From: Bacteroidota bacterium
Lineage (GTDB): Bacteria > Bacteroidota > Bacteroidia > Chitinophagales > Chitinophagaceae
Reading direction: 5' to 3'
DNA length: 62,577 nt
Assembly (NCBI GenBank): GCA_026391455.1
Contig: JAPLEH010000041.1
Span: 103,728 to 166,304 of the forward strand
Shown here: piece after piece, positions 1 to 62,577 of the stretch
Layout of the letters: each line of letters begins with the position of its first letter
Numbering within the stretch: the first letter of the stretch is position 1
Position numbers and translations under genes: made by a program
Notes under the pieces: generated by a model
The model's input: only the letters and a program-made list of their open reading frames with translations
Database searches by the model: none
What the model was told of the DNA's origin: nothing

Positions 1-684
1 AAATGAATCTTTACTTTCCTTGGAACGGAAAGTGTGAAAATAATCCATGATAAAATTCAGGCGATGGGTAAGGGGTAGCCGAATAGCACCTCCCATAGAA
101 AAGAAAGATTTTTGGTCATATGATATGGAATAACCCCGGGTAACAAATGTGGGGTTTAGTTGCAGACTGATCTTTCCCATTTTGCGTGCCAGTATCAACT
201 GAAAAGCATTGCTCGTACGCTGGGAAATACCTTTATAGCTATGATCCTGATTGGGGGTGGCCGTTGCAGTATTGGATGCGATTACCGCATTGGCATATAA
301 GGCAATGGAGAGCGGGTGAGATGCATCGTTTTCCAGTTGCTGCATCAATTGATATTTCAATCCCATTTCCCACAGACGTTGCTGCTTACTGGCTCCTTTG
401 GAACGGGCAAACGTAAGATCGAATTTCTTTCCAATACCTGTTTGGAAGGCGATACGAACATCCACATTATTATCGAGCCCGAAAAAGTTTTTGATGCCAC
501 CGAAATCACCGGCTATATCACCGAAATTATGGGTTACTTTAAATTCCATCTGGCCTTTACCCACTGTTTGTGTGGTATTGGCATTGATCACTTTCTGAGA
601 AGTAAAAATTTCAACGGGCTTTTTTTCCTGTGCTGTAAGTGATACAGTACAACTAAAAGCCGCAAGAGTCAATATTCGTTTCAT
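1..684 (-). CDS. DUF5777-type outer-membrane beta-barrel protein (3' end outside window)
   Basis: The minus-strand frame opens with ATG at 684 and stays open to base 1, giving 228 codons without a stop, so the C-terminus lies outside the window. It starts with a signal peptide (MKRILTLAAFSCTVSLTAQ). The mature start has the VINANTTQTVGKGQMEF and THNFGD segments that I associate with the DUF5777 family of predicted outer-membrane barrels in Bacteroidota. Alternating hydrophobic and polar strands rich in Gly and aromatics follow, such as FGLDNNVDVRIAF and LWEMGLKYQL. The role is unknown. The family assignment rests on remembered motif similarity. Confidence 0.7.
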   Translation of the reverse strand, partial: MKRILTLAAFSCTVSLTAQEKKPVEIFTSQKVINANTTQTVGKGQMEFKVTHNFGDIAGDFGGIKNFFGLDNNVDVRIAFQTGIGKKFDLTFARSKGASKQQRLWEMGLKYQLMQQLENDASHPLSIALYANAVIASNTATATPNQDHSYKGISQRTSNAFQLILARKMGKISLQLNPTFVTRGYSISYDQKSFFSMGGAIRLPLTHRLNFIMDYFHTFRSKESKDSF

Positions 685-767
685 AATCGCTGTTTTGGTA
701 ATAGCAGGATAATCGGCAAAAGAATGGGCCAGGTTGCCTTTATGCGTAAAACAAAAACAGGAAAAAC

Positions 768-1229
768 TCAGGAAAGAGCAGCCACTATCTCTTCCGCATG
801 GGCTTTGTTTTTGGGGCGGAGAAATATTTTCCGGATGATCCCCTTTTCATCAATAAGAAAAGTAGTACGGAGCACTCCCATGTATTTGTGACCAAACATT
901 TGCTTCTGGTCCCACACCCCATACTTTTCCAGTATCGCATGGGAGGTATCTGCGATGAGTGTAAAGGGAAGATTAAATTTTGCCTCAAATTTTTTATGTT
1001 TGGCAGCATCGTCCGGACTTACCCCGACTACTTCAATACCCTTTTTTTGAAGCAGGCTGAAATTGTCGCGCAGGTTGCAAGCCTGTATAGTACAAGTGGG
1101 GGTATCATCTTCCGGATAAAAATAAAGGACTACCTTTTTCCCTTTCAGAGATGCAAGGGAAATCTTTTTACCGTTTTGATCAGTGCCGCTGAATGCCGGG
1201 GCCTTATCTCCTTCCTTTAATATGACCAT
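768..1229 (-). CDS. bcp: Thioredoxin-dependent thiol peroxidase (peroxiredoxin, BCP/PrxQ type)
   Basis: This cytoplasmic peroxiredoxin reduces hydrogen peroxide and organic hydroperoxides using thioredoxin. Its 153 residues match the usual BCP length. The active-site segment FYPEDDTPTCTIQACNLRD carries the peroxidatic Cys46 and, five residues later, Cys51 as the likely resolving cysteine, the spacing of the atypical two-Cys PrxQ/BCP class. The downstream segments GVSPDDAAKHKKF and LPFTLIADT are family hallmarks. Thr45 stands where many homologues have Gly. The gene is encoded opposite nothing real; the plus-strand open frame across it is a shadow. It is separated from the upstream M23 peptidase gene by 43 bp and may share its transcript. 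Confidence 0.93.
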   Translation of the reverse strand: MVILKEGDKAPAFSGTDQNGKKISLASLKGKKVVLYFYPEDDTPTCTIQACNLRDNFSLLQKKGIEVVGVSPDDAAKHKKFEAKFNLPFTLIADTSHAILEKYGVWDQKQMFGHKYMGVLRTTFLIDEKGIIRKIFLRPKNKAHAEEIVAALS

Positions 1230-1272
1230 GGTGTGATATCGTTAATCGTTATTCAATGATGTTATAAATAAA

Positions 1273-3120
1273 CTATTTCTTTTTCTTTTTAACCGAAGGT
1301 TTCTTCGTAGTGCTTTTCTTCTTTTTATCCTCTTCCTTTTTCTTCTTTTCACTTGTCTTCTTCACTACCTTTTTCTTTGGCGGTGGCGGAGTGTACGGGT
1401 TGCGGCGAAACCACCACTCCTTCACGGTTGTATTACCCGCCAGGTCTTCCGCAATTGCTCTTAAATGGTGTATTCCATAGGAACAACGCTCATCGAACCG
1501 GTATATCCAGTTGCGCGATTTGTCGTTGGTAAAACGTATCCATTGGCTGTCCAGTTCTACCCGAAACCTTTTTAATCCAAAATTATCGGCTGGTGTGAAG
1601 AGGATCCGGGTCATTGCACTCATATTGAGCGTATCATCATTTTTGCTGCGTGTGCCCCCGGGTTCATTTATTGAGGGCGGAGTAATATCTGCAAAAGCCT
1701 GAAAGCTGCCGAAATCGCCAAAGCGGGCTACCAGCCAATCGTCTTTCCATTCCGCTTTCCGCACCACATTACCTTTTCCACTTTTTACGATCACCAGCTT
1801 ATTTTTCCAATCTGCAGGAATGGATTTGTCAGGCTTGATACGAACGGTAAGATCATTATGTACCGGATAAGAAGGATCATTTACCTGGTGGCGTGCCGAT
1901 ACACTATTGTACGCTGCTGCATTATCGCGGTAATAATAGGCCGGTACAGTATCAAATAAACAACCAGATGGCAAGTACATGTCAAAGTCTGGTTTGTTAA
2001 TTTCATTTACCCGATTGGGTATCATTTTGGCTACCGTCAGTCTTTCTGCTTCGTCTGCAGAAAGACTATCGTCATGCTGTATCCAAAAATTCAGGTAAGC
2101 AGTATTACCATAAGCATCTTTTACCTCGGCATATACCTGATGTGGCAGTGTATCTGTCAATGTAAGCACCCCATCACTGGCAGTGCGGATATAAGCCACC
2201 CCGTTATCACCGGGCATACGGCTGAGATGTTGCAGGTAAGCCCCCCCTTTATAATCATATTTATAATCGATCTGCGCATTGAGATAATCAGTTTCTTCAT
2301 AGTCGATACTGTCCAGTACAAAACGGGATTGCAGTACGCTGTCAATATAAAGGCTGGCGGAAAAAACGCCATTGGGACTTCCGCCCGTGGAAGATTTATC
2401 ATGCATCTGCAGGGCAAAACTGATCCTGTTCAGGCCAGTTACAATCACAGGCATTTTAGGAATAATGTACCCGCTGTCGGTATATTTTAAGGGATAAAAC
2501 CGTGGCGTTTGTTCATACACCGACCGGCTTCTGTCGTACATAGCGAGTCGCAATAAGGTAGGGGCCACCCGGTCCACCAATGGAAAATCAAAAAGCGAGG
2601 GATTCAGCCGTTTGGTGGTTTTGGTATCCAGTATTTCAAAATGAAGATGCGGCCCCTGCGAGCCACCAGTATTTCCACTATATGCGATGAACTGTCCTTT
2701 GGTAACATCAAATTCTCCGGCTTTAAAATCCAATTCCACCGCCCAGCTTTCTTTTTTGTATTGCTGTTCCGTCACATAGCTTTCCAGTTCCGGATAAAAA
2801 TCGTTGAGGTGCGCATACAAGGTGGAAAGTCCATTCGGATGATTGATGATGATGAACCGTCCAAAACTTTGCGGCCGTATACCCACATGTGCAATATACC
2901 CGCCTGCAGCAGCATAAACCGGCAGGTTTTCCTTACCGCCTGTACGGATATCGAGACCCATATGCCAGTGATTGGGCCTGAGCTCCCCAAAATTGGCCGA
3001 CAATTCCATCGGAATACCCATGGGATTTCGAAAATAACCCTTGGGATAAGCGGGCTGCTGGGCCCGGCCACTGATCACATTTCCAATAAAAAATAGCCAG
3101 ACTAAGAATCTCCACTGCAT
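1273..3120 (-). CDS. M23-family metallopeptidase, exported, with lysine-rich C-terminal tail
   Basis: Predicted envelope peptidoglycan endopeptidase. I start at the ATG at 3120, which gives a clean signal peptide (MQWRFLVWLFFIGNVISGRA); an ATG at 3150 would add ten residues. The LytM/M23 domain lies near residues 40-165: HMGLD gives zinc ligands His53 and Asp57, and HLHFE gives His158 and His160. The GNTGGSQGPHLHFE segment is typical. The middle 350 residues look like beta-sandwich domains (for example near IDEKG-like repeats of Ser/Asp/Thr-rich strands). The last 35 residues are almost only Lys, Glu, Thr and Ser after a PPPP run. I do not know a function for this tail. The divergent lipoprotein gene starts at 3206. 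Confidence 0.85.
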   Translation of the reverse strand: MQWRFLVWLFFIGNVISGRAQQPAYPKGYFRNPMGIPMELSANFGELRPNHWHMGLDIRTGGKENLPVYAAAGGYIAHVGIRPQSFGRFIIINHPNGLSTLYAHLNDFYPELESYVTEQQYKKESWAVELDFKAGEFDVTKGQFIAYSGNTGGSQGPHLHFEILDTKTTKRLNPSLFDFPLVDRVAPTLLRLAMYDRSRSVYEQTPRFYPLKYTDSGYIIPKMPVIVTGLNRISFALQMHDKSSTGGSPNGVFSASLYIDSVLQSRFVLDSIDYEETDYLNAQIDYKYDYKGGAYLQHLSRMPGDNGVAYIRTASDGVLTLTDTLPHQVYAEVKDAYGNTAYLNFWIQHDDSLSADEAERLTVAKMIPNRVNEINKPDFDMYLPSGCLFDTVPAYYYRDNAAAYNSVSARHQVNDPSYPVHNDLTVRIKPDKSIPADWKNKLVIVKSGKGNVVRKAEWKDDWLVARFGDFGSFQAFADITPPSINEPGGTRSKNDDTLNMSAMTRILFTPADNFGLKRFRVELDSQWIRFTNDKSRNWIYRFDERCSYGIHHLRAIAEDLAGNTTVKEWWFRRNPYTPPPPKKKVVKKTSEKKKKEEDKKKKSTTKKPSVKKKKK

Positions 3121-3205
3121 CTGCAAAAATAAGTACCATCGTAATACCACTAACCCGGTATAGGACTTTCAGCACAATGTTTGTATCTTTTCCGCTTTCC
3201 TGGTT

Positions 3206-3793
3206 ATGAAAAAAGTCCTGTGGCTGTTGCCGCTTTGCATTTTGCTGTACGCCTGCCCGTTTGAATCAACGGTAGCGCTGGAACCAAAGCCGGTAGAACC
3301 GGTGGATAGTTCCCTGTGCGGATATTGGTACGGCATTGTAAAAGACGGAAGCGACTTCTTTGGTATTGAAGCGCTGGACATTTCCCGCCAATCGGATTCC
3401 GTATATGCCATTACCCGTTACGGCAAAGCGATCAAGGGAGATATCATATTACCGGATACCGCCTATTTTACCGGCTATACCTCCTGGATTGGCGACAAAC
3501 AATACATGAATGTAGTGGCCGATATATTACTGGAAGAACCCCGCCGCAAAGGCCGGACACCGGAATTAAAAAAACAACGGGTATATTATGTGGCCGGAAT
3601 AGCCAGTAAACAGGACACCCTCACGGTAAAAACCATAACGGAAACTTTTTCAATAAAGAAAAACTTCGGATCCCCGGAAGCATTCAAGCAAGCAATCCTC
3701 CAGCTTACCGGCAATGATAAGGCCTTATACGATGAACAATATTCGCTCTCTTACAGAAAGATACCCAAACCCCAACCTGCCAGGTCCTTCTGA
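3206..3793 (+). CDS. Predicted lipoprotein of unknown function
   Basis: A 195-residue protein with a lipoprotein signal peptide: MKKVLWLLPLCILLYAC places the lipobox cysteine at residue 17. The acceptor Cys is followed by Pro and Phe, so outer-membrane sorting is plausible but not shown. The mature part is rich in Tyr, Thr and Asp and reads like a small beta-rich protein (SLCGYWYGIVKDGSDFFGIE). I do not recognise a family. It is divergent from the M23 peptidase and sits about 140 bp upstream of carB in the same direction, with a promoter-like element in between, so it is probably not part of a pyrimidine operon. Confidence 0.75.
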   Translation: MKKVLWLLPLCILLYACPFESTVALEPKPVEPVDSSLCGYWYGIVKDGSDFFGIEALDISRQSDSVYAITRYGKAIKGDIILPDTAYFTGYTSWIGDKQYMNVVADILLEEPRRKGRTPELKKQRVYYVAGIASKQDTLTVKTITETFSIKKNFGSPEAFKQAILQLTGNDKALYDEQYSLSYRKIPKPQPARSF

Positions 3794-3858
3794 ACTGTTC
3801 TGAAAATGCAACTGAAAAAAAATAACCTTCACATCCCTTCAAAACCCTACTATTCCCT

Positions 3859-3866
3859 TAGTTTTG
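3859..3866 (+). promoter_or_regulatory. Possible carB promoter -7 element
   Basis: TAGTTTTG matches the Bacteroidota -7 consensus TAnnTTTG exactly and lies 65 bp before the carB start. No good -33 TTTG or TTG is found 19-21 bp upstream, so support is partial. Confidence 0.35.
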
Positions 3867-3931
3867 CGCAATTTGTTTTTTAATAACGATGCCTTGCCAT
3901 ACTTGCATCACCTGAAACACTAAAAACAATA

Positions 3932-6772
3932 ATGCCAAAAGACAATTCGATCAAGTCGGTCCTCATTATCGGGAGCGGCCCCATCATTATCGGCCAAGCC
4001 TGTGAGTTTGATTATTCCGGAACCCAGGCCGCCCGAAGCCTGCGGGAAGAAGGAATCAGAGTAATCCTCATCAACAGCAACCCTGCCACCATTATGACAG
4101 ACCCCATGATGGCCGACAGGGTTTATTTATTGCCGCTTACCGCCGAGAGCATCGAAAAAATATTGCAGGACAGCGAAGCCGAAGGATTCCCCATCGATGC
4201 GGTATTGCCCACCATGGGCGGACAAACCGCCCTCAACCTGGCCAAAGAAGCCGAAGACCTGGGCATTTGGAAACAATATAATGTACGCCTTATCGGTGTG
4301 GATATTAAAGCCATCGATAAGGCAGAGGACCGGGAAAAATTCCGCCAGTGGATGATCTATCTTGGTGTGCCCGTAGCCACCGCCAAAACGGCCAACTCTT
4401 ATCTGGAAGGAAAAGAATTTGCCCAGCAGATCGGCTTCCCATTGGTTATTCGCCCTTCCTTTACCTTAGGAGGTACCGGTGGCGGATTTGTTCACGATAA
4501 AAACGACCTTGACGAAGCACTCAACCGCGGCCTGCAGGCTTCCCCCATACACGAAGTACTGGTGGAAAAAGCCGTACTCGGCTGGAAAGAATTTGAACTC
4601 GAACTGCTCCGCGATGCTGCCGATAATGTATGTATCATTTGCACTGTAGAAAACTTTGACCCGATGGGTGTACATACCGGCGACTCCATTACGGTAGCAC
4701 CGGCCATGACGCTCAGTGATACCGCTATGCAATTGATGCGTAATACCGCGATCCGGATGATGCGCGACCTCGGCAATTTTGCAGGTGGCTGCAATGTGCA
4801 GTTTGCCCTCAATCCCGATACCGAAGAGATCATTGCTATTGAGATCAATCCACGGGTAAGCCGTTCTTCTGCCCTGGCCAGTAAAGCCACCGGCTATCCC
4901 ATTGCAAAAATTGCTGCTAAACTGGCGATTGGATACAATCTCGATGAACTGCAAAACCAAATCACTAAAACCACCTCTGCCTATTTTGAACCGGCACTGG
5001 ACTATGTGATCGTAAAGATACCCCGCTGGAATTTTGATAAATTCAAAGGAGCGAATGATACACTGGGTTTACAAATGAAAAGTGTGGGTGAAGTAATGGC
5101 CATCGGCAGAAGCTTTACCGAAGCCATTCAAAAAGCCTGTCAGAGCCTGGAAAATAATGCGGTAGGCCTGGGCTATTATGGCAAAAGCCTGATGCATGCC
5201 GATGAATTGCTGGAATATATCAAAACTCCGAAATGGGATCGCCTCTTCCGTATCAAAGATGCATTGATGGCGGGTATATCGGTGAATACGATCTCCAAAG
5301 CCACTAACGGTATCGACCGCTGGTTTTTATATGAAATACAAAAGATATGCGCTCTTGAAAAAGAGCTGGCGAAATATGATCTGGAAGACCTGCCTCTCGA
5401 CTTACTGAGAGAAGCGAAGGTCAACGGATTCAGTGATGAGCAGATCAGCCGCATCCTCGATCATGGCGATGAAGAAGATGTATATAACAAACGAAAAGCA
5501 GCAGGCATCACGCGTGTATATAAAATGGTGGACACCTGCGCTGCAGAATTTGAAGCGAAAACACCTTACTTCTATTCCACATTTGAAGAAGGCGGCATAA
5601 ATGAAAGTAAAGTGTCTGATCGAAAAAAAATAATCGTACTCGGAAGCGGCCCCAACCGGATCGGTCAGGGTATCGAATTCGATTATTGTTGTGTACACGG
5701 ACTGCTCGCCATCAAAGAATGCGGATACGAAGCCATCATGGTCAATTGTAATCCCGAAACGGTGAGTACGGATTTCGACATGGCCGACAAGCTTTATTTC
5801 GAACCCGTATATTGGGAGCATCTCTGGGAGATCATTGAACTGGAAAAGCCCTATGGGGTGATCGTGCAATTGGGTGGTCAAACCGCGCTTAAGCTGGCCG
5901 AGAAATTACATGCCAAAGGAATTAATATCATCGGTACTTCCTACGATAGTCTCGATATAGCCGAAGACCGCGGCCGCTTCAGTGATATGCTGAAAGAACT
6001 CGATATCCCGTATCCGGATTATGGCACGGCTTATTCGGTGGATGATGCCATTGCAGTAGCTAATAAAGTAGGCTATCCGGTACTGGTACGACCTTCGTAT
6101 GTGTTGGGTGGGCAGCGTATGCGTATCGTGATCAATGATGAAGAGGTAGAAAAAGCAGTGGTGAGCCTGCTCAAACATATACCTGGCAACAAGATATTAG
6201 TTGACCACTTCCTCGACCGTTGTCAGGAAGCGGAGATCGATGCCATCTGCGATGGAGAGAAGTTTCATGTAATGGGCATCATGGAGCATATTGAGCCGGC
6301 AGGTATTCATAGTGGCGATAGCAATGCGGTACTGCCAGCTTTCAACCTTACTCCGCTGGAGATACAGGATATGGTGGATTATGCGAAGAAGATCGCACTC
6401 GCGTTGAATGTAAAAGGATTAATCAATATTCAGTTTGCAATCAAAGAAGGCAAAGTATATGTGATCGAGGCCAACCCCCGTGCCTCACGTACCACACCGT
6501 TCATTGCAAAGGCTTATGGCAAACCTTATCTGAATTATGCCACCAAAGTAATGCTGGGTGAAATAAAAGTGAGTGATATACCGGAAGAAAAATTTCTGGA
6601 TGGATTTGCGATCAAGGAACCGGTATTCAGTTTCAATAAATTTCCGGGTGTAAATAAAGAGCTTGGGCCGGAAATGAAGAGCACCGGTGAAGCGATCCGG
6701 TTTATTAAAAATCTGCGTGATCCTTATTTCAGGCAATTGTATAAGGACAGGAGTATGTACCTGAGTAAATAA
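3932..6772 (+). CDS. carB: Carbamoyl-phosphate synthase large subunit, short form without MGS domain
   Basis: Catalyses ATP-dependent formation of carbamoyl phosphate from bicarbonate and ammonia delivered by CarA, feeding pyrimidine and arginine synthesis. Both homologous halves are visible: the N-terminal half starts SVLIIGSGPIIIGQACEFDY and has the ATP-grasp glycine loop GGTGGGF and the EINPRVSRSSALASKATGYP segment; the second half restarts at IVLGSGPNRIGQGIEFDYC near residue 570 and repeats the ATP-grasp signature (RPSYVLGGQRM, EANPRASRTTPF). The protein ends at residue 946 just after GEAIRFIKNLRDPYFRQLY. The enterobacterial enzyme has about 1070 residues, the difference being the C-terminal MGS-like allosteric domain, which is absent here. 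The stop codon abuts a strong terminator, so this is the natural end and not a truncation. carA is not in the window. Confidence 0.97.
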   Translation: MPKDNSIKSVLIIGSGPIIIGQACEFDYSGTQAARSLREEGIRVILINSNPATIMTDPMMADRVYLLPLTAESIEKILQDSEAEGFPIDAVLPTMGGQTALNLAKEAEDLGIWKQYNVRLIGVDIKAIDKAEDREKFRQWMIYLGVPVATAKTANSYLEGKEFAQQIGFPLVIRPSFTLGGTGGGFVHDKNDLDEALNRGLQASPIHEVLVEKAVLGWKEFELELLRDAADNVCIICTVENFDPMGVHTGDSITVAPAMTLSDTAMQLMRNTAIRMMRDLGNFAGGCNVQFALNPDTEEIIAIEINPRVSRSSALASKATGYPIAKIAAKLAIGYNLDELQNQITKTTSAYFEPALDYVIVKIPRWNFDKFKGANDTLGLQMKSVGEVMAIGRSFTEAIQKACQSLENNAVGLGYYGKSLMHADELLEYIKTPKWDRLFRIKDALMAGISVNTISKATNGIDRWFLYEIQKICALEKELAKYDLEDLPLDLLREAKVNGFSDEQISRILDHGDEEDVYNKRKAAGITRVYKMVDTCAAEFEAKTPYFYSTFEEGGINESKVSDRKKIIVLGSGPNRIGQGIEFDYCCVHGLLAIKECGYEAIMVNCNPETVSTDFDMADKLYFEPVYWEHLWEIIELEKPYGVIVQLGGQTALKLAEKLHAKGINIIGTSYDSLDIAEDRGRFSDMLKELDIPYPDYGTAYSVDDAIAVANKVGYPVLVRPSYVLGGQRMRIVINDEEVEKAVVSLLKHIPGNKILVDHFLDRCQEAEIDAICDGEKFHVMGIMEHIEPAGIHSGDSNAVLPAFNLTPLEIQDMVDYAKKIALALNVKGLINIQFAIKEGKVYVIEANPRASRTTPFIAKAYGKPYLNYATKVMLGEIKVSDIPEEKFLDGFAIKEPVFSFNKFPGVNKELGPEMKSTGEAIRFIKNLRDPYFRQLYKDRSMYLSK

Positions 6773-6800
6773 AATAAAGGGAACGCTTGTTCCCTTTATT
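6773..6800. terminator. Bidirectional terminator between carB and the 117-aa membrane protein gene
   Basis: A perfect 12-bp stem (6773-6784 with 6789-6800) with a GCTT loop, flanked by A-rich and T-rich runs. It serves carB on the plus strand and the convergent gene ending at 6796 on the minus strand, whose stop codon lies inside the stem. Confidence 0.85.
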
Positions 6801-7149
6801 TTTTCTGTAATTCCATCCAGGTCCAGATGGCAGTGAATACATCGAATCCTGCAAAGAGTAAAATGGCTGGGCTAACCTGGCCGAATGCCGCCAGCAAACC
6901 AAACGCCAATGCGATAAACATCCGGGAATAGACGGTTGCCATAGCGACCCCCCGGTTCTCCCGCGTGATATGCAAATAAATAATTGCCAGCGAAAAAACA
7001 AGGATACCCACCACTTTTATCCAGACTTCATTAGTTGGAGCAAAACCAAATAGTTCCAGCAGCATATTGGGTTTAAATACAAGCGTAATGCCGGTCAATA
7101 TGACGTAACCTGACTGTACGAGAAGTGAACGGAAAAATTTTCCTTGCAT
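6796..7149 (-). CDS. Small integral membrane protein of unknown function
   Basis: 117 residues with about four hydrophobic segments (near 10-30, 43-60, 72-92 and 94-112). The pattern MLLELFGFAP after the first helix and the compact four-helix layout recall uncharacterised Bacteroidota membrane proteins, but I cannot name a family. The gene is convergent with carB, and its stop codon is inside the shared terminator stem. The 264 bp upstream up to the response-regulator gene hold no recognisable gene or clear promoter. Confidence 0.65.
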   Translation of the reverse strand: MQGKFFRSLLVQSGYVILTGITLVFKPNMLLELFGFAPTNEVWIKVVGILVFSLAIIYLHITRENRGVAMATVYSRMFIALAFGLLAAFGQVSPAILLFAGFDVFTAIWTWMELQKK

Positions 7150-7413
7150 AACAGTAGTTTTAGTGAAAATAAGAATTGAAAGTAATGCATCTTTTCCGCC
7201 CTATATATACCCCAAAGCGGGGATATTACTTTCCCTCTGGCGTACCCTCCCCAAACCATACGGCAACAGGAATGCCTGAGGCTTCCGAAGATATCTTTTC
7301 GCTTATTATGCCAAGCACGTAGCACGTTCTGCGTCCGCCCATTTAACTAGGCAGGTGACTCGCCATGCAGAAACGAAAATGTGTGGCTTTGTTTGTTTAA
7401 TCTTCAAATACGC

Positions 7414-8073
7414 TCACAACTCCGCAATCCCATTTTTAATCGCATACATCACCAGTCCTACCCGGCTATGTACTTTAAGTCGGTTGAAGAGGGAGGCGCG
7501 GTAATCATCAATGGTGCGTACGCTGAGAAACATTTGCGCAGCGATTTCTTTGTAAGAAAGTTCGGAGCAGGTAAGGCGCAGAAACTCTCGTTCCTTTTCA
7601 TTGAGTACTACTTCCTTTTCTTCGCGTTCACTGTCAAAGTTGAGTCCGCTTACCAGTTTTTCTGAAACATAATCGGAGAGATAGAAGTTTTTGTCTACCA
7701 GGGTGCGCAGGGCGGCTTTCAGTTCATCGGGATCTGTGTTTTTCAGTAAGTATCCCTTTGCGCCTACGCGAAACATTTTGATGATGGTTTTTTCATCACT
7801 CAGCATGGAGAGGGCCAGTATTTTGATCTGGGGATGGTTCTTATTGATCCATTGGGCAGTTTCAAAGCCGTCCATTTCCGGCATATTCACGTCCAGCATT
7901 ACCACATCGGGAATGCCGTGCTGCTGAATACGGGTTTTGAGTTCTTTTCCATTACCTGCTTCAAACAATACAGAGTAATCTTCAAAACTGTTGACCAGGC
8001 GTGCCAGGGCCGTACGTAAGAGGGCATGGTCGTCGGCAATGCCCACTGTTATTTTCTTTTTGGTAGATGACAT
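7414..8073 (-). CDS. LuxR/NarL-type response regulator
   Basis: Two-component transcription regulator of 219 residues. The receiver domain (about 7-125) has the acidic pair Asp14/Asp15, the phosphoacceptor Asp61 in VVMLDVNMPEMDG, and the conserved Lys111 in GYLLKN. The LuxR-type helix-turn-helix domain lies near residues 155-215 (LSYKEIAAQMFLSVRTIDDY). It lies three bases downstream of the histidine kinase gene, so the two are almost certainly co-translated partners. The target genes and the signal are unknown. Confidence 0.93.
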   Translation of the reverse strand: MSSTKKKITVGIADDHALLRTALARLVNSFEDYSVLFEAGNGKELKTRIQQHGIPDVVMLDVNMPEMDGFETAQWINKNHPQIKILALSMLSDEKTIIKMFRVGAKGYLLKNTDPDELKAALRTLVDKNFYLSDYVSEKLVSGLNFDSEREEKEVVLNEKEREFLRLTCSELSYKEIAAQMFLSVRTIDDYRASLFNRLKVHSRVGLVMYAIKNGIAEL

Positions 8074-8076
8074 AGC

Positions 8077-8877
8077 TTATACAATGTCCAAAGGTAACTT
8101 TATCAGCACAGAAGTACCCATTCCGGGCTTACTATCTATTAAAATTTCTGCGCCGATAATGCCGGAGCGGTTATACAAGCTACGGAGACCTACCCCGCTG
8201 CCGGGTGCAGCCTTTTGTTTTTTCTCATCTACAGAAAATCCCGTACCATTGTCGGTAATAGACATAGTGAAGAATTCGTCGGTATATACTAGCCGAACCT
8301 TTATTTCGGTGGCCTTGGCATGTTTCAGGGTATTATTCAAAGCTTCCTGGAACATCCGGAATAAGTAGATCGATTTCTGCTCATCAAACGGATATTCGTA
8401 ACCCTCTGTATCGAAATCCACTTTTAAAATGCCTGATTTTTCAATGGCGTTCAGTTCAAAACGGATAGATTCCGCCAGCCCTACATCGGCGATACGTTCG
8501 GTGTGCAGGCTCTTGGTCAGATTGGAAAGGTCGGCCATAGCCTTGTGCAGCACCTGCTGCGAATTAAGCACCAGTTCATGCGCTTTATGCTCCTTTTCCA
8601 GAGGCAGTGCCGATAATGTAATTTTTACTACAGACAGCATCTGGCCGATATTATCATGAAGTTCCTGGGCGATCGCCTTAAATGTATTTTCCTGTATCTC
8701 AAGTTGGGAGAGAAGCGCTTCCTTTTCATATTCCGCTTTCATACGGAGCATTTCCTCTTCCTGACGTTTTTGCCTGCGTTGGTATAAAAGGAGGGTGGTT
8801 ACAATAAAACCGATGAGCAACAAACCCAATATTACACCTATGACGAGGACGAGGTATATTTCGGAGTTTTGCTGCAT
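8077..8877 (-). CDS. Sensor histidine kinase (HisKA_3/NarX-like) with one membrane helix
   Basis: 266 residues. One N-terminal membrane helix (about 8-31) leads straight into a coiled coil (35-65) and the dimerisation domain with phosphoacceptor His74 in AQELHDNIGQML. The ATPase domain shows the N box (ALNNTLKHAKA, Asn180/181), the D box (SITDNGTGF, Asp208) and the glycine-rich loop GSGVGLRSLYNR. There is no periplasmic or PAS sensor domain, so signal input probably comes through the helix or from the overlapping upstream membrane protein. Partner of the response regulator directly downstream. Confidence 0.92.
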   Translation of the reverse strand: MQQNSEIYLVLVIGVILGLLLIGFIVTTLLLYQRRQKRQEEEMLRMKAEYEKEALLSQLEIQENTFKAIAQELHDNIGQMLSVVKITLSALPLEKEHKAHELVLNSQQVLHKAMADLSNLTKSLHTERIADVGLAESIRFELNAIEKSGILKVDFDTEGYEYPFDEQKSIYLFRMFQEALNNTLKHAKATEIKVRLVYTDEFFTMSITDNGTGFSVDEKKQKAAPGSGVGLRSLYNRSGIIGAEILIDSKPGMGTSVLIKLPLDIV

Positions 8878-9488
8878 AATAAAGCAATGGTAAGTAGTGA
8901 ATACAAAAATATGTTCAATATGGTAATAATACTGTCAAAGCTTCTTATCATCCATTTTATTTGTGCCCAAAGCCTGATAAATGCAAAAAGTGGGAAGCCG
9001 CAACAATAAAAGAACAATAATCCTGAGCAAAGCCAGAATGCAGGATTTGTGGTAAGCCGTACCGATTTCGGCAACCGGAACAGTTCATAGAAATAATAAA
9101 AACAGGCGATAACAATAATCAGGCACCCCAGTGAATATGTAACCGTATGAAGTGTATCCATTCCCTGGAAAAACAAAATGTTTGCTACGGCAATAATGCA
9201 ATATCCTCCAATCGTGATCCAAATAAGTTTTTTCGCCCTCGCATTATTGATGATCATGGAAATCACAAAGAGATAAAAACAAAACTCAATCACAGAGAAG
9301 AAATTATATATATAGGCATTATGCTGATTTACAGATGAGAGGTACGATCCTGTGGATTCAGTAAGTAAAGTTGCAAATAAAAAAGGCGGGAACAGCTTCA
9401 TATATGCATACCTGTTTCCGGGAAATACATATAGACTTACCAGGAAACTGAATGCAATAAAATATACATATATTGGAAGAAATGACAT
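8838..9488 (-). CDS. Polytopic membrane protein upstream of a two-component pair
   Basis: 216 residues, about seven hydrophobic segments, short loops, no signal peptide. The 3' end overlaps the histidine kinase start by 40 bp, which suggests translational coupling. The kinase has no sensor domain of its own, so this protein is a candidate signal-receiving partner; that is inference from the arrangement. I do not recognise a named family, although similar membrane protein-kinase-regulator trios occur in Chitinophagaceae as far as I remember. The tail KTPKYTSSSS is polar and probably cytoplasmic. Confidence 0.75.
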   Translation of the reverse strand: MSFLPIYVYFIAFSFLVSLYVFPGNRYAYMKLFPPFLFATLLTESTGSYLSSVNQHNAYIYNFFSVIEFCFYLFVISMIINNARAKKLIWITIGGYCIIAVANILFFQGMDTLHTVTYSLGCLIIVIACFYYFYELFRLPKSVRLTTNPAFWLCSGLLFFYCCGFPLFAFIRLWAQIKWMIRSFDSIITILNIFLYSLLTIALLCSKTPKYTSSSS

Positions 9489-9517
9489 TAATTAGTTTAT
9501 TCTTTAAATATAAAAAA

Positions 9518-9547
9518 ATAAAACCTCTCTGGAAAGAGAGGTTTTAT
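9518..9547 (-). terminator. Terminator after the 158-aa gene
   Basis: A perfect 13-bp stem (9518-9530 with 9535-9547) and a 4-base loop, followed on the minus strand by a T-rich run. It closes the transcript of the gene ending at 9569 and separates it from the two-component operon. Confidence 0.85.
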
Positions 9548-9568
9548 CTGGACCATAAACACACCTGT

Positions 9569-10045
9569 TTAAACTATTACAATTCCTTCTTCGCCTTTAT
9601 CGAGGATCGTTATTCCCAAACCAGTGTCTTCGCCATTCTGGCAAATCGGGGGACATATCTTACCTACATTATAGGCTAATATTGTATTTCTCTTTTCACT
9701 GCCTATGTAAAGGTCTTTGTCGACAACTTTACCACTCGCAGTTTCTTTTTGTTTTGTTGCTACCAGTACTATGGTTTGGCGGTCACAATAAAGCTCATGA
9801 GGGGCATTTTCGTGACCATACGCTCCAAAATACATTTTGATGCCATCTCCACCATGATCCTTTACCTTCTGCAAAAATCCTTCCAGTTCCTCCACACTAT
9901 ACCACACACTCAGCGAATCTTCCTTACCGATATGTTTGGAGTTCTGCACCCAGCGCTCTTTTTTGTAATTACTGATGACAGTATTTACATGCTCCGTGTC
10001 TACAAGTTTACCAGCTCTTAATGATTTAATTTCAGTTTTGTACAT
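9569..10045 (-). CDS. Conserved hypothetical cytoplasmic protein
   Basis: 158 residues with no signal peptide or membrane helix. It has a central GGDGIKMYFGAYG segment and a C-terminal KICPPICQ cysteine pair, which could bind a metal. I recall small Chitinophagaceae proteins with a similar WY...GGDGIKMYFGAYG core and no assigned function. It has its own terminator at 9518-9547, so it is not co-transcribed with the downstream two-component genes in the usual way. An AT-rich promoter region with two ACTAGT hexamers (10114-10119 and 10126-10131) lies upstream. Confidence 0.7.
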   Translation of the reverse strand: MYKTEIKSLRAGKLVDTEHVNTVISNYKKERWVQNSKHIGKEDSLSVWYSVEELEGFLQKVKDHGGDGIKMYFGAYGHENAPHELYCDRQTIVLVATKQKETASGKVVDKDLYIGSEKRNTILAYNVGKICPPICQNGEDTGLGITILDKGEEGIVIV

Positions 10046-10657
10046 AGCCTTAAAATTTACAGGTGATTGAATGATTAATACCTGATAAAGCTATTCAGGA
10101 AGGGGTGCAAAATACTAGTATAATCACTAGTTAATCAAGTAATTACAAATTAAATATATTTGTATTGCGTGGATTGTCAACAAGTAACGTGGTTTTTCCC
10201 GATAAAAAACCGTGTAAATATTAAGCAAAAACCGTTAAAAACTGAAAATGTTAGGGGAGAAATATGACAGATGGTTGCGGTAAAAATTGAGATATTTTTT
10301 GCCGTTTTACCTCCATTAAAAATTCCCATGACAGGTACGCATAAATGAAAAACCTGCTATCTCAATTTACAAATTAAGATAACAGGTTTAATGATTAATG
10401 GTTCTGAAAGGCTCGCAGTTGGTTATGGCCCTGTATGAGTTGAGTTTCTCGTTGATCGCTTTCTGACATAAAACTACTTCGGGTAGAAGCAGCAATCGTT
10501 TCTTATTTATTCTATTTTTCGTCCTATAAACATACATACTTTAATACCAAATAATCATATACTTTTGACTGTCAATTATTTAACTATTTCTATTTTCTCC
10601 TATTATTTGGCTCATTTTTAGTAATTTCCATCATACAAATCAGGTAAATCCATCAGG
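10046..10657. other. 612-bp AT-rich intergenic region between divergent genes
   Basis: No gene is visible. It holds: two ACTAGT hexamers 12 bp apart (10114-10131) over a possible minus-strand promoter (TTG, 21 bp, TATTTTG); a plus-strand TATATTTG at 10155-10162; an imperfect palindrome at 10350-10389; and a TACTTTTG -7 element at 10560-10567 for the downstream gene. The -33 partners of the plus-strand elements are poor. Confidence 0.5.
10350..10389. repeat. Long imperfect inverted repeat in an intergenic region
   Basis: Arms 10350-10368 and 10371-10389 are 19 bases each and complementary apart from two positions. It can form a long hairpin, but no T run follows and it belongs to neither neighbouring gene as a terminator. 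Confidence 0.6.
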
Positions 10658-12208
10658 TTGAAAACATCTTCCTCCTTTCTCTGGCAGCTTATACACTCAT
10701 TATCCGGTAATGAGAAGCTCTTTTTCAAAAGAAATTTCCTGCCCCAAGGGTCTCCATCCACTCTGTACAAAAAACTCTTTGATGCCATTGCCGGTCAAAA
10801 AGAATATGACGAAGCCGCTATCCTGAAAAAATTTCAACCGGAGCTCAATAAAAAAAATATTGCTTTCCAAAAACACTACCTCCATCAATTGCTCTGTAAC
10901 TCCCTCATAGAATATGATAATCGCCACGACCCGGCCCATGACCTCTACAACCAGGTACAACTGGTACGCATTTACCGAAAAAAAGGGCTCCTTGATGAAG
11001 CACACAACATTTGGAAAAAAGCAGTACAAAAAGCAAGAAAATCAGAATCCTTTGCCGTTCTTAATTTACTGAAAACAGAATTTGAAAAAATGATCCTCGT
11101 CAGCAGCGCCCATACCAGCTACGACGAACTCCACTCACTTTTTAAAAGCAATACCATCAGCTATCCGGAATATGCCGGACTCATTACGCTTCGGGACATC
11201 TATACCGAGACCATACTGGTAAAGCGGATCGTTCACTATGACCTCGACCCGGCGATCAAACAAAAAATTACCGGCCTGCTTCGCCAAACGGAACTTTACA
11301 GTAATGCCGCTTCATCCCCCTCTTTCTGGTTCCGGTATTATTATTTTATCAATAAGGCTACCCTCAATTACCTGTTGCATAAAATTTCCGAGTCATTTGA
11401 ATTGCTGAAATCACTCCTCGATACCTGGAAGAAAAAGCTGGACTTCATCACCAGCCACACCGAACATTATGTAGAACTGCTGTATATGATCAACTATGCC
11501 GGCATCCATTGCGGCGAATACGGATTTGTATTGCGGGCATTCAACGACCCCTGCAATGAACTCATCACCGAACCAGTGCAGAAAGCCAACTTCGAAGCCA
11601 ATAAATTCCTGGCGCTGAATAAAATTTATAATAAAACTGCCCGGTACGATGAGGTGAACAAACTCATACACAGCATGAAAACACAATTCCCACAGTGGGA
11701 GCATTTACTCAATGCAGACCTGAACCGTACCGTGAATATATCGATCGGGATCGGCTGCTTTGTGCTCGAACAATTTGAGGACGCCCTTTACTACATTAAA
11801 CGCGCTATTACTTACTTCCGGGATGGCACCCGCGATGAACACCTGGCTGTTGCACAAATACTGTTACTGCTCATTACCTATAGCATGAACAATCAGCGGC
11901 TTTTCGATGCCCAGTACCGCAATACCTATACTTATTTCTATAAACGTAAAAGGAAACATCCGTTTGAAACAGCCCTTGTTCAATGCCTGCACCGAAGCTT
12001 TTACATGACCGACAGCAAAAAGAAAACTGAGGAATACCAGAAAGCATTGCTGGTTTTTGAAAAAAATAAAGACGATGTGGTGCAGCAAATGGCATTTGCT
12101 ATATTCAATTATCCCGGATGGCTGATCAGCAAAGCACAACGAATACCCTACCGGCGCTACGTGGAAAATACTGTACACGATAAATTGAAAGAACCCATTT
12201 TGGAATAA
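10658..12208 (+). CDS. Large helical-repeat (TPR-like) protein of unknown function, TTG start
   Basis: 516 residues, predicted almost fully alpha-helical and probably a solenoid of TPR-like hairpins (for example GLLDEAHNIWKKAVQKARKS). No signal peptide, no membrane helix. The start codon is TTG: an in-frame stop lies at 10622-10624 and there is no ATG or GTG between it and the conserved-looking start MKTSSSFLWQLIHSLSGNEKLFF. An AGG lies 13 bases upstream. A TACTTTTG -7 element lies at 10560-10567. The DinB-like gene follows after 4 bp, so the two form an operon. The function is not known to me. Confidence 0.8.
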   Translation: MKTSSSFLWQLIHSLSGNEKLFFKRNFLPQGSPSTLYKKLFDAIAGQKEYDEAAILKKFQPELNKKNIAFQKHYLHQLLCNSLIEYDNRHDPAHDLYNQVQLVRIYRKKGLLDEAHNIWKKAVQKARKSESFAVLNLLKTEFEKMILVSSAHTSYDELHSLFKSNTISYPEYAGLITLRDIYTETILVKRIVHYDLDPAIKQKITGLLRQTELYSNAASSPSFWFRYYYFINKATLNYLLHKISESFELLKSLLDTWKKKLDFITSHTEHYVELLYMINYAGIHCGEYGFVLRAFNDPCNELITEPVQKANFEANKFLALNKIYNKTARYDEVNKLIHSMKTQFPQWEHLLNADLNRTVNISIGIGCFVLEQFEDALYYIKRAITYFRDGTRDEHLAVAQILLLLITYSMNNQRLFDAQYRNTYTYFYKRKRKHPFETALVQCLHRSFYMTDSKKKTEEYQKALLVFEKNKDDVVQQMAFAIFNYPGWLISKAQRIPYRRYVENTVHDKLKEPILE

Positions 12209-12212
12209 TGTT

Positions 12213-12698
12213 ATGAACAACAAAGAAATCCTTACACTCATCCAACGGATCGAGAACATCCATACCGGAGAACCCTGGTTTGGCCGATCTGTCATCGAAT
12301 TACTGAAAGAAACGGAACCAGATAATGCCCGCACCCCCGTCCATATTCCTTCCGGGCCCGAAGGGCACCGGTTGGTAGAAATTTTGTGGCATATGATCAC
12401 CTGGGCCTCTTTCACCCTTAAACGGATACAGAAAGACAAAACAGAAGATCCCGCTGCCACCGAACTGCTTGACTGGCGTACCATCGACCCCCGCACACAT
12501 TCCTGGAAAAAAGGGATATATACCTTTCAAAAGATCCTCAACGCTATCATAGACCAGCTTCGTGAAAAGGAAGACCCCTTTCTCGAAGAAAAAGTAGATT
12601 ACCGTGAATACAATTTCAGGTACCTGATCAACGGAATGATCGATCATCATATTTATCATATCGGGCAGATCGCCTATATCAATAAACTGATGCCCTGA
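12213..12698 (+). CDS. DinB-like four-helix metalloprotein
   Basis: 161 residues with the layout of the DinB/YfiT superfamily: four helices and three metal-binding histidines, here probably His60 in EILWHMITW and the pair His145/146 with His149 in GMIDHHIYHIGQI. Members include thiol S-transferases and many uncharacterised proteins. The substrate cannot be predicted. It lies 4 bp downstream of the helical-repeat protein and 53 bp upstream of comEC. Confidence 0.75.
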   Translation: MNNKEILTLIQRIENIHTGEPWFGRSVIELLKETEPDNARTPVHIPSGPEGHRLVEILWHMITWASFTLKRIQKDKTEDPAATELLDWRTIDPRTHSWKKGIYTFQKILNAIIDQLREKEDPFLEEKVDYREYNFRYLINGMIDHHIYHIGQIAYINKLMP

Positions 12699-12751
12699 GC
12701 CAGTTCGTGTAACAAAATTGTACCGTTTTCACGTACGCATTACTTTTCCGC

Positions 12752-14842
12752 ATGCGTCCGACCCGTTTTACCTGGTTATCTCAGGCCCCCTTTATCAGGC
12801 TGCTCCTCCCCTTTATGAGCGGTATCCTGCTGCAGGAGTATGTTCCATTCAGTTTCACTACCTGGTGCTGCCTGCTAATTATTGCCCTTACCGGCAGCAT
12901 CGCCTTCTTTTTTACAGGTCTTTTCTCCCGTTACCGGTTTGCCTTTATCAATGGTATCTTCCTCAGCCTGCTATGTGTGGTAGCCGGAGGCTTAATGAAC
13001 TGGTATCATACCATTACCAACGATACAAATTGGTTCGGACATCTGTACAGGGAAAAAGACAAATTGATCATCACCCTGCAGGAACCACCAGTGGAAAAGC
13101 CCAGGTCCTGGAAAGCAGAAGCCGAAGTAAATTTCCTGATAAGAGATCAGCAACGTATACCCGTACATGGTAAGATCATTGTCTACTTAAAAAAGGACAG
13201 CCTTCCATCTCCCTTTGAATATGGAACACAGTTATTGTTTGGCACAACCCTGCAGGAAATAAAAAATACAGGTAACCCTGGCTCCTTTGATTATAAGCAG
13301 TATTGCCGGCATCGTGGCATTATACACCAGGTATATCTCACATCAGATAAGCTGATAATGCTGCCTGCAAAAAAAACAAACAGGTTTTGGCGCTTCATTT
13401 TTCAGCTACGTACTTCCATAACGGATATCATTCGCCGTTATATCCCCGGCGAAAAAGAAAAAGGTCTCGCTGAAGCCATGCTGATCGGATATAAAAATGA
13501 CCTCGACACCTCCCTCGTGCAATCCTATACCAATACTGGAGTAGTGCATATCATAGCCATATCGGGTCTTCATCTCGGACTCATTTATTGGTTGCTCAGT
13601 CTGCTTTTACACCCTTTACACCAGAGAAAAAATATACGCTGGCTTAAGCCGGTGCTGATCATTTCTTTTTTATGGTTGTTCAGCCTGCTGGCCGGGGCAC
13701 AGCCTTCGGTATTGAGGGCCGCATTGATGTTCACCTTCATTGTATTGGGCGAATCGCTTTCGCGAAAAAGCGGGATATACAATAGTCTCGCTGCTTCTGC
13801 TTTTATCTTACTATGCATCAATCCCATGTGGTTGTGGGATGCAGGGTTTCAGCTTTCCTATCTGGCAGTGCTTAGTATCATTCTTTTTATGCAGCCGGTC
13901 TATCATTTATTTTATATCCGGAATAAATGGCTGGACTATATCTGGAAAATGAATGCCGTTACTATTGCAGCACAACTACTCACCCTCCCACTGAGCATAT
14001 ATCAGTTTCACCAGTTTCCCAATCTTTTTTTACTTACCAACTTTGTAGCCGTTCCCTTGTCCAGTATCATCCTGCTGGGCGAGATCCTCCTCTGCGCGGT
14101 TTATTTCAGTACTGCCATTGCGGCTATTACCGGTAAAGTACTGAATTACCTTATCTGGCTCATGAATACCTGGATCATACAAGTGGAGAAAATCCCATAC
14201 TCCCTATGGAACGGATTGCAAATAACCTTAATTCAAACGCTGTTACTGTATGTGTTTATCTTAACATTCAGTTATGCCATCGGGCAAAGGTCATCCCGCT
14301 CATTATTATCAGCATTGTGCTGTTTACTTTGCTTTATATTACTCCGCAACGCTTCGATACAGGAAGCAAACGGGCAGTTGAAGATCGTGGTCTATAATAT
14401 TCCTTCAAAATCAGCAATAGAGCTGGTACAGGGGCGGCATACACTATTTTGGGGAGACAGCAGTTGCCACCATGATAGCACAAGCGCCCGGCTCACTCTC
14501 CAGCCTGCACGCACTATATTTCGGAGCACACCTGCAAAGGAAGAATGGAATAACCGGGATATATATTATATGCGCGCTGGTAATACAAAAATAATATGGG
14601 TAAATGGTGATTTCCGCTTTCACGATACCATGGGGCTTCCTCCGGCGGATCTGCTGATACTGTCGGCCCGTGCTGGTTTTCCACTTCGAAAATGGGCCCT
14701 GTTTCCGCATATTGGAAAAATCATATTCGACAGTTCAGTACCAGCATGGAAAATGCGCAAGTGGAAAAAAGAGTGCGACTCGTTGCAAATACCGGTACAT
14801 GATGTTTCATCGCAAGGCGCCTTTGTCATGAAAGTACAGTAA
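12752..14842 (+). CDS. comEC: ComEC/Rec2-family DNA-uptake channel protein
   Basis: Inner-membrane channel candidate for taking up single-stranded DNA in natural transformation. 696 residues. The N-terminus has about three hydrophobic segments followed by a soluble beta-rich region like DUF4131 (about 90-220). The central competence domain carries the hallmark VVHIIAISGLHLGLIYWLL near residue 265-283 and about ten membrane segments up to residue 535. The last 150 residues stay soluble but show no HxHxDH motif, so the usual metallo-beta-lactamase nuclease domain is missing or unrecognisable. This appears to be common in Bacteroidota ComEC proteins, as I remember. comF lies elsewhere in the window at 40387. 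Confidence 0.9.
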   Translation: MRPTRFTWLSQAPFIRLLLPFMSGILLQEYVPFSFTTWCCLLIIALTGSIAFFFTGLFSRYRFAFINGIFLSLLCVVAGGLMNWYHTITNDTNWFGHLYREKDKLIITLQEPPVEKPRSWKAEAEVNFLIRDQQRIPVHGKIIVYLKKDSLPSPFEYGTQLLFGTTLQEIKNTGNPGSFDYKQYCRHRGIIHQVYLTSDKLIMLPAKKTNRFWRFIFQLRTSITDIIRRYIPGEKEKGLAEAMLIGYKNDLDTSLVQSYTNTGVVHIIAISGLHLGLIYWLLSLLLHPLHQRKNIRWLKPVLIISFLWLFSLLAGAQPSVLRAALMFTFIVLGESLSRKSGIYNSLAASAFILLCINPMWLWDAGFQLSYLAVLSIILFMQPVYHLFYIRNKWLDYIWKMNAVTIAAQLLTLPLSIYQFHQFPNLFLLTNFVAVPLSSIILLGEILLCAVYFSTAIAAITGKVLNYLIWLMNTWIIQVEKIPYSLWNGLQITLIQTLLLYVFILTFSYAIGQRSSRSLLSALCCLLCFILLRNASIQEANGQLKIVVYNIPSKSAIELVQGRHTLFWGDSSCHHDSTSARLTLQPARTIFRSTPAKEEWNNRDIYYMRAGNTKIIWVNGDFRFHDTMGLPPADLLILSARAGFPLRKWALFPHIGKIIFDSSVPAWKMRKWKKECDSLQIPVHDVSSQGAFVMKVQ

Positions 14843-14852
14843 CGTACCTTTG
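14822..14852 (+). promoter_or_regulatory. purH promoter (Bacteroidota consensus)
   Basis: TTTG at 14822-14825, a 19-bp spacer, and TACCTTTG at 14845-14852 match the TTTG-N19-TAnnTTTG consensus completely. The element lies 50 bp before purH; its -33 part is inside the end of comEC. Confidence 0.7.
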
Positions 14853-14902
14853 CCCCTCTTTATGCAGTCTGCAGACAAAACCTGCTCAACCTTCCGATAA
14901 AT

Positions 14903-16450
14903 ATGACTAAAAAGATTCAATCAGCACTTATCTCCGTCTTTTATAAAGACGGACTGGAAAATATTATCCGGCATCTTTCCGCTAATGGCGTTACGATATA
15001 CTCCACCGGAGGCACACAAACGTTCATTGAAAAATCAGGTATACCCGTTACTCCGGTAGAATCACTCACTACCTATCCTTCTATATTGGGAGGCAGGGTA
15101 AAGACACTCCACCCTGCCGTTTTTGGCGGCATACTGGGCAAACGAAGCGATGCTACACACCTGCAGGAAATGAAGGAGTATAATATCCCGGAAATTGACC
15201 TGGTGATCGTAGACCTGTATCCTTTTGAAGAAACATTGGCCGAACAGCAACGCATCGCTGCGGCATCCGGTGAGCCGGTAAATGAAAGTGCGATCATCGA
15301 AAAGATAGATATTGGTGGCCCATCCATGATTCGTGGCGCAGCCAAAAACTTCAGCGATGTAGTGGTGGTTGCTGCTAAAAAAGACTATGCAGCACTAGAA
15401 GAATTGCTGGCCACACAAAACGGTGAAACAACACTGGAGCAACGTAAAGATTTTGCAGCCAAAGCATTTGAAGTGGTTGCCCATTATGATGTGGCGATCG
15501 CCCGTTACTTCAATCCCGCTCATGCACTTTATTTCCTTGAATCTGTTCCCCACCCCAAAACGATGCGATATGGTGAAAATCCGCATCAAACAGGCATATT
15601 CTATGGAGATATTCCTGCACTCTTTGATCAATTAAATGGGAAAGAACTTTCCTACAATAATCTGGTGGATGTGGATGCAGCAGTACAACTGATCCGCGAA
15701 TTTGCCACTGGCGAACCGGTATTTGCCATTATCAAACACACCAATGTATGCGGCATAGCAAGCCGGCCCACCGTAAAAGAAAGCTGGGATGCTGCACTGG
15801 CCGGCGACCCGGAGAGTGCATTCGGTGGAGTACTGGTATGCAATGGTCCCATTGATAAAACAACAGCCGATGCGATCAATGAGATTTTCTTTGAAGTACT
15901 GATCGCTCCTTCCTTTACGGATGAGGCATTGACCGTACTACGCTCCAAAAAGAACAGGATATTGCTGCAACTGAAAGCCAATCCCGGCAATAATGTGCAA
16001 TATAAATCGGTATTGAACGGAGTGCTTGTTCAGGGTACGGATGAAGGCAATTATACCGAATGGAAAGAAGCAGGCGGAAGGGAATCAACAAGTGCCGAGA
16101 AAGAAGACCTGGCTTTTGCCAACCTGGTCTGTAAACATTTAAAATCGAATGCCATTGCCCTGGTGAAAAATAAACAACTGATTGGTAAAGGTTGCGGACA
16201 AACCAGCCGGATCGATTCACTGCGACAAGCTGTGGAAAAAGCGAAACAATTTCAATTCGATCTCAACGGCGCAGTTATGGCCAGCGATGCTTTTTTCCCT
16301 TTCAATGATTGTGTGCAGCTCGGGCATGAAGCAGGTATTGCCGCATTCATACAGCCGGGCGGTTCTATACGGGATGCAGATTCCATCGCCTATTGCAAAG
16401 ACAATAACCTGGCGATGGTGATCACCGGCCTCCGTCATTTTAAACATTAG
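14903..16450 (+). CDS. purH: Bifunctional AICAR formyltransferase/IMP cyclohydrolase
   Basis: Carries out the last two steps of de novo purine synthesis: formylation of AICAR with 10-formyl-THF and ring closure to IMP. 515 residues, the usual length. The N-terminal IMP cyclohydrolase domain (about 1-200) has [32 protein letters not shown] and [14 protein letters not shown]. The transformylase domain has RYGENPHQ, the catalytic Lys-His of [10 protein letters not shown], and the C-terminal [19 protein letters not shown] and ITGLRHFKH. The proline common in KHxNPCG is Val here; lineages vary at this position. It has its own consensus promoter. The other purine genes are not in the window. Confidence 0.97.
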
Positions 16451-16479
16451 GCTTTACATAAATATCATCCGGATATGCA

Positions 16480-17490
16480 ATGAATATTTTTGATTTCCAT
16501 AAAATAATTGTTCAGACCTCTGCTGATTCTATCCGGAGATTATCGGTCTTCAATCCGCTCACCATACACAAAAAAGGTACGCGGGCCAAAGCATTGTTTG
16601 CACTGGCCCTTGTATGTTTTTTCTGGGGTACCACCTGGATCGCATCTAAAGAAGGCGTACGCCATATGCCGGCATTACAACTGGCAGGTATCCGTCAGCT
16701 CATTGCCGGGGTATTGTATGTGGGTTTCTTTATCTGGAAAAAAACACCCATGCCCCGTGGCAATGAATGGACACCCATTCTGGTACTCAGTTTTCTGAAT
16801 TTTATCATGAGCAACGGGCTGAGCACCTGGGGCGTAAAATATATTTCTGCTGGTCTGGGTTCTATCATGGGAGCTATTTTCCCGCTGTGGCTGGTGGTGA
16901 TCGGTCTTTTTATTTCCAAAGAAAAACTGCCGCAAAAAGCTATCACAGGATTACTGCTTGGCTTCGGAGGTGTTTGCATTATTTTTTATGAACACCTGCA
17001 GGATTTTTTCATTGCAGATTTCAGGTTCGGCATTATACTTTCGCTCATTGCCACCTGGACCTGGGCCTTTGCCACCCTTTATACAAAAAAGCAGGCCGCC
17101 AGTTTCAACCCCTATTTCAGCCTTGGTTTGCAAATGGTGATATCGGGCGTATGTCTCACCGTATTTACCAATGCTACCGGCAATGCGGTCCCCATGTCGG
17201 CCATTCCCTGGCAATCCTGGTCTGCCATAGCTTACCTCGTGATCTTTGGTTCACTCGTGGCCTTTATCTGTTATCTCTACGCGTTGCAAAATCTGCCGAC
17301 TGAACAGGCCTCCATCTATGCATATATCAACCCGATAGTAGCGGTACTTTGTGGTTGGCTTATTTTTAATGAAAAGATAACGGCCTTTATTGTTGTGGGT
17401 GGGTTAGTGACCCTGCTAGGTGTATACCTGGTCAATAAAGCATTTAAAGCAGTGCCTCCGCCGGAGCAACCGGAAACAGAAGGGATATAA
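16480..17490 (+). CDS. EamA-family (DMT superfamily) transporter
   Basis: 336 residues with about ten membrane helices in two EamA halves. The first begins LFALALVCFFWGTTWIASKEG near residue 38, with the family's F-W-G/S-T motif; the second starts near residue 185 (IILSLIATWTWAFATLYTKK). The last helix ends in VTLLGVYLVNKAF. The substrate is unknown; relatives export amino acids or metabolites. The 37 residues before the first helix are longer than usual and lack an internal Met, so the true start could be a non-ATG codon further in. It lies 29 bp after purH and might be co-transcribed with it. Confidence 0.88.
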   Translation: MNIFDFHKIIVQTSADSIRRLSVFNPLTIHKKGTRAKALFALALVCFFWGTTWIASKEGVRHMPALQLAGIRQLIAGVLYVGFFIWKKTPMPRGNEWTPILVLSFLNFIMSNGLSTWGVKYISAGLGSIMGAIFPLWLVVIGLFISKEKLPQKAITGLLLGFGGVCIIFYEHLQDFFIADFRFGIILSLIATWTWAFATLYTKKQAASFNPYFSLGLQMVISGVCLTVFTNATGNAVPMSAIPWQSWSAIAYLVIFGSLVAFICYLYALQNLPTEQASIYAYINPIVAVLCGWLIFNEKITAFIVVGGLVTLLGVYLVNKAFKAVPPPEQPETEGI

Positions 17491-17499
17491 TCACGTCGG

Positions 17500-18858
17500 T
17501 TACGTATGTTTCATATCATGGGTGATTTGCTCCAGCATCTGCCGGTATACATCTCTCCATCCGGCAAACCGTTCATCGGTACCCAAAAAGGTATTATGCC
17601 AGATAGTGATCAGCATGCCATTTACTTTTTTTACAACAGTATAATAATGCTGCATTTCTTCCAGCGCCTGTGCAGGTGTATGCTTTTGCTCGTAGTATGA
17701 ATTGGCTTCCATATAGCAATAGGGAAACAATTGCAGGAACGTTGTCTCCTCTTTTTGCAAATCATACCAATAAAATGGAGAAGCCACCGATGCACGAAAT
17801 CCATTGATGCTGCCAAAGCCCATGGAATAATCTTCTTTGATACCCGCCGCAATCAACCTCCGGTAAGTTTCCGGCAGGGTGAACCGGATAAAATGCTGAC
17901 GGGAACTGGAAATCTTCAATTGACTGATACGCTCCAGTTCTGATTTTTCTGATGTTATCAATAACGGGTCATCCCCGCTTTGCCAGGAAGGATGTATACC
18001 AATAGCATATTGCTGTGCATGCTGCCGGATCAGGGTTTGCATCGCTATTTCAGAAGGCAAAATATGGCGATCATATCTTCCGGTCTTTGCAGCCATGAGG
18101 AAAAAATAGAGCGGTGCCAACCGGTGGGGCCGGTGCAGGTCATCCATCCAGTTATATGCATCAAACGGGTCGGGTAATTGGCCGTTGAGTACATTACGAC
18201 GTATACGCCAATTTGCCCATTTACCGGAAAGAAGATCTTTCAATGCCGCGCCCGCACTTCTCCACCAGGTTTTATACTTATAGGAATAGGCTTCGTCAAT
18301 ATCATAAGTGGGCCTGAACGTAAATCTTGGGTTTTGAAATTTTGCAGCCGGAAATTGTTCCATTAATAGTACCCGCAACTGCTCTATCCATGTATTTACC
18401 AATGGCTGATCCAGGAAGCGTTCCCGGTATGCCAATGAATTTTCATGGGCATACCGGCCATACATATCAAGTCGGTGCGGCAGATACTCTTCGTACCGGC
18501 TGAGCAGATAAAAAGATGCAGCCAATACATCAAATCCAAAATCACCCCCCGATTGAAAAAATACAGTGTACCCATGCTGCTCGGAGCAGGAGATATCCTG
18601 ATGAGTTATTCCACGTTGTTCCAGTAGGCCATGCGGATAGATGCAAACACCATTACCGGGCAACACTTCGGTACTGTAATTGATCTTCGGTCCATCATAC
18701 TGTTGAAACTGTTTGACATCAGCGGTGAGATCAGCAGGAGTACCCGCCAATTCACGTCCAATGAACTGTGTAATATAACGGAGCCGGTTAGATATTATAG
18801 GACTGTAAATTAGCATCAGGCACTGGTCTGGAAAACGAATATACTCATACCTGTTCAT
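17500..18858 (-). CDS. Polysaccharide deacetylase-like protein (NodB fold, DUF7033-type N-terminus)
   Basis: 452 residues, no signal peptide. The N-terminal 100 residues resemble the domain found in Bacteroidota deacetylase-like proteins (DUF7033, from memory). The central part has the FGFDVLAASFYLLSRYEEY helix and then TFRPTYDIDEAYSYKYKTW, where Asp-Ile-Asp corresponds to the first catalytic motif of NodB-type deacetylases. The IGIHPSWQSG segment would hold the His metal ligand, and MGFGSINGFRAS corresponds to the R-x-P region. The C-terminal WHNTFLG is also typical. A role in surface polysaccharide metabolism is likely but no glycan genes are adjacent. It is convergent with the EamA gene with only 9 bp between them. 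Confidence 0.75.
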   Translation of the reverse strand: MNRYEYIRFPDQCLMLIYSPIISNRLRYITQFIGRELAGTPADLTADVKQFQQYDGPKINYSTEVLPGNGVCIYPHGLLEQRGITHQDISCSEQHGYTVFFQSGGDFGFDVLAASFYLLSRYEEYLPHRLDMYGRYAHENSLAYRERFLDQPLVNTWIEQLRVLLMEQFPAAKFQNPRFTFRPTYDIDEAYSYKYKTWWRSAGAALKDLLSGKWANWRIRRNVLNGQLPDPFDAYNWMDDLHRPHRLAPLYFFLMAAKTGRYDRHILPSEIAMQTLIRQHAQQYAIGIHPSWQSGDDPLLITSEKSELERISQLKISSSRQHFIRFTLPETYRRLIAAGIKEDYSMGFGSINGFRASVASPFYWYDLQKEETTFLQLFPYCYMEANSYYEQKHTPAQALEEMQHYYTVVKKVNGMLITIWHNTFLGTDERFAGWRDVYRQMLEQITHDMKHT

Positions 18859-18978
18859 ATTGAATTAATGATTGCATGCATCCCTTTGTAAGCCATGCCA
18901 GTCATATACTGATGAAGGCTGCCCCTCAACCTTCCCCAAAACCAACGATACCTGAAAAGAGCAATTGCCATATTATTA

Positions 18979-19293
18979 TTGCTGGTGATTACCTGGTCGC
19001 AATATGTAAAACAGGCTGTGTACCTGGAATGCAGGCTGGCCAATAGTTTCAGATCATATGCTGCATCCTGCGATTGCGAAAAAAAGGCTGGCATCGACAG
19101 GCAGGATCCTGTAAATGCTCCTTTATCCTCATCACATACACACACACACCCGGATGAACTCTATCCCTATACCAGTATGATACAAAATGATGTATCGGTA
19201 TTTTTTTCTGTTCCTTTTTTTTCTCCTATCTGCCAGGATGATCTTGCTGAAGGTTGCCATGGCCGTCTCTTTCAACCTCCGCGGCTAAGCTGA
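18979..19293 (+). CDS. Small Cys/His-containing secreted or membrane-anchored protein, no ATG start
   Basis: The frame is open from a stop at 18913-18915 to TGA at 19293 and has no ATG; the first accepted start is TTG at 18979. The frame just upstream reads YLKRAIAILLLL, so a start near CTG 18952 would give a better signal-like segment. The mature part has Cys residues in SYAASCDCEKKAGID and a SSHTHTHP run that could bind copper or zinc. I remember small Chitinophagaceae proteins with the layout hydrophobic N-terminus, C-x-C plus Lys, then polar tail, near metal-related genes, with no assigned function. It may be real with a rare start, or a decayed gene. Confidence 0.35.
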   Translation: MLVITWSQYVKQAVYLECRLANSFRSYAASCDCEKKAGIDRQDPVNAPLSSSHTHTHPDELYPYTSMIQNDVSVFFSVPFFSPICQDDLAEGCHGRLFQPPRLS

Positions 19294-19339
19294 ATTTTCT
19301 GATACATTATGCTCAATACTGCTACCGGTAAGCAATCTG

Positions 19340-19370
19340 TTTACACGGACAGACCTCTTATTTACTTTTT
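19340..19370 (+). promoter_or_regulatory. Weak promoter candidate for the thioredoxin-TPR gene
   Basis: TTTA (19340-19343), a 19-bp spacer and TACTTTTT (19363-19370) differ from the TTTG-N19-TAnnTTTG consensus at one position in each half, 14 bp before the start. Confidence 0.35.
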
Positions 19371-19384
19371 AAAAAAAGATATAT

Positions 19385-20278
19385 ATGAAAAAGATACTTT
19401 TATTTCTCACATTCTGTATTTCATTGTCCACAATTGCCCGAAGCCAGGCAGATAACAATACACTACTATACGGAGTATGTACCATTGACAGTTTACAGAA
19501 TGCTCCCTATAATAAATGGTTTACACAAGGCTATACAGCCTATCAACCGCATGCCGGCACAATGCAGCAAATGAAAAAAATAAACACAGCAGATCTACGA
19601 ATCGAAGTTTTCTTTGGCACCTGGTGCGGCGACAGTAAACGCGAAGTACCCCGTTTTTTAAAGTTGCTCGACGAGCTTTCCTTTCCTGCCCATAAAACAA
19701 AGCTCATTGCATTGGGCACCGGTGATTCGCTCGTAAAACAAAGTCCGCAGCATGAAGAAGCCGGAAAAGGTATTTTTCGTGTACCCACTTTTATCCTGTA
19801 TAAAAACGGGGTGGAACTGGGCCGTATCAATGAATACCCGGTTTACTCATTGGAAAAAGACCTGCTTACGCTGCTTTCCGGGCAAACCTATACGCCCAAC
19901 TATGGCACGTTCGCACAGATAAAAAAATGGTTGGCAGACAGCACCCTGCTGGATGAGAATAGCAATACATCCGGGCTTGCCGGCACATTGCGGGGGCTGG
20001 TGAAAAATGAACATGAACTGAACAGCCTCGGATATCTTTTACTGAAGCAAGGTCATAAAAAAGAAGCACTCAGAATTTTCCAGATCAACTACCAGTTGTA
20101 CCCGGAGTCTTCGAATATTGCTTCCAGCCTTGGGGAGGGATACCTGGAAATTGGAGATAATCAAAAGGCAGTATTAATGCTGGAAAGATCCATTGCACTC
20201 AATAAAGACGGTGCAGATATGAAAGAGGTGCTGGCATTACTTTATCGCGCAAAAGAAAAAGCGAGTATCCATCAATAA
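19385..20278 (+). CDS. Exported thioredoxin-fold protein with C-terminal TPRs
   Basis: 297 residues. A signal peptide (MKKILLFLTFCISLSTIARS) directs it to the periplasm. The thioredoxin-like domain (about 60-165) has FFGTWCGDSKREVPRF, where the usual CxxC is CGDS, leaving one active-site Cys. The cis-Pro loop is visible as FRVPTFILY. The C-terminal third (about 205-290) forms two to three TPR hairpins (GHKKEALRIFQINYQLYPES). The CxxS active site argues against a disulfide reductase of the normal type; mixed-disulfide chemistry or a chaperone role is possible. A perfect terminator hairpin follows. Confidence 0.8.
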   Translation: MKKILLFLTFCISLSTIARSQADNNTLLYGVCTIDSLQNAPYNKWFTQGYTAYQPHAGTMQQMKKINTADLRIEVFFGTWCGDSKREVPRFLKLLDELSFPAHKTKLIALGTGDSLVKQSPQHEEAGKGIFRVPTFILYKNGVELGRINEYPVYSLEKDLLTLLSGQTYTPNYGTFAQIKKWLADSTLLDENSNTSGLAGTLRGLVKNEHELNSLGYLLLKQGHKKEALRIFQINYQLYPESSNIASSLGEGYLEIGDNQKAVLMLERSIALNKDGADMKEVLALLYRAKEKASIHQ

Positions 20279-20293
20279 CCGGAAATAAAATCG

Positions 20294-20335
20294 AAGGGGT
20301 ATATCTTGCAACCACATTTGCCAGATATACCCCTT
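20294..20335. terminator. Terminator between convergent genes
   Basis: A perfect 13-bp stem (20294-20306 with 20323-20335) with a 16-base loop between the thioredoxin-TPR gene and the convergent lutB. T runs are weak on both sides. Confidence 0.6.
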
Positions 20336-20354
20336 GTAGTATTAGAAATACTAT

Positions 20355-21734
20355 TTATCGGTTCTCTTTGCGTTCCTTCCACATTTCATTGAAGGATTTT
20401 TTGGGAAACTCCATATCCCCCCGGCTTTCTTTCCATCCCTTTACCAGGCTGTTTACCACCCAGTTCTTCATTTTACCACTGGCCATATTCATCCATTTGC
20501 GACGAAGCATTCCCTGGCGCCACATTTTCCAGGCCATCTTTTCGCCAAAAGAACTGAATCCTTCCATCACCGATTCATGTCTGTTTTCCAGCAACAGTTC
20601 ATGCAGGTTGATCTTTACAGCACATACTTCCGTACAATTGCCGCAGAGTGACGAAGCATAGCTGAGATGTTTCCATTCATTCATGCCGCTGAGATGGGGA
20701 GTTATCACAGAGCCAATGGGGCCACTGTAGGTAGCGCCATAACTGTGGCCGCCAATATTTTTATACACCGGGCAGGCATTGAGGCAGGCTCCACACCGGA
20801 TGCAATACAGGCTTTCCCGTTGCTTTTCGTTGGCGAGTATATTGGTTCGTCCATTATCCAGCAGGATCACATACATTTCTTCGGGTCCGTCTTTCTCATT
20901 GGGTTGGCGCGGTCCTGTAAAAATGGTATTGTACACTGTTACTTTCTGTCCCGTACCAAAGGTGGAGAGCAGTGGCCAAAACAACCCAAGGTCAGTAAGA
21001 GAAGGAATCACCTTTTCGATTCCCACTACCACAATATGTGTTTTTGGAAATGCAGCACTCAGCCTGGCATTGCCCTCATTCTCCGTTACCGCTATACCCC
21101 CGATATCGGCCACAATAAAATTGCCCCCCGTTACCCCCACTTCTGCCTGGATATATTTATCACGCAAAATCTTTCTGGCAGTAAGGGTAAGTTGTTGAGG
21201 AGTGGCTTTGGGGTCGGTGCCCAGTTTTTCAGCAAAAAGCCTGGCTACATCTTCCTTGCTTTTATGCATGGCCGGCGTTACGATATGATAGGGTGGTTCA
21301 CCGTCGAGTTGCTGAATATATTCACCCAGGTCGGTTTCCACGCTTTCTATTCCATTTTTCTCAAGGAAATCATTGAGATGGATCTCTTCGGTCACCATGC
21401 TCTTGCTCTTAACCAAAGTGCGGCAATTCTTTTCCTTACATATCTGCAGAATTGCTTCCTGCGCCTGGAGGGTATCTTCGGCCCATATTACTTTTGCCCC
21501 CCGTTTCATAATGGCCGATTCAAATGTTTCCAGTTGTTTATCGAGCGTTTCAATGGCCTTCCATTTTATATTCTTGGCACGTTCCCTGGCCAGATGCTCA
21601 TCGGCAAACTGTTCTTTTCCCTGTGGCACCACGGCATTATACTTTCCAATATTGAAATTGATCTTACGCCGGTGTTCTTTATCCGCCGCTTTAATGGTGC
21701 TTTTGGCAATAAACGCTGCTGATGTTTCTTTCAC
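20355..21734 (-). CDS. lutB: LutB-like iron-sulfur lactate-utilisation protein
   Basis: 459 residues, matching LutB/YkgF. In other bacteria LutA, LutB and LutC together oxidise L-lactate. The N-terminal part is the LUD domain (about 65-290, with TLVKSKSMVTEEI and GNFIVADIGGIAVTENEGNA). Two 4Fe-4S motifs follow: Cys311, 314, 317 and 321 (CIRCGACLNACPVYKN) and Cys364, 367 and 371 (CGNCTEVCAVKI). The C-terminal helix has FGEKMAWKMWRQG. No lutA or lutC lies nearby. It is downstream of the DUF3109 gene, 30 bp away on the same strand, so the two probably share a transcript. Confidence 0.92.
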   Translation of the reverse strand: MKETSAAFIAKSTIKAADKEHRRKINFNIGKYNAVVPQGKEQFADEHLARERAKNIKWKAIETLDKQLETFESAIMKRGAKVIWAEDTLQAQEAILQICKEKNCRTLVKSKSMVTEEIHLNDFLEKNGIESVETDLGEYIQQLDGEPPYHIVTPAMHKSKEDVARLFAEKLGTDPKATPQQLTLTARKILRDKYIQAEVGVTGGNFIVADIGGIAVTENEGNARLSAAFPKTHIVVVGIEKVIPSLTDLGLFWPLLSTFGTGQKVTVYNTIFTGPRQPNEKDGPEEMYVILLDNGRTNILANEKQRESLYCIRCGACLNACPVYKNIGGHSYGATYSGPIGSVITPHLSGMNEWKHLSYASSLCGNCTEVCAVKINLHELLLENRHESVMEGFSSFGEKMAWKMWRQGMLRRKWMNMASGKMKNWVVNSLVKGWKESRGDMEFPKKSFNEMWKERKENR

Positions 21735-21764
21735 GTACGTTGAATTAGCTTTTAGGTTTACACA

Positions 21765-22382
21765 TTATTCAGGCTGTTTGATATCAGCCGGATCCATTTC
21801 CTCCCACTCCCCCTTTGCGATCGTATCGAGTGCATTATAAAAATCTTCGCCAAATTTCCGGATAATGGGTTCTTTTAAAAACTGGTACACGGGTACTTTC
21901 AGTTTTTCGCCCAATGCACAAGCAGGACTGCACATTTGTTGCCTCGGTTCATAATTTACCCGGTCATAATCACCATATTTTCCTTTTTTGGTTATGATCG
22001 GGTACAAGTGACAACTGATTGGTTTTTTCCAGGGTATCACTCCGTCATTATAGGCTTGCTCAAAAGCACATTTAATGATTCCGTTTTCGCCGCGGTTGGC
22101 ATATACACATATTTCATTATCACTGTCGAGCGTGGGCGTTACCCATTCAAATTCCTGATCGTACACATACAATCCTTTTCGTTGGATCTCTTCCACGGCC
22201 GCCTGATTCAGATAGGGCTTTACTTTTTCGTAGAGATCTTTGATGATACCCAGTTCCTCCTTATCCAGCGGGGCACCGGCAGCACCATCTTCACAACAGC
22301 CCCCCTTGCATTTGGAAAGATCGCATACGAACTTCTTATCGGTCACATCTTCACTTATCAGAATATTATCAATTACGATCAC
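21765..22382 (-). CDS. DUF3109 family cysteine-rich protein, GTG start
   Basis: 205 residues. The start codon is GTG at 22382 (VIVIDNILISEDV reads as a typical family start). Cys20, 25, 29 and 30 in VCDLSKCKGGCCEDGAAG form a dense metal-binding cluster, and further cysteines occur in NEICVYANRG, IKCAFE, ISCHLYPI and QMCSPAC. The arrangement resembles Fe-S or zinc cluster proteins of the YkgJ/DUF3109 type. The biochemical role is unknown. Operon with lutB is likely. Confidence 0.85.
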   Translation of the reverse strand: MIVIDNILISEDVTDKKFVCDLSKCKGGCCEDGAAGAPLDKEELGIIKDLYEKVKPYLNQAAVEEIQRKGLYVYDQEFEWVTPTLDSDNEICVYANRGENGIIKCAFEQAYNDGVIPWKKPISCHLYPIITKKGKYGDYDRVNYEPRQQMCSPACALGEKLKVPVYQFLKEPIIRKFGEDFYNALDTIAKGEWEEMDPADIKQPE

Positions 22383-22396
22383 CGGTAATTTTTTTG

Positions 22397-22404
22397 CAAA
22401 GGTA
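22397..22404 (-). promoter_or_regulatory. -7 element for DUF3109-lutB
   Basis: On the minus strand TACCTTTG matches TAnnTTTG exactly, 15 bp before the GTG start. A -33 element with correct spacing is not evident. Confidence 0.45.
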
Positions 22405-22413
22405 AGGGCCTGT

Positions 22414-24210
22414 TTACAGTTCTGTATCTTTTGTCCTGCGCCAGAGTTTGTTGCGGATATGGCTGCCGGCCGACGTAAGACGGTTATGTGAAGTAAGGTA
22501 ATGCAGCACTTTATGCTCCAGCCAGTGATGCAAAGGTACCAGCAAAGCCGCCAATGCGATCATAAAAGCCAGATCGCGAAGGGGCTCCCCATGGGTAAAG
22601 GAATAAATGGTCTTTTTGAACACCAGGAAGATAAATTCAAAAAGCATCAGGAATACAAAGAAGCCGGTAGCTTTGATAACCCCCGCAGACACTTTGAACA
22701 TGCCCAAAATAACCAGCCCTACAAACAGGCCGATGATACCGATCACTATACCCAGATACTGGATATTATTTCTTCTTTTTTTCAATTCTTCTGCATCTTT
22801 TATGGCTTTGGCCTGGCGCTGTTCTTCATCTTCTGCTTCTACCTGTGTCAGTTCTTTTTCTCTTTTCAACGTTTCGATACTGTCTTTATACCGGTAGTAT
22901 TGTGCCTTGTACTGTCCTGAAAGGGTGAAGTTTCCGGTTTCCATATAAAGCGTATCCAGGTATTGGGCTGATTTTTTCACATTTTCCAGCAACCCGTTTC
23001 GTGTACTGGCCTCTATCACTTTTTGGTAATAGTCAATGGCCATTTTTTTATCCCCTGATTTACGATAGAAGGAGGCCAGTTGGCCGTAGAAACCCACTTT
23101 GGTATTCTCGTTGCTGCTGTTTTCAAATACAGGCTTTGCTTTTTCGAGGTAAATGCGGGCAGAGTCGAAACGGCCCAACTCTGTATAAATAACGCCATAG
23201 GCCTGGTCAATGACGGAAGCCATTCCAAAATTGAACAGGTACTTTTTCAATGCAGTACCCTGGTCAGAATTCAGGTAATCGAGGGCTTTTTGGGGTTCAT
23301 CCAGTCGAAGGTATTGGTTAAGCAGACTTACATAACCCGGCACTTTCAATGTAGAAAATTTCAATGAATCAGCCATACGGATAGACCGTTCAAAATAACT
23401 GATAGCGATATCATAGTTCTTTTTCTGCGCATAAAGATTGCCTATTGCATTAATATAAATCACCCGCTGATATGGCACGTTGCCTTCTTGAATAAAATCC
23501 AGTTGTTTGTATGCCTTATCCATATAATCAATAGCGCGGTCATAATCGTCTATAGAGGAATAAAATCCGGCCAGGCTTCCATAACAGTTACATATAAGCG
23601 AATGATTACCCGTTTCCTCCGCCAGCCGGAGCCCGCTGAGAAAATTACGCAACGCCAGCGTGTTTTCATTACGGGCCATATAAACCCGTCCATAAACATT
23701 ATGTGCTTCCACCCGGAGGCTGTCGTCCGAAAGTGTAGAAATCAGTGAAAAGGCCTGAGTGGCATAGGAAAGTGCTTTTTCATTATCCGGAATGGCCAGA
23801 TAAATGCCTGCCAGGTGCAATTGCGCTTCCCCGGTCTTTTTGTCCATCCGGTTTTGCCGGGCCAGCGCCAGTGCTTTATTCATGAATTCAATGGCCCGGT
23901 CGGAGTATTTTTTTTGGTTTACAAAAAAAGCGCACCTGTCACCATTGGAGAGATAGGCTTTGAACATGAGTTTGCGGTCGCGCGACTCTTCAGCCACCGT
24001 GATCAGTTGCTTTCCATAATCTTCTGCCTCTGCCGGGTTTACATTCATCATCACCTTACTGAGCTTATCGAGGTATTTTACTTTCTCTTCAGGGGTAGTA
24101 GCCTTCCGCAGTGCATTTTTGAGGGTATCGGTTACAGCAGCATTTTCCTGTGAAAAAGCAGTGACATGCAGCAACAAAAAGAGAAATAAGATCCGGACTG
24201 GTTTGTTCAT
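22414..24210 (-). CDS. Exported TPR protein with coiled coil and C-terminal membrane helices
   Basis: 598 residues. Signal peptide (MNKPVRILFLFLLLHVTAFS), then TPR repeats over about residues 30-410 (for example YDIAISYFERSIRMADSL and SYATQAFSLI). A charged coiled coil follows (about 425-475), and then about three membrane helices to residue 570. The layout is that of the N-terminal half of Bacteroidota TPR-type sensor kinases, but there is no kinase or DNA-binding domain and the C-terminus is a short basic tail. It may signal through another protein or be a scaffold. The start region has a TAACTTTG -7 element at 24236-24243. Confidence 0.75.
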   Translation of the reverse strand: MNKPVRILFLFLLLHVTAFSQENAAVTDTLKNALRKATTPEEKVKYLDKLSKVMMNVNPAEAEDYGKQLITVAEESRDRKLMFKAYLSNGDRCAFFVNQKKYSDRAIEFMNKALALARQNRMDKKTGEAQLHLAGIYLAIPDNEKALSYATQAFSLISTLSDDSLRVEAHNVYGRVYMARNENTLALRNFLSGLRLAEETGNHSLICNCYGSLAGFYSSIDDYDRAIDYMDKAYKQLDFIQEGNVPYQRVIYINAIGNLYAQKKNYDIAISYFERSIRMADSLKFSTLKVPGYVSLLNQYLRLDEPQKALDYLNSDQGTALKKYLFNFGMASVIDQAYGVIYTELGRFDSARIYLEKAKPVFENSSNENTKVGFYGQLASFYRKSGDKKMAIDYYQKVIEASTRNGLLENVKKSAQYLDTLYMETGNFTLSGQYKAQYYRYKDSIETLKREKELTQVEAEDEEQRQAKAIKDAEELKKRRNNIQYLGIVIGIIGLFVGLVILGMFKVSAGVIKATGFFVFLMLFEFIFLVFKKTIYSFTHGEPLRDLAFMIALAALLVPLHHWLEHKVLHYLTSHNRLTSAGSHIRNKLWRRTKDTEL

Positions 24211-24235
24211 AATGATGGTGTTGCAATGAAATTAG

Positions 24236-24243
24236 CAAAGTTA
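24236..24243 (-). promoter_or_regulatory. -7 element for the TPR-membrane protein gene
   Basis: TAACTTTG on the minus strand matches TAnnTTTG exactly, 25 bp before the ATG at 24210. The -33 partner is poor. Confidence 0.45.
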
Positions 24244-24290
24244 TGTTGGTTACAAAAATTCGTTTAACAAAAGGCTAACAGGATCACTTT

Positions 24291-25016
24291 ATGGAGAACT
24301 TACCGGGCCGGCATCTCCACGGTATCACAAACCACTGTATGCAAAACACAAGAGCCATTACCCTTCGCCGCTCTGCCCGGGTATTTTTCCAGATGCTGTT
24401 CTGGACGCCGGTAGCCGCCTTCAGCCTGCTGCTGATCTATAATACACTTCCTTATTTTTCATTCAGCAAAGAGTTTAGCTTTATTGAAGAAAGAAGCTTC
24501 CTTTTTCAAAGCAATCTGTACAATGCCTGCTTCTATATTCATATCCTGGCCGGTGCCCTGTGTATTGGAACAGCACTGATACAATTCTCCCGGTATATAT
24601 TAAAAAAATCAAAGGCCATACACCGTATTTCCGGTAAGATATATGTATTTGTGGTTTTGTTTCTGGGTGCGCCCACCGGTTTGTACATGGCCTTTTTTGC
24701 AAAGGGCAGTTTCTGGGAAAGAAGCCTGTTCATGTTCATGGCAGTATGGTGGTTCATCACCACTTTATATGGACTGAGTACTATTCACAAAAAAAATGTG
24801 GTGGCGCATAAGATCTGGATGATCCGCAGTTATGCCATGGCCATGACCGCAGTTTCATTTCGTGTGTTTCATATTGTATTCTACCTGCTCGACTGGGGCC
24901 ATCTCGAAAACTATGAGTTCTCCCTCTGGATCAGTGTAGTCGGAAATATGCTTTTTGCCGAATGGGTGATTTGGCGCCAAAGCAGGCATTACCTGCGGTC
25001 ATTCGCGATTAAATAA
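24291..25016 (+). CDS. DUF2306 family membrane protein
   Basis: 241 residues with about six membrane helices. The hallmark features are HILAGALCIGTALIQF, the HRISGKIYVFVVLFLGAPTGLYMA segment, and the HKIWMIRSYAMAMTAVSFRVF segment, which together place it in DUF2306. The conserved His residues suggest haem or quinone binding, but no function is established to my knowledge. The ATG at 24291 gives a long N-terminus; a second ATG 48 bases downstream (MQNTRAITLRRSARV) is also plausible. Confidence 0.8.
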   Translation: MENLPGRHLHGITNHCMQNTRAITLRRSARVFFQMLFWTPVAAFSLLLIYNTLPYFSFSKEFSFIEERSFLFQSNLYNACFYIHILAGALCIGTALIQFSRYILKKSKAIHRISGKIYVFVVLFLGAPTGLYMAFFAKGSFWERSLFMFMAVWWFITTLYGLSTIHKKNVVAHKIWMIRSYAMAMTAVSFRVFHIVFYLLDWGHLENYEFSLWISVVGNMLFAEWVIWRQSRHYLRSFAIK

Positions 25017-25064
25017 ACAATCAATTATAAACACCTGGCCAAAAGCCGGACAAACTACACCAGC

Positions 25065-25433
25065 ATGAAAGCGATCTTGTACACCGGTGCCGCCCTGATG
25101 ATCGGGGCAGGCATTTATGGATTTGCCGATTACAGGCAAACGAGTCAGAAAAAAGATTTTAAGGTAATGTATACCGGGGAAAATACGATTAACAGTGCAT
25201 CCGCTCCGGTACATGCCGCCGTAATTACGGATAAACAGAATACGGAAACGATAACCACCACGGAAACGAATACAACGGCAGCTAAATCGGTGACGGTGAA
25301 AAAGAAAGCAAAGAAGAAAAGAACTTTCAATACGAGGTTGTTTAGCCGGGGAGCATTAGATGAACGTTTTATTGATCCCCTGCCACCAGTGGAGAAAAAG
25401 ATGGATACACTGAAATCAGGGAATAAAAACTAA
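25065..25433 (+). CDS. Small single-helix membrane-anchored protein, low complexity
   Basis: 122 residues. One N-terminal hydrophobic helix (ILYTGAALMIGAGIYGFADY) and a polar body rich in Thr, Glu and Lys (TETITTTETNTTAAK, then KKKAKKKR). The C-terminal FNTRLFSRGALDERFIDPL segment looks like a folded or binding motif. I do not recognise a family. It lies 48 bp downstream of the DUF2306 gene and may be co-transcribed with it. Confidence 0.55.
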   Translation: MKAILYTGAALMIGAGIYGFADYRQTSQKKDFKVMYTGENTINSASAPVHAAVITDKQNTETITTTETNTTAAKSVTVKKKAKKKRTFNTRLFSRGALDERFIDPLPPVEKKMDTLKSGNKN

Positions 25434-25443
25434 AAATCATGCG

Positions 25444-25499
25444 GGTCCGGTATTCGTGGCAAAGCCTTTCAACATATGTAATGAGCTGCGAACCGGACC
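25444..25499. terminator. Possible terminator with long loop
   Basis: GGTCCGGT (25444-25451) and ACCGGACC (25492-25499) can pair across a 40-base loop between convergent genes; a T-rich stretch follows on the plus strand. Confidence 0.35.
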
Positions 25500-25503
25500 A
25501 CTT

Positions 25504-26103
25504 TTATTTCCATTGCAATGTATTGATGAGGTGTTCAAGGTCTCTTTTCAGAAAATCATTTACGATACCCAGTGAATCTGCATTCGGTGCAGCATCAAAA
25601 TAAAGGGCCCCTCGTAAAAAATGCCTGGTAGAGTCGGAGAGATAAAACTGATTGGCCGTGGCCGTGTTACCATCCAGTGAATAATACATACCGCTAACAC
25701 CATTGGGTGTTCGCATCAGGCTGTCGAAAATGCCGGTTGCCATGGTAATATGCTGACGGGTAGCCATCTTATAAGCATCATCCACCAGGGAATCAAATGT
25801 ATTGGCGGCATTGATCGTTTTATAACTCACGTGAATGCGCCCGTGAAATTCTGGTATATCAATATTCACCCACCAGTCTTCCGCTTTATCATCAAAGAAA
25901 GTGGTGTCTTTTAATACGTTGGCATATACCGGGTATTCAAACCGGTAGGGATATCCGGGTTTATCAAATAGCTGGTATTTTTTCTCCGGAAAATTAATAC
26001 GGAAATATCCTTTCTTCTTACCGGAAGAATAATCACTGTTACAGGCGGCGAACACCATGCAAAAAAAGATGACTGTAAAAAAGAACCGGTTTGGGGATTG
26101 CAT
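25504..26103 (-). CDS. gldD: Gliding motility lipoprotein GldD
   Basis: 199 residues. Lipoprotein signal with Cys21 (VFAACNSD). The start of the mature region, GYFRINFPEKKYQLFDKPGYPYRFEYP, is characteristic of GldD, as are the HVSYK and FLRGALYFDAAPNADS segments. GldD is required for gliding and, in Flavobacterium, is linked to the type IX secretion/gliding apparatus. The location 10 bp downstream of gldE matches the conserved gldE-gldD pairing of this phylum. It does not by itself show that the strain glides. Confidence 0.93.
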   Translation of the reverse strand: MQSPNRFFFTVIFFCMVFAACNSDYSSGKKKGYFRINFPEKKYQLFDKPGYPYRFEYPVYANVLKDTTFFDDKAEDWWVNIDIPEFHGRIHVSYKTINAANTFDSLVDDAYKMATRQHITMATGIFDSLMRTPNGVSGMYYSLDGNTATANQFYLSDSTRHFLRGALYFDAAPNADSLGIVNDFLKRDLEHLINTLQWK

Positions 26104-26113
26104 GGAAAAAATT

Positions 26114-27478
26114 TTATGATTGGAGATTGATGGTCACTTTAACCTGGCGGATACGGTTGTTTTCTGCCTGTAAAACGGTGAATGAAAAATCGCCCGAACT
26201 GATCACGGCATTCATTGCGGGAAATTCTCCGGCCAGTTCGAGTATCAGGCCTGCCAGCGATTCACTTTCACCTCTTACCTTATCGAATGTATCCATGGGC
26301 AGTTGCATGGTCTTGCATACATCGTGGATCATGGTCTTTCCTTCAAACAGGTAATTATTGTCATCTAATTTCCGGTTGGCTGTTTCGTCTTCATCAAATT
26401 CGTCTTTTATCTCCCCGATCACTTCTTCGAGTATATCTTCCATAGTTACAATACCGCTGGTGCCGCCAAATTCATCCACCACTACAGCAAAGTGGATACG
26501 CTTTAGTTGAAAATCGCGCAGGAGGTCTTCGATCAGTTTGGGTTCAGGTACAAAATAAGGCTGCCGCATCAGGTGGTGCCAGTCATAGTTGGCATCCTGC
26601 TCCAGGTAAGGGATGAGGTCTTTAGTATTGATCAGTCCCACCACTTCATCGAGGCTTTTTTTGAAAACAGGCAACCTGGAATAGTGCAGTTCTTCCACAC
26701 GGGCCAGCAGTTGTGAAAAAGTGGCATTGTAATCCACGCCGCTTACATCCAGCCTGCTTTTCATCACTTGTTTTACAGATATATTGCCAAACTTCACGAT
26801 TCCTTTCATGATATTTTTTTCATCGGGCGAAGCCTCTTCATCCGTTTTGATATCAATGGCTTCATCAAGTTCGCGCATACTCATCGCATTAGTCTTGTCG
26901 GCCCCGGCTCTTTTACCGATACTATCGGCCAGCGATACGATGCGGCGGCTGATCTTCCGCATCAGCAGGTGGATGCCCTGTACCACAGCAGACGATCCAT
27001 ACGCAAAGCGGATATTATTTTGTGTGGCCCATACCTTAGGCAATATCTTTCCGATAAAAATGATCACAAAGCCGATCAATACTACACGTATAATAAGGTC
27101 TATTATGTTACTAAGTAAGGGTTGCCCTTTGATCATGGCCGTATTGGCCGGCAAATACATATTGATAAAGTAATTCGACAGTACAATGATGCAAATCGTA
27201 AAGAACATGCCGCTGATAAGCAGGGAGGCATATAACTCTTTGGGCTCTTCAAGTAATTCAATGATACGTTTGGCGGCCGTATGTTGTTTTGTTTTCAGCA
27301 GGTTGATGTCTTTGCGGTTGAGTGAGAAAAAAGCCACTTCGGCTCCGGATATGGTAAATACGAGCAGTAACAATACAAACAGCAGTACCCCCAGAAAAAG
27401 AGTGCTTTGCGGATTGATAGCAAGAAGCAAATGCAGAAGACTATTAGAAATGGAAATGAATGCCGTATGACTTTCCAA
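26114..27478 (-). CDS. gldE: Gliding motility-associated CNNM/CBS protein GldE
   Basis: 454 residues. An N-terminal CNNM/DUF21 membrane domain (about 25-200, four hydrophobic segments including SGAEVAFFSLNRKDINLL), a CBS pair (about 220-340, with VMKSRLDVSGVD and FAVVVDEFGGTSGIVTMEDILEE), and a C-terminal CorC/HlyC transporter-associated domain (about 360-452). Related proteins bind or transport magnesium or cobalt; GldE is named for its link to gldD. It precedes gldD with 10 bp spacing and follows ssb in the same direction. Confidence 0.92.
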   Translation of the reverse strand: MESHTAFISISNSLLHLLLAINPQSTLFLGVLLFVLLLLVFTISGAEVAFFSLNRKDINLLKTKQHTAAKRIIELLEEPKELYASLLISGMFFTICIIVLSNYFINMYLPANTAMIKGQPLLSNIIDLIIRVVLIGFVIIFIGKILPKVWATQNNIRFAYGSSAVVQGIHLLMRKISRRIVSLADSIGKRAGADKTNAMSMRELDEAIDIKTDEEASPDEKNIMKGIVKFGNISVKQVMKSRLDVSGVDYNATFSQLLARVEELHYSRLPVFKKSLDEVVGLINTKDLIPYLEQDANYDWHHLMRQPYFVPEPKLIEDLLRDFQLKRIHFAVVVDEFGGTSGIVTMEDILEEVIGEIKDEFDEDETANRKLDDNNYLFEGKTMIHDVCKTMQLPMDTFDKVRGESESLAGLILELAGEFPAMNAVISSGDFSFTVLQAENNRIRQVKVTINLQS

Positions 27479-27577
27479 AACCTGGTTTTTTGTTATTCAA
27501 TATCGTTCCGGACCTTTCATTTATGCACGAGAAAAGGCCCTTTCATTTGCACAAAGTTACCGTATTCCGGCATATCA

Positions 27578-28009
27578 TCAGAAGGGAAGGCTTTCAGATG
27601 GGTCACCAAGCGGGAGATCAGAGCCCCCTATACCTTCCATACCGCTTTCGCCGGTACCTGGTGCGTTGCCGCTATCCATCCGTTTGTCAAGCATGATCAG
27701 GTTGTCTCCCACGATCTCGGTGGCAAATTTTCTGTTACCGTCTTTATCATCCCAACTGCGGGTGCGAAGGCGGCCTTCGATATAAACCAGGCTGCTTTTA
27801 TGGAGGTATTTCTGGGCCAGTTCGGCCAGGCCACGCCAGAGTACTACGGTATGCCATTCCGTTTGAGATACCAGTTTTCCCGTGCGGTCTTTAAAGGTTT
27901 CCGTTGTGGCAAGCGGAAATTTGGCTACTGCAATGTTCCCTTCCAGGTGTTGCACATCCGGGTCTTTACCCAGGTTACCAATCAGCATGACTCGGTTTAC
28001 GCCTCTCAT
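27578..28009 (-). CDS. ssb: Single-stranded DNA-binding protein
   Basis: 143 residues. OB-fold domain (about 1-105) with GVNRVMLIGNLGKDPDVQ, WHTVVLWRGLAELAQKYL, and LVYIEGRLRTRSWDDKDGN. The C-terminal tail is short, glycine-rich and ends DPSESLPF, the acidic-hydrophobic tip that recruits repair and replication proteins. It binds single-stranded DNA as a tetramer in replication, repair and recombination. It lies between mutY and gldE, a common Bacteroidota neighbourhood. Confidence 0.95.
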   Translation of the reverse strand: MRGVNRVMLIGNLGKDPDVQHLEGNIAVAKFPLATTETFKDRTGKLVSQTEWHTVVLWRGLAELAQKYLHKSSLVYIEGRLRTRSWDDKDGNRKFATEIVGDNLIMLDKRMDSGNAPGTGESGMEGIGGSDLPLGDPSESLPF

Positions 28010-28057
28010 ATTATTGACATTTAGTTGTTATGCCGCCGGATTAATTTCACTGCTGCT

Positions 28058-28088
28058 TAAAGTTAAATTCTTTTTAAGGGTCAAACAA
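28058..28088 (-). promoter_or_regulatory. Candidate ssb promoter
   Basis: On the minus strand TTG (28086-28088), a 20-bp spacer, and TAACTTTA (28058-28065), one mismatch from TAnnTTTG; about 50 bp before the ssb start. Confidence 0.4.
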
Positions 28089-28120
28089 CAAAAATTAACC
28101 CTGTATCACTTATTTAACAA

Positions 28121-29221
28121 TCATATCAGACTTTGTACAGCGCCATTATTTTCCAGGTATTGGTTAATGAAACGGGGCCAGGCAAATTTTTTCAATTCAT
28201 CTTTTTTCACCCACTGCATCAATGTCCCGTTACTTATTGGTTTTTTCTTCAGTTTCAGGTGTACAAATTGTCCCGCGATCAGTTGATGCGATAATTGTTG
28301 TTTATACAAAGCAGACACACTGTATACCTCAAACCCAGTTTGCCGGAGCCAGGGCAATGAGCTTATCAGACTGATCAGGTCATCTCTTTCTGTTGCCGCC
28401 CCGGTCTCCACCAATGGAAATTCAAATAGTCCCTGCCAGATATCTTTTTGCGTACGTTGTTGTATAGCCACCTGGCCTCTGTATTCGGCCACCAGGTAAT
28501 ACATCCATCTTTTCCGTATACTTGTCTTTTTTTCCTTTACGGGCAATTGTAATACCCTGCCGGTATTAAAAGCCAAACATGTTTTTCTGAATACGCACGA
28601 AACGCAAAGTGGTGCGGCAGGTTTACAAACAACGGCGCCAAAATCCATAATGGCCTGATTGTAAATCCCCGGGTTCTTTTTATCCAACACAGCATTAGCC
28701 AGTTCATTGAATGCCTTTTTCCCTGCATTACTATCAGTAGGGGTGCTAAGCCCAAAATACCTTGCCAATACCCGGTATACATTACCATCCACTACTGCAT
28801 AGGGCAGGTTGAACGCAAAGGATGAAATAGCGGCGGCCGTATAGGGACCAATTCCTTTCAATGAGCGAATGTCATCATAGGTGTCCGGGAATTTCCCCTT
28901 TCGTTCAGCGGAAATATAACGGGCAGTAAAAAGCAGGTTGCGGCAACGGGAATAATACCCAAGGCCCTCCCATAACTTAAACACTTTTTCATCTGAAGCA
29001 CCTGCCAGTTTATGAATATCGGGAAAAGCGGTTACGAAGTTGCTATAATAGCTCAGTCCCTGCTCTACCCGGGTTTGCTGGAGGATGATCTCACTCAGCC
29101 ATATTTTATAGGGATCTTTTTCCCCTTTCCAGGGCATTTGCCGGACGTTGTACCGCTTGTTCCAGTCCAGCAGTCCTTTTTGAAAGATTTTATTTTCCGA
29201 TATATGGTTGTTTTTTTTCAT
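28121..29221 (-). CDS. mutY: A/G-specific adenine DNA glycosylase
   Basis: Removes adenine mispaired with 8-oxoguanine. 366 residues. Catalytic Glu44 (SEIILQQTRVE), helix-hairpin-helix LKGIGPYTAAAI with Asp145 in VVDGNVYRV, and the 4Fe-4S cluster of Cys199, 206, 209 and 215 (spacing 6-2-5). The C-terminal Nudix-like domain that recognises 8-oxoguanine begins near residue 240 (YLVAEYRGQVAIQQR). Upstream of ssb on the same strand with 111 bp between them and a separate candidate ssb promoter. Confidence 0.96.
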   Translation of the reverse strand: MKKNNHISENKIFQKGLLDWNKRYNVRQMPWKGEKDPYKIWLSEIILQQTRVEQGLSYYSNFVTAFPDIHKLAGASDEKVFKLWEGLGYYSRCRNLLFTARYISAERKGKFPDTYDDIRSLKGIGPYTAAAISSFAFNLPYAVVDGNVYRVLARYFGLSTPTDSNAGKKAFNELANAVLDKKNPGIYNQAIMDFGAVVCKPAAPLCVSCVFRKTCLAFNTGRVLQLPVKEKKTSIRKRWMYYLVAEYRGQVAIQQRTQKDIWQGLFEFPLVETGAATERDDLISLISSLPWLRQTGFEVYSVSALYKQQLSHQLIAGQFVHLKLKKKPISNGTLMQWVKKDELKKFAWPRFINQYLENNGAVQSLI

Positions 29222-29372
29222 TTATATGTAAAGTGTTGGTCCGGGAGGTTAAATATCCGTCATTTCAGGCGGTATGAAAATCGATAATTGAAAAAAAATT
29301 AGCCTATTTAGTTGACAATCATATTATTTTGTCATAAATTGGTGTTCGTAAATTCACAAAAACCTGCAACTT

Positions 29373-29693
29373 ATGAGAAAAGCCGACCTGGTAAATCAGA
29401 TTTCTGAAAAAACAGGCATTCCTAAAGTAGATGTGCTTGTAACTCTTGAAACTATGTTCAAGGAAGTGAAGGACACGCTTGCTTCAGGCGAAAATATTTA
29501 CATACGTGGTTTTGGCAGTTTTATTACCAAAAAAAGAGCCGCAAAGATTGGACGTAATATCAAAAAAAATGTGGCGGTGCATATTCCTGAACATTATATT
29601 CCTGCATTTAAGCCTGCCAAAGAATTTGTGGCAGAAGTCAAAAAATTAAAGGAGCCCAAACCCGATACGGGTCCCGGCGACGACGGGGAATAA
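29373..29693 (+). CDS. HU/IHF-family DNA-binding protein
   Basis: 106 residues. N-terminal helical part (MRKADLVNQISEKTGIPK), a DNA-binding arm in IYIRGFGSFITKKRAAKIGRN, and a C-terminal PAFKPAKEF segment; all are DNABII family features. An extra acidic, Gly-Pro-Asp tail (EPKPDTGPGDDGE) goes beyond the usual 90-95 residues. Bends and compacts DNA. Divergent from mutY with 151 bp between starts, an arrangement often seen in Bacteroidota. Confidence 0.93.
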   Translation: MRKADLVNQISEKTGIPKVDVLVTLETMFKEVKDTLASGENIYIRGFGSFITKKRAAKIGRNIKKNVAVHIPEHYIPAFKPAKEFVAEVKKLKEPKPDTGPGDDGE

Positions 29694-29785
29694 TTTTTTC
29701 GCCCTCCGCCTGACCAATTCAAACAATCCCGGTTAGGCGTTTTTTCTGCTCTGCATTTTATCTTCCGGTTTCGTTGTGTTTGGGG

Positions 29786-29793
29786 TAACTTTG
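29786..29793 (+). promoter_or_regulatory. -7 element deciding the start of the TPR protein gene
   Basis: TAACTTTG matches TAnnTTTG exactly. Transcription from it would begin near 29799, downstream of the GTG at 29776 and upstream of the GTG at 29812, which favours the latter as start. Confidence 0.5.
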
Positions 29794-29811
29794 CCACCTG
29801 AATTTTTTATT

Positions 29812-30678
29812 GTGAAGAAACCTCAATGGATCACCTTATTGGCAGGCCTGGTAATTACCGGCGCCCTTTTTTTGTTTGGCCGCACTGTGCCAGAAAAAAA
29901 ACCGGTATCCCCCGTCGCGCACAGCGCCGATGACGGTCACAACCATTCCCCTGGTATTCAAGCCTTTTCAGTGGATACCATGCTCATGGTAGCCCGGAAA
30001 AGACTTTCCGCTCAGCAAGTGTCCCGAATCAATTTGTTGGAAAATTCGATCACCCGGGGAGACCTGAAAGACCAGCAACTGCATGTTTTCCATCAATTAG
30101 CGCGCTTTTGGGGCGATTCAGCCCGCATTTTTGAACCATACGCCTGGTATACCGCTGAAGCAGCCAGATTGGAAAATTCGGAAAAAAGCCTCACCTTTGC
30201 CGCCCAACTGTTTTTGGATAACCTGCAATCTGAAGAAACTGACGCTGTAAGGCAGTGGAAAGCACTACAGGCCAAAGACTTGTTTGAGCGATCTTTGAAG
30301 ATTAATCCCGGTAATGATTCTGCCCAGGTAGGCCTGGGTGCCTGTTATCTTTTTGGTGGTATTTCTGAAATGCCCATGGAGGGAATCCAAAAGATCAGGA
30401 AAGTAGTGGAGAAAGACAGCACCAATATCTATGCACAGATGACATTGGTACGCGGTCTGCTGATATCGGGACAATATGAAAAAGCGATCAACCGTTTACA
30501 AACTGTAAATAAGCTGAATCCCGCTTATCCGGATGCGCTCCTGCTGCTGGCAGAAGTGTATGACCAAACCGGTGATAAGCAAAATGCAACGCTGAATTAT
30601 GAAAAGTGCCTGCAACTGGAGCTGGCCCCTGAAGTAAAGAAAGCAATACAGGAACGGATCACATTGCTTAAAAAGTAG
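29812..30678 (+). CDS. Membrane-anchored TPR protein
   Basis: 288 residues from the GTG at 29812 (MKKPQWITLLAGLVITGALF). I choose this over the GTG at 29776 because it gives a proper signal anchor and lies just after the -7 element at 29786. One N-terminal helix, a His-rich DDGHNHSP stretch, then several TPR-like hairpins from residue 95 to the end (AKDLFERSLKINPGNDSAQVG, YEKAINRLQTVNKLNPAYPD). Likely an envelope scaffold or chaperone-like protein; relatives I remember are annotated only as TPR proteins. Confidence 0.75.
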   Translation: MKKPQWITLLAGLVITGALFLFGRTVPEKKPVSPVAHSADDGHNHSPGIQAFSVDTMLMVARKRLSAQQVSRINLLENSITRGDLKDQQLHVFHQLARFWGDSARIFEPYAWYTAEAARLENSEKSLTFAAQLFLDNLQSEETDAVRQWKALQAKDLFERSLKINPGNDSAQVGLGACYLFGGISEMPMEGIQKIRKVVEKDSTNIYAQMTLVRGLLISGQYEKAINRLQTVNKLNPAYPDALLLLAEVYDQTGDKQNATLNYEKCLQLELAPEVKKAIQERITLLKK

Positions 30679-30760
30679 GTTTATTCGGTACGGTGATGAA
30701 CCAGTACCGTGAACATAAAACGTATTTTATTTATACACGTCATTAAAAAATTATTTGAGT

Positions 30761-30856
30761 ATGCCTTGTGGTAAAAAAAGGAAGCGTCATAAAATTGCGA
30801 CGCACAAGCGTAAAAAAAGACTGAGAAAGAACCGTCATAAGAAAAGAAACAAATAA
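30761..30856 (+). CDS. 31-residue basic protein, bS22/AURKAIP1-COX24-like
   Basis: The protein is MPCGKKRKRHKIATHKRKKR continuing to RLRKNRHKKRNK: 31 residues, almost all Lys, Arg and His. It matches the short basic AURKAIP1/COX24 domain known from mitochondrial mS38 and mycobacterial ribosomal protein bS22, and I recall near-identical peptides annotated in Bacteroidota. It probably binds the small ribosomal subunit near the decoding region. It lies directly upstream of rng with a hairpin in between. Confidence 0.85.
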   Translation: MPCGKKRKRHKIATHKRKKRLRKNRHKKRNK

Positions 30857-30873
30857 GGTTTCCGGGTTCAAAT

Positions 30874-30918
30874 GGTTTCAAACGCTAAAAAGGGGTTTCT
30901 CTTTCTGCGTTTGAAACC
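30874..30918 (+). terminator. Hairpin between bS22-like gene and rng
   Basis: GGTTTCAAACGC (30874-30885) and GCGTTTGAAACC (30907-30918) form a perfect 12-bp stem with a 21-base loop. The following T run is short, so it may be a weak terminator, a processing site or a regulatory structure in front of rng. Confidence 0.55.
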
Positions 30919-31100
30919 TGTTTAATATGTTGAACCTTTTCAGTCCACCGGTTGTTTGCCGTAAAGTTTGCCCTAAAGGGGTACCTGAAAAATTCTCCAT
31001 CCCTTATCGCAGCAAAATACCCTGTAGAAACAGCCCCGCATTCCATACGGACAACTGGTGTTTACAGCAGCACTAAGGTGATTCATTTATGTAAGCTGTA

Positions 31101-32654
31101 ATGAACAAAGAACTTATTATTAACGCAGCTCCCCAGGGCGTGGAAATTGCCCTGCTGGAAGACAGACGACTGGTAGAACTGCACAGCGAAAAAAGCGATG
31201 CACGTTTTGCCGTGGGAGACTTATATCTGGGAAAAGTCAAAAAACTGATTCCAGGGCTGAATGCTGCATTTGTGGATGTTGGTTTTGAGAAAGATGCTTT
31301 CCTTCACTATACTGACCTGAGTCCCTATGCCCGCTCCCTGCTGAAGTTTACCACGATCTGCATGAACGACAAAAGTGAACAGGGGCTCGATTTCTCCAAA
31401 TTCACCATTGAGCCAGAGATCGTAAAAACCGGAAAGATCAATGAAGTACTGGGTGGTAAACCCAATGTGCTGGTGCAGATATTGAAAGAGCCGATCGCCG
31501 CCAAAGGGCCCCGTCTGAGTTGTGAAATATCACTCCCCGGACGCTTTGTGGTACTCACTCCATTCAATGATATTGTTGCAGTATCCCGGAAGATCCACTC
31601 TTCCGAAGAAAGAAAAAGACTGCAGAAGATCGTGGAAGCGATTAAGTCAAAAAATTTTGGCGTAATCGTGCGCACTGCTGCCGAAGGAAAAAATACGGCT
31701 GAACTGCATGAAGATCTTTCAGCACTCGTAGCCATGTGGCAAACTATTCAGCAAAACCTGAAAGGTGCGGTGGCCCCCGCCAAAATTCTGAGTGAGCAAA
31801 CCAAGACCACCAGTATGCTCCGCGATCTCCTCAATGAAGATTTCAACCGCATTGTGGTCAATGACCGGAACATATTTGCTGATACAAAAAGCTATATCCA
31901 GCGCATCGCTCCGGAAAAAGCCGATATCGTTTCCTACTATCAAAATGGCTCCCCCATCTTTGATTCATTTGGCATTACCAAACAGGTAAAATCCTCCTTT
32001 GGAAAAACCGTCAATCTCGAAAGCGGCGCCTACCTTATCATTGAGCATACAGAAGCATTGCATGTTATTGATGTGAACAGCGGTTATAAAAGTGTAAGCA
32101 ATAATCAGGAGCAGAATGCCATGGAGACCAACCTGGAAGCTGCTGAAGAAATTGCCCGCCAGCTCCGGTTGAGAGACCTGGGCGGTATCATTGTAATCGA
32201 TTTCATTGATATGAAGCTGCCGGAAAATAAACGGAAGCTGGTGGAGAAAATGGAAGAATTCATGAATCCCGACAGGGCCAAGCATGCCGTACTTCCGATT
32301 TCAAAATTCGGTATCATGCAGATCACCCGGCAACGGATGAAGCCAGAAATGAATATCAATACACAGGAAGTATGCCCCAGTTGTAATGGCACCGGAAAAA
32401 TATCGTCCACCCTGCTGCTGGAAGATGAAATTGAAAAGAACCTCAGTTATCTGGTAACACATAAGAACACCAATCTGAAACTGGTGGTACATCCCATCCT
32501 GTATGCCTACCTCACCAAAGGATGGCCCTGGAGCACGAAAATGGCCAAATGGAAAAGAAAGTTTGGACAAAAGACAAGACTGGAACAGGATACCAGTTAT
32601 CATCTTACCGAATACAAATTCTTTGATCAGCATGATGAAGAGATAAAAATCTGA
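31101..32654 (+). CDS. rng: Ribonuclease G/E family endoribonuclease
   Basis: 517 residues, the length of RNase G and not of full RNase E. It processes rRNA and turns over mRNA. S1 domain about 36-120 (RFAVGDLYLGKVKKLIPGLNAAF) with an insertion after residue 75 that is usual in this phylum. Catalytic Asp324 in VIDVNSGYK and Asp367 in IVIDFIDMK. The zinc link that joins protomers is CPSCNGTGK (Cys425, Cys428). The 3' end carries a basic WSTKMAKWKRKFG segment. Preceded by the bS22-like gene and a hairpin; followed by a very strong terminator. Confidence 0.95.
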   Translation: MNKELIINAAPQGVEIALLEDRRLVELHSEKSDARFAVGDLYLGKVKKLIPGLNAAFVDVGFEKDAFLHYTDLSPYARSLLKFTTICMNDKSEQGLDFSKFTIEPEIVKTGKINEVLGGKPNVLVQILKEPIAAKGPRLSCEISLPGRFVVLTPFNDIVAVSRKIHSSEERKRLQKIVEAIKSKNFGVIVRTAAEGKNTAELHEDLSALVAMWQTIQQNLKGAVAPAKILSEQTKTTSMLRDLLNEDFNRIVVNDRNIFADTKSYIQRIAPEKADIVSYYQNGSPIFDSFGITKQVKSSFGKTVNLESGAYLIIEHTEALHVIDVNSGYKSVSNNQEQNAMETNLEAAEEIARQLRLRDLGGIIVIDFIDMKLPENKRKLVEKMEEFMNPDRAKHAVLPISKFGIMQITRQRMKPEMNINTQEVCPSCNGTGKISSTLLLEDEIEKNLSYLVTHKNTNLKLVVHPILYAYLTKGWPWSTKMAKWKRKFGQKTRLEQDTSYHLTEYKFFDQHDEEIKI

Positions 32655-32664
32655 TCACTGCCTG

Positions 32665-32708
32665 AAATAAAAAAGAGGCTGTCCTTGCGGACAGCCTCTT
32701 TTTTATTT
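32665..32708. terminator. Strong bidirectional terminator (rng and susD)
   Basis: A perfect 20-bp stem (32665-32684 with 32689-32708) with a TTGC loop, T-rich at the end and A-rich at the start, between the convergent rng and susD genes. Confidence 0.92.
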
Positions 32709-32720
32709 CACTTGCTCATA

Positions 32721-34361
32721 TTATTGTTTCGGGTTCACCACAGGCGCACTGCCTGCACCCGGAGGGTTATACGTAAGCTCATTACCGGGAACATCCCAAT
32801 AATCAAGATAGTTATACTCAATGGTAGCATTGGTGCTAACTACCCCGGTGTTTTTGAGTGCCACACAACCCGTTCTGCCACCACCCAATGAAATGGGGTC
32901 GATCACTTTCCAGCGGCGTGCATCATAAAATGAAATACCACGGAAAGCACAAACGATACGGCGTTCACGGCGAAGTTCTTCTTTCGCCTGAGCAAGCGTG
33001 AGGCCCGTACCAGATACGGCTGCGAGTCCGGCTCCCTGGAAGTTGCGAACCTGGTCGATCAGTGCAAGTCCCGGATTGATCTGATTAGTGTAGATCAATG
33101 CTTCGGCACGCATCAGCATATTTTCTTCATAATCGCCCGCAAGATGCATTTCATATTCACTGGTAGCTGTGTTGGCATAAATTGCCACACCGGAGAGGCC
33201 TGTTCCACCATCAACCAATGCAAAGCGTGTGAAATGTGCATTGCCCCTGTCGGCTTGCCCGAGATAAGGAGTCCCCTGAATTACATTCTGTGCTTTTCGC
33301 TGATCGCCGGTTTTAAACTCCTGTACCCATCTTTCACTGAGCTTATAAGTAGCGCCACCAGGAATATTGGATTGTGTTCTTCCCATAATCAGTTGGTTGG
33401 CGGAGAAGAGATCACCCCGTGCATCGGTACGAACAGTGAAAATATTATCAGAGGATGTGATGCCGGCATTAGTCAGTGTGAGGATACTATTCCAATCTGC
33501 AGCGGTCATATCCGTTACTGTTTTATTCACCAGAATATTTCTGGCTTTCATGGTATTTACATTACGCAACAGCTCGGCGGGTGACAACGGCAACCCACGG
33601 CCTGTCTGGCAAAAGCCGGGAATGATGCGCTCCCAGGTGGCTGTGAACTCTGCAGCGCTGGGAGCTGCATTGGCCGCCTGTACTGCTTTATCAAAGTTGG
33701 CGTTTGCTTCCGTGATAATCGCTTCTTTGGTAACATACGCATTATTGGTTTGCTGATAGCTATTATTGATCAGCCCGGCATAATATATAGAACCGATACG
33801 GCTATAAGCAAAACCCTTCCACCAATACGCCCATGCTTTGATAGCAGCACGCTTGGAAGCAGCATCACCTATGAATGATACACCGTCCACTTTTTCGAGC
33901 AGCAGGTTGCAGGAGCTGATAAGGTTGTACATATAGGCCCACTCATAATACAAGAAATTGTTGCCGGCCTGCTGATTGTTGTTGGCCTGCCTGATCAATG
34001 CGATCTGTTTATTGGGTGAGTTAGGGTTGAGTACAGTGGTGGCATCATCATGTACTACTTTCTCCGGACATCCCAATTGATTGAGAAATGCATTGGCTGC
34101 ATCTGCACCCACTACATCTCCCATTAGTTCATGAAAACCAGTGGCACCGCTCCAGAAGGGACCAAAAACACCATCGGTATATTTGAGGGTTTTAAAGCCA
34201 TTGATGTAAACACCGCCAGACGCAAAACTGATGATACCAGTCTCACTGTTCAAAGATTCAGGAGAAGGGTTATTGGGGTTGGCAATGGTCAGATCCTTTT
34301 TACAGCCTGTTGCCAGTATCGCTGTGGCAAACACAGCCAGTATTAATTTATTTCGTTTCAT
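32721..34361 (-). CDS. SusD/RagB-family outer-membrane nutrient-binding lipoprotein
   Basis: 546 residues. Lipoprotein signal with Cys20 (ILATGCKKD). The body has SusD-like features: a TPR-like helical framework with AYMYNLISSCNLLLEKVDGV, KAWAYWWKGFAYSRIG, and the C-terminal AKEELRRERRIVCAFRGISFYDARRW segment. It forms the lid over the SusC barrel. It lies 19 bp downstream of the susC-like gene. Substrate is unknown because no glycoside hydrolase, sulfatase or protease gene accompanies the pair. Confidence 0.93.
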   Translation of the reverse strand: MKRNKLILAVFATAILATGCKKDLTIANPNNPSPESLNSETGIISFASGGVYINGFKTLKYTDGVFGPFWSGATGFHELMGDVVGADAANAFLNQLGCPEKVVHDDATTVLNPNSPNKQIALIRQANNNQQAGNNFLYYEWAYMYNLISSCNLLLEKVDGVSFIGDAASKRAAIKAWAYWWKGFAYSRIGSIYYAGLINNSYQQTNNAYVTKEAIITEANANFDKAVQAANAAPSAAEFTATWERIIPGFCQTGRGLPLSPAELLRNVNTMKARNILVNKTVTDMTAADWNSILTLTNAGITSSDNIFTVRTDARGDLFSANQLIMGRTQSNIPGGATYKLSERWVQEFKTGDQRKAQNVIQGTPYLGQADRGNAHFTRFALVDGGTGLSGVAIYANTATSEYEMHLAGDYEENMLMRAEALIYTNQINPGLALIDQVRNFQGAGLAAVSGTGLTLAQAKEELRRERRIVCAFRGISFYDARRWKVIDPISLGGGRTGCVALKNTGVVSTNATIEYNYLDYWDVPGNELTYNPPGAGSAPVVNPKQ

Positions 34362-34380
34362 TTTTTTCAGGTTTTAGATG

Positions 34381-37300
34381 TTAGAAACCAATTTTAAGTC
34401 CGGCCTGGAAGGTCTTTACGTTGGGAATGGTATTGTGATCCACACCACGGTCAAACGCAGAGTTCACAGTGCCAGAGCTTACCTCGGGATCCATGCCGGT
34501 ATAGTCCGTGATGGTCACCAGGTTTCTGCCACTGAGTACCAGTTGCAAACGGCTAAGACCTTTTATTTTCAGGAAATGTGCTGCGTCAAATGCAATGGAT
34601 ATGTTACGTAAGCGCAGAAATGATGCATCTTCCATAAAATAACTCTTGGTTCCATTGGCCTGGCGAACAGCATAGGCTCCACGGTAAAAAGCGGTCCAGG
34701 CTTCTGTCTGGCCATTGATGGCAATGGGCACAGCATAGTCTTTGTGAATACCATCTCGGTACATCCATTCTTTGGTCTGGTTATACAAATTGCTCTTATA
34801 GATCCAATCCCACTGGAAGGAAAAATTCAGGAACCCTTTATAGCTCAGTTCATTGATAAAGGACATATTGAACTTGGGGTTTGGATCGCCCAATGAGTAT
34901 CGGGAGGCAGTGGCAAAGGGCTGTTTGGTGGTTTTATTTACCACATATCCGTTGCTGGCCACTTCCCAGTTGGGCTGATCTGCCACCGGAATAAAAGGAT
35001 TTTTATTGTCATCCAGTTGGTTCACATCAGTAAGGAATAAATAACCATATAACTGACCGATCTTCTCTCCAGCACGAATAACATATTGTGAGCTACCAGC
35101 CGCAGAGGGAATAATGATTTCAGAATTGCCAGCTACACGATCAATAATGGATTTCTGTTTGCTGAAATTGGTGGTGAAATTCCAGTTAAATTTCCTCGTG
35201 CTGAGTACTGCAAGATTTAAAGAAGCCTGAATACCATCTGATTTGATATCAAATGCATTGGTAAGCTGGCGACCTATACCCAAACTTGGTGCTACATCTA
35301 CTGCAAGGTATCCATCGTTAGCTTTTCTTTTCCACCAGCTAAAGGAAAAATTCAGGTTCTTGAGCCAATTACCTTTTGATAAATTCAGCGAGAGGTCTGT
35401 ACCAATTTCCAGTTCCGCTACAATAGATAATTTCAGATCTGGGTTTTGAGAAACTATATTGTCTGCAAGTGTACTTTGTGTTCCCAGTACACGCGGTTGC
35501 AGAATGGGAAATCGATCATAGGGCTTGGGTTGTACGCCTGCTTCACCATATGCTGTGCGAAGCTTCCACTCTTTGATCACATTATAGAGTTTGCTGTTCT
35601 TCCAAAAATCAAAACTGCTGATCCGCACGTAAGCATCTCCACGATACATGGCGGCTGCTTTTGATCCTCGCCCGAATGCTGATGAAAAGTCACTCCGAAA
35701 GCCTCCACCAATGCCGGCGAAATCTTTATATTCAAATTTGTGTGTCAGAAAAACTCCATAAGTGGTGAATTGTTCGAAATAGTCACGCTCTATTTTGTAA
35801 TTGGCCATATCAGACGCCCTGTAAGGTGAAAAACTAGGCGCATCCGTTCCATAGGTGATAAAATCAGTGGTGATCGTTTTGCGGTAATCCCATCCCGAGT
35901 ATGTGGTGGAAGTTATGGGTATTTTCAGTCCAAAATCTTTTTGGAAATCGAATTTCAGAGTAGCCGTGCTAATAAAGTTATGAGACGTAACTATGTTTTG
36001 CCGGTCGTTGATTTCACCTGATTCGCTGGATGAGGCCGGTACGCCATAGGATGTACGGGGTGAATACCATTCTGCCCAATAATCCCAGAATGCAGCTCCT
36101 TCGCTCAGGCTTTGCTCCCCGATTTCAAAGTGGCTATTATAATTACTACGGTTCAAGGCATATTTGGCATCAATCTCAGCAAAGCGTGGAAATTTATAAT
36201 TCAAGTTTAGTATTTGAACTATATCAATTGTTTTATCCAGCACTTTGGCATTTTCGGTAATATAATTGAAGTTATATCCATTCACACCTACGGCATCACC
36301 GAAATATGGTGAGTATAATCCCAATGCATCTCTTTGTTCATAGTTGGCAAATGGCCGGGAATTATTGATCGCATAAAACATATTTCGGCCATCCGGATCC
36401 AACTGGGTATTACGAATGTAAACTAGTTGTGTATTGGTACGGAATTTCAGATTTTTTGCGAGTTCTACCCCAATATTAGCATTCACATTTGAACGCCTGA
36501 AATCACCATTATTCTTAAAAACAGTTTCTTGATTTGAGTTTGAAATAATAAAACTAAAATCAAATTTATCGCTGCCACCATTGATGTTTATAGAATTATT
36601 GAATGTGTTTGCCTTCTGGAAAAACATTTTATAATGATCATAAAACTGCAGGTTCTTGTTATACTCTTTATTAGCGACACTGGTAGAAGAGATCAGATTG
36701 AATACCGGGTTAGTGAGGTATGATCCTGTAACCGGATCAAAAGAAAGCGGGGTGCCGCTGCCATCCACCACTTCACCATTAGCATTGGTATTGAAAGAAT
36801 GGAAGCGTGATTTCTGTACTTTGCCAATGTTTAGCATTTCGCTGACAGCAATACTGGAAGCAATTTCAATATTTACTTTACCGGCTTTCCCTCTTTTAGA
36901 GAATAACTGAATTACCCCATTGGCTCCCTGTGCACCATAGATGGTAGATGCAGCTGCTCCTTGTACAATTTCAATACGTTCAATACTATTGAGATCAAAA
37001 TTTTGCAGACTTGTACCTTTCACCTCTACCCCATCCAATAAAATAATGGGAGCTGTACCTGATGTAACAGAGTTTATACCACGTAAAAGGATATTAATTG
37101 GCGACCCGGGGCTACCATTAATTTGTGAAATCTGTGCCCCTGGCACAAAACCGACAAGTGCTGACCCTACATCTGAAGTCGGAACTTTCGGCAGTTTCTC
37201 AGCCGAGATGGATTCCACCGCAAAGGACAATCTCCTTTTACTGGTTGCAGTACCTGTACCGGTTACCACCACCTCGCTCAGATTGCCGGCGCGGGCATCC

Positions 37301-37587
37301 AGGTTTAGTTTTACCATCACCGTAGTTTGAGTACCCAACGCAATTTCCTGAGGTTCGTACCCTACTGCACTGATGATGAGTGTGGCATTAGGAGCAGCAT
37401 TGATTTTGAACGATCCATCAGCGCCTGCCACTGCACCTCCCTTTACATTTTTTACAGATACTGTGGCACCGTTTAATGGTAAACCATTAGCATCAAGGAC
37501 CTTTCCGGTCACTTCGCGGTTTTGGGCTATTGCAGGAAGGAACGAGAGCAGCCAACCCGCCAGCAATAGTAGTTTCAGATTTCTCAT
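34381..37587 (-). CDS. SusC/RagA-family TonB-linked outer-membrane transporter
   Basis: 1068 residues. Signal peptide (MRNLKLLLLAGWLLSFLPAIAQ), carboxypeptidase-regulatory-like domain (about 23-100: GKVLDANGLPLNGATVSVKN), TonB plug (about 110-235, with ILLRGINSVTSGTAPIILLDG and IYGAQGANGVIQLFSKRG), then a 22-strand-type barrel up to the terminal GLKIGF. Imports an unidentified oligomer with its SusD lid, using TonB energy. No anti-sigma factor or sigma factor gene lies next to it. First gene of a susC-susD operon. Confidence 0.95.
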   Translation of the reverse strand: MRNLKLLLLAGWLLSFLPAIAQNREVTGKVLDANGLPLNGATVSVKNVKGGAVAGADGSFKINAAPNATLIISAVGYEPQEIALGTQTTVMVKLNLDARAGNLSEVVVTGTGTATSKRRLSFAVESISAEKLPKVPTSDVGSALVGFVPGAQISQINGSPGSPINILLRGINSVTSGTAPIILLDGVEVKGTSLQNFDLNSIERIEIVQGAAASTIYGAQGANGVIQLFSKRGKAGKVNIEIASSIAVSEMLNIGKVQKSRFHSFNTNANGEVVDGSGTPLSFDPVTGSYLTNPVFNLISSTSVANKEYNKNLQFYDHYKMFFQKANTFNNSININGGSDKFDFSFIISNSNQETVFKNNGDFRRSNVNANIGVELAKNLKFRTNTQLVYIRNTQLDPDGRNMFYAINNSRPFANYEQRDALGLYSPYFGDAVGVNGYNFNYITENAKVLDKTIDIVQILNLNYKFPRFAEIDAKYALNRSNYNSHFEIGEQSLSEGAAFWDYWAEWYSPRTSYGVPASSSESGEINDRQNIVTSHNFISTATLKFDFQKDFGLKIPITSTTYSGWDYRKTITTDFITYGTDAPSFSPYRASDMANYKIERDYFEQFTTYGVFLTHKFEYKDFAGIGGGFRSDFSSAFGRGSKAAAMYRGDAYVRISSFDFWKNSKLYNVIKEWKLRTAYGEAGVQPKPYDRFPILQPRVLGTQSTLADNIVSQNPDLKLSIVAELEIGTDLSLNLSKGNWLKNLNFSFSWWKRKANDGYLAVDVAPSLGIGRQLTNAFDIKSDGIQASLNLAVLSTRKFNWNFTTNFSKQKSIIDRVAGNSEIIIPSAAGSSQYVIRAGEKIGQLYGYLFLTDVNQLDDNKNPFIPVADQPNWEVASNGYVVNKTTKQPFATASRYSLGDPNPKFNMSFINELSYKGFLNFSFQWDWIYKSNLYNQTKEWMYRDGIHKDYAVPIAINGQTEAWTAFYRGAYAVRQANGTKSYFMEDASFLRLRNISIAFDAAHFLKIKGLSRLQLVLSGRNLVTITDYTGMDPEVSSGTVNSAFDRGVDHNTIPNVKTFQAGLKIGF

Positions 37588-37654
37588 TGTGTGTGTGATT
37601 TTTGTTTACATAAATAGCAATAGAAAATATACTATCTATTATAAACAAAAAAGC

Positions 37655-37672
37655 CATGCAGAATGCTGCATG
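37655..37672 (-). terminator. Terminator after the YugP-type peptidase gene
   Basis: A 7-bp stem (37655-37661 with 37666-37672), AATG/CATT loop, followed on the minus strand by a run of six T. It separates the peptidase gene from susC. Confidence 0.7.
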
Positions 37673-37709
37673 ACTGTGGAAAAATTAGATTAAAAAAAAC
37701 TAACCTATG

Positions 37710-38411
37710 TTAGCTTCTGTCGCGGCTGTTGGCATATATCATTATATACTGAATCAGTTGTACCACTGCAGCCAATGCTGCAACTACGTAAGTAGTGGCC
37801 GCCCATTTCAGGGCATCTTTTGCTTTGGGATATTCTTCCCGATTGGTCACATTGGTCCTGTCGAGCCAGGCAAGAGCCCTTTTGCTGGCATCAAATTCTA
37901 CCGGCAACGTGATAAGGGTAAAAAGCACCGTTACACTCATTACAATGATACCTATTAATAAAACAGTCGGGTTTTTCGACACCGCCAGCATGATCATACC
38001 TGCCAGAAGAATCCAGTTGACCAGCATAGAACTGATCTGTACGGCAGGTACCATTTTGCTCCGGAAGACCAGGGGCCCATATTGGGTGGCGTGCTGCACC
38101 GCATGCCCGCATTCGTGGGCTGCTACTGCGGCTGCGGAAATTGAAGTGCCATTATACACTTCCGGACTCAGGTTCACCGTCTTTTTTTCGGGATTGTAAT
38201 GGTCTGTAAGAAAACCCTCTACGGAAGTAACTTTTACGTCATATATCCCATTTTCCCGGAGCATTTTCTCGGCTATTTCCCTGCCCGACAGACCGTTCGA
38301 AAGGGGTATTTTACTATACTTGGTAAACTTGCTTTTAAGGATGGCCGACACCACGAAACTAAGGCCCAAAAAAAGCAGGGAAACCATAAAAATCTGATTA
38401 TCCATTATCAT
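37710..38411 (-). CDS. YugP-type membrane zinc metallopeptidase
   Basis: 233 residues. One N-terminal hydrophobic segment, then a metallopeptidase domain with the HExxH motif in VAAHECGHAVQH, followed by two or three membrane helices (MLVNWILLAGMIMLAVSK, VLLIGIIVMSVTVLFTLITLP) and LPVEFDASKRALAWL, whose Glu is a likely third zinc ligand. This matches the neutral zinc metallopeptidase family of YugP. The physiological substrate is unknown. Near-start ATGs at 38411 and 38405 are both possible. A TAAATTTG -7 element lies 30 bp upstream. Confidence 0.88.
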   Translation of the reverse strand: MIMDNQIFMVSLLFLGLSFVVSAILKSKFTKYSKIPLSNGLSGREIAEKMLRENGIYDVKVTSVEGFLTDHYNPEKKTVNLSPEVYNGTSISAAAVAAHECGHAVQHATQYGPLVFRSKMVPAVQISSMLVNWILLAGMIMLAVSKNPTVLLIGIIVMSVTVLFTLITLPVEFDASKRALAWLDRTNVTNREEYPKAKDALKWAATTYVVAALAAVVQLIQYIMIYANSRDRS

Positions 38412-38440
38412 TTTTTTCCAGTTTTTTGTATGAAATCTAT

Positions 38441-38448
38441 CAAATTTA
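38441..38448 (-). promoter_or_regulatory. -7 element for the YugP-type gene
   Basis: TAAATTTG on the minus strand matches TAnnTTTG exactly, 30 bp before the start; no good -33 element. Confidence 0.45.
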
Positions 38449-38697
38449 TTACCATTTTTTCCTGGCCTGATTTTTACGTCTTTTTGTCATTCTTTAAATT
38501 TGAAATTAATAAAAAATAAATTCGTGCCCTGCGGTTGTTCATTCAAAAAAGTTATATAAATAATTACAATTCAATTATTTACGAAGTTTTATTTTTATAC
38601 ATATTAAGTGGTTTTTTAGGGCTGACAGGTGTCTTTAGTTATACACAAGGGCAAAAATTTATTTTGAAATGTGGGGCATAATTGTAACTTAGCAATA

Positions 38698-38749
38698 GAA
38701 TTTAATGGGTTAGTAAGTAAGGGGGTCAATCGAAAGATTGACCCTTTTT
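38698..38749 (+). ncRNA. Candidate short RNA ending in an orphan terminator
   Basis: A promoter-like pair (TTTG, 18 bp, TAACTTAG, one mismatch) would start transcription near 38698. About 50 bases on, GGGTCAATC (38723-38731) and GATTGACCC (38736-38744) form a 9-bp GC-containing stem with a GAAA tetraloop and then five T. No gene lies upstream on this strand, so the terminator must end a non-coding transcript or the one of a longer antisense leader. The start is uncertain. Confidence 0.4.
38723..38749 (+). terminator. Orphan intrinsic terminator
   Basis: 9-bp stem, GAAA loop, TTTTT tail on the plus strand; the opposite strand lacks the T run, so direction is clear. No plus-strand gene precedes it for several kilobases. 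Confidence 0.8.
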
Positions 38750-38956
38750 ACATTTAAGAAATAATCGTTCCAACTTCTGTTATTTTCTATACTTCCACAT
38801 CACGATCCCATCAATTTCATTCAACCAAACAAAGATTTCTTCTGCTTCAATCTTACTTCATCAATAAAGATGCAATGATTTAATTTTACCGCACTACATC
38901 TGGTAATGCTGTAAAAAGATAAATGCAGCCATTACTGATAAACGGGTAGATTATTC

Positions 38957-40330
38957 ATGAGTAAGATCAAGACTTCTTTTTTTTGCCAGCATTGCGGATA
39001 TGAAAGTGTGAAGTGGGTGGGCCAGTGTCCTTCGTGTAATGAATGGAATAGTTTTGTAGAAGAGCCCGTGCATAAAGACAATACAAAAACAACTACCGAC
39101 TGGAAAGAATACACAAAAGATAAACGGAACAGCCGCACGGTATCCCTCAACGAAGTAAAAAGTGGTGAAGAAAAAAGACTGGTTACTTCTGATACCGAAC
39201 TCAACCGGGTATTGGGAGGCGGTATCGTTGCGGGCAGCCTGGTATTGGTAGCCGGTGAACCAGGAATTGGTAAGTCCACTTTGTTTTTACAAAATGGTCT
39301 TTGGTTGAAAAACTGTTCCGTGCTGTATATAAGCGGTGAAGAAAGCGAACAACAGATCAAGATGCGGGCAGACCGCCTTGGGCTTTCCAATGAAGATTTC
39401 TATTTGCTTACGGAAACTTCCACACAGATTATTTTCCAGGAAATAAAAAAACTGAAGCCTCAGCTTGTTATCGTTGACTCGGTGCAAACCTTGCACACTT
39501 CGTTTATTGATTCTTCTCCCGGAAGTGTATCACAGATTCGGGAGTGTGCTGCCGAGTTTCAGCGTTTTGCCAAAGAGACCAATACACCGGTATTCCTCAT
39601 CGGGCATATTACGAAAGACGGAGTGATCGCCGGTCCCAAGATACTGGAACATATGGTGGACACGGTGCTTCAGTTTGAAGGCGACCGCCATTATGCATAC
39701 CGGATATTGCGCACGTTGAAGAACCGGTTTGGCAGCACGGCTGAACTGGGCATTTATGAAATGACAGATAAAGGAATGAGAGGCGTGCTGAATCCGAGTG
39801 AGATACTGATTACACAAAAGGAAGAACAACTGAGTGGGATTGCCATTGCAGCTACTATCGAGGGTATACGCCCATTACTGATCGAAGTGCAGGCGCTCGT
39901 AACGCAATCGGTGTATGGCACACCTCAACGTACCGTGAGTGGTTTTGATTTGCGAAGGTTACAGTTATTGCTCGCAGTGCTGGAAAAAAGAGGAGGCTTT
40001 CATTTTGGGATGAAAGATGTATTCCTAAATATTGCCGGTGGCATTAAAGTAGAAGATCCTTCGATTGACCTGGCTGTATTATGTGCTTTGCTTTCTTCGT
40101 ACGAAGATGCGCCACTCTCTCCTCATATCTGTTTTGCCGGCGAAGTAGGGTTAAGCGGTGAAATAAGGGCCGTAAACCGTATTGATCAGCGGATCGCCGA
40201 AGCAGAGAAACTGGGATTTGAAAAAATCATCGTTTCGCGGTATAACCAGAAAGGCCTGTCCAAACAAAAATTCGGGATTGACGTGGTCATGATGGGCCGC
40301 GTGGAAGAATTATATAAATATCTGTTTTAG
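38957..40330 (+). CDS. radA: DNA repair protein RadA (DnaB-like branch-migration helicase)
   Basis: 457 residues. N-terminal zinc finger with Cys10, 13, 24 and 27 (CQHCGYESVKWVGQCPSC), RecA-like ATPase with Walker A GEPGIGKST (100-108), the RadA-specific KNRFG motif in RTLKNRFGSTAELGIYEM, and a C-terminal Lon-protease-like domain (IAGGIKVEDPSIDLAV, FAGEVGLSGEIRAV). Helps process recombination intermediates and promotes branch migration during homologous recombination and transformation. Confidence 0.96.
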   Translation: MSKIKTSFFCQHCGYESVKWVGQCPSCNEWNSFVEEPVHKDNTKTTTDWKEYTKDKRNSRTVSLNEVKSGEEKRLVTSDTELNRVLGGGIVAGSLVLVAGEPGIGKSTLFLQNGLWLKNCSVLYISGEESEQQIKMRADRLGLSNEDFYLLTETSTQIIFQEIKKLKPQLVIVDSVQTLHTSFIDSSPGSVSQIRECAAEFQRFAKETNTPVFLIGHITKDGVIAGPKILEHMVDTVLQFEGDRHYAYRILRTLKNRFGSTAELGIYEMTDKGMRGVLNPSEILITQKEEQLSGIAIAATIEGIRPLLIEVQALVTQSVYGTPQRTVSGFDLRRLQLLLAVLEKRGGFHFGMKDVFLNIAGGIKVEDPSIDLAVLCALLSSYEDAPLSPHICFAGEVGLSGEIRAVNRIDQRIAEAEKLGFEKIIVSRYNQKGLSKQKFGIDVVMMGRVEELYKYLF

Positions 40331-40386
40331 CTTTGCAGCGCTGAAAATATTTTTTAACGGCTACCCGGCCATTTAGTTTAATCCGT

Positions 40387-41085
40387 ATGACCCTCCTTCG
40401 CGAAGTAAAAGATTCGTTGTTTCATTTATTTTTTCCGCACAACTGTATAGGATGTGGTGTGGCTATACCCGGTGCTGCCGGACAATTATGTATCCGGTGC
40501 CTGGCCGCTATGCCCGAAACGAATTTTGAAAATTATCCCGGCAATCCTTGTGAAAATATTTTCAGGGGGCGGTTACCGCTCGAAGCCGGCACTGCACAAT
40601 TTTATTTTACGAAAGAATCACTGATGCAGGACCTGATGCACCAGTTCAAGTACAAAGGAAATAAAGAACTGGGCATACAGCTCGGTACTATGATGGGAGC
40701 ATCGCTCTTACAATCAGGAAGATTTGCTGCGGATGCATTAGTGCCCCTGCCCTTATTTGCCAATAAGGAGAAGAAAAGAGGTTATAACCAGGCAACCATG
40801 CTGTGTAAAGGCATGGCAAAAGTGCTTCAAATACCGGTATGGGAGCATTGTGTGATACGACCCATGCATACCGCCACACAAACCCGGAAAGGAAGAGTGG
40901 AGCGATGGCAAAATATGGAAGGAAAATTTGAAGTGCCGGATCCCGGACTTGTTGAGGGAAAAACGCTCCTGTTGGTGGATGATGTAGTAACAACGGGTGC
41001 CACATTCGAAGCCTGCGGACACGAATTACTAAAAGCCGGTAATGTAACATTAAAATTGGCGGCCCTTTGCATTGCCTCCCGCTAA
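40387..41085 (+). CDS. comF: ComF-family phosphoribosyltransferase-like protein
   Basis: 232 residues. N-terminal zinc ribbon (CIGCGVAIPGAAGQLCIRCL) and a PRT fold with the PRPP-binding motif LLLVDDVVTTGATFEAC. The central PLFANKEKKRGYNQA and TRKGRVERWQNMEGKF segments are ComF hallmarks. In transformable bacteria ComF contributes to DNA uptake or processing of incoming strands. It lies 57 bp downstream of radA, and a comEC gene lies elsewhere in the window, so the machinery for natural transformation is partly present. Confidence 0.9.
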   Translation: MTLLREVKDSLFHLFFPHNCIGCGVAIPGAAGQLCIRCLAAMPETNFENYPGNPCENIFRGRLPLEAGTAQFYFTKESLMQDLMHQFKYKGNKELGIQLGTMMGASLLQSGRFAADALVPLPLFANKEKKRGYNQATMLCKGMAKVLQIPVWEHCVIRPMHTATQTRKGRVERWQNMEGKFEVPDPGLVEGKTLLLVDDVVTTGATFEACGHELLKAGNVTLKLAALCIASR

Positions 41086-41161
41086 AAAGCATTTAATGCG
41101 ATCTTCTTAATACATAAACAGTTTATTTCTGCTTTTGGTGGCTAAGTTTTATTTTTAAACA

Positions 41162-42547
41162 ATGAAATACCTGTTGTCAGCTTCGCTTATCGTATTACTG
41201 CTGCTAGCCGCATGTAAAAAAGATTCCTTTACCAGCTCGCGGGATGCACGGGTAATACTCACCGCTGACACCCTTAAATTCGATACGGTATTTGTTACAA
41301 CCGGTTCCACCTACCGGAAATTTGCCATCATCAATGATAACAACCAGAAACTCCGGCTTTCTTCGGTAAAACTGATGGGAGGTGCAGCGTCTGTATACAA
41401 ACTAAACCTCGACGGAACCACCGGAACCCAATTCAGTGATGTGGAAATAAATGCCAACGATAGTGTAATGGTGTTTGCACAGGTGAATGTAAATCCATCG
41501 GCAGCTAACCTTCCTTTTATTCTCCGCGACAGCATTGAGATCAGTTATAATGGCAATACCCGTAAGGTACAACTGGAAGCATGGGGGCAGAATGCGCATT
41601 TCTTCCGCAATAAAATTGTTGCCGCTAATGAAACCTGGAATAATGACCTGCCCTATGTAATACTGGGTTCGCTGCAGGTAAATGCCAATACGCAACTTAC
41701 CATTAACAAAGGCTGTCGCATCTATATACATGCAGATGCTCCCATTGTGATCAATGGCACCCTACAGGTAAATGGATTAAAGGATACCATCGACCGCGTG
41801 TACTTCCGCGGCGACAGGATGGATGAACCTTATGCCAATTTTCCTGCAAGCTGGCCGGGCATTTTCTTTCAGGCTTCGTCGAAAGACAATGTATTGAATT
41901 ATGCAGTGATCAGGAATGCATTTCAGGGCATTGGTCTTACCGATCCTTCCACCAATGCAAACCCCAAGCTCATTCTCAATGAATCGGTAATCGATAATGC
42001 TTATGATGCCGGCATCGTTGCACTCAATTCCAGTATTCGCGCCCGTAACTGTCTTGTGACCAATTGTGGTAAAAACCTCTTGCTCGCTAAAGGAGGGAAT
42101 TATCAGTTTACCCATTGTACCGTAGCAACCTATGCCAACCGGTTTATCGAACATAAAGACCCGGTACTCACGCTAACCAATTTTGCCAATGGCGCCACGG
42201 CCGATCTTACCGCCGCTTTTCGCAATTGTATTTTCTGGGGAGAGAATGGGTTGGTGAATGATGAAGTGGTAGTGCTGAAAAATGGTTCGGGTCCCTTTAC
42301 GGTTAGTTTTGATAATATACTATGGAAAGTACAGGCTGTACCGGCCAATATCACGAGTACACAAATCATCAATAACCAGACTCCTCTATTTGACAGTATC
42401 AATACTTCCCGCAATTATTACGACTTCCGATTACAAAGCGCTTCTCCTGCAATCAATAAAGGCAGCAATGCAGGTGTATCCACTGATCTGGATGGAAAAC
42501 CACGCCCGGTGGGGCTGCCCGACCTCGGTTGTTTCGAAAAACAATAA
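41162..42547 (+). CDS. Lipoprotein with right-handed beta-helix
   Basis: 461 residues. Lipoprotein signal with Cys18 (LLLLAACKKDS). Residues 35-145 form a beta-sandwich-like domain. From about 160 to 400 the sequence has repeating short strands with Asn/Gly turns (GTLQVNGLKDTIDRVYFRG, NYAVIRNAFQGIGL, NGSGPFTVSFDNILW) typical of a parallel beta-helix. The end, SPAINKGSNAGVSTDLDGKP followed by LPDLGCFE, is the choice-of-anchor Q/pectate-lyase-like C-terminal motif. Probably a surface lipoprotein of unknown substrate. The gene begins 76 bp after comF. Confidence 0.8.
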   Translation: MKYLLSASLIVLLLLAACKKDSFTSSRDARVILTADTLKFDTVFVTTGSTYRKFAIINDNNQKLRLSSVKLMGGAASVYKLNLDGTTGTQFSDVEINANDSVMVFAQVNVNPSAANLPFILRDSIEISYNGNTRKVQLEAWGQNAHFFRNKIVAANETWNNDLPYVILGSLQVNANTQLTINKGCRIYIHADAPIVINGTLQVNGLKDTIDRVYFRGDRMDEPYANFPASWPGIFFQASSKDNVLNYAVIRNAFQGIGLTDPSTNANPKLILNESVIDNAYDAGIVALNSSIRARNCLVTNCGKNLLLAKGGNYQFTHCTVATYANRFIEHKDPVLTLTNFANGATADLTAAFRNCIFWGENGLVNDEVVVLKNGSGPFTVSFDNILWKVQAVPANITSTQIINNQTPLFDSINTSRNYYDFRLQSASPAINKGSNAGVSTDLDGKPRPVGLPDLGCFEKQ

Positions 42548-42595
42548 GTTAGATTTTTTTCTGGGAGGCACTCGTTTATATAAAATTACTAATTA

Positions 42596-42626
42596 TATTA
42601 GCTAATACAAATTATTGATTATCAAT
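42596..42626. promoter_or_regulatory. Candidate operator sites upstream of the XRE gene
   Basis: A perfect 12-bp palindrome TATTAGCTAATA (42596-42607) and an inverted repeat ATTGA-TTA-TCAAT (42614-42626), 35-65 bp before the XRE promoter. They could bind the HTH protein encoded just downstream. Confidence 0.4.
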
Positions 42627-42660
42627 ACATAATTTGTTCATTAATTTATTTGAAATTTAT

Positions 42661-42691
42661 TTTGATATTTTACAACTAAGTATTAAATTTG
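42661..42691 (+). promoter_or_regulatory. Promoter of the XRE/ImmA-like gene (full consensus)
   Basis: TTTG (42661-42664), a 19-bp spacer and TAAATTTG (42684-42691) match the Bacteroidota consensus exactly. The ATG at 42699 is only 7 bases after the -7 element, so the mRNA would be almost leaderless. Confidence 0.75.
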
Positions 42692-42698
42692 GAAACAG

Positions 42699-43754
42699 AT
42701 GAGAAATTCCGTCAATCCAAAGATGATATTACTGGCCCGCGAGTCCAGGGGGCTTACCCAGCAGGCTTTGGCTGAAATGGCTGGCACCAATAAAGTGAAT
42801 TTATCGCGCCTGGAAAACGGTGATTCAGTAGTGTCGGATGAAACCTTAGCGGGTATTGCTACAGCCACCGGATACCCGGTTTCTTTTTTCTTTCAAACCG
42901 GCGAGGTGTTACCACTCAGCCTGGCCTACCGCAAACGGGAAAAGGTGCCTGCCTCTATTATCAGCCCGATTGAAGCGCAGATCAATATCATGCGTTTACA
43001 ATTAGAAAAACTGATTACGCTGGTAAAGCTTGCAGCACCTGTAATTCCTGTATTTGAAGTAACGGATGAACTAAGGCCTTCCGCTATTGCTTTACGGTTG
43101 CGGCAAGTCTGGAAAATAAAAACAGCGGAGATTCCGGATATGGCGGAATTACTGGAAGAAAAAGGAATACTCATTCAGTCCTTTGATTTTGGCACCGAAA
43201 GAGTGGATAGTAAAAATGTACTGGTACGCGAAAAATATCCGGTCATTTTTCTGAATGCATCCCTGTTGGGCGACCGGCAACGTTTTTCGCTGGCTTATCA
43301 GTTGGGTCATTTTATTATGCATACATTTTGCAAAGTTCCGCATGACCGGGATATTTCGCATGAAGCCAATGAATTTGCCGCATCCTTTTTAATGCCAGAG
43401 CGCTATATCCGGAAAGAACTGGAAAACGGGATCAGCATACCACTATTGGGAGAGCTAAAACAAAAATGGAAAGTCTCCATGATCTCCTTGCTCTATCGGG
43501 CGGATGATCTGGGATTGCTTACCCCGAATCAGAAAAGATACCAGGAGCAGCAGTTTAATCAACTGAACATTCGCCGGAGGGAACCAGCAGAACTGGACAT
43601 TGCTATTGAAGAACCAAAACGGATACGGCAATTAATGGACAAATGCCAGCACCAATTACAACAGCATATCAGTGGCATATCAGCACTGTTTTGTATGCTG
43701 GAATCAGAGTTTCTGGAATTGTATGGTGAACCAACCCATTTGAAAAGTATTTAA
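42699..43754 (+). CDS. XRE HTH regulator fused to an ImmA/IrrE-like domain with broken protease motif
   Basis: 351 residues. The N-terminal XRE helix-turn-helix (about 8-66) reads LTQQALAEMAGTNKVNLSRLENG. The second half matches ImmA/IrrE metallopeptidases that cleave phage repressors: FSLAYQLGHFIMH aligns with the usual FxLAHELGHxxLH, but the first zinc His is Tyr200 and the catalytic Glu is Gln201; His204 remains. The third-ligand region HEANEFAASFLMP is intact. The protein is therefore probably inactive as a protease and may act as a sensing or binding domain. It is followed at once by a small HTH gene and then by the phage-like lysis cassette. Confidence 0.88.
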   Translation: MRNSVNPKMILLARESRGLTQQALAEMAGTNKVNLSRLENGDSVVSDETLAGIATATGYPVSFFFQTGEVLPLSLAYRKREKVPASIISPIEAQINIMRLQLEKLITLVKLAAPVIPVFEVTDELRPSAIALRLRQVWKIKTAEIPDMAELLEEKGILIQSFDFGTERVDSKNVLVREKYPVIFLNASLLGDRQRFSLAYQLGHFIMHTFCKVPHDRDISHEANEFAASFLMPERYIRKELENGISIPLLGELKQKWKVSMISLLYRADDLGLLTPNQKRYQEQQFNQLNIRRREPAELDIAIEEPKRIRQLMDKCQHQLQQHISGISALFCMLESEFLELYGEPTHLKSI

Positions 43755-43756
43755 AC

Positions 43757-43981
43757 ATGATAATGACAATGAGCAACGCAAGAAAGACGGTGGAAGTAAA
43801 AGTGTACAGCATTGGCGAGCTGGCTGCTTTGTATGAGATCAGTGTGCGCACCATGAACCGGTGGCTGAAACCTCATCTCGAAAAAATTGGAAAACGCGAG
43901 GGCCGGTTTTACAGTGTAAAACAGGTGGGGATTATTTTTGATCAACTGGGAATGCCTGGTGATTATGACCGGGTTTCATAA
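43757..43981 (+). CDS. Small helix-turn-helix (excisionase/MerR-like) protein
   Basis: 74 residues from the first ATG; the ATGs at codons 4 and 6 are also possible. The core is YSIGELAALYEISVRTMNRWLKPH, a winged-helix or HTH typical of excisionase-like and phage regulatory proteins. It starts 2 bp after the XRE gene stop, so the two are co-expressed. It ends shortly before a terminator that separates the regulators from the lysis genes. Confidence 0.75.
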   Translation: MIMTMSNARKTVEVKVYSIGELAALYEISVRTMNRWLKPHLEKIGKREGRFYSVKQVGIIFDQLGMPGDYDRVS

Positions 43982-44009
43982 AAGCTTTAACCATATAAAA
44001 ATTTGTAAG

Positions 44010-44034
44010 CCGCCTTTTGAGGCGGTTTTTTTTT
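44010..44034 (+). terminator. Terminator after the regulator pair
   Basis: CCGCCT (44010-44015) pairs with AGGCGG (44020-44025) around a TTTG loop, followed by nine T. Confidence 0.88.
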
Positions 44035-44159
44035 AACATCTATCTACTCATTTCTACTTGTTTCTTCTTCTTTCTTCCTCATCCCGCATATACATACAAT
44101 TACATGTAGAAACAGGTCTTTACCTGCTCAAAACGGACAGTACCCCCTCTCCACCATAG

Positions 44160-44191
44160 TATGTTTGTGTTGTCAATAACTGATAACAACA
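44160..44191 (+). promoter_or_regulatory. Promoter and overlapping inverted repeat of the lysis cassette
   Basis: TATGTTTG (44160-44167) matches TAnnTTTG. TGTTGT (44168-44173) and ACAACA (44186-44191) form an inverted repeat over the predicted start point, directly before the amidase ATG at 44193; a possible operator. The -33 element is poor. Confidence 0.45.
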
Positions 44192-44192
44192 A

Positions 44193-44615
44193 ATGAAACG
44201 TACCATCAAATACCTCGTAGTGCATTGCACCGCCACCCCTCCTGAAGCCAAAGTGGAAAACATCGTTCGCTATTGGAAAGAACAGAAAAGATGGAAAAAT
44301 CCGGGCTATCATTATATCATACGAAGAAACGGAGAGATTGTTCAATTGCTGTCGGAAGACCTGGTGGCGAATGGCGTAAAAAATAACAATCAGCCTTCTA
44401 TACATATTTCTTATATCGGAGGTATTGATGGCAACAATAAGCCTCTCGACAACCGAACACCGGAACAAAAAAAAGCATTGTATCTGAAACTACGGGAACT
44501 CGCATCACGCTTTCCGCTTGCCGAAATAAAGGGGCATCGTGATTTTCCGGGTGTAACCAAAGCCTGTCCATCCTTTGATGTAAAAACCTGGCTCAGGGAT
44601 TATACGCCCGATTAA
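44193..44615 (+). CDS. T7-lysozyme-like N-acetylmuramoyl-L-alanine amidase (phage-type endolysin)
   Basis: 140 residues, the size of T7 lysozyme. Zinc ligands His11, His115 and Cys125 (YLVVHCTATP, IKGHRDFPGVTKACPSFD) and the catalytic Tyr39 (NPGYHYIIRRNG) and Lys123 all correspond to the T7 enzyme. It cuts the amide bond between N-acetylmuramic acid and the stem peptide. It has no signal peptide, so it needs a holin or another route to reach the wall. A small two-helix protein follows 18 bp downstream. Confidence 0.92.
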   Translation: MKRTIKYLVVHCTATPPEAKVENIVRYWKEQKRWKNPGYHYIIRRNGEIVQLLSEDLVANGVKNNNQPSIHISYIGGIDGNNKPLDNRTPEQKKALYLKLRELASRFPLAEIKGHRDFPGVTKACPSFDVKTWLRDYTPD

Positions 44616-44633
44616 TGAAATAAAATAAACCTT

Positions 44634-44852
44634 ATGAATACTTTCATCAAACAACTCTTTAAAGACAAGAACGGAAATTTCAGTCTTCGTGAATTTGCCA
44701 CAGCATTATTTATTCTCGTAATCATCATTAGCTGGGCAGCCAGACAGTTTTTTGGTAAAGATGTGCCTGAGTATATGTTCTACACATTTGCCAGCATGAT
44801 AGGAGCCGGATGCTTTGGTTATTCATTGGAGAAAAAAGAATTAACAACCTGA
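44634..44852 (+). CDS. Holin-like small membrane protein
   Basis: 72 residues. Starts LFKDKNGNFSLREFATALFIL, the N-terminal layout I associate with small phage membrane proteins of Bacteroidota, and has two membrane helices (about 22-37 and 48-66) with a short charged end (SLEKKELTT). The position directly after an endolysin gene and the size fit a class II-like holin; the assignment is inference and no similarity search was done. Confidence 0.6.
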   Translation: MNTFIKQLFKDKNGNFSLREFATALFILVIIISWAARQFFGKDVPEYMFYTFASMIGAGCFGYSLEKKELTT

Positions 44853-44865
44853 AAAAAATCAAACT

Positions 44866-45516
44866 ATGAAACGTGTAAAAGAAATCGCATTGGTTATATG
44901 CGGATTAGTGATCGGAATAGCGCTGTCTGTTTTATTTAGAAAAAGCGCGGCAAGTGAAAACCTGTCTTTAACTGCAAACCCCGGTTCCGCGAAAAAGCTG
45001 GAACAAAAAGTCGCTGCACAGGAAAAACAGGTTCATTTACTAATAGAAAATATGAACCAAAAAAACATACTGTTGGTTGAAGAAATTCAATCATTGAAAG
45101 ATGAGTTGTCTGCAACCAGAATAAATAGCCGTAAGCTGCAGATCATCACGCATGATCTGGCAACGAAGAAAACGGCTGCTACCGATACAGCGCTGCGGCT
45201 GGCTGATTGTGATACGCTGAAAGAAAAAGTGGTGCTGCTGAATAATACCATTCAGGCAGAGGAAAGTTTATGTGATAGTATCATAAGCAGCCAGCAACAG
45301 CAACTTTTGCTGAAAGACAGCACCATACAATTGCACCATGTCCTTTACAACGGGCTTAAGCAATCTTTTACTGAAAGTATCGCACAGCAACAAGTATTAC
45401 TGGATCAGAACAGTTTTTATAAAAAACAATTGCGGAAGCAAAAATTCAAATCAAAACTCATTTCCGGTTTGGCAATCATTGCCGCAGGGGTTACCACACA
45501 TTATTTACTGAAGTAA
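44866..45516 (+). CDS. Membrane-anchored coiled-coil protein (possible spanin-like lysis protein)
   Basis: 216 residues. An N-terminal membrane helix (about 5-23, KEIALVICGLVIGIALSVLF), a long coiled coil (about 44-190), and a second hydrophobic stretch at the C-terminus (LISGLAIIAAGVTTHYLLK). i-spanins of phages have one inner-membrane anchor and a periplasmic coiled coil; this protein fits, except for the extra C-terminal hydrophobic segment. It starts 13 bp after the holin-like gene. It could instead tether the downstream giant proteins to the membrane. Confidence 0.55.
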   Translation: MKRVKEIALVICGLVIGIALSVLFRKSAASENLSLTANPGSAKKLEQKVAAQEKQVHLLIENMNQKNILLVEEIQSLKDELSATRINSRKLQIITHDLATKKTAATDTALRLADCDTLKEKVVLLNNTIQAEESLCDSIISSQQQQLLLKDSTIQLHHVLYNGLKQSFTESIAQQQVLLDQNSFYKKQLRKQKFKSKLISGLAIIAAGVTTHYLLK

Positions 45517-45789
45517 AAAATCCTATTGCCAGATGTGCAAATGCCTGTACAAACAGGTAAAGGGAACCTTTTACCCTAAAACAAAGCAAATGAACAGTCA
45601 AAAGATCTTTCCTGTATGTGGTGGTATGTTAGTTCTCAGCCACCCTAAAAAAATGAGATGTAAATCCCGCAATACACCATGGAGAATTACATAGTCTGTT
45701 AATCTGCCACGGGAGATTCCGGGCCAACAGTCCGCAGGATTTGACCAATCCTGTAATAAAAAGATTACATAATTAATAAATAGAAAAGA

Positions 45790-48700
45790 ATGTCAAACGA
45801 CAATTTAAATACAATAAATAATATTTCACAAACGCTGTTTCGGTTTGCCACCATGCGTAACCCGGAGCTTTCTGATCCAAAAAACAAAAACCGGAGGTTC
45901 ATATTCAGAACTAATACACAGATCGGCGTTTTTGATTCCCGCGTAAATGCTACAACCACTTTGCAAATGCTTTGCGCAAATCCGGCCAGCCTTCCGCTCA
46001 CCATAGAAACGGAGGAATCGCTGAAAGCTGCAGTGCCTTTATTCTACGAATTAGCTGTATGGGTCGCCAGGAATAAAGCCAGGGTATCCAAAGCAGAATT
46101 CGATGAAAAGATCAACACGAGCAGGGCATTGGTAAATCCAGTATGGAACAATGAATCCAGACTCTGGGATAACCTGATCTACCAGGTGGTAACTCAGAAA
46201 GATTTCTACGCCAAAGAAACACTCATGCAGTTTTTACACCTGAACCATATTCTTTCCGTGTATGACGGTACCGAAGAAGTATACCAGGACGTGATTAATG
46301 CAAAAGTGGTACTTCCTAAAGAGCTGTTCAAAGTATCAGGCACTGAAAATACAGCTGAGCAGGTTCCGGCTGCAACCAATATGCCGTACAATGACAAGAA
46401 TATGAAATTCGCTGAGGCTACGATTCAATTGCAGTCCAATAAACAGTTAGCCTGCACCATCGAAAAACTGGAATCCGATTACCAAAAAGAATACCAGGCC
46501 GCATACCAATCAGCCGATGCTTCCTATAATCAGGAAATAAAACCATTGGTTGATGAATACCAGGCCCAGTTGTCGGCTATGGAAACACGGAAAAAAATGC
46601 TGGAGAACCGGATCAGTTACCTGTCCGGACTTAGTCTGGCCAATCCGGAAACATTCGATCGCAATTCCAATATTCAGAGTGAAATGATCAGCCTGCAGGA
46701 AACATTGCTGTCCCTGAATGTACCTGCTCCGGAAATACCATCATTCAATTTCAGTTTCAAACCAGAAATTCAACCAGAAGTACTGGAAAGTATACTGACC
46801 GCAGATGAGGCCAACACTTTAAGCCGGGTATTTGGTAAAAGCAATGCAGGTGCAGCACTTCAGACTGTTAGTTCCTATGGGGAAATAACTGACGCAATTA
46901 CCTCTAACAGCCAACAACTCCGTCAGACGATTCTGGACAATACGGTAGTAGAACAGGATACCTATGCGAAAGTAGGTGGTGTTCTCGTACCTGTAAATAA
47001 CCGGTTAACCGATGGTGCTCCTGTACCCTTTAGCGTAAAAACCTATCGCAGGAATAATACAAGCTGGTTTATCATGCTGACCATTGAAAACCTCGCTCAT
47101 AATATTATGTCAGGTTCTTATAAGGTAACGGTTGGCGGCACTGAAATCAGTTCTAACACATTCTTCCAGGCGGTAAACGGTGTAAGTTTTCTTTTTTATC
47201 TGGGAAGCAATATACCAGCTGCGTTGACCCAGAACATGGTAAGCTTCGTGTTAAGTGGTGATGTTATTCTCGAAGATGGAAAAACTTATACACTCAACGT
47301 TACATTATCCCGTGATTTTTCAGAGACTGAGCCTGTACTGATGCAGCATGTGTTCAAAGGTAGTAGTGCGCTGACGATGAAGGGAGCAGCAGAAGAACCA
47401 GGTGATGGTGTAGTAAGCGGGGCCTTTATTCCCTCCGGATTTGGCATGAAGAATATCGGCATAGCCGATTATCGGAAAGTGGAGCAAAGTACCTATTGCT
47501 ATGTAGAAGGAGATGTGGCTCATATTGAGAACATCATGGCAAGGGAATACAAGGAAAAATCTACCCGCAGGCTTCGCCGGAGTGAAAGTCAGATTACTAC
47601 TTCGTCTGAAACAGAACGCGAACAACAAACGGATACTACTACCAGTTCCCGGCATGAGATGCAGAGTGAAATTGCGAGTATCCTTCAGGAATCAAAAGAT
47701 TTCTCAGCGAATACCGGGTTTTCGGCAACCTATGGTAGCGGTAAAGGGCCTCAGCTTTCCTTCAACACCGGCACCAACTTCGCCACCCATAATTCCAAAG
47801 AAGAAAGCAACCGGCAGGCAGTAACCGAAGCCAAAGAAGTTACTACCCGCGCGCTGGACAGGATCGTTACGAAAGTTCGCCAAGAGCGTATTGACAAGAT
47901 CATGGAAGAGTTCGAAGAGAACAATAAACATGGATTTGACAATACTAAGGGTACCGGTCACGTAGTGGGTGTATACCGCTGGGTGGATAAAGTGGTAAAG
48001 AACCAGATCTACAACTATGGCAAACGGATGATGTTTGAATTTATGATACCTGAACCCGCCAGGTTGCACAAACTGGGTATGAAGTTTTCAAATAGCAATG
48101 AAAACATGCTCATAAAACCGACAGATCCCCGTACCTCAGCGATTCATAAGATTGAAAACTTCTCTGCATTAGAAAACGAAGTGGCTCTGAAATACTGGGC
48201 AGGTTTGTATAATGTCGAGCTTGATGCCCGACCTGAAAATGAAATAAGGGTAACCAAAGCCATCAGTGTTTCCAATGGGGAAACCAGTGGGGAGATGGCC
48301 GCAAAAGCGGATTCGATTGAGATTCCCGAGGGATATACTACGGCGGAAGGCTGGCTGACGGCAAGTCATTTCTTTCATCCGAAAGGATTTGAATGGACAC
48401 ACTTTGGAGTGACCGTAGGTGATTATTACAAGTTACTCAACCGTTCGCTGCAACATCTCCAGATTAATGAACGGATCACGTTCAAAAAGAAATATTCCCA
48501 AAAGGTGGGATTTGCTTTCGAAAGCGCTGATACCGCTGGCGTAAACATCAGCGTGTCGCTGGACTGTGTGATTACGCCTGAAGCGAAGAACGACTGGTTG
48601 CAGAAAACCTTTAATAAGATTATCGGGGCTTATGAAACAGAGAAAGCCCTCTACGAACAGGCTGTGGCAGAAGCAAAGGTACAGGCCGATAATATCAAAG

Positions 48701-49857
48701 GTTCCAATCCCGGGTTTTACAGAAAGATCGAGAATACGATCCTGCGCAGGAATTGTATTTCTTATATGATCAACCAGGATACTACTGCTCCGCTTACGTT
48801 TGGAAAAGATTCCTACTATTCGAATAATTATCCGGGTACAGAGGAATTTCTCAAAACGGATATTAAAGTGGATGCCAAACTGGATGCCTATGCCGCATTT
48901 GTGAAATTCATGGAGCAGGCATTTGAATGGGAACTGATGTCCTATTATTTCTACCCGTATTATTGGGGCAACCGTAAATCATGGGCAGATCTATACCAGT
49001 TCGACGACAATGATCCGGTATTCCGTTCCTTTATGCAGAGCGGCATGGCGAGAGTAATTGTAACAGTACGTCCCGGCTTTGAAGAAGCAGTACGTCATTA
49101 CCTGGCAACCGGAAAGATCTGGAATGGTGGTGAAATACCCGTCATAGATGACCCACTCTTCCTTTCCATTGTGGATGAAATGCGGACACCGAAAGGCACC
49201 AAAGAAGGTGAACCATGGAGAGAGCGTATTCCAACTGCGCTTACCATTCTGCAGGCAGATTCTATCGGACTGAAAGTAGAAAAAGCATTACCCTGCTACT
49301 GCGAACCCGGTGTAAAGTTTGACGATAACCTGGGAGAACTATGCGGAAGTAATTTCCTGCTGAATCAGAATCAGTTGGGGCAGAATGCAGACAGATGGAT
49401 GGAGATCAGTTTTATCAAGCTCGATAACTTCACAAGAATCGGAGATATGGATGGAGATCCCTCTTTTTATCCAAGAACCTATGAATGCTTGGGCAATACA
49501 ATAACCGTTGATAGAGATGCCAGTTGGTTACCCAATGATCCCCTGTCAAAAATCTATCAGGTTGTGGCCGATGAGGTTTCCCAGATTGAAGGGGTGGAAG
49601 CATATACGACAGCTGAGAACGGCATAACATTTAAAATCAATGCCGGAAAAATAAACAACTTCACTTTCCGCAAACCCGGTGAGGACGATGATTATGAATT
49701 GCTGAAATTCTCCGTCGATCTGCAAAATAATACACTGAAGATAACATCACCTGGTTACAATACATACGGAGATCGACGTATCCTGGATAAAGACGGTCAG
49801 GTGATTCCACAGGCGGAGTACCTCGACAAAGTGCCTTTAAGCAAATTCCTGCTCTAA
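45790..49857 (+). CDS. Giant leaderless protein, 1355 aa, of unknown family
   Basis: No signal peptide (MSNDNLNTINNISQTLFRF) and no type IX C-terminal sorting domain. Residues 195-290 are a coiled coil. Residues 580-660 are an extremely polar Arg/Glu/Ser/Thr stretch (RRLRRSESQITTSSETERE), leading into a long helix and the conserved-looking GVYRWVDKVVKNQIYNYGKR near residue 727. Another helical region lies around 930-970. Cysteines cluster at about 1167-1190 (LPCYCEPGVKF, ELCGSNF). I have seen similar large proteins in other Bacteroidota near toxin genes but cannot name a family. It starts 273 bp after the coiled-coil protein and precedes the nucleotidyltransferase and toxin genes. Likely a carrier, shell or delivery component. 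Confidence 0.7.
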   Translation: MSNDNLNTINNISQTLFRFATMRNPELSDPKNKNRRFIFRTNTQIGVFDSRVNATTTLQMLCANPASLPLTIETEESLKAAVPLFYELAVWVARNKARVSKAEFDEKINTSRALVNPVWNNESRLWDNLIYQVVTQKDFYAKETLMQFLHLNHILSVYDGTEEVYQDVINAKVVLPKELFKVSGTENTAEQVPAATNMPYNDKNMKFAEATIQLQSNKQLACTIEKLESDYQKEYQAAYQSADASYNQEIKPLVDEYQAQLSAMETRKKMLENRISYLSGLSLANPETFDRNSNIQSEMISLQETLLSLNVPAPEIPSFNFSFKPEIQPEVLESILTADEANTLSRVFGKSNAGAALQTVSSYGEITDAITSNSQQLRQTILDNTVVEQDTYAKVGGVLVPVNNRLTDGAPVPFSVKTYRRNNTSWFIMLTIENLAHNIMSGSYKVTVGGTEISSNTFFQAVNGVSFLFYLGSNIPAALTQNMVSFVLSGDVILEDGKTYTLNVTLSRDFSETEPVLMQHVFKGSSALTMKGAAEEPGDGVVSGAFIPSGFGMKNIGIADYRKVEQSTYCYVEGDVAHIENIMAREYKEKSTRRLRRSESQITTSSETEREQQTDTTTSSRHEMQSEIASILQESKDFSANTGFSATYGSGKGPQLSFNTGTNFATHNSKEESNRQAVTEAKEVTTRALDRIVTKVRQERIDKIMEEFEENNKHGFDNTKGTGHVVGVYRWVDKVVKNQIYNYGKRMMFEFMIPEPARLHKLGMKFSNSNENMLIKPTDPRTSAIHKIENFSALENEVALKYWAGLYNVELDARPENEIRVTKAISVSNGETSGEMAAKADSIEIPEGYTTAEGWLTASHFFHPKGFEWTHFGVTVGDYYKLLNRSLQHLQINERITFKKKYSQKVGFAFESADTAGVNISVSLDCVITPEAKNDWLQKTFNKIIGAYETEKALYEQAVAEAKVQADNIKGSNPGFYRKIENTILRRNCISYMINQDTTAPLTFGKDSYYSNNYPGTEEFLKTDIKVDAKLDAYAAFVKFMEQAFEWELMSYYFYPYYWGNRKSWADLYQFDDNDPVFRSFMQSGMARVIVTVRPGFEEAVRHYLATGKIWNGGEIPVIDDPLFLSIVDEMRTPKGTKEGEPWRERIPTALTILQADSIGLKVEKALPCYCEPGVKFDDNLGELCGSNFLLNQNQLGQNADRWMEISFIKLDNFTRIGDMDGDPSFYPRTYECLGNTITVDRDASWLPNDPLSKIYQVVADEVSQIEGVEAYTTAENGITFKINAGKINNFTFRKPGEDDDYELLKFSVDLQNNTLKITSPGYNTYGDRRILDKDGQVIPQAEYLDKVPLSKFLL

Positions 49858-49887
49858 GGTGGTTCATTCACTTCAATCTATTTGAAC

Positions 49888-50295
49888 ATGAGCAAAGTGA
49901 AAACCGGAGCTATATGGCAGCACGAACGTGTGCTGCCATATATTCTCTCTTGTCTCAAAGACAGGATCAGCAACATAACGCCCGTAAAAAAAATTCTCCT
50001 TTTTGGCAGCCGGGGCCGGCTACCCATCCACCGGTGGCAGGAACTGGAAGGAAAAGACTGGGACATCGTAGTACAGGCCGGTTGCAAACTAAAAAATGCA
50101 CAGGTGCTGGTGGACGAAGGATACCATATTGACCTGTTGGTGCTGAATGAAGAACAGGTAGAAAAATTCTGCTATAACCGGTTGGTGAAGGAGATATATC
50201 CGGTGAATGAAATTAATTATTTACTACAAAAAATAAATCAACATGGGAACAATGAAAGCCCTGATCGAGTTTCTTCGGCTCAGGCGACGATATGA
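49888..50295 (+). CDS. Minimal nucleotidyltransferase (MNT)-like protein
   Basis: 135 residues from ATG 49888 (a TTG two codons upstream also opens the frame). It shows the polymerase-beta-type signature: ILLFGSRGR (Gly40-Ser41), then the metal-binding pair Asp57 and Asp59 in KDWDIVVQAG, and a third Asp82 in YHIDLLVL. MNT antitoxins usually pair with HEPN toxins; no HEPN-like gene is next door. It overlaps the downstream toxin gene by 53 bp, which points to coupled translation and perhaps to modification or neutralisation of the 935-residue protein. This is inference. Confidence 0.75.
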   Translation: MSKVKTGAIWQHERVLPYILSCLKDRISNITPVKKILLFGSRGRLPIHRWQELEGKDWDIVVQAGCKLKNAQVLVDEGYHIDLLVLNEEQVEKFCYNRLVKEIYPVNEINYLLQKINQHGNNESPDRVSSAQATI

Positions 50296-53050
50296 AGAAT
50301 ATGAAAAACAGCGCAAACCGGAGGAAACGGTGCTTACGTTGCGCTATCTTGATGATAGTAATCTGTACTATACACCTGACAGGGAAGAGTTTTATACAGA
50401 TAAGTACAAAAGGATTTACTACATTTTAGAGGGCTACAATGCAACGTCTATTTTTGTCTGGGAAAATAGCGAAGAGAAAACATTCCTTGTGAAGGATCGC
50501 CAGGGAGTATATCACAATCTTCCGGATAACACTGTGGTGCGCCCCCGGAAAAATGAATTGATGGAGTTTCCTATCGAAGGAGCCACGACAGATTATATCT
50601 ATGACACTCTTAGAAAACAAGTAGTCCTGTTCATACAAACACTACCGCCAGTGAAGGTATTTTCCGATACTTTGGTGTATGAGGCCTATAGCAAATACCT
50701 CGCAGAAGTGAAAAATGGCACTTATGACTATGTGTTAAAACTGCCAGTTGACCTTTCAGACGGTTTCTGGATTAAAGATATTGAAGAATTTTTAAAAGAA
50801 TATCCTGAGTCAAACAGCAATGTAACTGTTAAAAAATCAATCAAACCCGGAGCCATTGACTTAATTCCAATCATGGAAGTTGATTTGGGAACCAGTAATT
50901 TTAAATTAAAATATGCGTATTACAAGAAAGGGTTTCAGCCAACAATCGCATTACGGGACGAAGATTGTGCCCTCGTTCTTAAATTCGATTGGTGGGGATC
51001 ATTATTATCGTTTTTGAATGAAACACTTTTCAGCCAGGGGCTTGATTTTGGGGATAACAATGGCCGGTCCCGAAAGAGATTTGAAACCCAATTTACCGAA
51101 CAAGTAATCCGTGTATTCGAACGAAAAGTAAGAAGCAATGTCTATTTGTATTACCGGGAAGCAATGAAAGCATTGTTTTATATACCGGTAAACATTGGAA
51201 GACATATAAGTAATGATGTTTTGTGGAAACTGATAGAGTATGGTATCCGCTACAGTAAACTCAATGATACTTTTACATTGCTTGAAGGTGAACTGTTTGT
51301 GAAACTAATTGAGATCATAATTGAAAAAAAAGAGCAACCCAGCAAATACATTGAGCGGCTCAGCCAGGTGATGACTGATAAGTCTGAATTCAATAATACG
51401 ACTTACAGGAAGGGAAGTACGATACTTGAAAGCCTGTATCATCGTCTGGATGGATCGAACTTCGTCAAATTCCTGGATCTTACAAAAGCAGCCTGGAAAA
51501 ATTCAAGGTTTGTAATCCCAAGCGTTTCCCAAAATCCTGAATTCAAATCCTCTGATGGTCCTTTATTCCTTTCCTACAAATCGGATAAGTTTTTAGGCCT
51601 GTACTTCAGCAACGCAAAGGTTACATTCAAAAATAAAACTGATGAAGAAAGTCTTTTGCATGTGGCATATGAAACTGGAGAAAAGCATTCAGTATTGGCA
51701 CCTAACATAACAGGTGAAAAGGAGGAAGAGATTATTGAATATTACTGGTATCATCCGTTTCATCCTGTGTATCTTAAAAATATTGAACAGCAGGATACGA
51801 AACTTAAACTGGAGAGAATTGTACCCGCTTTTCTGCTCAAGGCTAATCGTGATCAGCAGTTCAACAGCAACATCTCTACTTCCATCGAATATGGCATCGA
51901 CGCAATTACAACATTTTCAGGTTTGGGAAATCTGACAAAATTCCGGTACCTGACCAATGTCGTAAAAAGAGTAAGGACGATCAGCTTTGTGAGCAAAGCA
52001 GGAAGAACAGCGGTAGGTATAAAAAGAGCAGTGCGAGGAGTGGCAGCCTTTGTGGAAATATCCAGCGGAACCATCAATGCTTTATTGAAGATTTCGAATA
52101 TGCGTGATACAAAAGCCGGACAGGAAATATCCGAGTTTTTATTCTGGATGGAAATACTTAGCATGAGTGGAGAACTTACTGTTGCAATACATGAAGGTTT
52201 AAAGAAAAGTGCAAAGAAAATAATAGATAATGAGAATGTAATTATCAGGGAATTAGATAAATTAGATAACATTGATAATGAGTTGAAAATTAGTTTTTTT
52301 GATGACCTGAAAAAAATAATCAATGACTACATTGATGCCAAATCGACTCTTGGAATAGTTCCTAGTCTTAGTAACGCAGCAGAAATAAAGCTATACAAAG
52401 AAATCAAAAGAATATTCTTCAGTACTTATGGGAATATTTTAAAAAGGGAATATGTTAGCACAAGTAAAATTCTTCTTGAGTGGAAAAAGCTAAAAATCAT
52501 GAAGCCATTAGCGAAGTCAGACATAGAAGAATTACTTGAAATAAGATCACGATACTTTGGTGTTAATGCATATGAGAATATTGCCAAACTTGAAGTCGAA
52601 ATTTCTGTCAATGGAGAAAGAAAAGTACTTCAATATAAGGCTATATCAGGCGCCTCAAATGATATTAAAGGATTCTCTCAAACTCCAGATATTGGCTATA
52701 TGGCAAAACAATTAAATTCAACATCAAAAGAAATAAGAAAGCTTTTTAATGCGAAATCTGCAGATAGTAAGCGTTTAATCAATAGATTTAGTGATACAGA
52801 ACATAAGATATTTGCTAATTTTGATGATGACATGCAAAAACTATTTGCTATTTATGGAAAATCCGATGTTCGAGTTCATAGTTTTAACTTCAAATCTCTG
52901 TACTCACCTTGTAATTCATGTAAAAAGCAGGTTCTAATAAGAAAGAATATTTACAAACCAGAAAAAATTACATTCGAAGCAGTGCAAGCAAAAAACGGCA
53001 AATTTGTAGAAACTGCGAAAGGCTTAAATGAATTTTTAAAAACATACTGA
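50243..53050 (+). CDS. Large leaderless polymorphic toxin with deaminase-like C-terminal tip
   Basis: 935 residues, no signal peptide (MGTMKALIEFLRLRRRYEEYE). Residues 1-540 are of no family I know. A hydrophobic, basic segment lies near 551-616 (GIDAITTFSGLGNLTKFRYL and SKAGRTAVGIKRAVRG), similar in layout to pre-toxin membrane-active regions. The tip has SDTEHKIF (Asp851, Glu853) and SPCNSC (Cys890, Cys893), the DxE/PCxxC layout of zinc-dependent toxin deaminases such as the BURPS668_1122 type, from memory. The next gene after one base is SUKH, a known immunity family for such toxins. Base composition falls strongly near 52200 within the gene. Confidence 0.7.
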   Translation: MGTMKALIEFLRLRRRYEEYEKQRKPEETVLTLRYLDDSNLYYTPDREEFYTDKYKRIYYILEGYNATSIFVWENSEEKTFLVKDRQGVYHNLPDNTVVRPRKNELMEFPIEGATTDYIYDTLRKQVVLFIQTLPPVKVFSDTLVYEAYSKYLAEVKNGTYDYVLKLPVDLSDGFWIKDIEEFLKEYPESNSNVTVKKSIKPGAIDLIPIMEVDLGTSNFKLKYAYYKKGFQPTIALRDEDCALVLKFDWWGSLLSFLNETLFSQGLDFGDNNGRSRKRFETQFTEQVIRVFERKVRSNVYLYYREAMKALFYIPVNIGRHISNDVLWKLIEYGIRYSKLNDTFTLLEGELFVKLIEIIIEKKEQPSKYIERLSQVMTDKSEFNNTTYRKGSTILESLYHRLDGSNFVKFLDLTKAAWKNSRFVIPSVSQNPEFKSSDGPLFLSYKSDKFLGLYFSNAKVTFKNKTDEESLLHVAYETGEKHSVLAPNITGEKEEEIIEYYWYHPFHPVYLKNIEQQDTKLKLERIVPAFLLKANRDQQFNSNISTSIEYGIDAITTFSGLGNLTKFRYLTNVVKRVRTISFVSKAGRTAVGIKRAVRGVAAFVEISSGTINALLKISNMRDTKAGQEISEFLFWMEILSMSGELTVAIHEGLKKSAKKIIDNENVIIRELDKLDNIDNELKISFFDDLKKIINDYIDAKSTLGIVPSLSNAAEIKLYKEIKRIFFSTYGNILKREYVSTSKILLEWKKLKIMKPLAKSDIEELLEIRSRYFGVNAYENIAKLEVEISVNGERKVLQYKAISGASNDIKGFSQTPDIGYMAKQLNSTSKEIRKLFNAKSADSKRLINRFSDTEHKIFANFDDDMQKLFAIYGKSDVRVHSFNFKSLYSPCNSCKKQVLIRKNIYKPEKITFEAVQAKNGKFVETAKGLNEFLKTY

Positions 53051-53051
53051 T

Positions 53052-53522
53052 ATGGAAATAACTTATTTGCAAAAATTAAAAAACAACCCGACAATTTTCA
53101 GTGAATCAATAAGAGGGGTTTCGGAAACGGAAATTGCCGCTTACGAAAAAAAACTCAAAGTAAAATTCCCGAAATCGTACAAAGAATACTTATTCTTAGC
53201 GGGTGATTATGATGGCGATCTGCTTATGCTCAGGGGCTATTCAGGTATACGCGAATTAGGAAATCCTGCATTTCAGGAGCATTTAGAAGCCGTGAAAAAA
53301 AAGGCAGGGGTAAAAATAAAACGACCTTATTGGGTATTTACAGGCGAAGAAGACTGTTTTGATTTTTTCTATCTGGATGAGAACACTGAAAATCCAAATG
53401 TATATACCTGCGAATGGGCATTCGGTACAGCAGAAGTAGAGTCACTTAATCAAACGTTTAGTGATTATATAGATAACGTGATAGATGACTCTAAGGCCCA
53501 TTACAAGGGATTATATGGTTGA
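53052..53522 (+). CDS. SUKH (SMI1/KNR4) family immunity protein
   Basis: 156 residues. The characteristic N-terminal ETEIAAYEKKLKVKFPKSYK and YLFLAGDYDG segments and the C-terminal FDFFYLDENTENPNVYTCEW segment fit the SUKH-1 fold. SUKH proteins neutralise nucleases and deaminases delivered by neighbouring cells. It starts one base after the toxin stop, so it is the likely cognate immunity gene. Confidence 0.88.
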   Translation: MEITYLQKLKNNPTIFSESIRGVSETEIAAYEKKLKVKFPKSYKEYLFLAGDYDGDLLMLRGYSGIRELGNPAFQEHLEAVKKKAGVKIKRPYWVFTGEEDCFDFFYLDENTENPNVYTCEWAFGTAEVESLNQTFSDYIDNVIDDSKAHYKGLYG

Positions 53523-53641
53523 CAGAAAATAAAATCTATGTTTCCACATCCATTTTCTCCGATCCAAGCCTGGTGCTTTGCAGGGAGGGCGGGCGACTTA
53601 TCGTAAGGCTTTTCAAAAAGATTACTAAATCGCACTTTACC

Positions 53642-53670
53642 AAAATCCGGTTCTAAGAACCGGATTTTTT
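53642..53670 (+). terminator. Terminator in repeat copy 1
   Basis: AAAATCCGGTT (53642-53652) pairs with AACCGGATTTT (53658-53668), then T. It lies 15 bases before the ATG of the 170-residue gene, so that gene needs a promoter inside or after the hairpin, or leaky readthrough. Confidence 0.8.
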
Positions 53671-53684
53671 ATAAATTCACGCAA

Positions 53685-54197
53685 ATGTTATCAGAAAAAG
53701 AACAAATACTGAATCATAATCAGGGAGAGATCCCGATAGGAGAATATGATATATTAAGAATAAAAGACATTCCAAACCCTGAACAGGAGCTAAACACCTT
53801 TAAGCAAACGGTAATTGCATTTCTGGAGCACCGGGATTTAAACAAAAAAGATCCCAAATGGCGGCAAATATTACCCACAGCATTGGTAAAATTTACAGAG
53901 CAACTGAAAGAAGAAGACTTCCACAAGGACGATATCATATATAATATCCAAAGTATCATCGATACGCTGCAGGAGGTAAAAGACTGGGAATGGTACAGCT
54001 CCAGGCTTACCCCGAACGGATTTGACGTTTATATGAAAGGTATGTTCAGAGGAATATTTTTACCGATGATTCACCAGCAGGGGATTCCCCATACCAGCTT
54101 ATTTATAATCAGGGATGGGAAAGAATATCCAACATATGCACTTACCGATGTACTTACATATAGGAAATGGAATCCGAACACATTAAAGTTGACGTAA
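53685..54197 (+). CDS. Probable immunity protein, 170 aa, copy 1
   Basis: Acidic, cytoplasmic, no signal peptide. The C-terminal half has the WYSSRLTPNGFDVYMKGMF and GIPHTSLFIIRDGKEYPTYA segments, which look like a compact alpha/beta domain. I do not know the family. Copy 2 at 55013 differs at only 8 of 170 residues (T65K, Q89P, S90G, D93N, T94K, N165V, K168E, T170K). The small size, position after a toxin gene and duplication suggest an immunity role. Confidence 0.65.
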   Translation: MLSEKEQILNHNQGEIPIGEYDILRIKDIPNPEQELNTFKQTVIAFLEHRDLNKKDPKWRQILPTALVKFTEQLKEEDFHKDDIIYNIQSIIDTLQEVKDWEWYSSRLTPNGFDVYMKGMFRGIFLPMIHQQGIPHTSLFIIRDGKEYPTYALTDVLTYRKWNPNTLKLT

Positions 54198-54202
54198 ATT
54201 GT

Positions 54203-54233
54203 AAAATGACTGCCTTTTTCAGACAGTCATTTT
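54203..54233 (+). terminator. Terminator after copy 1 gene
   Basis: AAAATGACTG (54203-54212) pairs with CAGTCATTTT (54224-54233); T-rich tail follows. It is 6 bases after the stop of the 170-residue gene. Confidence 0.7.
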
Positions 54234-54264
54234 AATTTATTTAGGTAAGCATCAGATCCATTTG

Positions 54265-54272
54265 TAAATTTG
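54265..54272 (+). promoter_or_regulatory. -7 element before the 176-aa gene
   Basis: TAAATTTG matches TAnnTTTG exactly, 50 bp before ATG 54323. The -33 half is poor. Confidence 0.45.
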
Positions 54273-54322
54273 AAAATTCTGGATTAAGAAAGCGAGTTGA
54301 TAAGAAAATTTTACGAAAAGTT

Positions 54323-54853
54323 ATGGCAGACAAATTACCACTTGATTGGATATTTTATCAGCACAAATATGAGTATGCACTTGGTAAGGGCAAATACGAC
54401 GACCCTCAATATGTTGCCCTCATGCCATCCATGGACAAATTCAATGAATATATCCTTAGTTGCAGTACGGCAGAATTTACAAAAACGATAGTGGAGATAT
54501 TCAGGGATCATTACCCTGTAAATTTTCTTAGCATTGACTCCATGTTAAGCTGGGATGAAAAAACCGAAACCTGCATTGAGGGTAAAGCGTTCCGTAAAGC
54601 TGGCGACATTAAGCAAATCTACTTTGAAACGGACGAGGATGGTTTGGTGCTGGAAAAAGTTCTATTTAAATATACAAACAAGCAGACTGACGCCAATAAA
54701 TGGGTCGAGACAGGACTTGAAGGAAAAGCCTATTCAAAAACGGTACAGGGCGGATTCACAACCTATAAACTTGTTAATGAAGTTATAGAGAAAGTCGAAG
54801 TGAATGAGATGGAATTCCGTTTATATGTAAACTCCAATAAAGCGCCGGAATAA
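54323..54853 (+). CDS. Probable immunity protein, 176 aa, unknown family
   Basis: No signal peptide or membrane helix; predicted mixed alpha/beta. Contains TGLEGKAYSKTVQGGFTTYK and IDSMLSWDEKTETCIEGKAF segments without a family I can name. It lies between the two copies of the 170-residue gene, with its own -7 element at 54265. Assigned to the immunity array by position and size only. Confidence 0.55.
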   Translation: MADKLPLDWIFYQHKYEYALGKGKYDDPQYVALMPSMDKFNEYILSCSTAEFTKTIVEIFRDHYPVNFLSIDSMLSWDEKTETCIEGKAFRKAGDIKQIYFETDEDGLVLEKVLFKYTNKQTDANKWVETGLEGKAYSKTVQGGFTTYKLVNEVIEKVEVNEMEFRLYVNSNKAPE

Positions 54854-54969
54854 AGCCGGATACAAAATCATTCCCAATCATTTTTCCCAACTTTGTCCGT
54901 GAGTACTGCAGTGACAGCTGACAACTTAAGGTAAGGCTTTTCAAAGAGATTACTAAAGCGCACTTTACC

Positions 54970-54998
54970 AAAATCCGGTTCTAAGAACCGGATTTTTT
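54970..54998 (+). terminator. Terminator in repeat copy 2
   Basis: Same hairpin as at 53642-53670, 15 bases before the ATG at 55013. Confidence 0.8.
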
Positions 54999-55012
54999 AT
55001 AAATTCACGAAA

Positions 55013-55525
55013 ATGTTATCAGAAAAAGAACAAATACTGAATCATAATCAGGGAGAGATCCCGATAGGAGAATATGATATTTTAAGAATAAAAGACATTC
55101 CAAACCCTGAACAGGAACTTAACACCTTTAAACAAACGGTTATTGCATTTCTGGAGCACCGGGATTTAAACAAAAAAGATCCCAAATGGCGGCAAATATT
55201 ACCCAAAGCATTGGTAAAATTTACAGAGCAATTAAAAGAAGAAGACTTCCACAAGGACGATATCATCTATAATATCCCAGGCATAATCAATAAACTTCAG
55301 GAGGTAAAAGATTGGGAATGGTACAGCTCCAGGCTTACCCCGAACGGATTTGACGTTTATATGAAAGGCATGTTCAGAGGAATATTTTTACCGATGATTC
55401 ACCAGCAGGGGATTCCTCATACCAGCTTATTTATAATCAGGGATGGGAAAGAATATCCAACATATGCACTTACCGATGTACTTACCTATAGAAAATGGAA
55501 TCCTGTTACACTAGAATTGAAATAA
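55013..55525 (+). CDS. Probable immunity protein, 170 aa, copy 2
   Basis: Near-identical paralogue of the protein at 53685, differing at eight positions, four of them within residues 89-94 (NIPGIINK instead of NIQSIIDT) and three in the last six residues. These may be surfaces that contact a toxin; that is inference. Both copies retain full open frames, so both are likely functional. Confidence 0.65.
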   Translation: MLSEKEQILNHNQGEIPIGEYDILRIKDIPNPEQELNTFKQTVIAFLEHRDLNKKDPKWRQILPKALVKFTEQLKEEDFHKDDIIYNIPGIINKLQEVKDWEWYSSRLTPNGFDVYMKGMFRGIFLPMIHQQGIPHTSLFIIRDGKEYPTYALTDVLTYRKWNPVTLELK

Positions 55526-55575
55526 ATCTATTTGGAGCAGCTATAGGATACAATTGACAAGTATTTTTTATTTTA

Positions 55576-55974
55576 ATGAAAGCAACAAAGGAACAAATCA
55601 TCGAAATCGGCTTGCAAATTGTAAAAAACATTTACAATATTTCCGGCAGTCAAAAAAATGTGATTGCAGATGAAGAGAAAGTTAGCTTGTATCCACCGGG
55701 TGTTGATGGTTATTATGTACACAATGGTTGGGTATTCATAACCCGGAATGCCAGCCCGGAAAGCAGTAAAAAACTATCTTATATGGTTTACCTTCTTGAC
55801 GACGGAACTCCGGTATTCAGTGAACATGTATCAGAAGAAGTGTTGGAAAGTGTAAGGCCTGCGTATATCATCAAGGGCACTACCGGTAAATACCAAATCA
55901 TTTCTAAAGAAGGGCATTTCAAACACCACAATTTCGATCTTACCAAACCGGAATTCAGGAAAATGAAGTATTAA
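55576..55974 (+). CDS. Probable immunity protein, 132 aa (possibly YrhB/Imm35-like)
   Basis: Short soluble protein with VDGYYVHNGWVFITRNAS and YMVYLLDDGTPVFSEHVS, a layout like the YrhB/Imm35 immunity family, but the match is weak. It is the fourth small gene of the array after the toxin. No signal peptide. Confidence 0.5.
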   Translation: MKATKEQIIEIGLQIVKNIYNISGSQKNVIADEEKVSLYPPGVDGYYVHNGWVFITRNASPESSKKLSYMVYLLDDGTPVFSEHVSEEVLESVRPAYIIKGTTGKYQIISKEGHFKHHNFDLTKPEFRKMKY

Positions 55975-56064
55975 TTTTAAACAAGTAAAAACAGCTTTTA
56001 ATTCCACAGTTAAGTGATCGGTTGCAGCTATCATCATTTGATCAACATAAAGCGCGCATAAATC

Positions 56065-56463
56065 ATGCAGTTCATTTTTTCTGATACAGAAGGCCACGAA
56101 GCCCTTCACACTGATACCTCCTTTTTACTAGAGGTGCTATCGCGCCCCTATACCGATTGGCAATCCGGCACCGGCGACAATGCCATTCAGATGAAAGACG
56201 ATGAACGGCTTATCTTTTTCAAAACAGAACAGGGCGTATTCATCATGCAACACCCCGATTACCTGGCGCCACTTATTCAAAAAAACAACAGCAATGCCAA
56301 CCCAATCACTCATTATGTAGGAGGAGAACCAATGGAGATTCCACCCGCTTGTATGTGTAACGAACAGATTGCTTTTGAAATCCTGAAAAACTATATTGTT
56401 TCGGGAGGCCTGCCGGATAAATCATACACCTGGGTTGAATTTACAGAACTGATACAGGACTGA
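56065..56463 (+). CDS. Probable Imm1-like immunity protein, 132 aa
   Basis: The central HYVGGEPMEIPPACMCNEQ and the C-terminal NYIVSGGLPDKSYTWVEF recall the Imm1 family of immunity proteins, which end in a short Gly-rich loop and a conserved Trp; this is a memory-based match. Soluble, no signal. Last gene of the array before the core gene for endonuclease V. Confidence 0.5.
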   Translation: MQFIFSDTEGHEALHTDTSFLLEVLSRPYTDWQSGTGDNAIQMKDDERLIFFKTEQGVFIMQHPDYLAPLIQKNNSNANPITHYVGGEPMEIPPACMCNEQIAFEILKNYIVSGGLPDKSYTWVEFTELIQD

Positions 56464-56467
56464 TCAG

Positions 56468-56475
56468 TAGTTTTG
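56468..56475 (+). promoter_or_regulatory. -7 element before the endonuclease V gene
   Basis: TAGTTTTG matches TAnnTTTG and lies 8 bases before ATG 56484, so the message would be nearly leaderless. The -33 half is not evident. Confidence 0.45.
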
Positions 56476-56483
56476 CATCTTCC

Positions 56484-57152
56484 ATGGACAAACACGAAAA
56501 CAAATCGCTGAATGATCTGCAGGAATCATTGAAAAGAAAGCTGGACTTTTCAGCCAGTAACCTGTATGCACCAAAGACCGGTGATTGCCTGCTCACCCTG
56601 GATGCCTTATACAAAAACGGAATCGCATCCGTAGGTATTGATATCACGCAGTATCCAGCTACTCCCATTCACACTGAACAATACATCACCACCGTAACCG
56701 GAAACTATGTACCCGGTTATTTTTCCTTTTATGAAGGGCCCGTACTGCTGGATACCCTGCTCTACCTGGCAGGTAAGCAGATCCTACCCGACCTCATTAT
56801 TGCAGACGGACATGGCCTCGCCCACCCCCGGCAATTTGGACTCGCCTGCTACATTGGCGCTCATACCGGACTACCCGTGATCGGTATCGCTAAAGAAAGC
56901 CTGCTGCCTTTTGATAAATCAATACTCGGCCCCGAACAATATGCCGCTCATAATTTTGAAGAGCAGGGCCACCCAACAGGTGTGGCGATCCGTTTGCAAA
57001 AAGGACGCAACCCCGTGTATATCAGTGCGGGCAACCGCATTTCGCTGCCAACTGCTATTGACTTAATCAAACAACTCAGTTCCGATTTCAAATACCCCGA
57101 TAATATGCGACGGGCCGATGCGGCTTCGCGCATCCATGCACAGAAATCCTGA
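56484..57152 (+). CDS. nfi: Endonuclease V (inosine-specific DNA/RNA repair nuclease)
   Basis: 222 residues. Cuts one base 3' of deoxyinosine (or inosine in RNA in some relatives). The motifs VGIDITQ (Asp53), VPGYFSFYEGP (Glu84; the usual FRE is FYE here) and ADGHGLAHPRQFGLA (Asp108) carry the catalytic acidic residues. Downstream GIAKES and SAGNRISLPTAIDL are also family hallmarks. The Arg to Tyr change beside Glu84 is unusual compared with the E. coli enzyme. Confidence 0.9.
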   Translation: MDKHENKSLNDLQESLKRKLDFSASNLYAPKTGDCLLTLDALYKNGIASVGIDITQYPATPIHTEQYITTVTGNYVPGYFSFYEGPVLLDTLLYLAGKQILPDLIIADGHGLAHPRQFGLACYIGAHTGLPVIGIAKESLLPFDKSILGPEQYAAHNFEEQGHPTGVAIRLQKGRNPVYISAGNRISLPTAIDLIKQLSSDFKYPDNMRRADAASRIHAQKS

Positions 57153-57268
57153 TCACGGAGCATCTATATCCCCCGGATACTTAGCTGTTTTTCCTTCACT
57201 GAATTCTCTTTCTGAAATCTTTTTTTATTTCACTGCCGCTTATTATCTTGTCGGCCTAAAATATAGCC

Positions 57269-57625
57269 ATGGATAATAATATGAATCCCGCCGAAGCTCC
57301 CGCAGGCAAAGAATACACAGAAGAAACGGTAAAATATATCGCCACCCTTTTACGGGATGGTAAAGATCCTTCGTTTGTAGTAGCCAATCTGGTGGAGAAT
57401 GGTTATCCCTATGATTCCACATATGCCCTCGTAACAGCGGTGCATCAAAAAATGAGCAACAATCAGGTTGTGCATGAAAAAAAGAATGCCTCCGCAGACC
57501 TGATCTTTGGCCTCATACTTCTGGTGGCCGGTATCGCCATTACGGTATCCAGTGCCGGCGTGATCTGGTATGGCGCCATACTGGTGGGAGCTATTAAAAT
57601 AATCCGGGGCCTTTCCAATCTTTAA
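57269..57625 (+). CDS. Small membrane protein with N-terminal helical domain
   Basis: 118 residues. A soluble helical N-terminal part (YTEETVKYIATLLRDGKDPS, VVANLVENGYPYDSTYALV) resembling a short UBA-like or helix-hairpin module, and two closely spaced membrane helices at the C-terminus (ADLIFGLILLVAGIAITVSS, IWYGAILVGAIKIIRGLS). No family I can name. The DUF3592-like gene starts 12 bp downstream, so they probably form an operon. Confidence 0.7.
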   Translation: MDNNMNPAEAPAGKEYTEETVKYIATLLRDGKDPSFVVANLVENGYPYDSTYALVTAVHQKMSNNQVVHEKKNASADLIFGLILLVAGIAITVSSAGVIWYGAILVGAIKIIRGLSNL

Positions 57626-57636
57626 TTTCAATACGC

Positions 57637-58755
57637 ATGTCAAAAAAACAATTGTACTTCCTCGGGGGAGCTGTTTTGCTTTTCCTGTTCATCACCCGTT
57701 TTATTCCCATTTATGTACTGGTAAAAGCGGAGATATTTCTTACACTGGTGATCGCCGGTGGTGTGGGCTTTTGCATTTACCAGGTATTGAAGCCCGATGA
57801 GAAAAAAATGTACACCCCGGAAAATTATGAAGCCGGAAAATCAAGAATGTCCCTCGCCATTATTTGTGCAGTTCTCGCCGCAATCACTACCCTGATCATT
57901 ACCATTTTTAACAGCGGTGGCCGCGAAGCTGATTATATAAAAGCACATAGTGTGATTGCAGAAGGAGTTGTTACCAGTGGTAAAGCCAAGACCACCAAAC
58001 GAAGAGGCAGTTCCAGTACTTCGTATACACTCGACGTAACTTTTGTTGTAGACGGAAAGAATTATAACACCACCGTAGATGTGGATGGTTCTGAATGGAG
58101 TGATGCGGGCATTGGCATGCCGGTGATGGTATCTTATGCTAAAGGTCATCCCGGCATGTGCCGGATACTATTCAATGGAGAACAGGTAAGAAAGTACAGC
58201 CAGGCCGGCAATATCAACCACATCACACTGGATCAGTTTATCAATACACTCCGCCAAAAAGATGAGGACAAACTGAAGATGCTGAAAAAACAAGCCCCGG
58301 GCTGGACGCTTCAGGGAGATGACGATGGCATGTCAGTTTGTTATCATTCCGTTTATAAAACATCCATTCTCGGCAACGAAGACCGTACTTTCCTCATGGA
58401 AACCGGCACTGCGGAAAACTTTTCCACTTTGCTGGATGAAGCGCGTAAAAAAATGACGGTCGTGTATGATTCCATGAGTACCAATCCTATCCGGGGCGTG
58501 GTATTTAAAAAGGATAGTCTTCAAATTCGCTTTCAGCAATACACCAAATTGGAATCCACTACCACGGGAGGAGAATTTCAGATTCCCATCATGAAACACC
58601 TGAATGTATATGTGGTGGGGGCTACCAAAGAGGATGGATTATTGATCATGCCGGGCGATCTGGCCCCGGATCCCAATGATCCGGTAACCCAACGGGAAAT
58701 GAGGCAAAAAGCAATACAGGGTTCATTGGAAAGATTGAAAGAACAACAGTATTAA
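57637..58755 (+). CDS. Membrane protein with DUF3592-like region
   Basis: 372 residues. Two N-terminal membrane helices (about 5-22, 30-48) and a third at 70-92, then a DUF3592-like beta domain (about 103-185: IAEGVVTSGKAKTTKRRGSS, FVVDGKNYNTTVDVDG, VMVSYAKGHPGMCRI). The C-terminal 190 residues are mixed alpha/beta without a known family. Function unknown. Followed by a terminator. Confidence 0.7.
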   Translation: MSKKQLYFLGGAVLLFLFITRFIPIYVLVKAEIFLTLVIAGGVGFCIYQVLKPDEKKMYTPENYEAGKSRMSLAIICAVLAAITTLIITIFNSGGREADYIKAHSVIAEGVVTSGKAKTTKRRGSSSTSYTLDVTFVVDGKNYNTTVDVDGSEWSDAGIGMPVMVSYAKGHPGMCRILFNGEQVRKYSQAGNINHITLDQFINTLRQKDEDKLKMLKKQAPGWTLQGDDDGMSVCYHSVYKTSILGNEDRTFLMETGTAENFSTLLDEARKKMTVVYDSMSTNPIRGVVFKKDSLQIRFQQYTKLESTTTGGEFQIPIMKHLNVYVVGATKEDGLLIMPGDLAPDPNDPVTQREMRQKAIQGSLERLKEQQY

Positions 58756-58777
58756 TATTTTACCCGATATGTAAAAG

Positions 58778-58807
58778 CATCCCGGTTATCTTTCCGATAC
58801 CGGGATG
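58778..58807 (+). terminator. Terminator after the DUF3592-like gene
   Basis: CATCCCGG-TTATC (58778-58790) pairs with GATACCGGGATG (58796-58807) with one bulged base, then a T-rich tail. Confidence 0.85.
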
Positions 58808-58902
58808 TTTGTTTTTACCCATACGGCAACCGGTAAACAAATAAATCCGATATTTGAACCATCGCCGATTCCATTTGTTCTATCAATTAATAAAAACATA
58901 TT

Positions 58903-59421
58903 ATGAAAACATTTCTTCTCACATTACTCATATCTGCCACACTCACCGGAGGGTCTATCTATGAATATAAAGTGACTGGCCTGGATGGTACCGATATTGA
59001 TTTTGCCAAATTCAAAGGACAAAAGATCATGGTGGTGAACACGGCCTCCTATTGTGGCAATACCCCACAGTATAAAGAACTGGAAGCCCTGTACCAGAAA
59101 TATAAAGGCAAACTGGTGATCATTGGTTTTCCTGCCAATAATTTCGGCGCACAAGAACCAGGCTCCAATAAAGAGATCAAGGAGTTTTGTACCAAGAACT
59201 TTGGCGTAAGCTTCCCGATGGCAGAAAAAGTATCTGTAAAAGGAGATGATATTGCTCCTATCTATAAATACCTTTCCGAACAGGCGGCTGCTAAAGGATT
59301 GGCCGACCCGGTAAAATGGAATTTTGGAAAATTTCTGCTGGATGAGAATGGTACCCTCATCGCCACTTTCGCCCCGAGAACATCACCCATGAGTGAAGAA
59401 ATACTGAAATGGCTGAACTGA
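58903..59421 (+). CDS. Glutathione peroxidase-family thiol peroxidase, exported
   Basis: 172 residues. Begins with a signal-like helix (MKTFLLTLLISATLTGGS), so it is probably periplasmic. Active-site residues: Cys51 (NTASYCGNTPQY), Gln84 (GFPANNFGAQEPG) and Trp139/Asn140 (VKWNFGKFLLD). Most bacterial members use thioredoxin-like reductants and not glutathione. It reduces hydroperoxides. The following terminator and the holB promoter separate it from the next gene. Confidence 0.9.
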   Translation: MKTFLLTLLISATLTGGSIYEYKVTGLDGTDIDFAKFKGQKIMVVNTASYCGNTPQYKELEALYQKYKGKLVIIGFPANNFGAQEPGSNKEIKEFCTKNFGVSFPMAEKVSVKGDDIAPIYKYLSEQAAAKGLADPVKWNFGKFLLDENGTLIATFAPRTSPMSEEILKWLN

Positions 59422-59455
59422 TAATTAGCCACTGCATATATTTTACTTCATTAAG

Positions 59456-59473
59456 ACCCGGCAATTGCCGGGT
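59456..59473 (+). terminator. Terminator after the glutathione peroxidase gene
   Basis: A perfect 18-bp palindrome (ACCCGGCAA then TTGCCGGGT) followed by a T-rich tail. Confidence 0.85.
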
Positions 59474-59485
59474 TTTATTTTATCC

Positions 59486-59517
59486 TTGTGCCGGGTGTGG
59501 CTGATACCTTATTTTTG
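59486..59517 (+). promoter_or_regulatory. holB promoter
   Basis: TTG (59486-59488), a 21-bp spacer and TATTTTTG (59510-59517) match the Bacteroidota consensus. The ATG at 59523 is 5 bases after the -7 element, so the message is probably leaderless. Confidence 0.6.
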
Positions 59518-59522
59518 TTGCT

Positions 59523-60743
59523 ATGCAGTTTTCAGATATCATCGGGCAAGGGGAAGTAAAACAACAACTGGCAGAACTGGTACAGCATAACCGGCTCAGT
59601 CATGCTTTATTATTCATGGGCAAAGAAGGAAGTGGCGCCCTTTCACTGGCCATTGCCTTTGCACAATACATCGTATGTGAAAAAGTAAACGGAAAGCAGT
59701 TGGCAGATAGCAGTCAGCAGTTGGGACCCTCTCTCTTTGGTGAGCCAACGCCAGTTGTTGAGCAAACAACCAGCAAACCCAATGATAGTTGTGGGGTATG
59801 TGCGGCCTGTACAAAAGTGGCACAACTGGTACACCCTGATATTCATTTCTCCTACCCTACCGTAACAAAAAAAGCCGGTGAAAAACCGGTGGCTACCGAT
59901 TTTATTTCCCAATGGCGGGAAATTGTAAAACTGAATCCCTACTTCAATCTCTACGATTGGATCGAACATATCAAAGAAAAAGATAACAGTCAGGGAAAGA
60001 TCACCGCAGAAGAATGTAATGATATCATCCGCAAGCTGAGCCTGAAGAGTTTTGAAAGTGAATACAAGATACTTATCATGTGGATGCCCGAAATGCTGGG
60101 TACGGAAGGAAATAAATTACTGAAACTGATTGAAGAGCCGCCCGCCAACACACTTTTCATTCTCGTTACAGAAAATGAAGCGCAAGTATTACCCACAATT
60201 ATCAGCCGATGCCAGTTGGTCAAAATACCCGCACTGCTCACCACAGATATTGAGCAGGCCCTGATCAGCCGGCATAAAACAGATCCGGCTATTGCCCGCC
60301 AGGTAGCCGGTGTAAGCGAAGGCAATTACCATGAAGCCCTGCAACTGGTGCAACATGCCGACGAAGACTGGCACAGCCTGCTCCGCGAATGGCTCAATGC
60401 CGTGTTGAAGACCGGACCTGTAGCCCAAACCAAATGGGTGGAGGAAATAAGCCGGCTGGGGCGGGAAAAACAAAAACAATTTTTACGTTATTTCAACCAC
60501 CTGCTGGAAATAGCCATTCACCAGCGCATCAATCCCAATACATCCCAGGACAGCCAAACCCTCGATTTTGCCAACCGGCTCAATAAAATTGCAGGAATTG
60601 AGCAGCAAAAGGCCATTATTGAGGAACTGGACAGGGCCAGCTATTATATAGAAAGAAATGCTAATGCGAAAATGCTTTTCCACGCCCTTACCATCAAGCT
60701 ATACCATATTATTCAGGATAAGATTGTATTTTTGATGGATTGA
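59523..60743 (+). CDS. holB: DNA polymerase III delta' subunit
   Basis: Clamp-loader subunit. 406 residues. N-terminal ATPase-like domain (HALLFMGKEGSGALSLAIAF, a modified Walker A with GSGA), a zinc module (CGVCAACTKV, with the cluster's other Cys nearby) and LKLIEEPPANTLFILVTEN with the sensor-1 region ISRCQLVKIP. An insertion around 55-85 (EKVNGKQLADSSQQLGPSLF) enlarges it compared with E. coli delta'. Helical collar at the C-terminus. ricT follows on the same strand. Confidence 0.93.
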   Translation: MQFSDIIGQGEVKQQLAELVQHNRLSHALLFMGKEGSGALSLAIAFAQYIVCEKVNGKQLADSSQQLGPSLFGEPTPVVEQTTSKPNDSCGVCAACTKVAQLVHPDIHFSYPTVTKKAGEKPVATDFISQWREIVKLNPYFNLYDWIEHIKEKDNSQGKITAEECNDIIRKLSLKSFESEYKILIMWMPEMLGTEGNKLLKLIEEPPANTLFILVTENEAQVLPTIISRCQLVKIPALLTTDIEQALISRHKTDPAIARQVAGVSEGNYHEALQLVQHADEDWHSLLREWLNAVLKTGPVAQTKWVEEISRLGREKQKQFLRYFNHLLEIAIHQRINPNTSQDSQTLDFANRLNKIAGIEQQKAIIEELDRASYYIERNANAKMLFHALTIKLYHIIQDKIVFLMD

Positions 60744-60985
60744 GGATTTTGAAGGAGAAATGAAAACCTTGTTGTTGGAAAATGGACCGTGGCCGAATGA
60801 GTATGCGCTTCGTTTATTTATCAGATATACTTCTCTCAGATATAACGGTTTGGGCTGTTTTGCCCAATAGTATTACCGAACGCTGAAGAGTGCGACGCAA
60901 CGGAAGTTGACCAGTGATCCTGTAGCCCGGCCCATCATTTTCCTCTGTTTAGAAATAATATCTGTTCATCGTTATTTTACCAATA

Positions 60986-62371
60986 ATGAGTTGTACCAGT
61001 TGCAGTACCGCCACCGGCGGTAAACCAGGAGGATGTAAGAGTAACGGCGGATGCAGCACCGGCGGCTGTAACCGAATGAATACCTATGACTGGCTTCATA
61101 ATTTGCCCATATCTGATATGGACAGTGCCTGTAAGGTGATCGAAGTGAGTTTCAGTCAGGGCACCCGCAAAGATTTTTTCCGCAATCCCACGCTTCAGCC
61201 ATTTGAAAAAGGAGATATCATTGCCGTGGAAGGTATCAGTGGTTTTGATGTAGGCCAGGTATCCCTCACCGGGGAGATCGTTCGCCTGCAGATGAAAAAG
61301 CGGAATATTAAAGAAGATAACCCCGAAATGAAAAAAGTATTGCGGATCGCTACCGTCCGTGATATTGAAATATGGAAACAAAATAAAGCCCGTGAACCGG
61401 AAGCGGTAATACGGAGCCGTGCCATTGCCCGCCAATTGCGGCTGGATATGAAGATCAGTCAGGTGGAGATGCAGGCGGATGGACGGAAAGCAACTTTCTT
61501 TTACATTGCCGATGGCCGTGTGGATTTTCGGGAACTCATTAAAGTATATGCATCCGAATTCAGGGTAAAAGTAGAAATGCGCCAGATCGGTGCAAGGCAG
61601 GAAGCAGGCAAGGTAGGCGGTATCGGCAGTTGCGGCCGCGAACTTTGTTGCAGTACCTGGCTCACTGATTTTTCATCGGTCAACACTACGGCGGCCCGAT
61701 ACCAGAATTTATCTATTAATCAGACCAAACTCAGTGGTCAGTGTGGCCGGTTGAAATGCTGCCTGAATTATGAGCTTGACACTTATCTCGATGCATTGCA
61801 ACATTTCCCCGACCATTGTGATGTACTGCAGGTAGCTAAGGGAAATGCATTCCTCATCAAGAAGGATATTTTTAAAAACCTGATGTGGTATACCTTACCG
61901 GACAGCAATAAACAATACCCCTTGAGCATTGAGCGGGTGCAAAAAATAAAGGCGCTGAATCAACAAGGTATCCGGCCCGAGGAACTTGAACCGGTGGAAT
62001 TGGTTTCCAGTAAACCGAAAGACGAAGAACCGGAATTTGTGGAACTGGTGGGTCAGATCAGCCTTCGCTCACTCGATAAAGCTGCCGATAAAAAAAGAAG
62101 ACAAAAACAAAACCCCAATCAAGCGCGCCAGCAGGGAGGCCAACAGCAAAAGCAGCAAGGGCAGCAGCAAGGTGGCAACCGTGGTCAGCAACAACAAGGT
62201 GGTAACCTTAATCCTCAACAACGCCAGCAAGGGCCTAACCCGCAACGCCAGCAGGGTGGTCAGCAAAAGCAACAGGGAGGACAATCTGGTAATAATCAGC
62301 AACGACCCAATAACCCCAATCGCAACCGCAATCCGCAGGGTGGGCAACGACCGAATAAACCGAAAAATTAG
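60986..62371 (+). CDS. ricT: PSP1-domain RicT-like protein with Cys-rich start and Gln/Gly-rich tail
   Basis: 461 residues. In Bacillus RicT (YaaT) forms an iron-sulfur complex with RicA and RicF that affects RNase Y processing; such partners are not known here. The PSP1 domain (about 35-265) shows GFDVGQVSLTGEIVRLQ, FFYIADGRVDFRELIKVY and SGQCGRLKCCLNYE, with cysteines of the cluster. The N-terminus is Cys/Gly-rich (MSCTSCSTATGGKPGGCKSN). The tail from residue 380 is made of Gln, Gly, Asn, Pro and Arg (QQKQQGQQQGGNRGQQQQGG) and must be disordered. holB-ricT adjacency resembles the Bacillus holB-yaaT pair. Confidence 0.88.
   Translation: MSCTSCSTATGGKPGGCKSNGGCSTGGCNRMNTYDWLHNLPISDMDSACKVIEVSFSQGTRKDFFRNPTLQPFEKGDIIAVEGISGFDVGQVSLTGEIVRLQMKKRNIKEDNPEMKKVLRIATVRDIEIWKQNKAREPEAVIRSRAIARQLRLDMKISQVEMQADGRKATFFYIADGRVDFRELIKVYASEFRVKVEMRQIGARQEAGKVGGIGSCGRELCCSTWLTDFSSVNTTAARYQNLSINQTKLSGQCGRLKCCLNYELDTYLDALQHFPDHCDVLQVAKGNAFLIKKDIFKNLMWYTLPDSNKQYPLSIERVQKIKALNQQGIRPEELEPVELVSSKPKDEEPEFVELVGQISLRSLDKAADKKRRQKQNPNQARQQGGQQQKQQGQQQGGNRGQQQQGGNLNPQQRQQGPNPQRQQGGQQKQQGGQSGNNQQRPNNPNRNRNPQGGQRPNKPKN
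62108..62368 (+). repeat. Low-complexity Gln/Gly/Asn/Arg coding repeat in ricT
   Basis: Degenerate CAG/CAA and GGN-type codon runs encoding the disordered RicT tail; imperfect in-frame repeats. Confidence 0.8.
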
Positions 62372-62518
62372 AAAATGTGGAAATGAAAGAACCCGAAGTT
62401 GTATAAGTAATTATTTGCAGCAAGGTACTTCTATTCACTATTCACCATTCAATGCCGTTTACTTAAGAAATAAAGATAAATAAAGTTCTTTGACAATTTT
62501 TGTAATTCAAGATCGGGT

Positions 62519-62577
62519 TATTTTTGCACCAGGATTATAGGGGCTTTGTTATCACAGGAAAAGCCTCTTTATCAGGA
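62519..62577 (+). promoter_or_regulatory. Promoter-like element and hairpin at the window edge
   Basis: TATTTTTG (62519-62526) matches TAnnTTTG; a TTTG lies only 16 bases upstream. GGGGCTTT (62540-62547) can pair with AAAGCCTC (62560-62567) just downstream. The gene it serves lies outside the window. Confidence 0.4.

Follow-up and report, generated by a model that had tools for sequence, protein, structure and literature searches.

The window, a 62,577-nt stretch of a Chitinophagaceae genome, carries lysis, carrier, toxin, and immunity genes in one island of up to 16.4 kb, and its sequence leans toward a reading in which a domesticated lysis cassette bursts the cells that make a leaderless polymorphic toxin and thereby frees the toxin and its carrier, in a manner resembling type 10 secretion. 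The original prediction had named these genes, from the endolysin to the immunity genes, and inspection of the open reading frames of the window confirmed every one at its position and on a single strand (all features given below are on the plus strand). Both flanks delimit the island site in G000, and a single flank does so in G439 (upstream) and in G431 and G438 (downstream); comparison of genus genomes revealed that the site is empty in two congeners of the window's genome. Endonuclease V (56484..57152; PF04493, 3.1e-39) is also encoded within the island and had no match in the empty-site relatives.

The endolysin (44193..44615) is an N-acetylmuramoyl-L-alanine amidase of the T7 lysozyme type without a signal peptide. 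It matched Amidase_2 (PF01510, 9.8e-18) and the PHROG lysis family phrog_822 (5e-51) and aligned with T7 lysozyme (1.3e-20) with conserved histidine, tyrosine, lysine, and cysteine positions, which presumably have the catalytic and zinc roles that they have in T7 lysozyme. Eighteen base pairs downstream is the gene for a 72-aa holin-like membrane protein (44634..44852; 79% identity in G439 and 73% in G003). The proposal that it is a two-helix holin is plausible but unproven, since hydropathy analysis gave one clear hydrophobic stretch and a second below the cutoff used and since Pfam, NCBIfam, and PHROG scans returned no family match. The third gene (44866..45516) encodes a 216-aa membrane-anchored coiled-coil protein in the position of a spanin, with the strong N-terminal membrane segment (residues 6 to 24) expected from the original description. 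Homologues of this coil protein occur in 9 of 147 genomes of the family, its own included; by eye, most have a cysteine after the membrane segment and that of the window does not. The labels holin and spanin were assigned from size, hydropathy, and position. Between the window and G439, pS was ~0.72, with synonymous sites equally saturated in the flanking genes, and pN was 0.13 for the amidase and 0.11 for the holin-like gene. The lysis gene frames are intact, and the amino acids of the amidase and holin-like protein have been kept despite the saturation of synonymous sites.

Upstream of the lysis genes are a regulator with helix-turn-helix (HTH) and M78 (ImmA/IrrE-like) domains (42699..43754; PF06114, 3.1e-20; PF01381, 1.5e-11; 62% in G439 and 50% in G003) and a 74-aa HTH regulator with weak MerR_1/HTH_17 matches (43757..43981; 79% in G439 and 74% in G003). 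Matches to the latter were found in 37 of 394 genomes of the family, and its weak matches to terminase small subunits (phrog_57, 0.004; phrog_141, 0.008) probably arise via the HTH. A terminator-like hairpin with a T-run marks the boundary between the regulators and the lysis genes (44007..44028), in a scan that found 19 sites overall versus 13.4 expected. Beyond it, a conserved 20-bp motif, ATAGTATGTTTGTGTTGTCA, containing a TANNTTTG box (44156..44175), is the proposed promoter of the lysis genes. The motif is retained in the window, G003, and G439 (mismatches: 0 in the window, 1 in locus L107, and 2 in L199). It was also found in 4 of 14 loci of a virus-like element (0 mismatches in L155 and L160, 2 in L159, and 3 in L158) and was absent from the other 10 at up to 4 mismatches. 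The full -33/-7 promoter consensus used matched neither at 44156..44175 nor in the 273-bp gap between the coil and carrier genes; we infer that the conserved motif may be used as a promoter.

The virus-like element points to the origin of these genes. In the 14 related loci, the lysis genes are part of an element of ~18 to 20 kb, and the M78/HTH regulator pair was likewise found in or beside the element (L117, L155, L159, and L160). A lysis trio belonging to an intact prophage in related genomes had been named as an outcome that would count against the original prediction, and this is partly what we found. Twelve element proteins that are not encoded by the shared front and lysis genes were compared; 4 to 12 of them matched per element locus, and none had a match in the five islands. 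The islands retain no structural gene of the element: consistent with the earlier claim that capsid and tail genes are missing, profile scans of island proteins found no capsid or tail family, besides the weak terminase matches of the 74-aa regulator, and no sheath gene. As judged by these comparisons, the front half of the island is derived from the virus-like element. G439 retains one more element gene, p185 (26 to 53% in 7 of the 14 element loci), and would, if this reading is correct, represent an intermediate form, with donor-type elements in the same family.

The carrier occurs in 4 of 42 genomes of the genus (G000, G431, G438, and G439). The coil gene is directly upstream of it in all four and also in G003, which belongs to another genus; the cassette is therefore not a stray neighbor. 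The gene order M78-HTH-amidase-holin-coil-carrier-toxin-SUKH is complete in G000, G439, and G003, the three of the five island genomes whose contigs reach far enough. In G431 and G438, the contig begins at or within the coil gene, and neither the amidase nor the holin was found in either assembly. Since the gene order recurs in other genomes, the association is more than chance. These lysis genes were missing from all 79 mostly flavobacterial carrier loci compared (the best 79 of 233 found) and from all 10 further genomes of the family that have a carrier. The expectation that lysis genes recur beside the giant proteins thus holds for the coil gene in five genomes of two genera and for the whole set in three of the five, and the contrary expectation, that homologues occur mainly without them, is borne out in part. 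Most carriers must therefore have another exit, which the carrier of the window could use too. Taken together, the results for the various carriers and the element evidence suggest that one group acquired the cassette from such an element and has retained it alongside carrier-toxin modules. The original prediction, toxin export by a domesticated cassette in Bacteroidota, is partly supported.

The carrier itself (1355 aa; 45790..49857) is leaderless, with a conserved core at residues ~546 to 1170 and a jelly-roll at 815 to 928. It had no Pfam, NCBIfam, or PHROG match in our scans, and structure prediction gave no confident fold for the core. Its family extends to other phyla and one archaeon (Natronorubrum). 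Sequence identity, ~60% to Chryseobacterium and only 33 to 45% to the carriers of congeners, places it with the Chryseobacterium type, to which the congeners' carriers do not belong; different carriers thus lie under one lysis operon. Behind it is a gene for a 137-aa Polbeta-type nucleotidyltransferase-like protein (49882..50295; weak match to PF18765, E 0.045), one of a cluster of 36 genes in 36 loci, and a conserved hairpin, GGCAGCAC-6nt-GTGCTGCC, is found at the carrier-toxin junction (49911..49942). Neither the 1355-aa protein nor the 935-aa toxin has a hydrophobic N terminus or signal peptide, and neither matched a type IX (T9SS) sorting domain in profile scans, as had been predicted. These properties favor the proposal of a lytic exit, and the many carriers lacking these lysis genes count against it. 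Up to an E value of 1, neither protein matched a TcA or TcB/TcC (RHS) Pfam family, and structure prediction did not resolve their folds.

The 935-aa protein (50243..53050) has the architecture of a polymorphic toxin, with a constant N-terminal part to residue ~680 and a variable C-terminal tip: 12 of 14 blastp matches stop between residues 661 and 682, and the five islands carry four kinds of tip. The putative deaminase tip of the window's toxin (~779 to 899) matched the BURPS668_1122 deaminase family at 1.3e-5 and 25.8 bits, just under Pfam's curated cutoff of 29.6; the G003 tip scored 17.6 bits against the same profile. A SUKH-family (SMI1-KNR4) immunity gene (53052..53522; PF09346, 6.1e-12) lies 1 bp behind the toxin gene. 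It is followed, in agreement with the immunity genes proposed earlier, by orphan immunity-type genes whose role is assigned by position: a 170-aa gene (53685..54197; 57% to a post-toxin gene in L048), a 176-aa gene (54323..54853; 23 to 31% to post-toxin genes in L015, L044, and L073), a second copy of the 170-aa gene (55013..55525; 96% identical to the first), and two 132-aa genes (55576..55974, 34% to a post-toxin gene in L056; 56065..56463, 55% to a G431 gene behind a MafB19-deaminase toxin).

We propose that the M78/HTH regulators would turn on the conserved promoter, so that the amidase, holin-like, and coiled-coil proteins are made, along with the carrier and toxin, probably by read-through. 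The holin-like protein would open the inner membrane and the amidase, which lacks a signal peptide and would therefore depend on the holin, would cut the wall; the coiled-coil protein would aid disruption of the outer membrane. The carrier and toxin would thus be freed, and kin would be protected by the SUKH and other immunity proteins. The carrier may then bring the deaminase toxin into competitors, a step that is purely our conjecture. It is also conceivable, though doubtful, that the 1355-aa protein belongs to a novel class of modular particles for toxin delivery, found in Bacteroidota as well as in further bacterial phyla and a single haloarchaeon, with its payload gene exchanged behind the conserved hairpin. 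In this group, genes of the virus-like element would have taken over its regulation and its release by lysis, one captured operon both triggering and performing release.

The lysis genes could instead be leftovers of a prophage, with the carrier-toxin module inserted alongside at a hot spot by chance and without a functional tie. The presence of the trio and regulators in the element of relatives fits this idea, as does the location of the G003 island, which lies between deltaP and PSP1 and not between beta-helix and GPx and so marks the neighborhood as a hot spot. We nevertheless consider a remnant unlikely: frames and aligned catalytic residues have been retained at saturated synonymous divergence, the 44156..44175 motif has been retained as well, the carrier lies immediately behind the coil gene in all five genomes, and the lysis genes persist in the five islands, where none of the 12 other element proteins is left. 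Also rather improbable is a role of the amidase, and of the M15 peptidase and patatin in Chryseobacterium, as carrier effectors or entry aids against the target wall or membrane instead of release factors. Patatin phospholipases do lie behind the carrier in G225 and G276, and in Natronorubrum with one short gene between, and within 10 kb of the carrier on the same strand, 25 of the 79 loci (again the best of 233 found) have an M15 endolysin-type peptidase and 27 have a patatin. However, the amidase is accompanied by holin-like and spanin-like genes in the element's own order and is not directly followed by an immunity gene. The link between M15 and the carrier is weaker than it appears, because 29 of the 31 genomes with a carrier have M15 irrespective of carrier position and because its locus resembles a landing site (10 of 16 M15 sites hold a carrier).

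We regard it as very unlikely that the carrier exports itself or is cargo of vesicles or a contractile system, the lysis genes merely assisting under stress. The many carriers without such lysis genes nearby would be explained, and phage-sheath-type genes do exist elsewhere in G000 (on contigs other than that of the island), G431, and G439, but the carrier has neither a signal peptide nor a T9SS domain match. Moreover, the type VI secretion (T6SS) sheath gene tssC was found in only one of the five island genomes (G003), being detected neither in the four carrier-bearing genus members nor in 14 control genomes, and phage-sheath-type genes were found in three (not in G003 or G438), so neither kind of gene is shared by the whole set of five genomes.

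Polymorphic toxin systems (Rhs, CDI, LXG, and T6SS linked) combine a constant N-terminal part, an exchangeable C-terminal tip, and an immunity gene behind. The island is like them in each respect but had no Rhs, CDI, or LXG domain match in profile scans, and its carrier is a separate 1355-aa protein. Lysis in company with leaderless toxins has precedents: in the account of type 10 secretion in Yersinia entomophaga and Serratia consulted here (PMC10847048), lytic cassettes are reported directly inside Tc toxin operons. The island shares with those cassettes endolysin, holin-like, and spanin-like genes outside a phage and beside regulators, as well as large leaderless toxin cargo; its endolysin gene and its position outside a phage (0 of 12 element proteins and an empty site in two congeners) are type 10 features. 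It differs in belonging to another phylum, in having an undescribed carrier and a polymorphic toxin and no recognized Tc toxin as cargo, and in having a T7 lysozyme-type amidase and 72-aa holin-like protein common to the family's virus-like element. MuF polymorphic toxins encoded by Bacteroides prophages, Bxa among them, are described as fused to a capsid component within the prophage (PMC11699363). They resemble the island in having a Bacteroidota host and a polymorphic toxin that, with its immunity genes, is linked to viral genes, whereas the island has no capsid gene and its toxin is separate from the carrier; the main text of that paper does not contain the word "holin." A review of holin- and endolysin-linked release of large toxins (PMC9527704) covers systems that, like the island, place a leaderless toxin beside a holin and wall hydrolase; its main text names no Bacteroidota case and does not contain "bacteroid." If our reading is correct, lytic toxin release by type 10 secretion would extend to Bacteroidota, and the intermediate form in G439 and the donor-type elements would show how virus lysis and control genes have been turned into a toxin release device. 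The finding also points to a large carrier family that had no match in our Pfam, NCBIfam, and PHROG scans and to a conserved nucleic acid hairpin where the carrier and toxin genes meet.

The gene inventory of the original prediction was borne out, with the genes placed as described. Regulators (42699-43981: an M78 gene, 42699-43754, and a 74-aa HTH gene, 43757-43981) are followed by a terminator-like hairpin (44007-44028) and then by the cassette, which consists of an amidase (44193-44615), a 72-aa holin-like membrane protein (44634-44852), and a 216-aa membrane coiled-coil protein (the coil gene, 44866-45516), with intergenic gaps of 18 and 13 bp. Behind the coil gene lie a leaderless 1355-aa protein (the carrier, 45790-49857), a nucleotidyltransferase-like gene, a 935-aa toxin (50243-53050), and a SUKH immunity gene, after which come five more genes that, from their position and matches, resemble immunity genes. 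The amidase matched PF01510 (9.8e-18) and also T7 lysozyme, has no signal sequence, and has its closest phage relative in Cellulophaga phage phi46:1 (58%; 1617 phage records matched). Two 170-aa orphan immunity-type genes (53685-54197 and 55013-55525) are 96% identical, and a relative of this gene (57%) sits behind a toxin in locus L048. An endonuclease V gene (56484-57152) lies inside this deaminase-toxin island, 20 bp downstream of an orphan immunity-type gene; it had no match in the empty-site relatives and is shared by no other fetched locus. Its putative role could be repair of deaminated DNA as self-protection.

The borders of the island were set by the congeners G425 and G428, where the beta-helix gene adjoins GPx, the matched parts lying ~85 and 65 bp apart; in the window, the same two genes enclose 16.4 kb (42548-58902), endonuclease V included. 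The carrier is present in 4 of 42 genomes of the genus: G000 (the window's own), G431, G438, and G439. That the insertion site is common to them can be read from the sequence upstream of the island in G439 and from GPx and deltaP downstream of it in G431 and G438; in each case the opposite flank lies off the stretch. The G439 contig holds the full order, including toxin and SUKH, plus an extra gene, p185, and its proteins matched those of the window at 62% (M78), 79% (HTH), 80% (amidase), 79% (holin-like), 39-43% (coil), and 33-41% (carrier). The full cassette is visible in only two of the four genus carriers because the G431 and G438 contigs start at or inside the coil gene; elsewhere in these assemblies, neither an amidase nor a holin passed the thresholds. 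G003, from another genus, carries this gene order close by, in the interval from deltaP to PSP1, together with two additional genes, of 573 and 126 aa, and one of 110 aa between regulator and amidase.

The proposed recurrence of lysis genes beside carriers held in part: the coil gene is directly upstream of the carrier in all four genus carriers, but amidase, holin-like, and coil genes were found in 0 of 79 carrier loci, which derive from the top 80 among 233 matches found in a single genome collection and are mostly flavobacterial by title. In the family sample, which includes G000 and G003 and excludes G431, G438, and G439, the cassette occurs in 2 of 12 carrier genomes and in none of the other 10, several of whose contigs are short. 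When cassette proteins were compared by tblastn with 100 carrier loci (G000's own excluded), matches appeared only in L107, L195, L199, and L200. An M15 endolysin-type peptidase (PF13539; PHROG lysis match, 2.5e-30) lies within 10 kb of the carrier on the same strand in 25 of the 79 loci, and a patatin in 27. This pair makes a weaker case for a second, unrelated lysis pair than its frequency suggests: among carrier-bearing genomes, the group to which the count is confined, M15 occurs in 29 of 31 wherever the carrier lies, and its locus is a common carrier landing site (carriers at 10 of 16 sites). In L188 and L189 the order is different, with carrier and toxin placed upstream of the M15 and patatin genes, so that a functional tie of the pair with the carrier may still exist. 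The Chryseobacterium M15-patatin-WYL locus (L176-L186, L190, L191) is a chromosomal site at which carrier-toxin modules and fibre-like genes have been acquired repeatedly.

The lysis trio might instead have belonged to an intact prophage in related genomes, the outcome that the original prediction had set against itself, and this proved partly so: there the trio belongs to an element that we term virus-like, but when 12 element proteins other than those of the front and lysis genes were compared, none matched in the five islands (G000, G003, G431, G438, G439), and 4 to 12 matched in each of 14 element loci. Coil homologues occur in 9 of 147 family genomes; besides G000 and G003, all seven carry the gene in one kind of element (L116-L122, of which L120, a 6.3-kb contig, shows only part). 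It was also found in 6 of 20 further stretches drawn via the 74-aa regulator (L155, L157-L160, L172) and in one IMG/VR contig (L173). The element thus recurs in the window's family, which gene content suggests to be Chitinophagaceae. Judged from gene positions, it is roughly 18-20 kb long and encodes M78 and HTH regulators, a transglutaminase-like protein, a conserved 239-aa protein, a lysozyme, a peptidoglycan-binding protein, the amidase, holin-like, and coil proteins, an annexin-like protein (PF00191), a 200-220-aa protein, a methylase-helicase (about 1500-2300 aa), and a serine recombinase. Four possibly structural proteins had no PHROG match; the element possibly represents a virus or a transfer particle that has yet to be described. 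A 20-bp motif before the window's amidase recurs without mismatch in L155 and L160, with two mismatches in L159, and with three in L158; the remaining 10 element loci, not all of which extend that far, lack it within four mismatches. The p185 gene of G439 has a match among the genes of the element in 7 of its 14 loci. The island thus consists of the front and lysis genes of such an element, with carrier and toxin standing where its lost remainder had been. Amidases (38-40%) and holins (51-72%), ~1 kb apart as in the elements, were found in four genus genomes, including G439.

By its matches, the 935-aa toxin is polymorphic. Twelve of 14 blastp matches stop between residues 661 and 682; of the other two, one extends to 771 and one, in a split frame, stops at 462. 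The tips beyond residues 661-682 differ, several bearing by eye what we take to be HExxH or THNHPSG-type motifs. The predicted deaminase activity is favored by a tip of the BURPS668_1122 kind but at a score slightly below the Pfam cut-off; this tip recurs in G003 (24% over 131 residues, 9e-8), where the N-terminal part of the toxin in front of it is otherwise without match. The islands of this group carry four kinds of tip: PF14424-like (G000 and G003), MafB19 deaminase (G431), a papain-like Gln_amidase match just below cut-off (G439), and EndoU nuclease (G438).

The carrier reached no Pfam or NCBIfam cut-off and had no PHROG match. Counting the window's own genome, it occurs in 16 of 395 genomes of the phylum sample and 12 of 394 of the family, and parts of residues 494-1169 occur in 13 plasmid records besides one of Chryseobacterium, including Sinorhizobium, Streptomyces, Tsukamurella, Cupriavidus, and the archaeon Natronorubrum. 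The core is the most conserved part yet folds poorly in predicted structures, alone or whole, as might be expected, at a guess, of an obligate oligomer. Residues about 636-665 are variable and glycine-rich, a predicted two-strand hairpin between strongly conserved helices; by eye, the pattern recalls the membrane hairpins of pore formers. Partners behind the carrier vary: besides polymorphic toxins, they include patatins (G225 and G276, and also Natronorubrum, where one short gene intervenes), tail-collar proteins (G006; G283 by eye), and 520-aa proteins that are fibre-like by eye and have no family match. A phage tail-collar gene lies directly behind the carrier in L115 (8460-9029; PF07484, 1.6e-15) and L193 (6887-7498, by eye), with an ~200-aa protein upstream. 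The genes behind the carrier in L112, L113, and L114 share by eye a short tyrosine- and NP/S-rich N-terminal pattern, perhaps a docking tag for the carrier.

A conserved DNA/RNA hairpin, GGCAGCAC-6nt-GTGCTGCC (49911-49942), lies just downstream of the carrier gene within the 5' part of the nucleotidyltransferase gene. It is present in 33 of 35 other loci with the latter gene (exceptions, L045 and L082), persists 30-48 bp downstream of the carrier in five loci where no nucleotidyltransferase gene was recognised (L020, L023, L026, L028, L083), and is missing in loci with the short carrier type. Its codons differ from usage elsewhere in these genes: His is CAC in 32 of 32 (34% elsewhere), Val GTG in 32 of 32 (20%), Gln CAG in 30 of 32 (44%), and Leu CTG in 27 of 32 (16%), and both Gln CAA cases are paired by TTG. 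Across 26 distinct sequences, the eight inner pairs are intact with the exception of a single cell; the 39 aligned cases, window included, were chosen by a pattern that itself selects in part for the core. Few pairs vary, three with double changes, a measure equaled by 155 of 500 shuffles (the score, by 2 of 500), and covariation is thus thin. The hairpin may set the carrier-to-toxin ratio or serve as a toxin-exchange site.

According to PMC10847048, type 10 secretion comprises holin/endolysin/spanin clusters outside phages; this Yersinia study reports lytic release by a subpopulation and also cassettes of this kind located directly in Tc toxin operons. The window's island resembles this system on paper, having an endolysin and a location outside a phage; we regard it as type 10 secretion-like rather than a proven member, the holin and spanin roles, co-expression, and lysis all being putative. 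The library searched yielded no literature joining type 10 secretion and Bacteroidota, and the nearest printed Bacteroidota case found, in PMC11699363, is a Bacteroides prophage toxin that forms a fusion with a capsid component.

In the comparison of the window with G439, synonymous differences have reached saturation both in the cassette and in the flanking genes (pS, 0.71-0.81). By contrast, pN is low for the holin-like gene (0.11), the amidase (0.13), and the 74-aa regulator (0.14) and higher for M78 (0.25), the coil (0.39), and the carrier (0.43). These values suggest that the cassette is maintained rather than decaying. The window's carrier is about 60% identical to Chryseobacterium carriers versus 33-45% to those of congeners, yet the lysis genes of window and congener are 79-80% alike despite the divergent carriers. 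The carrier was thus replaced while the lysis genes remained; of our arguments for a functional tie, this is the strongest.
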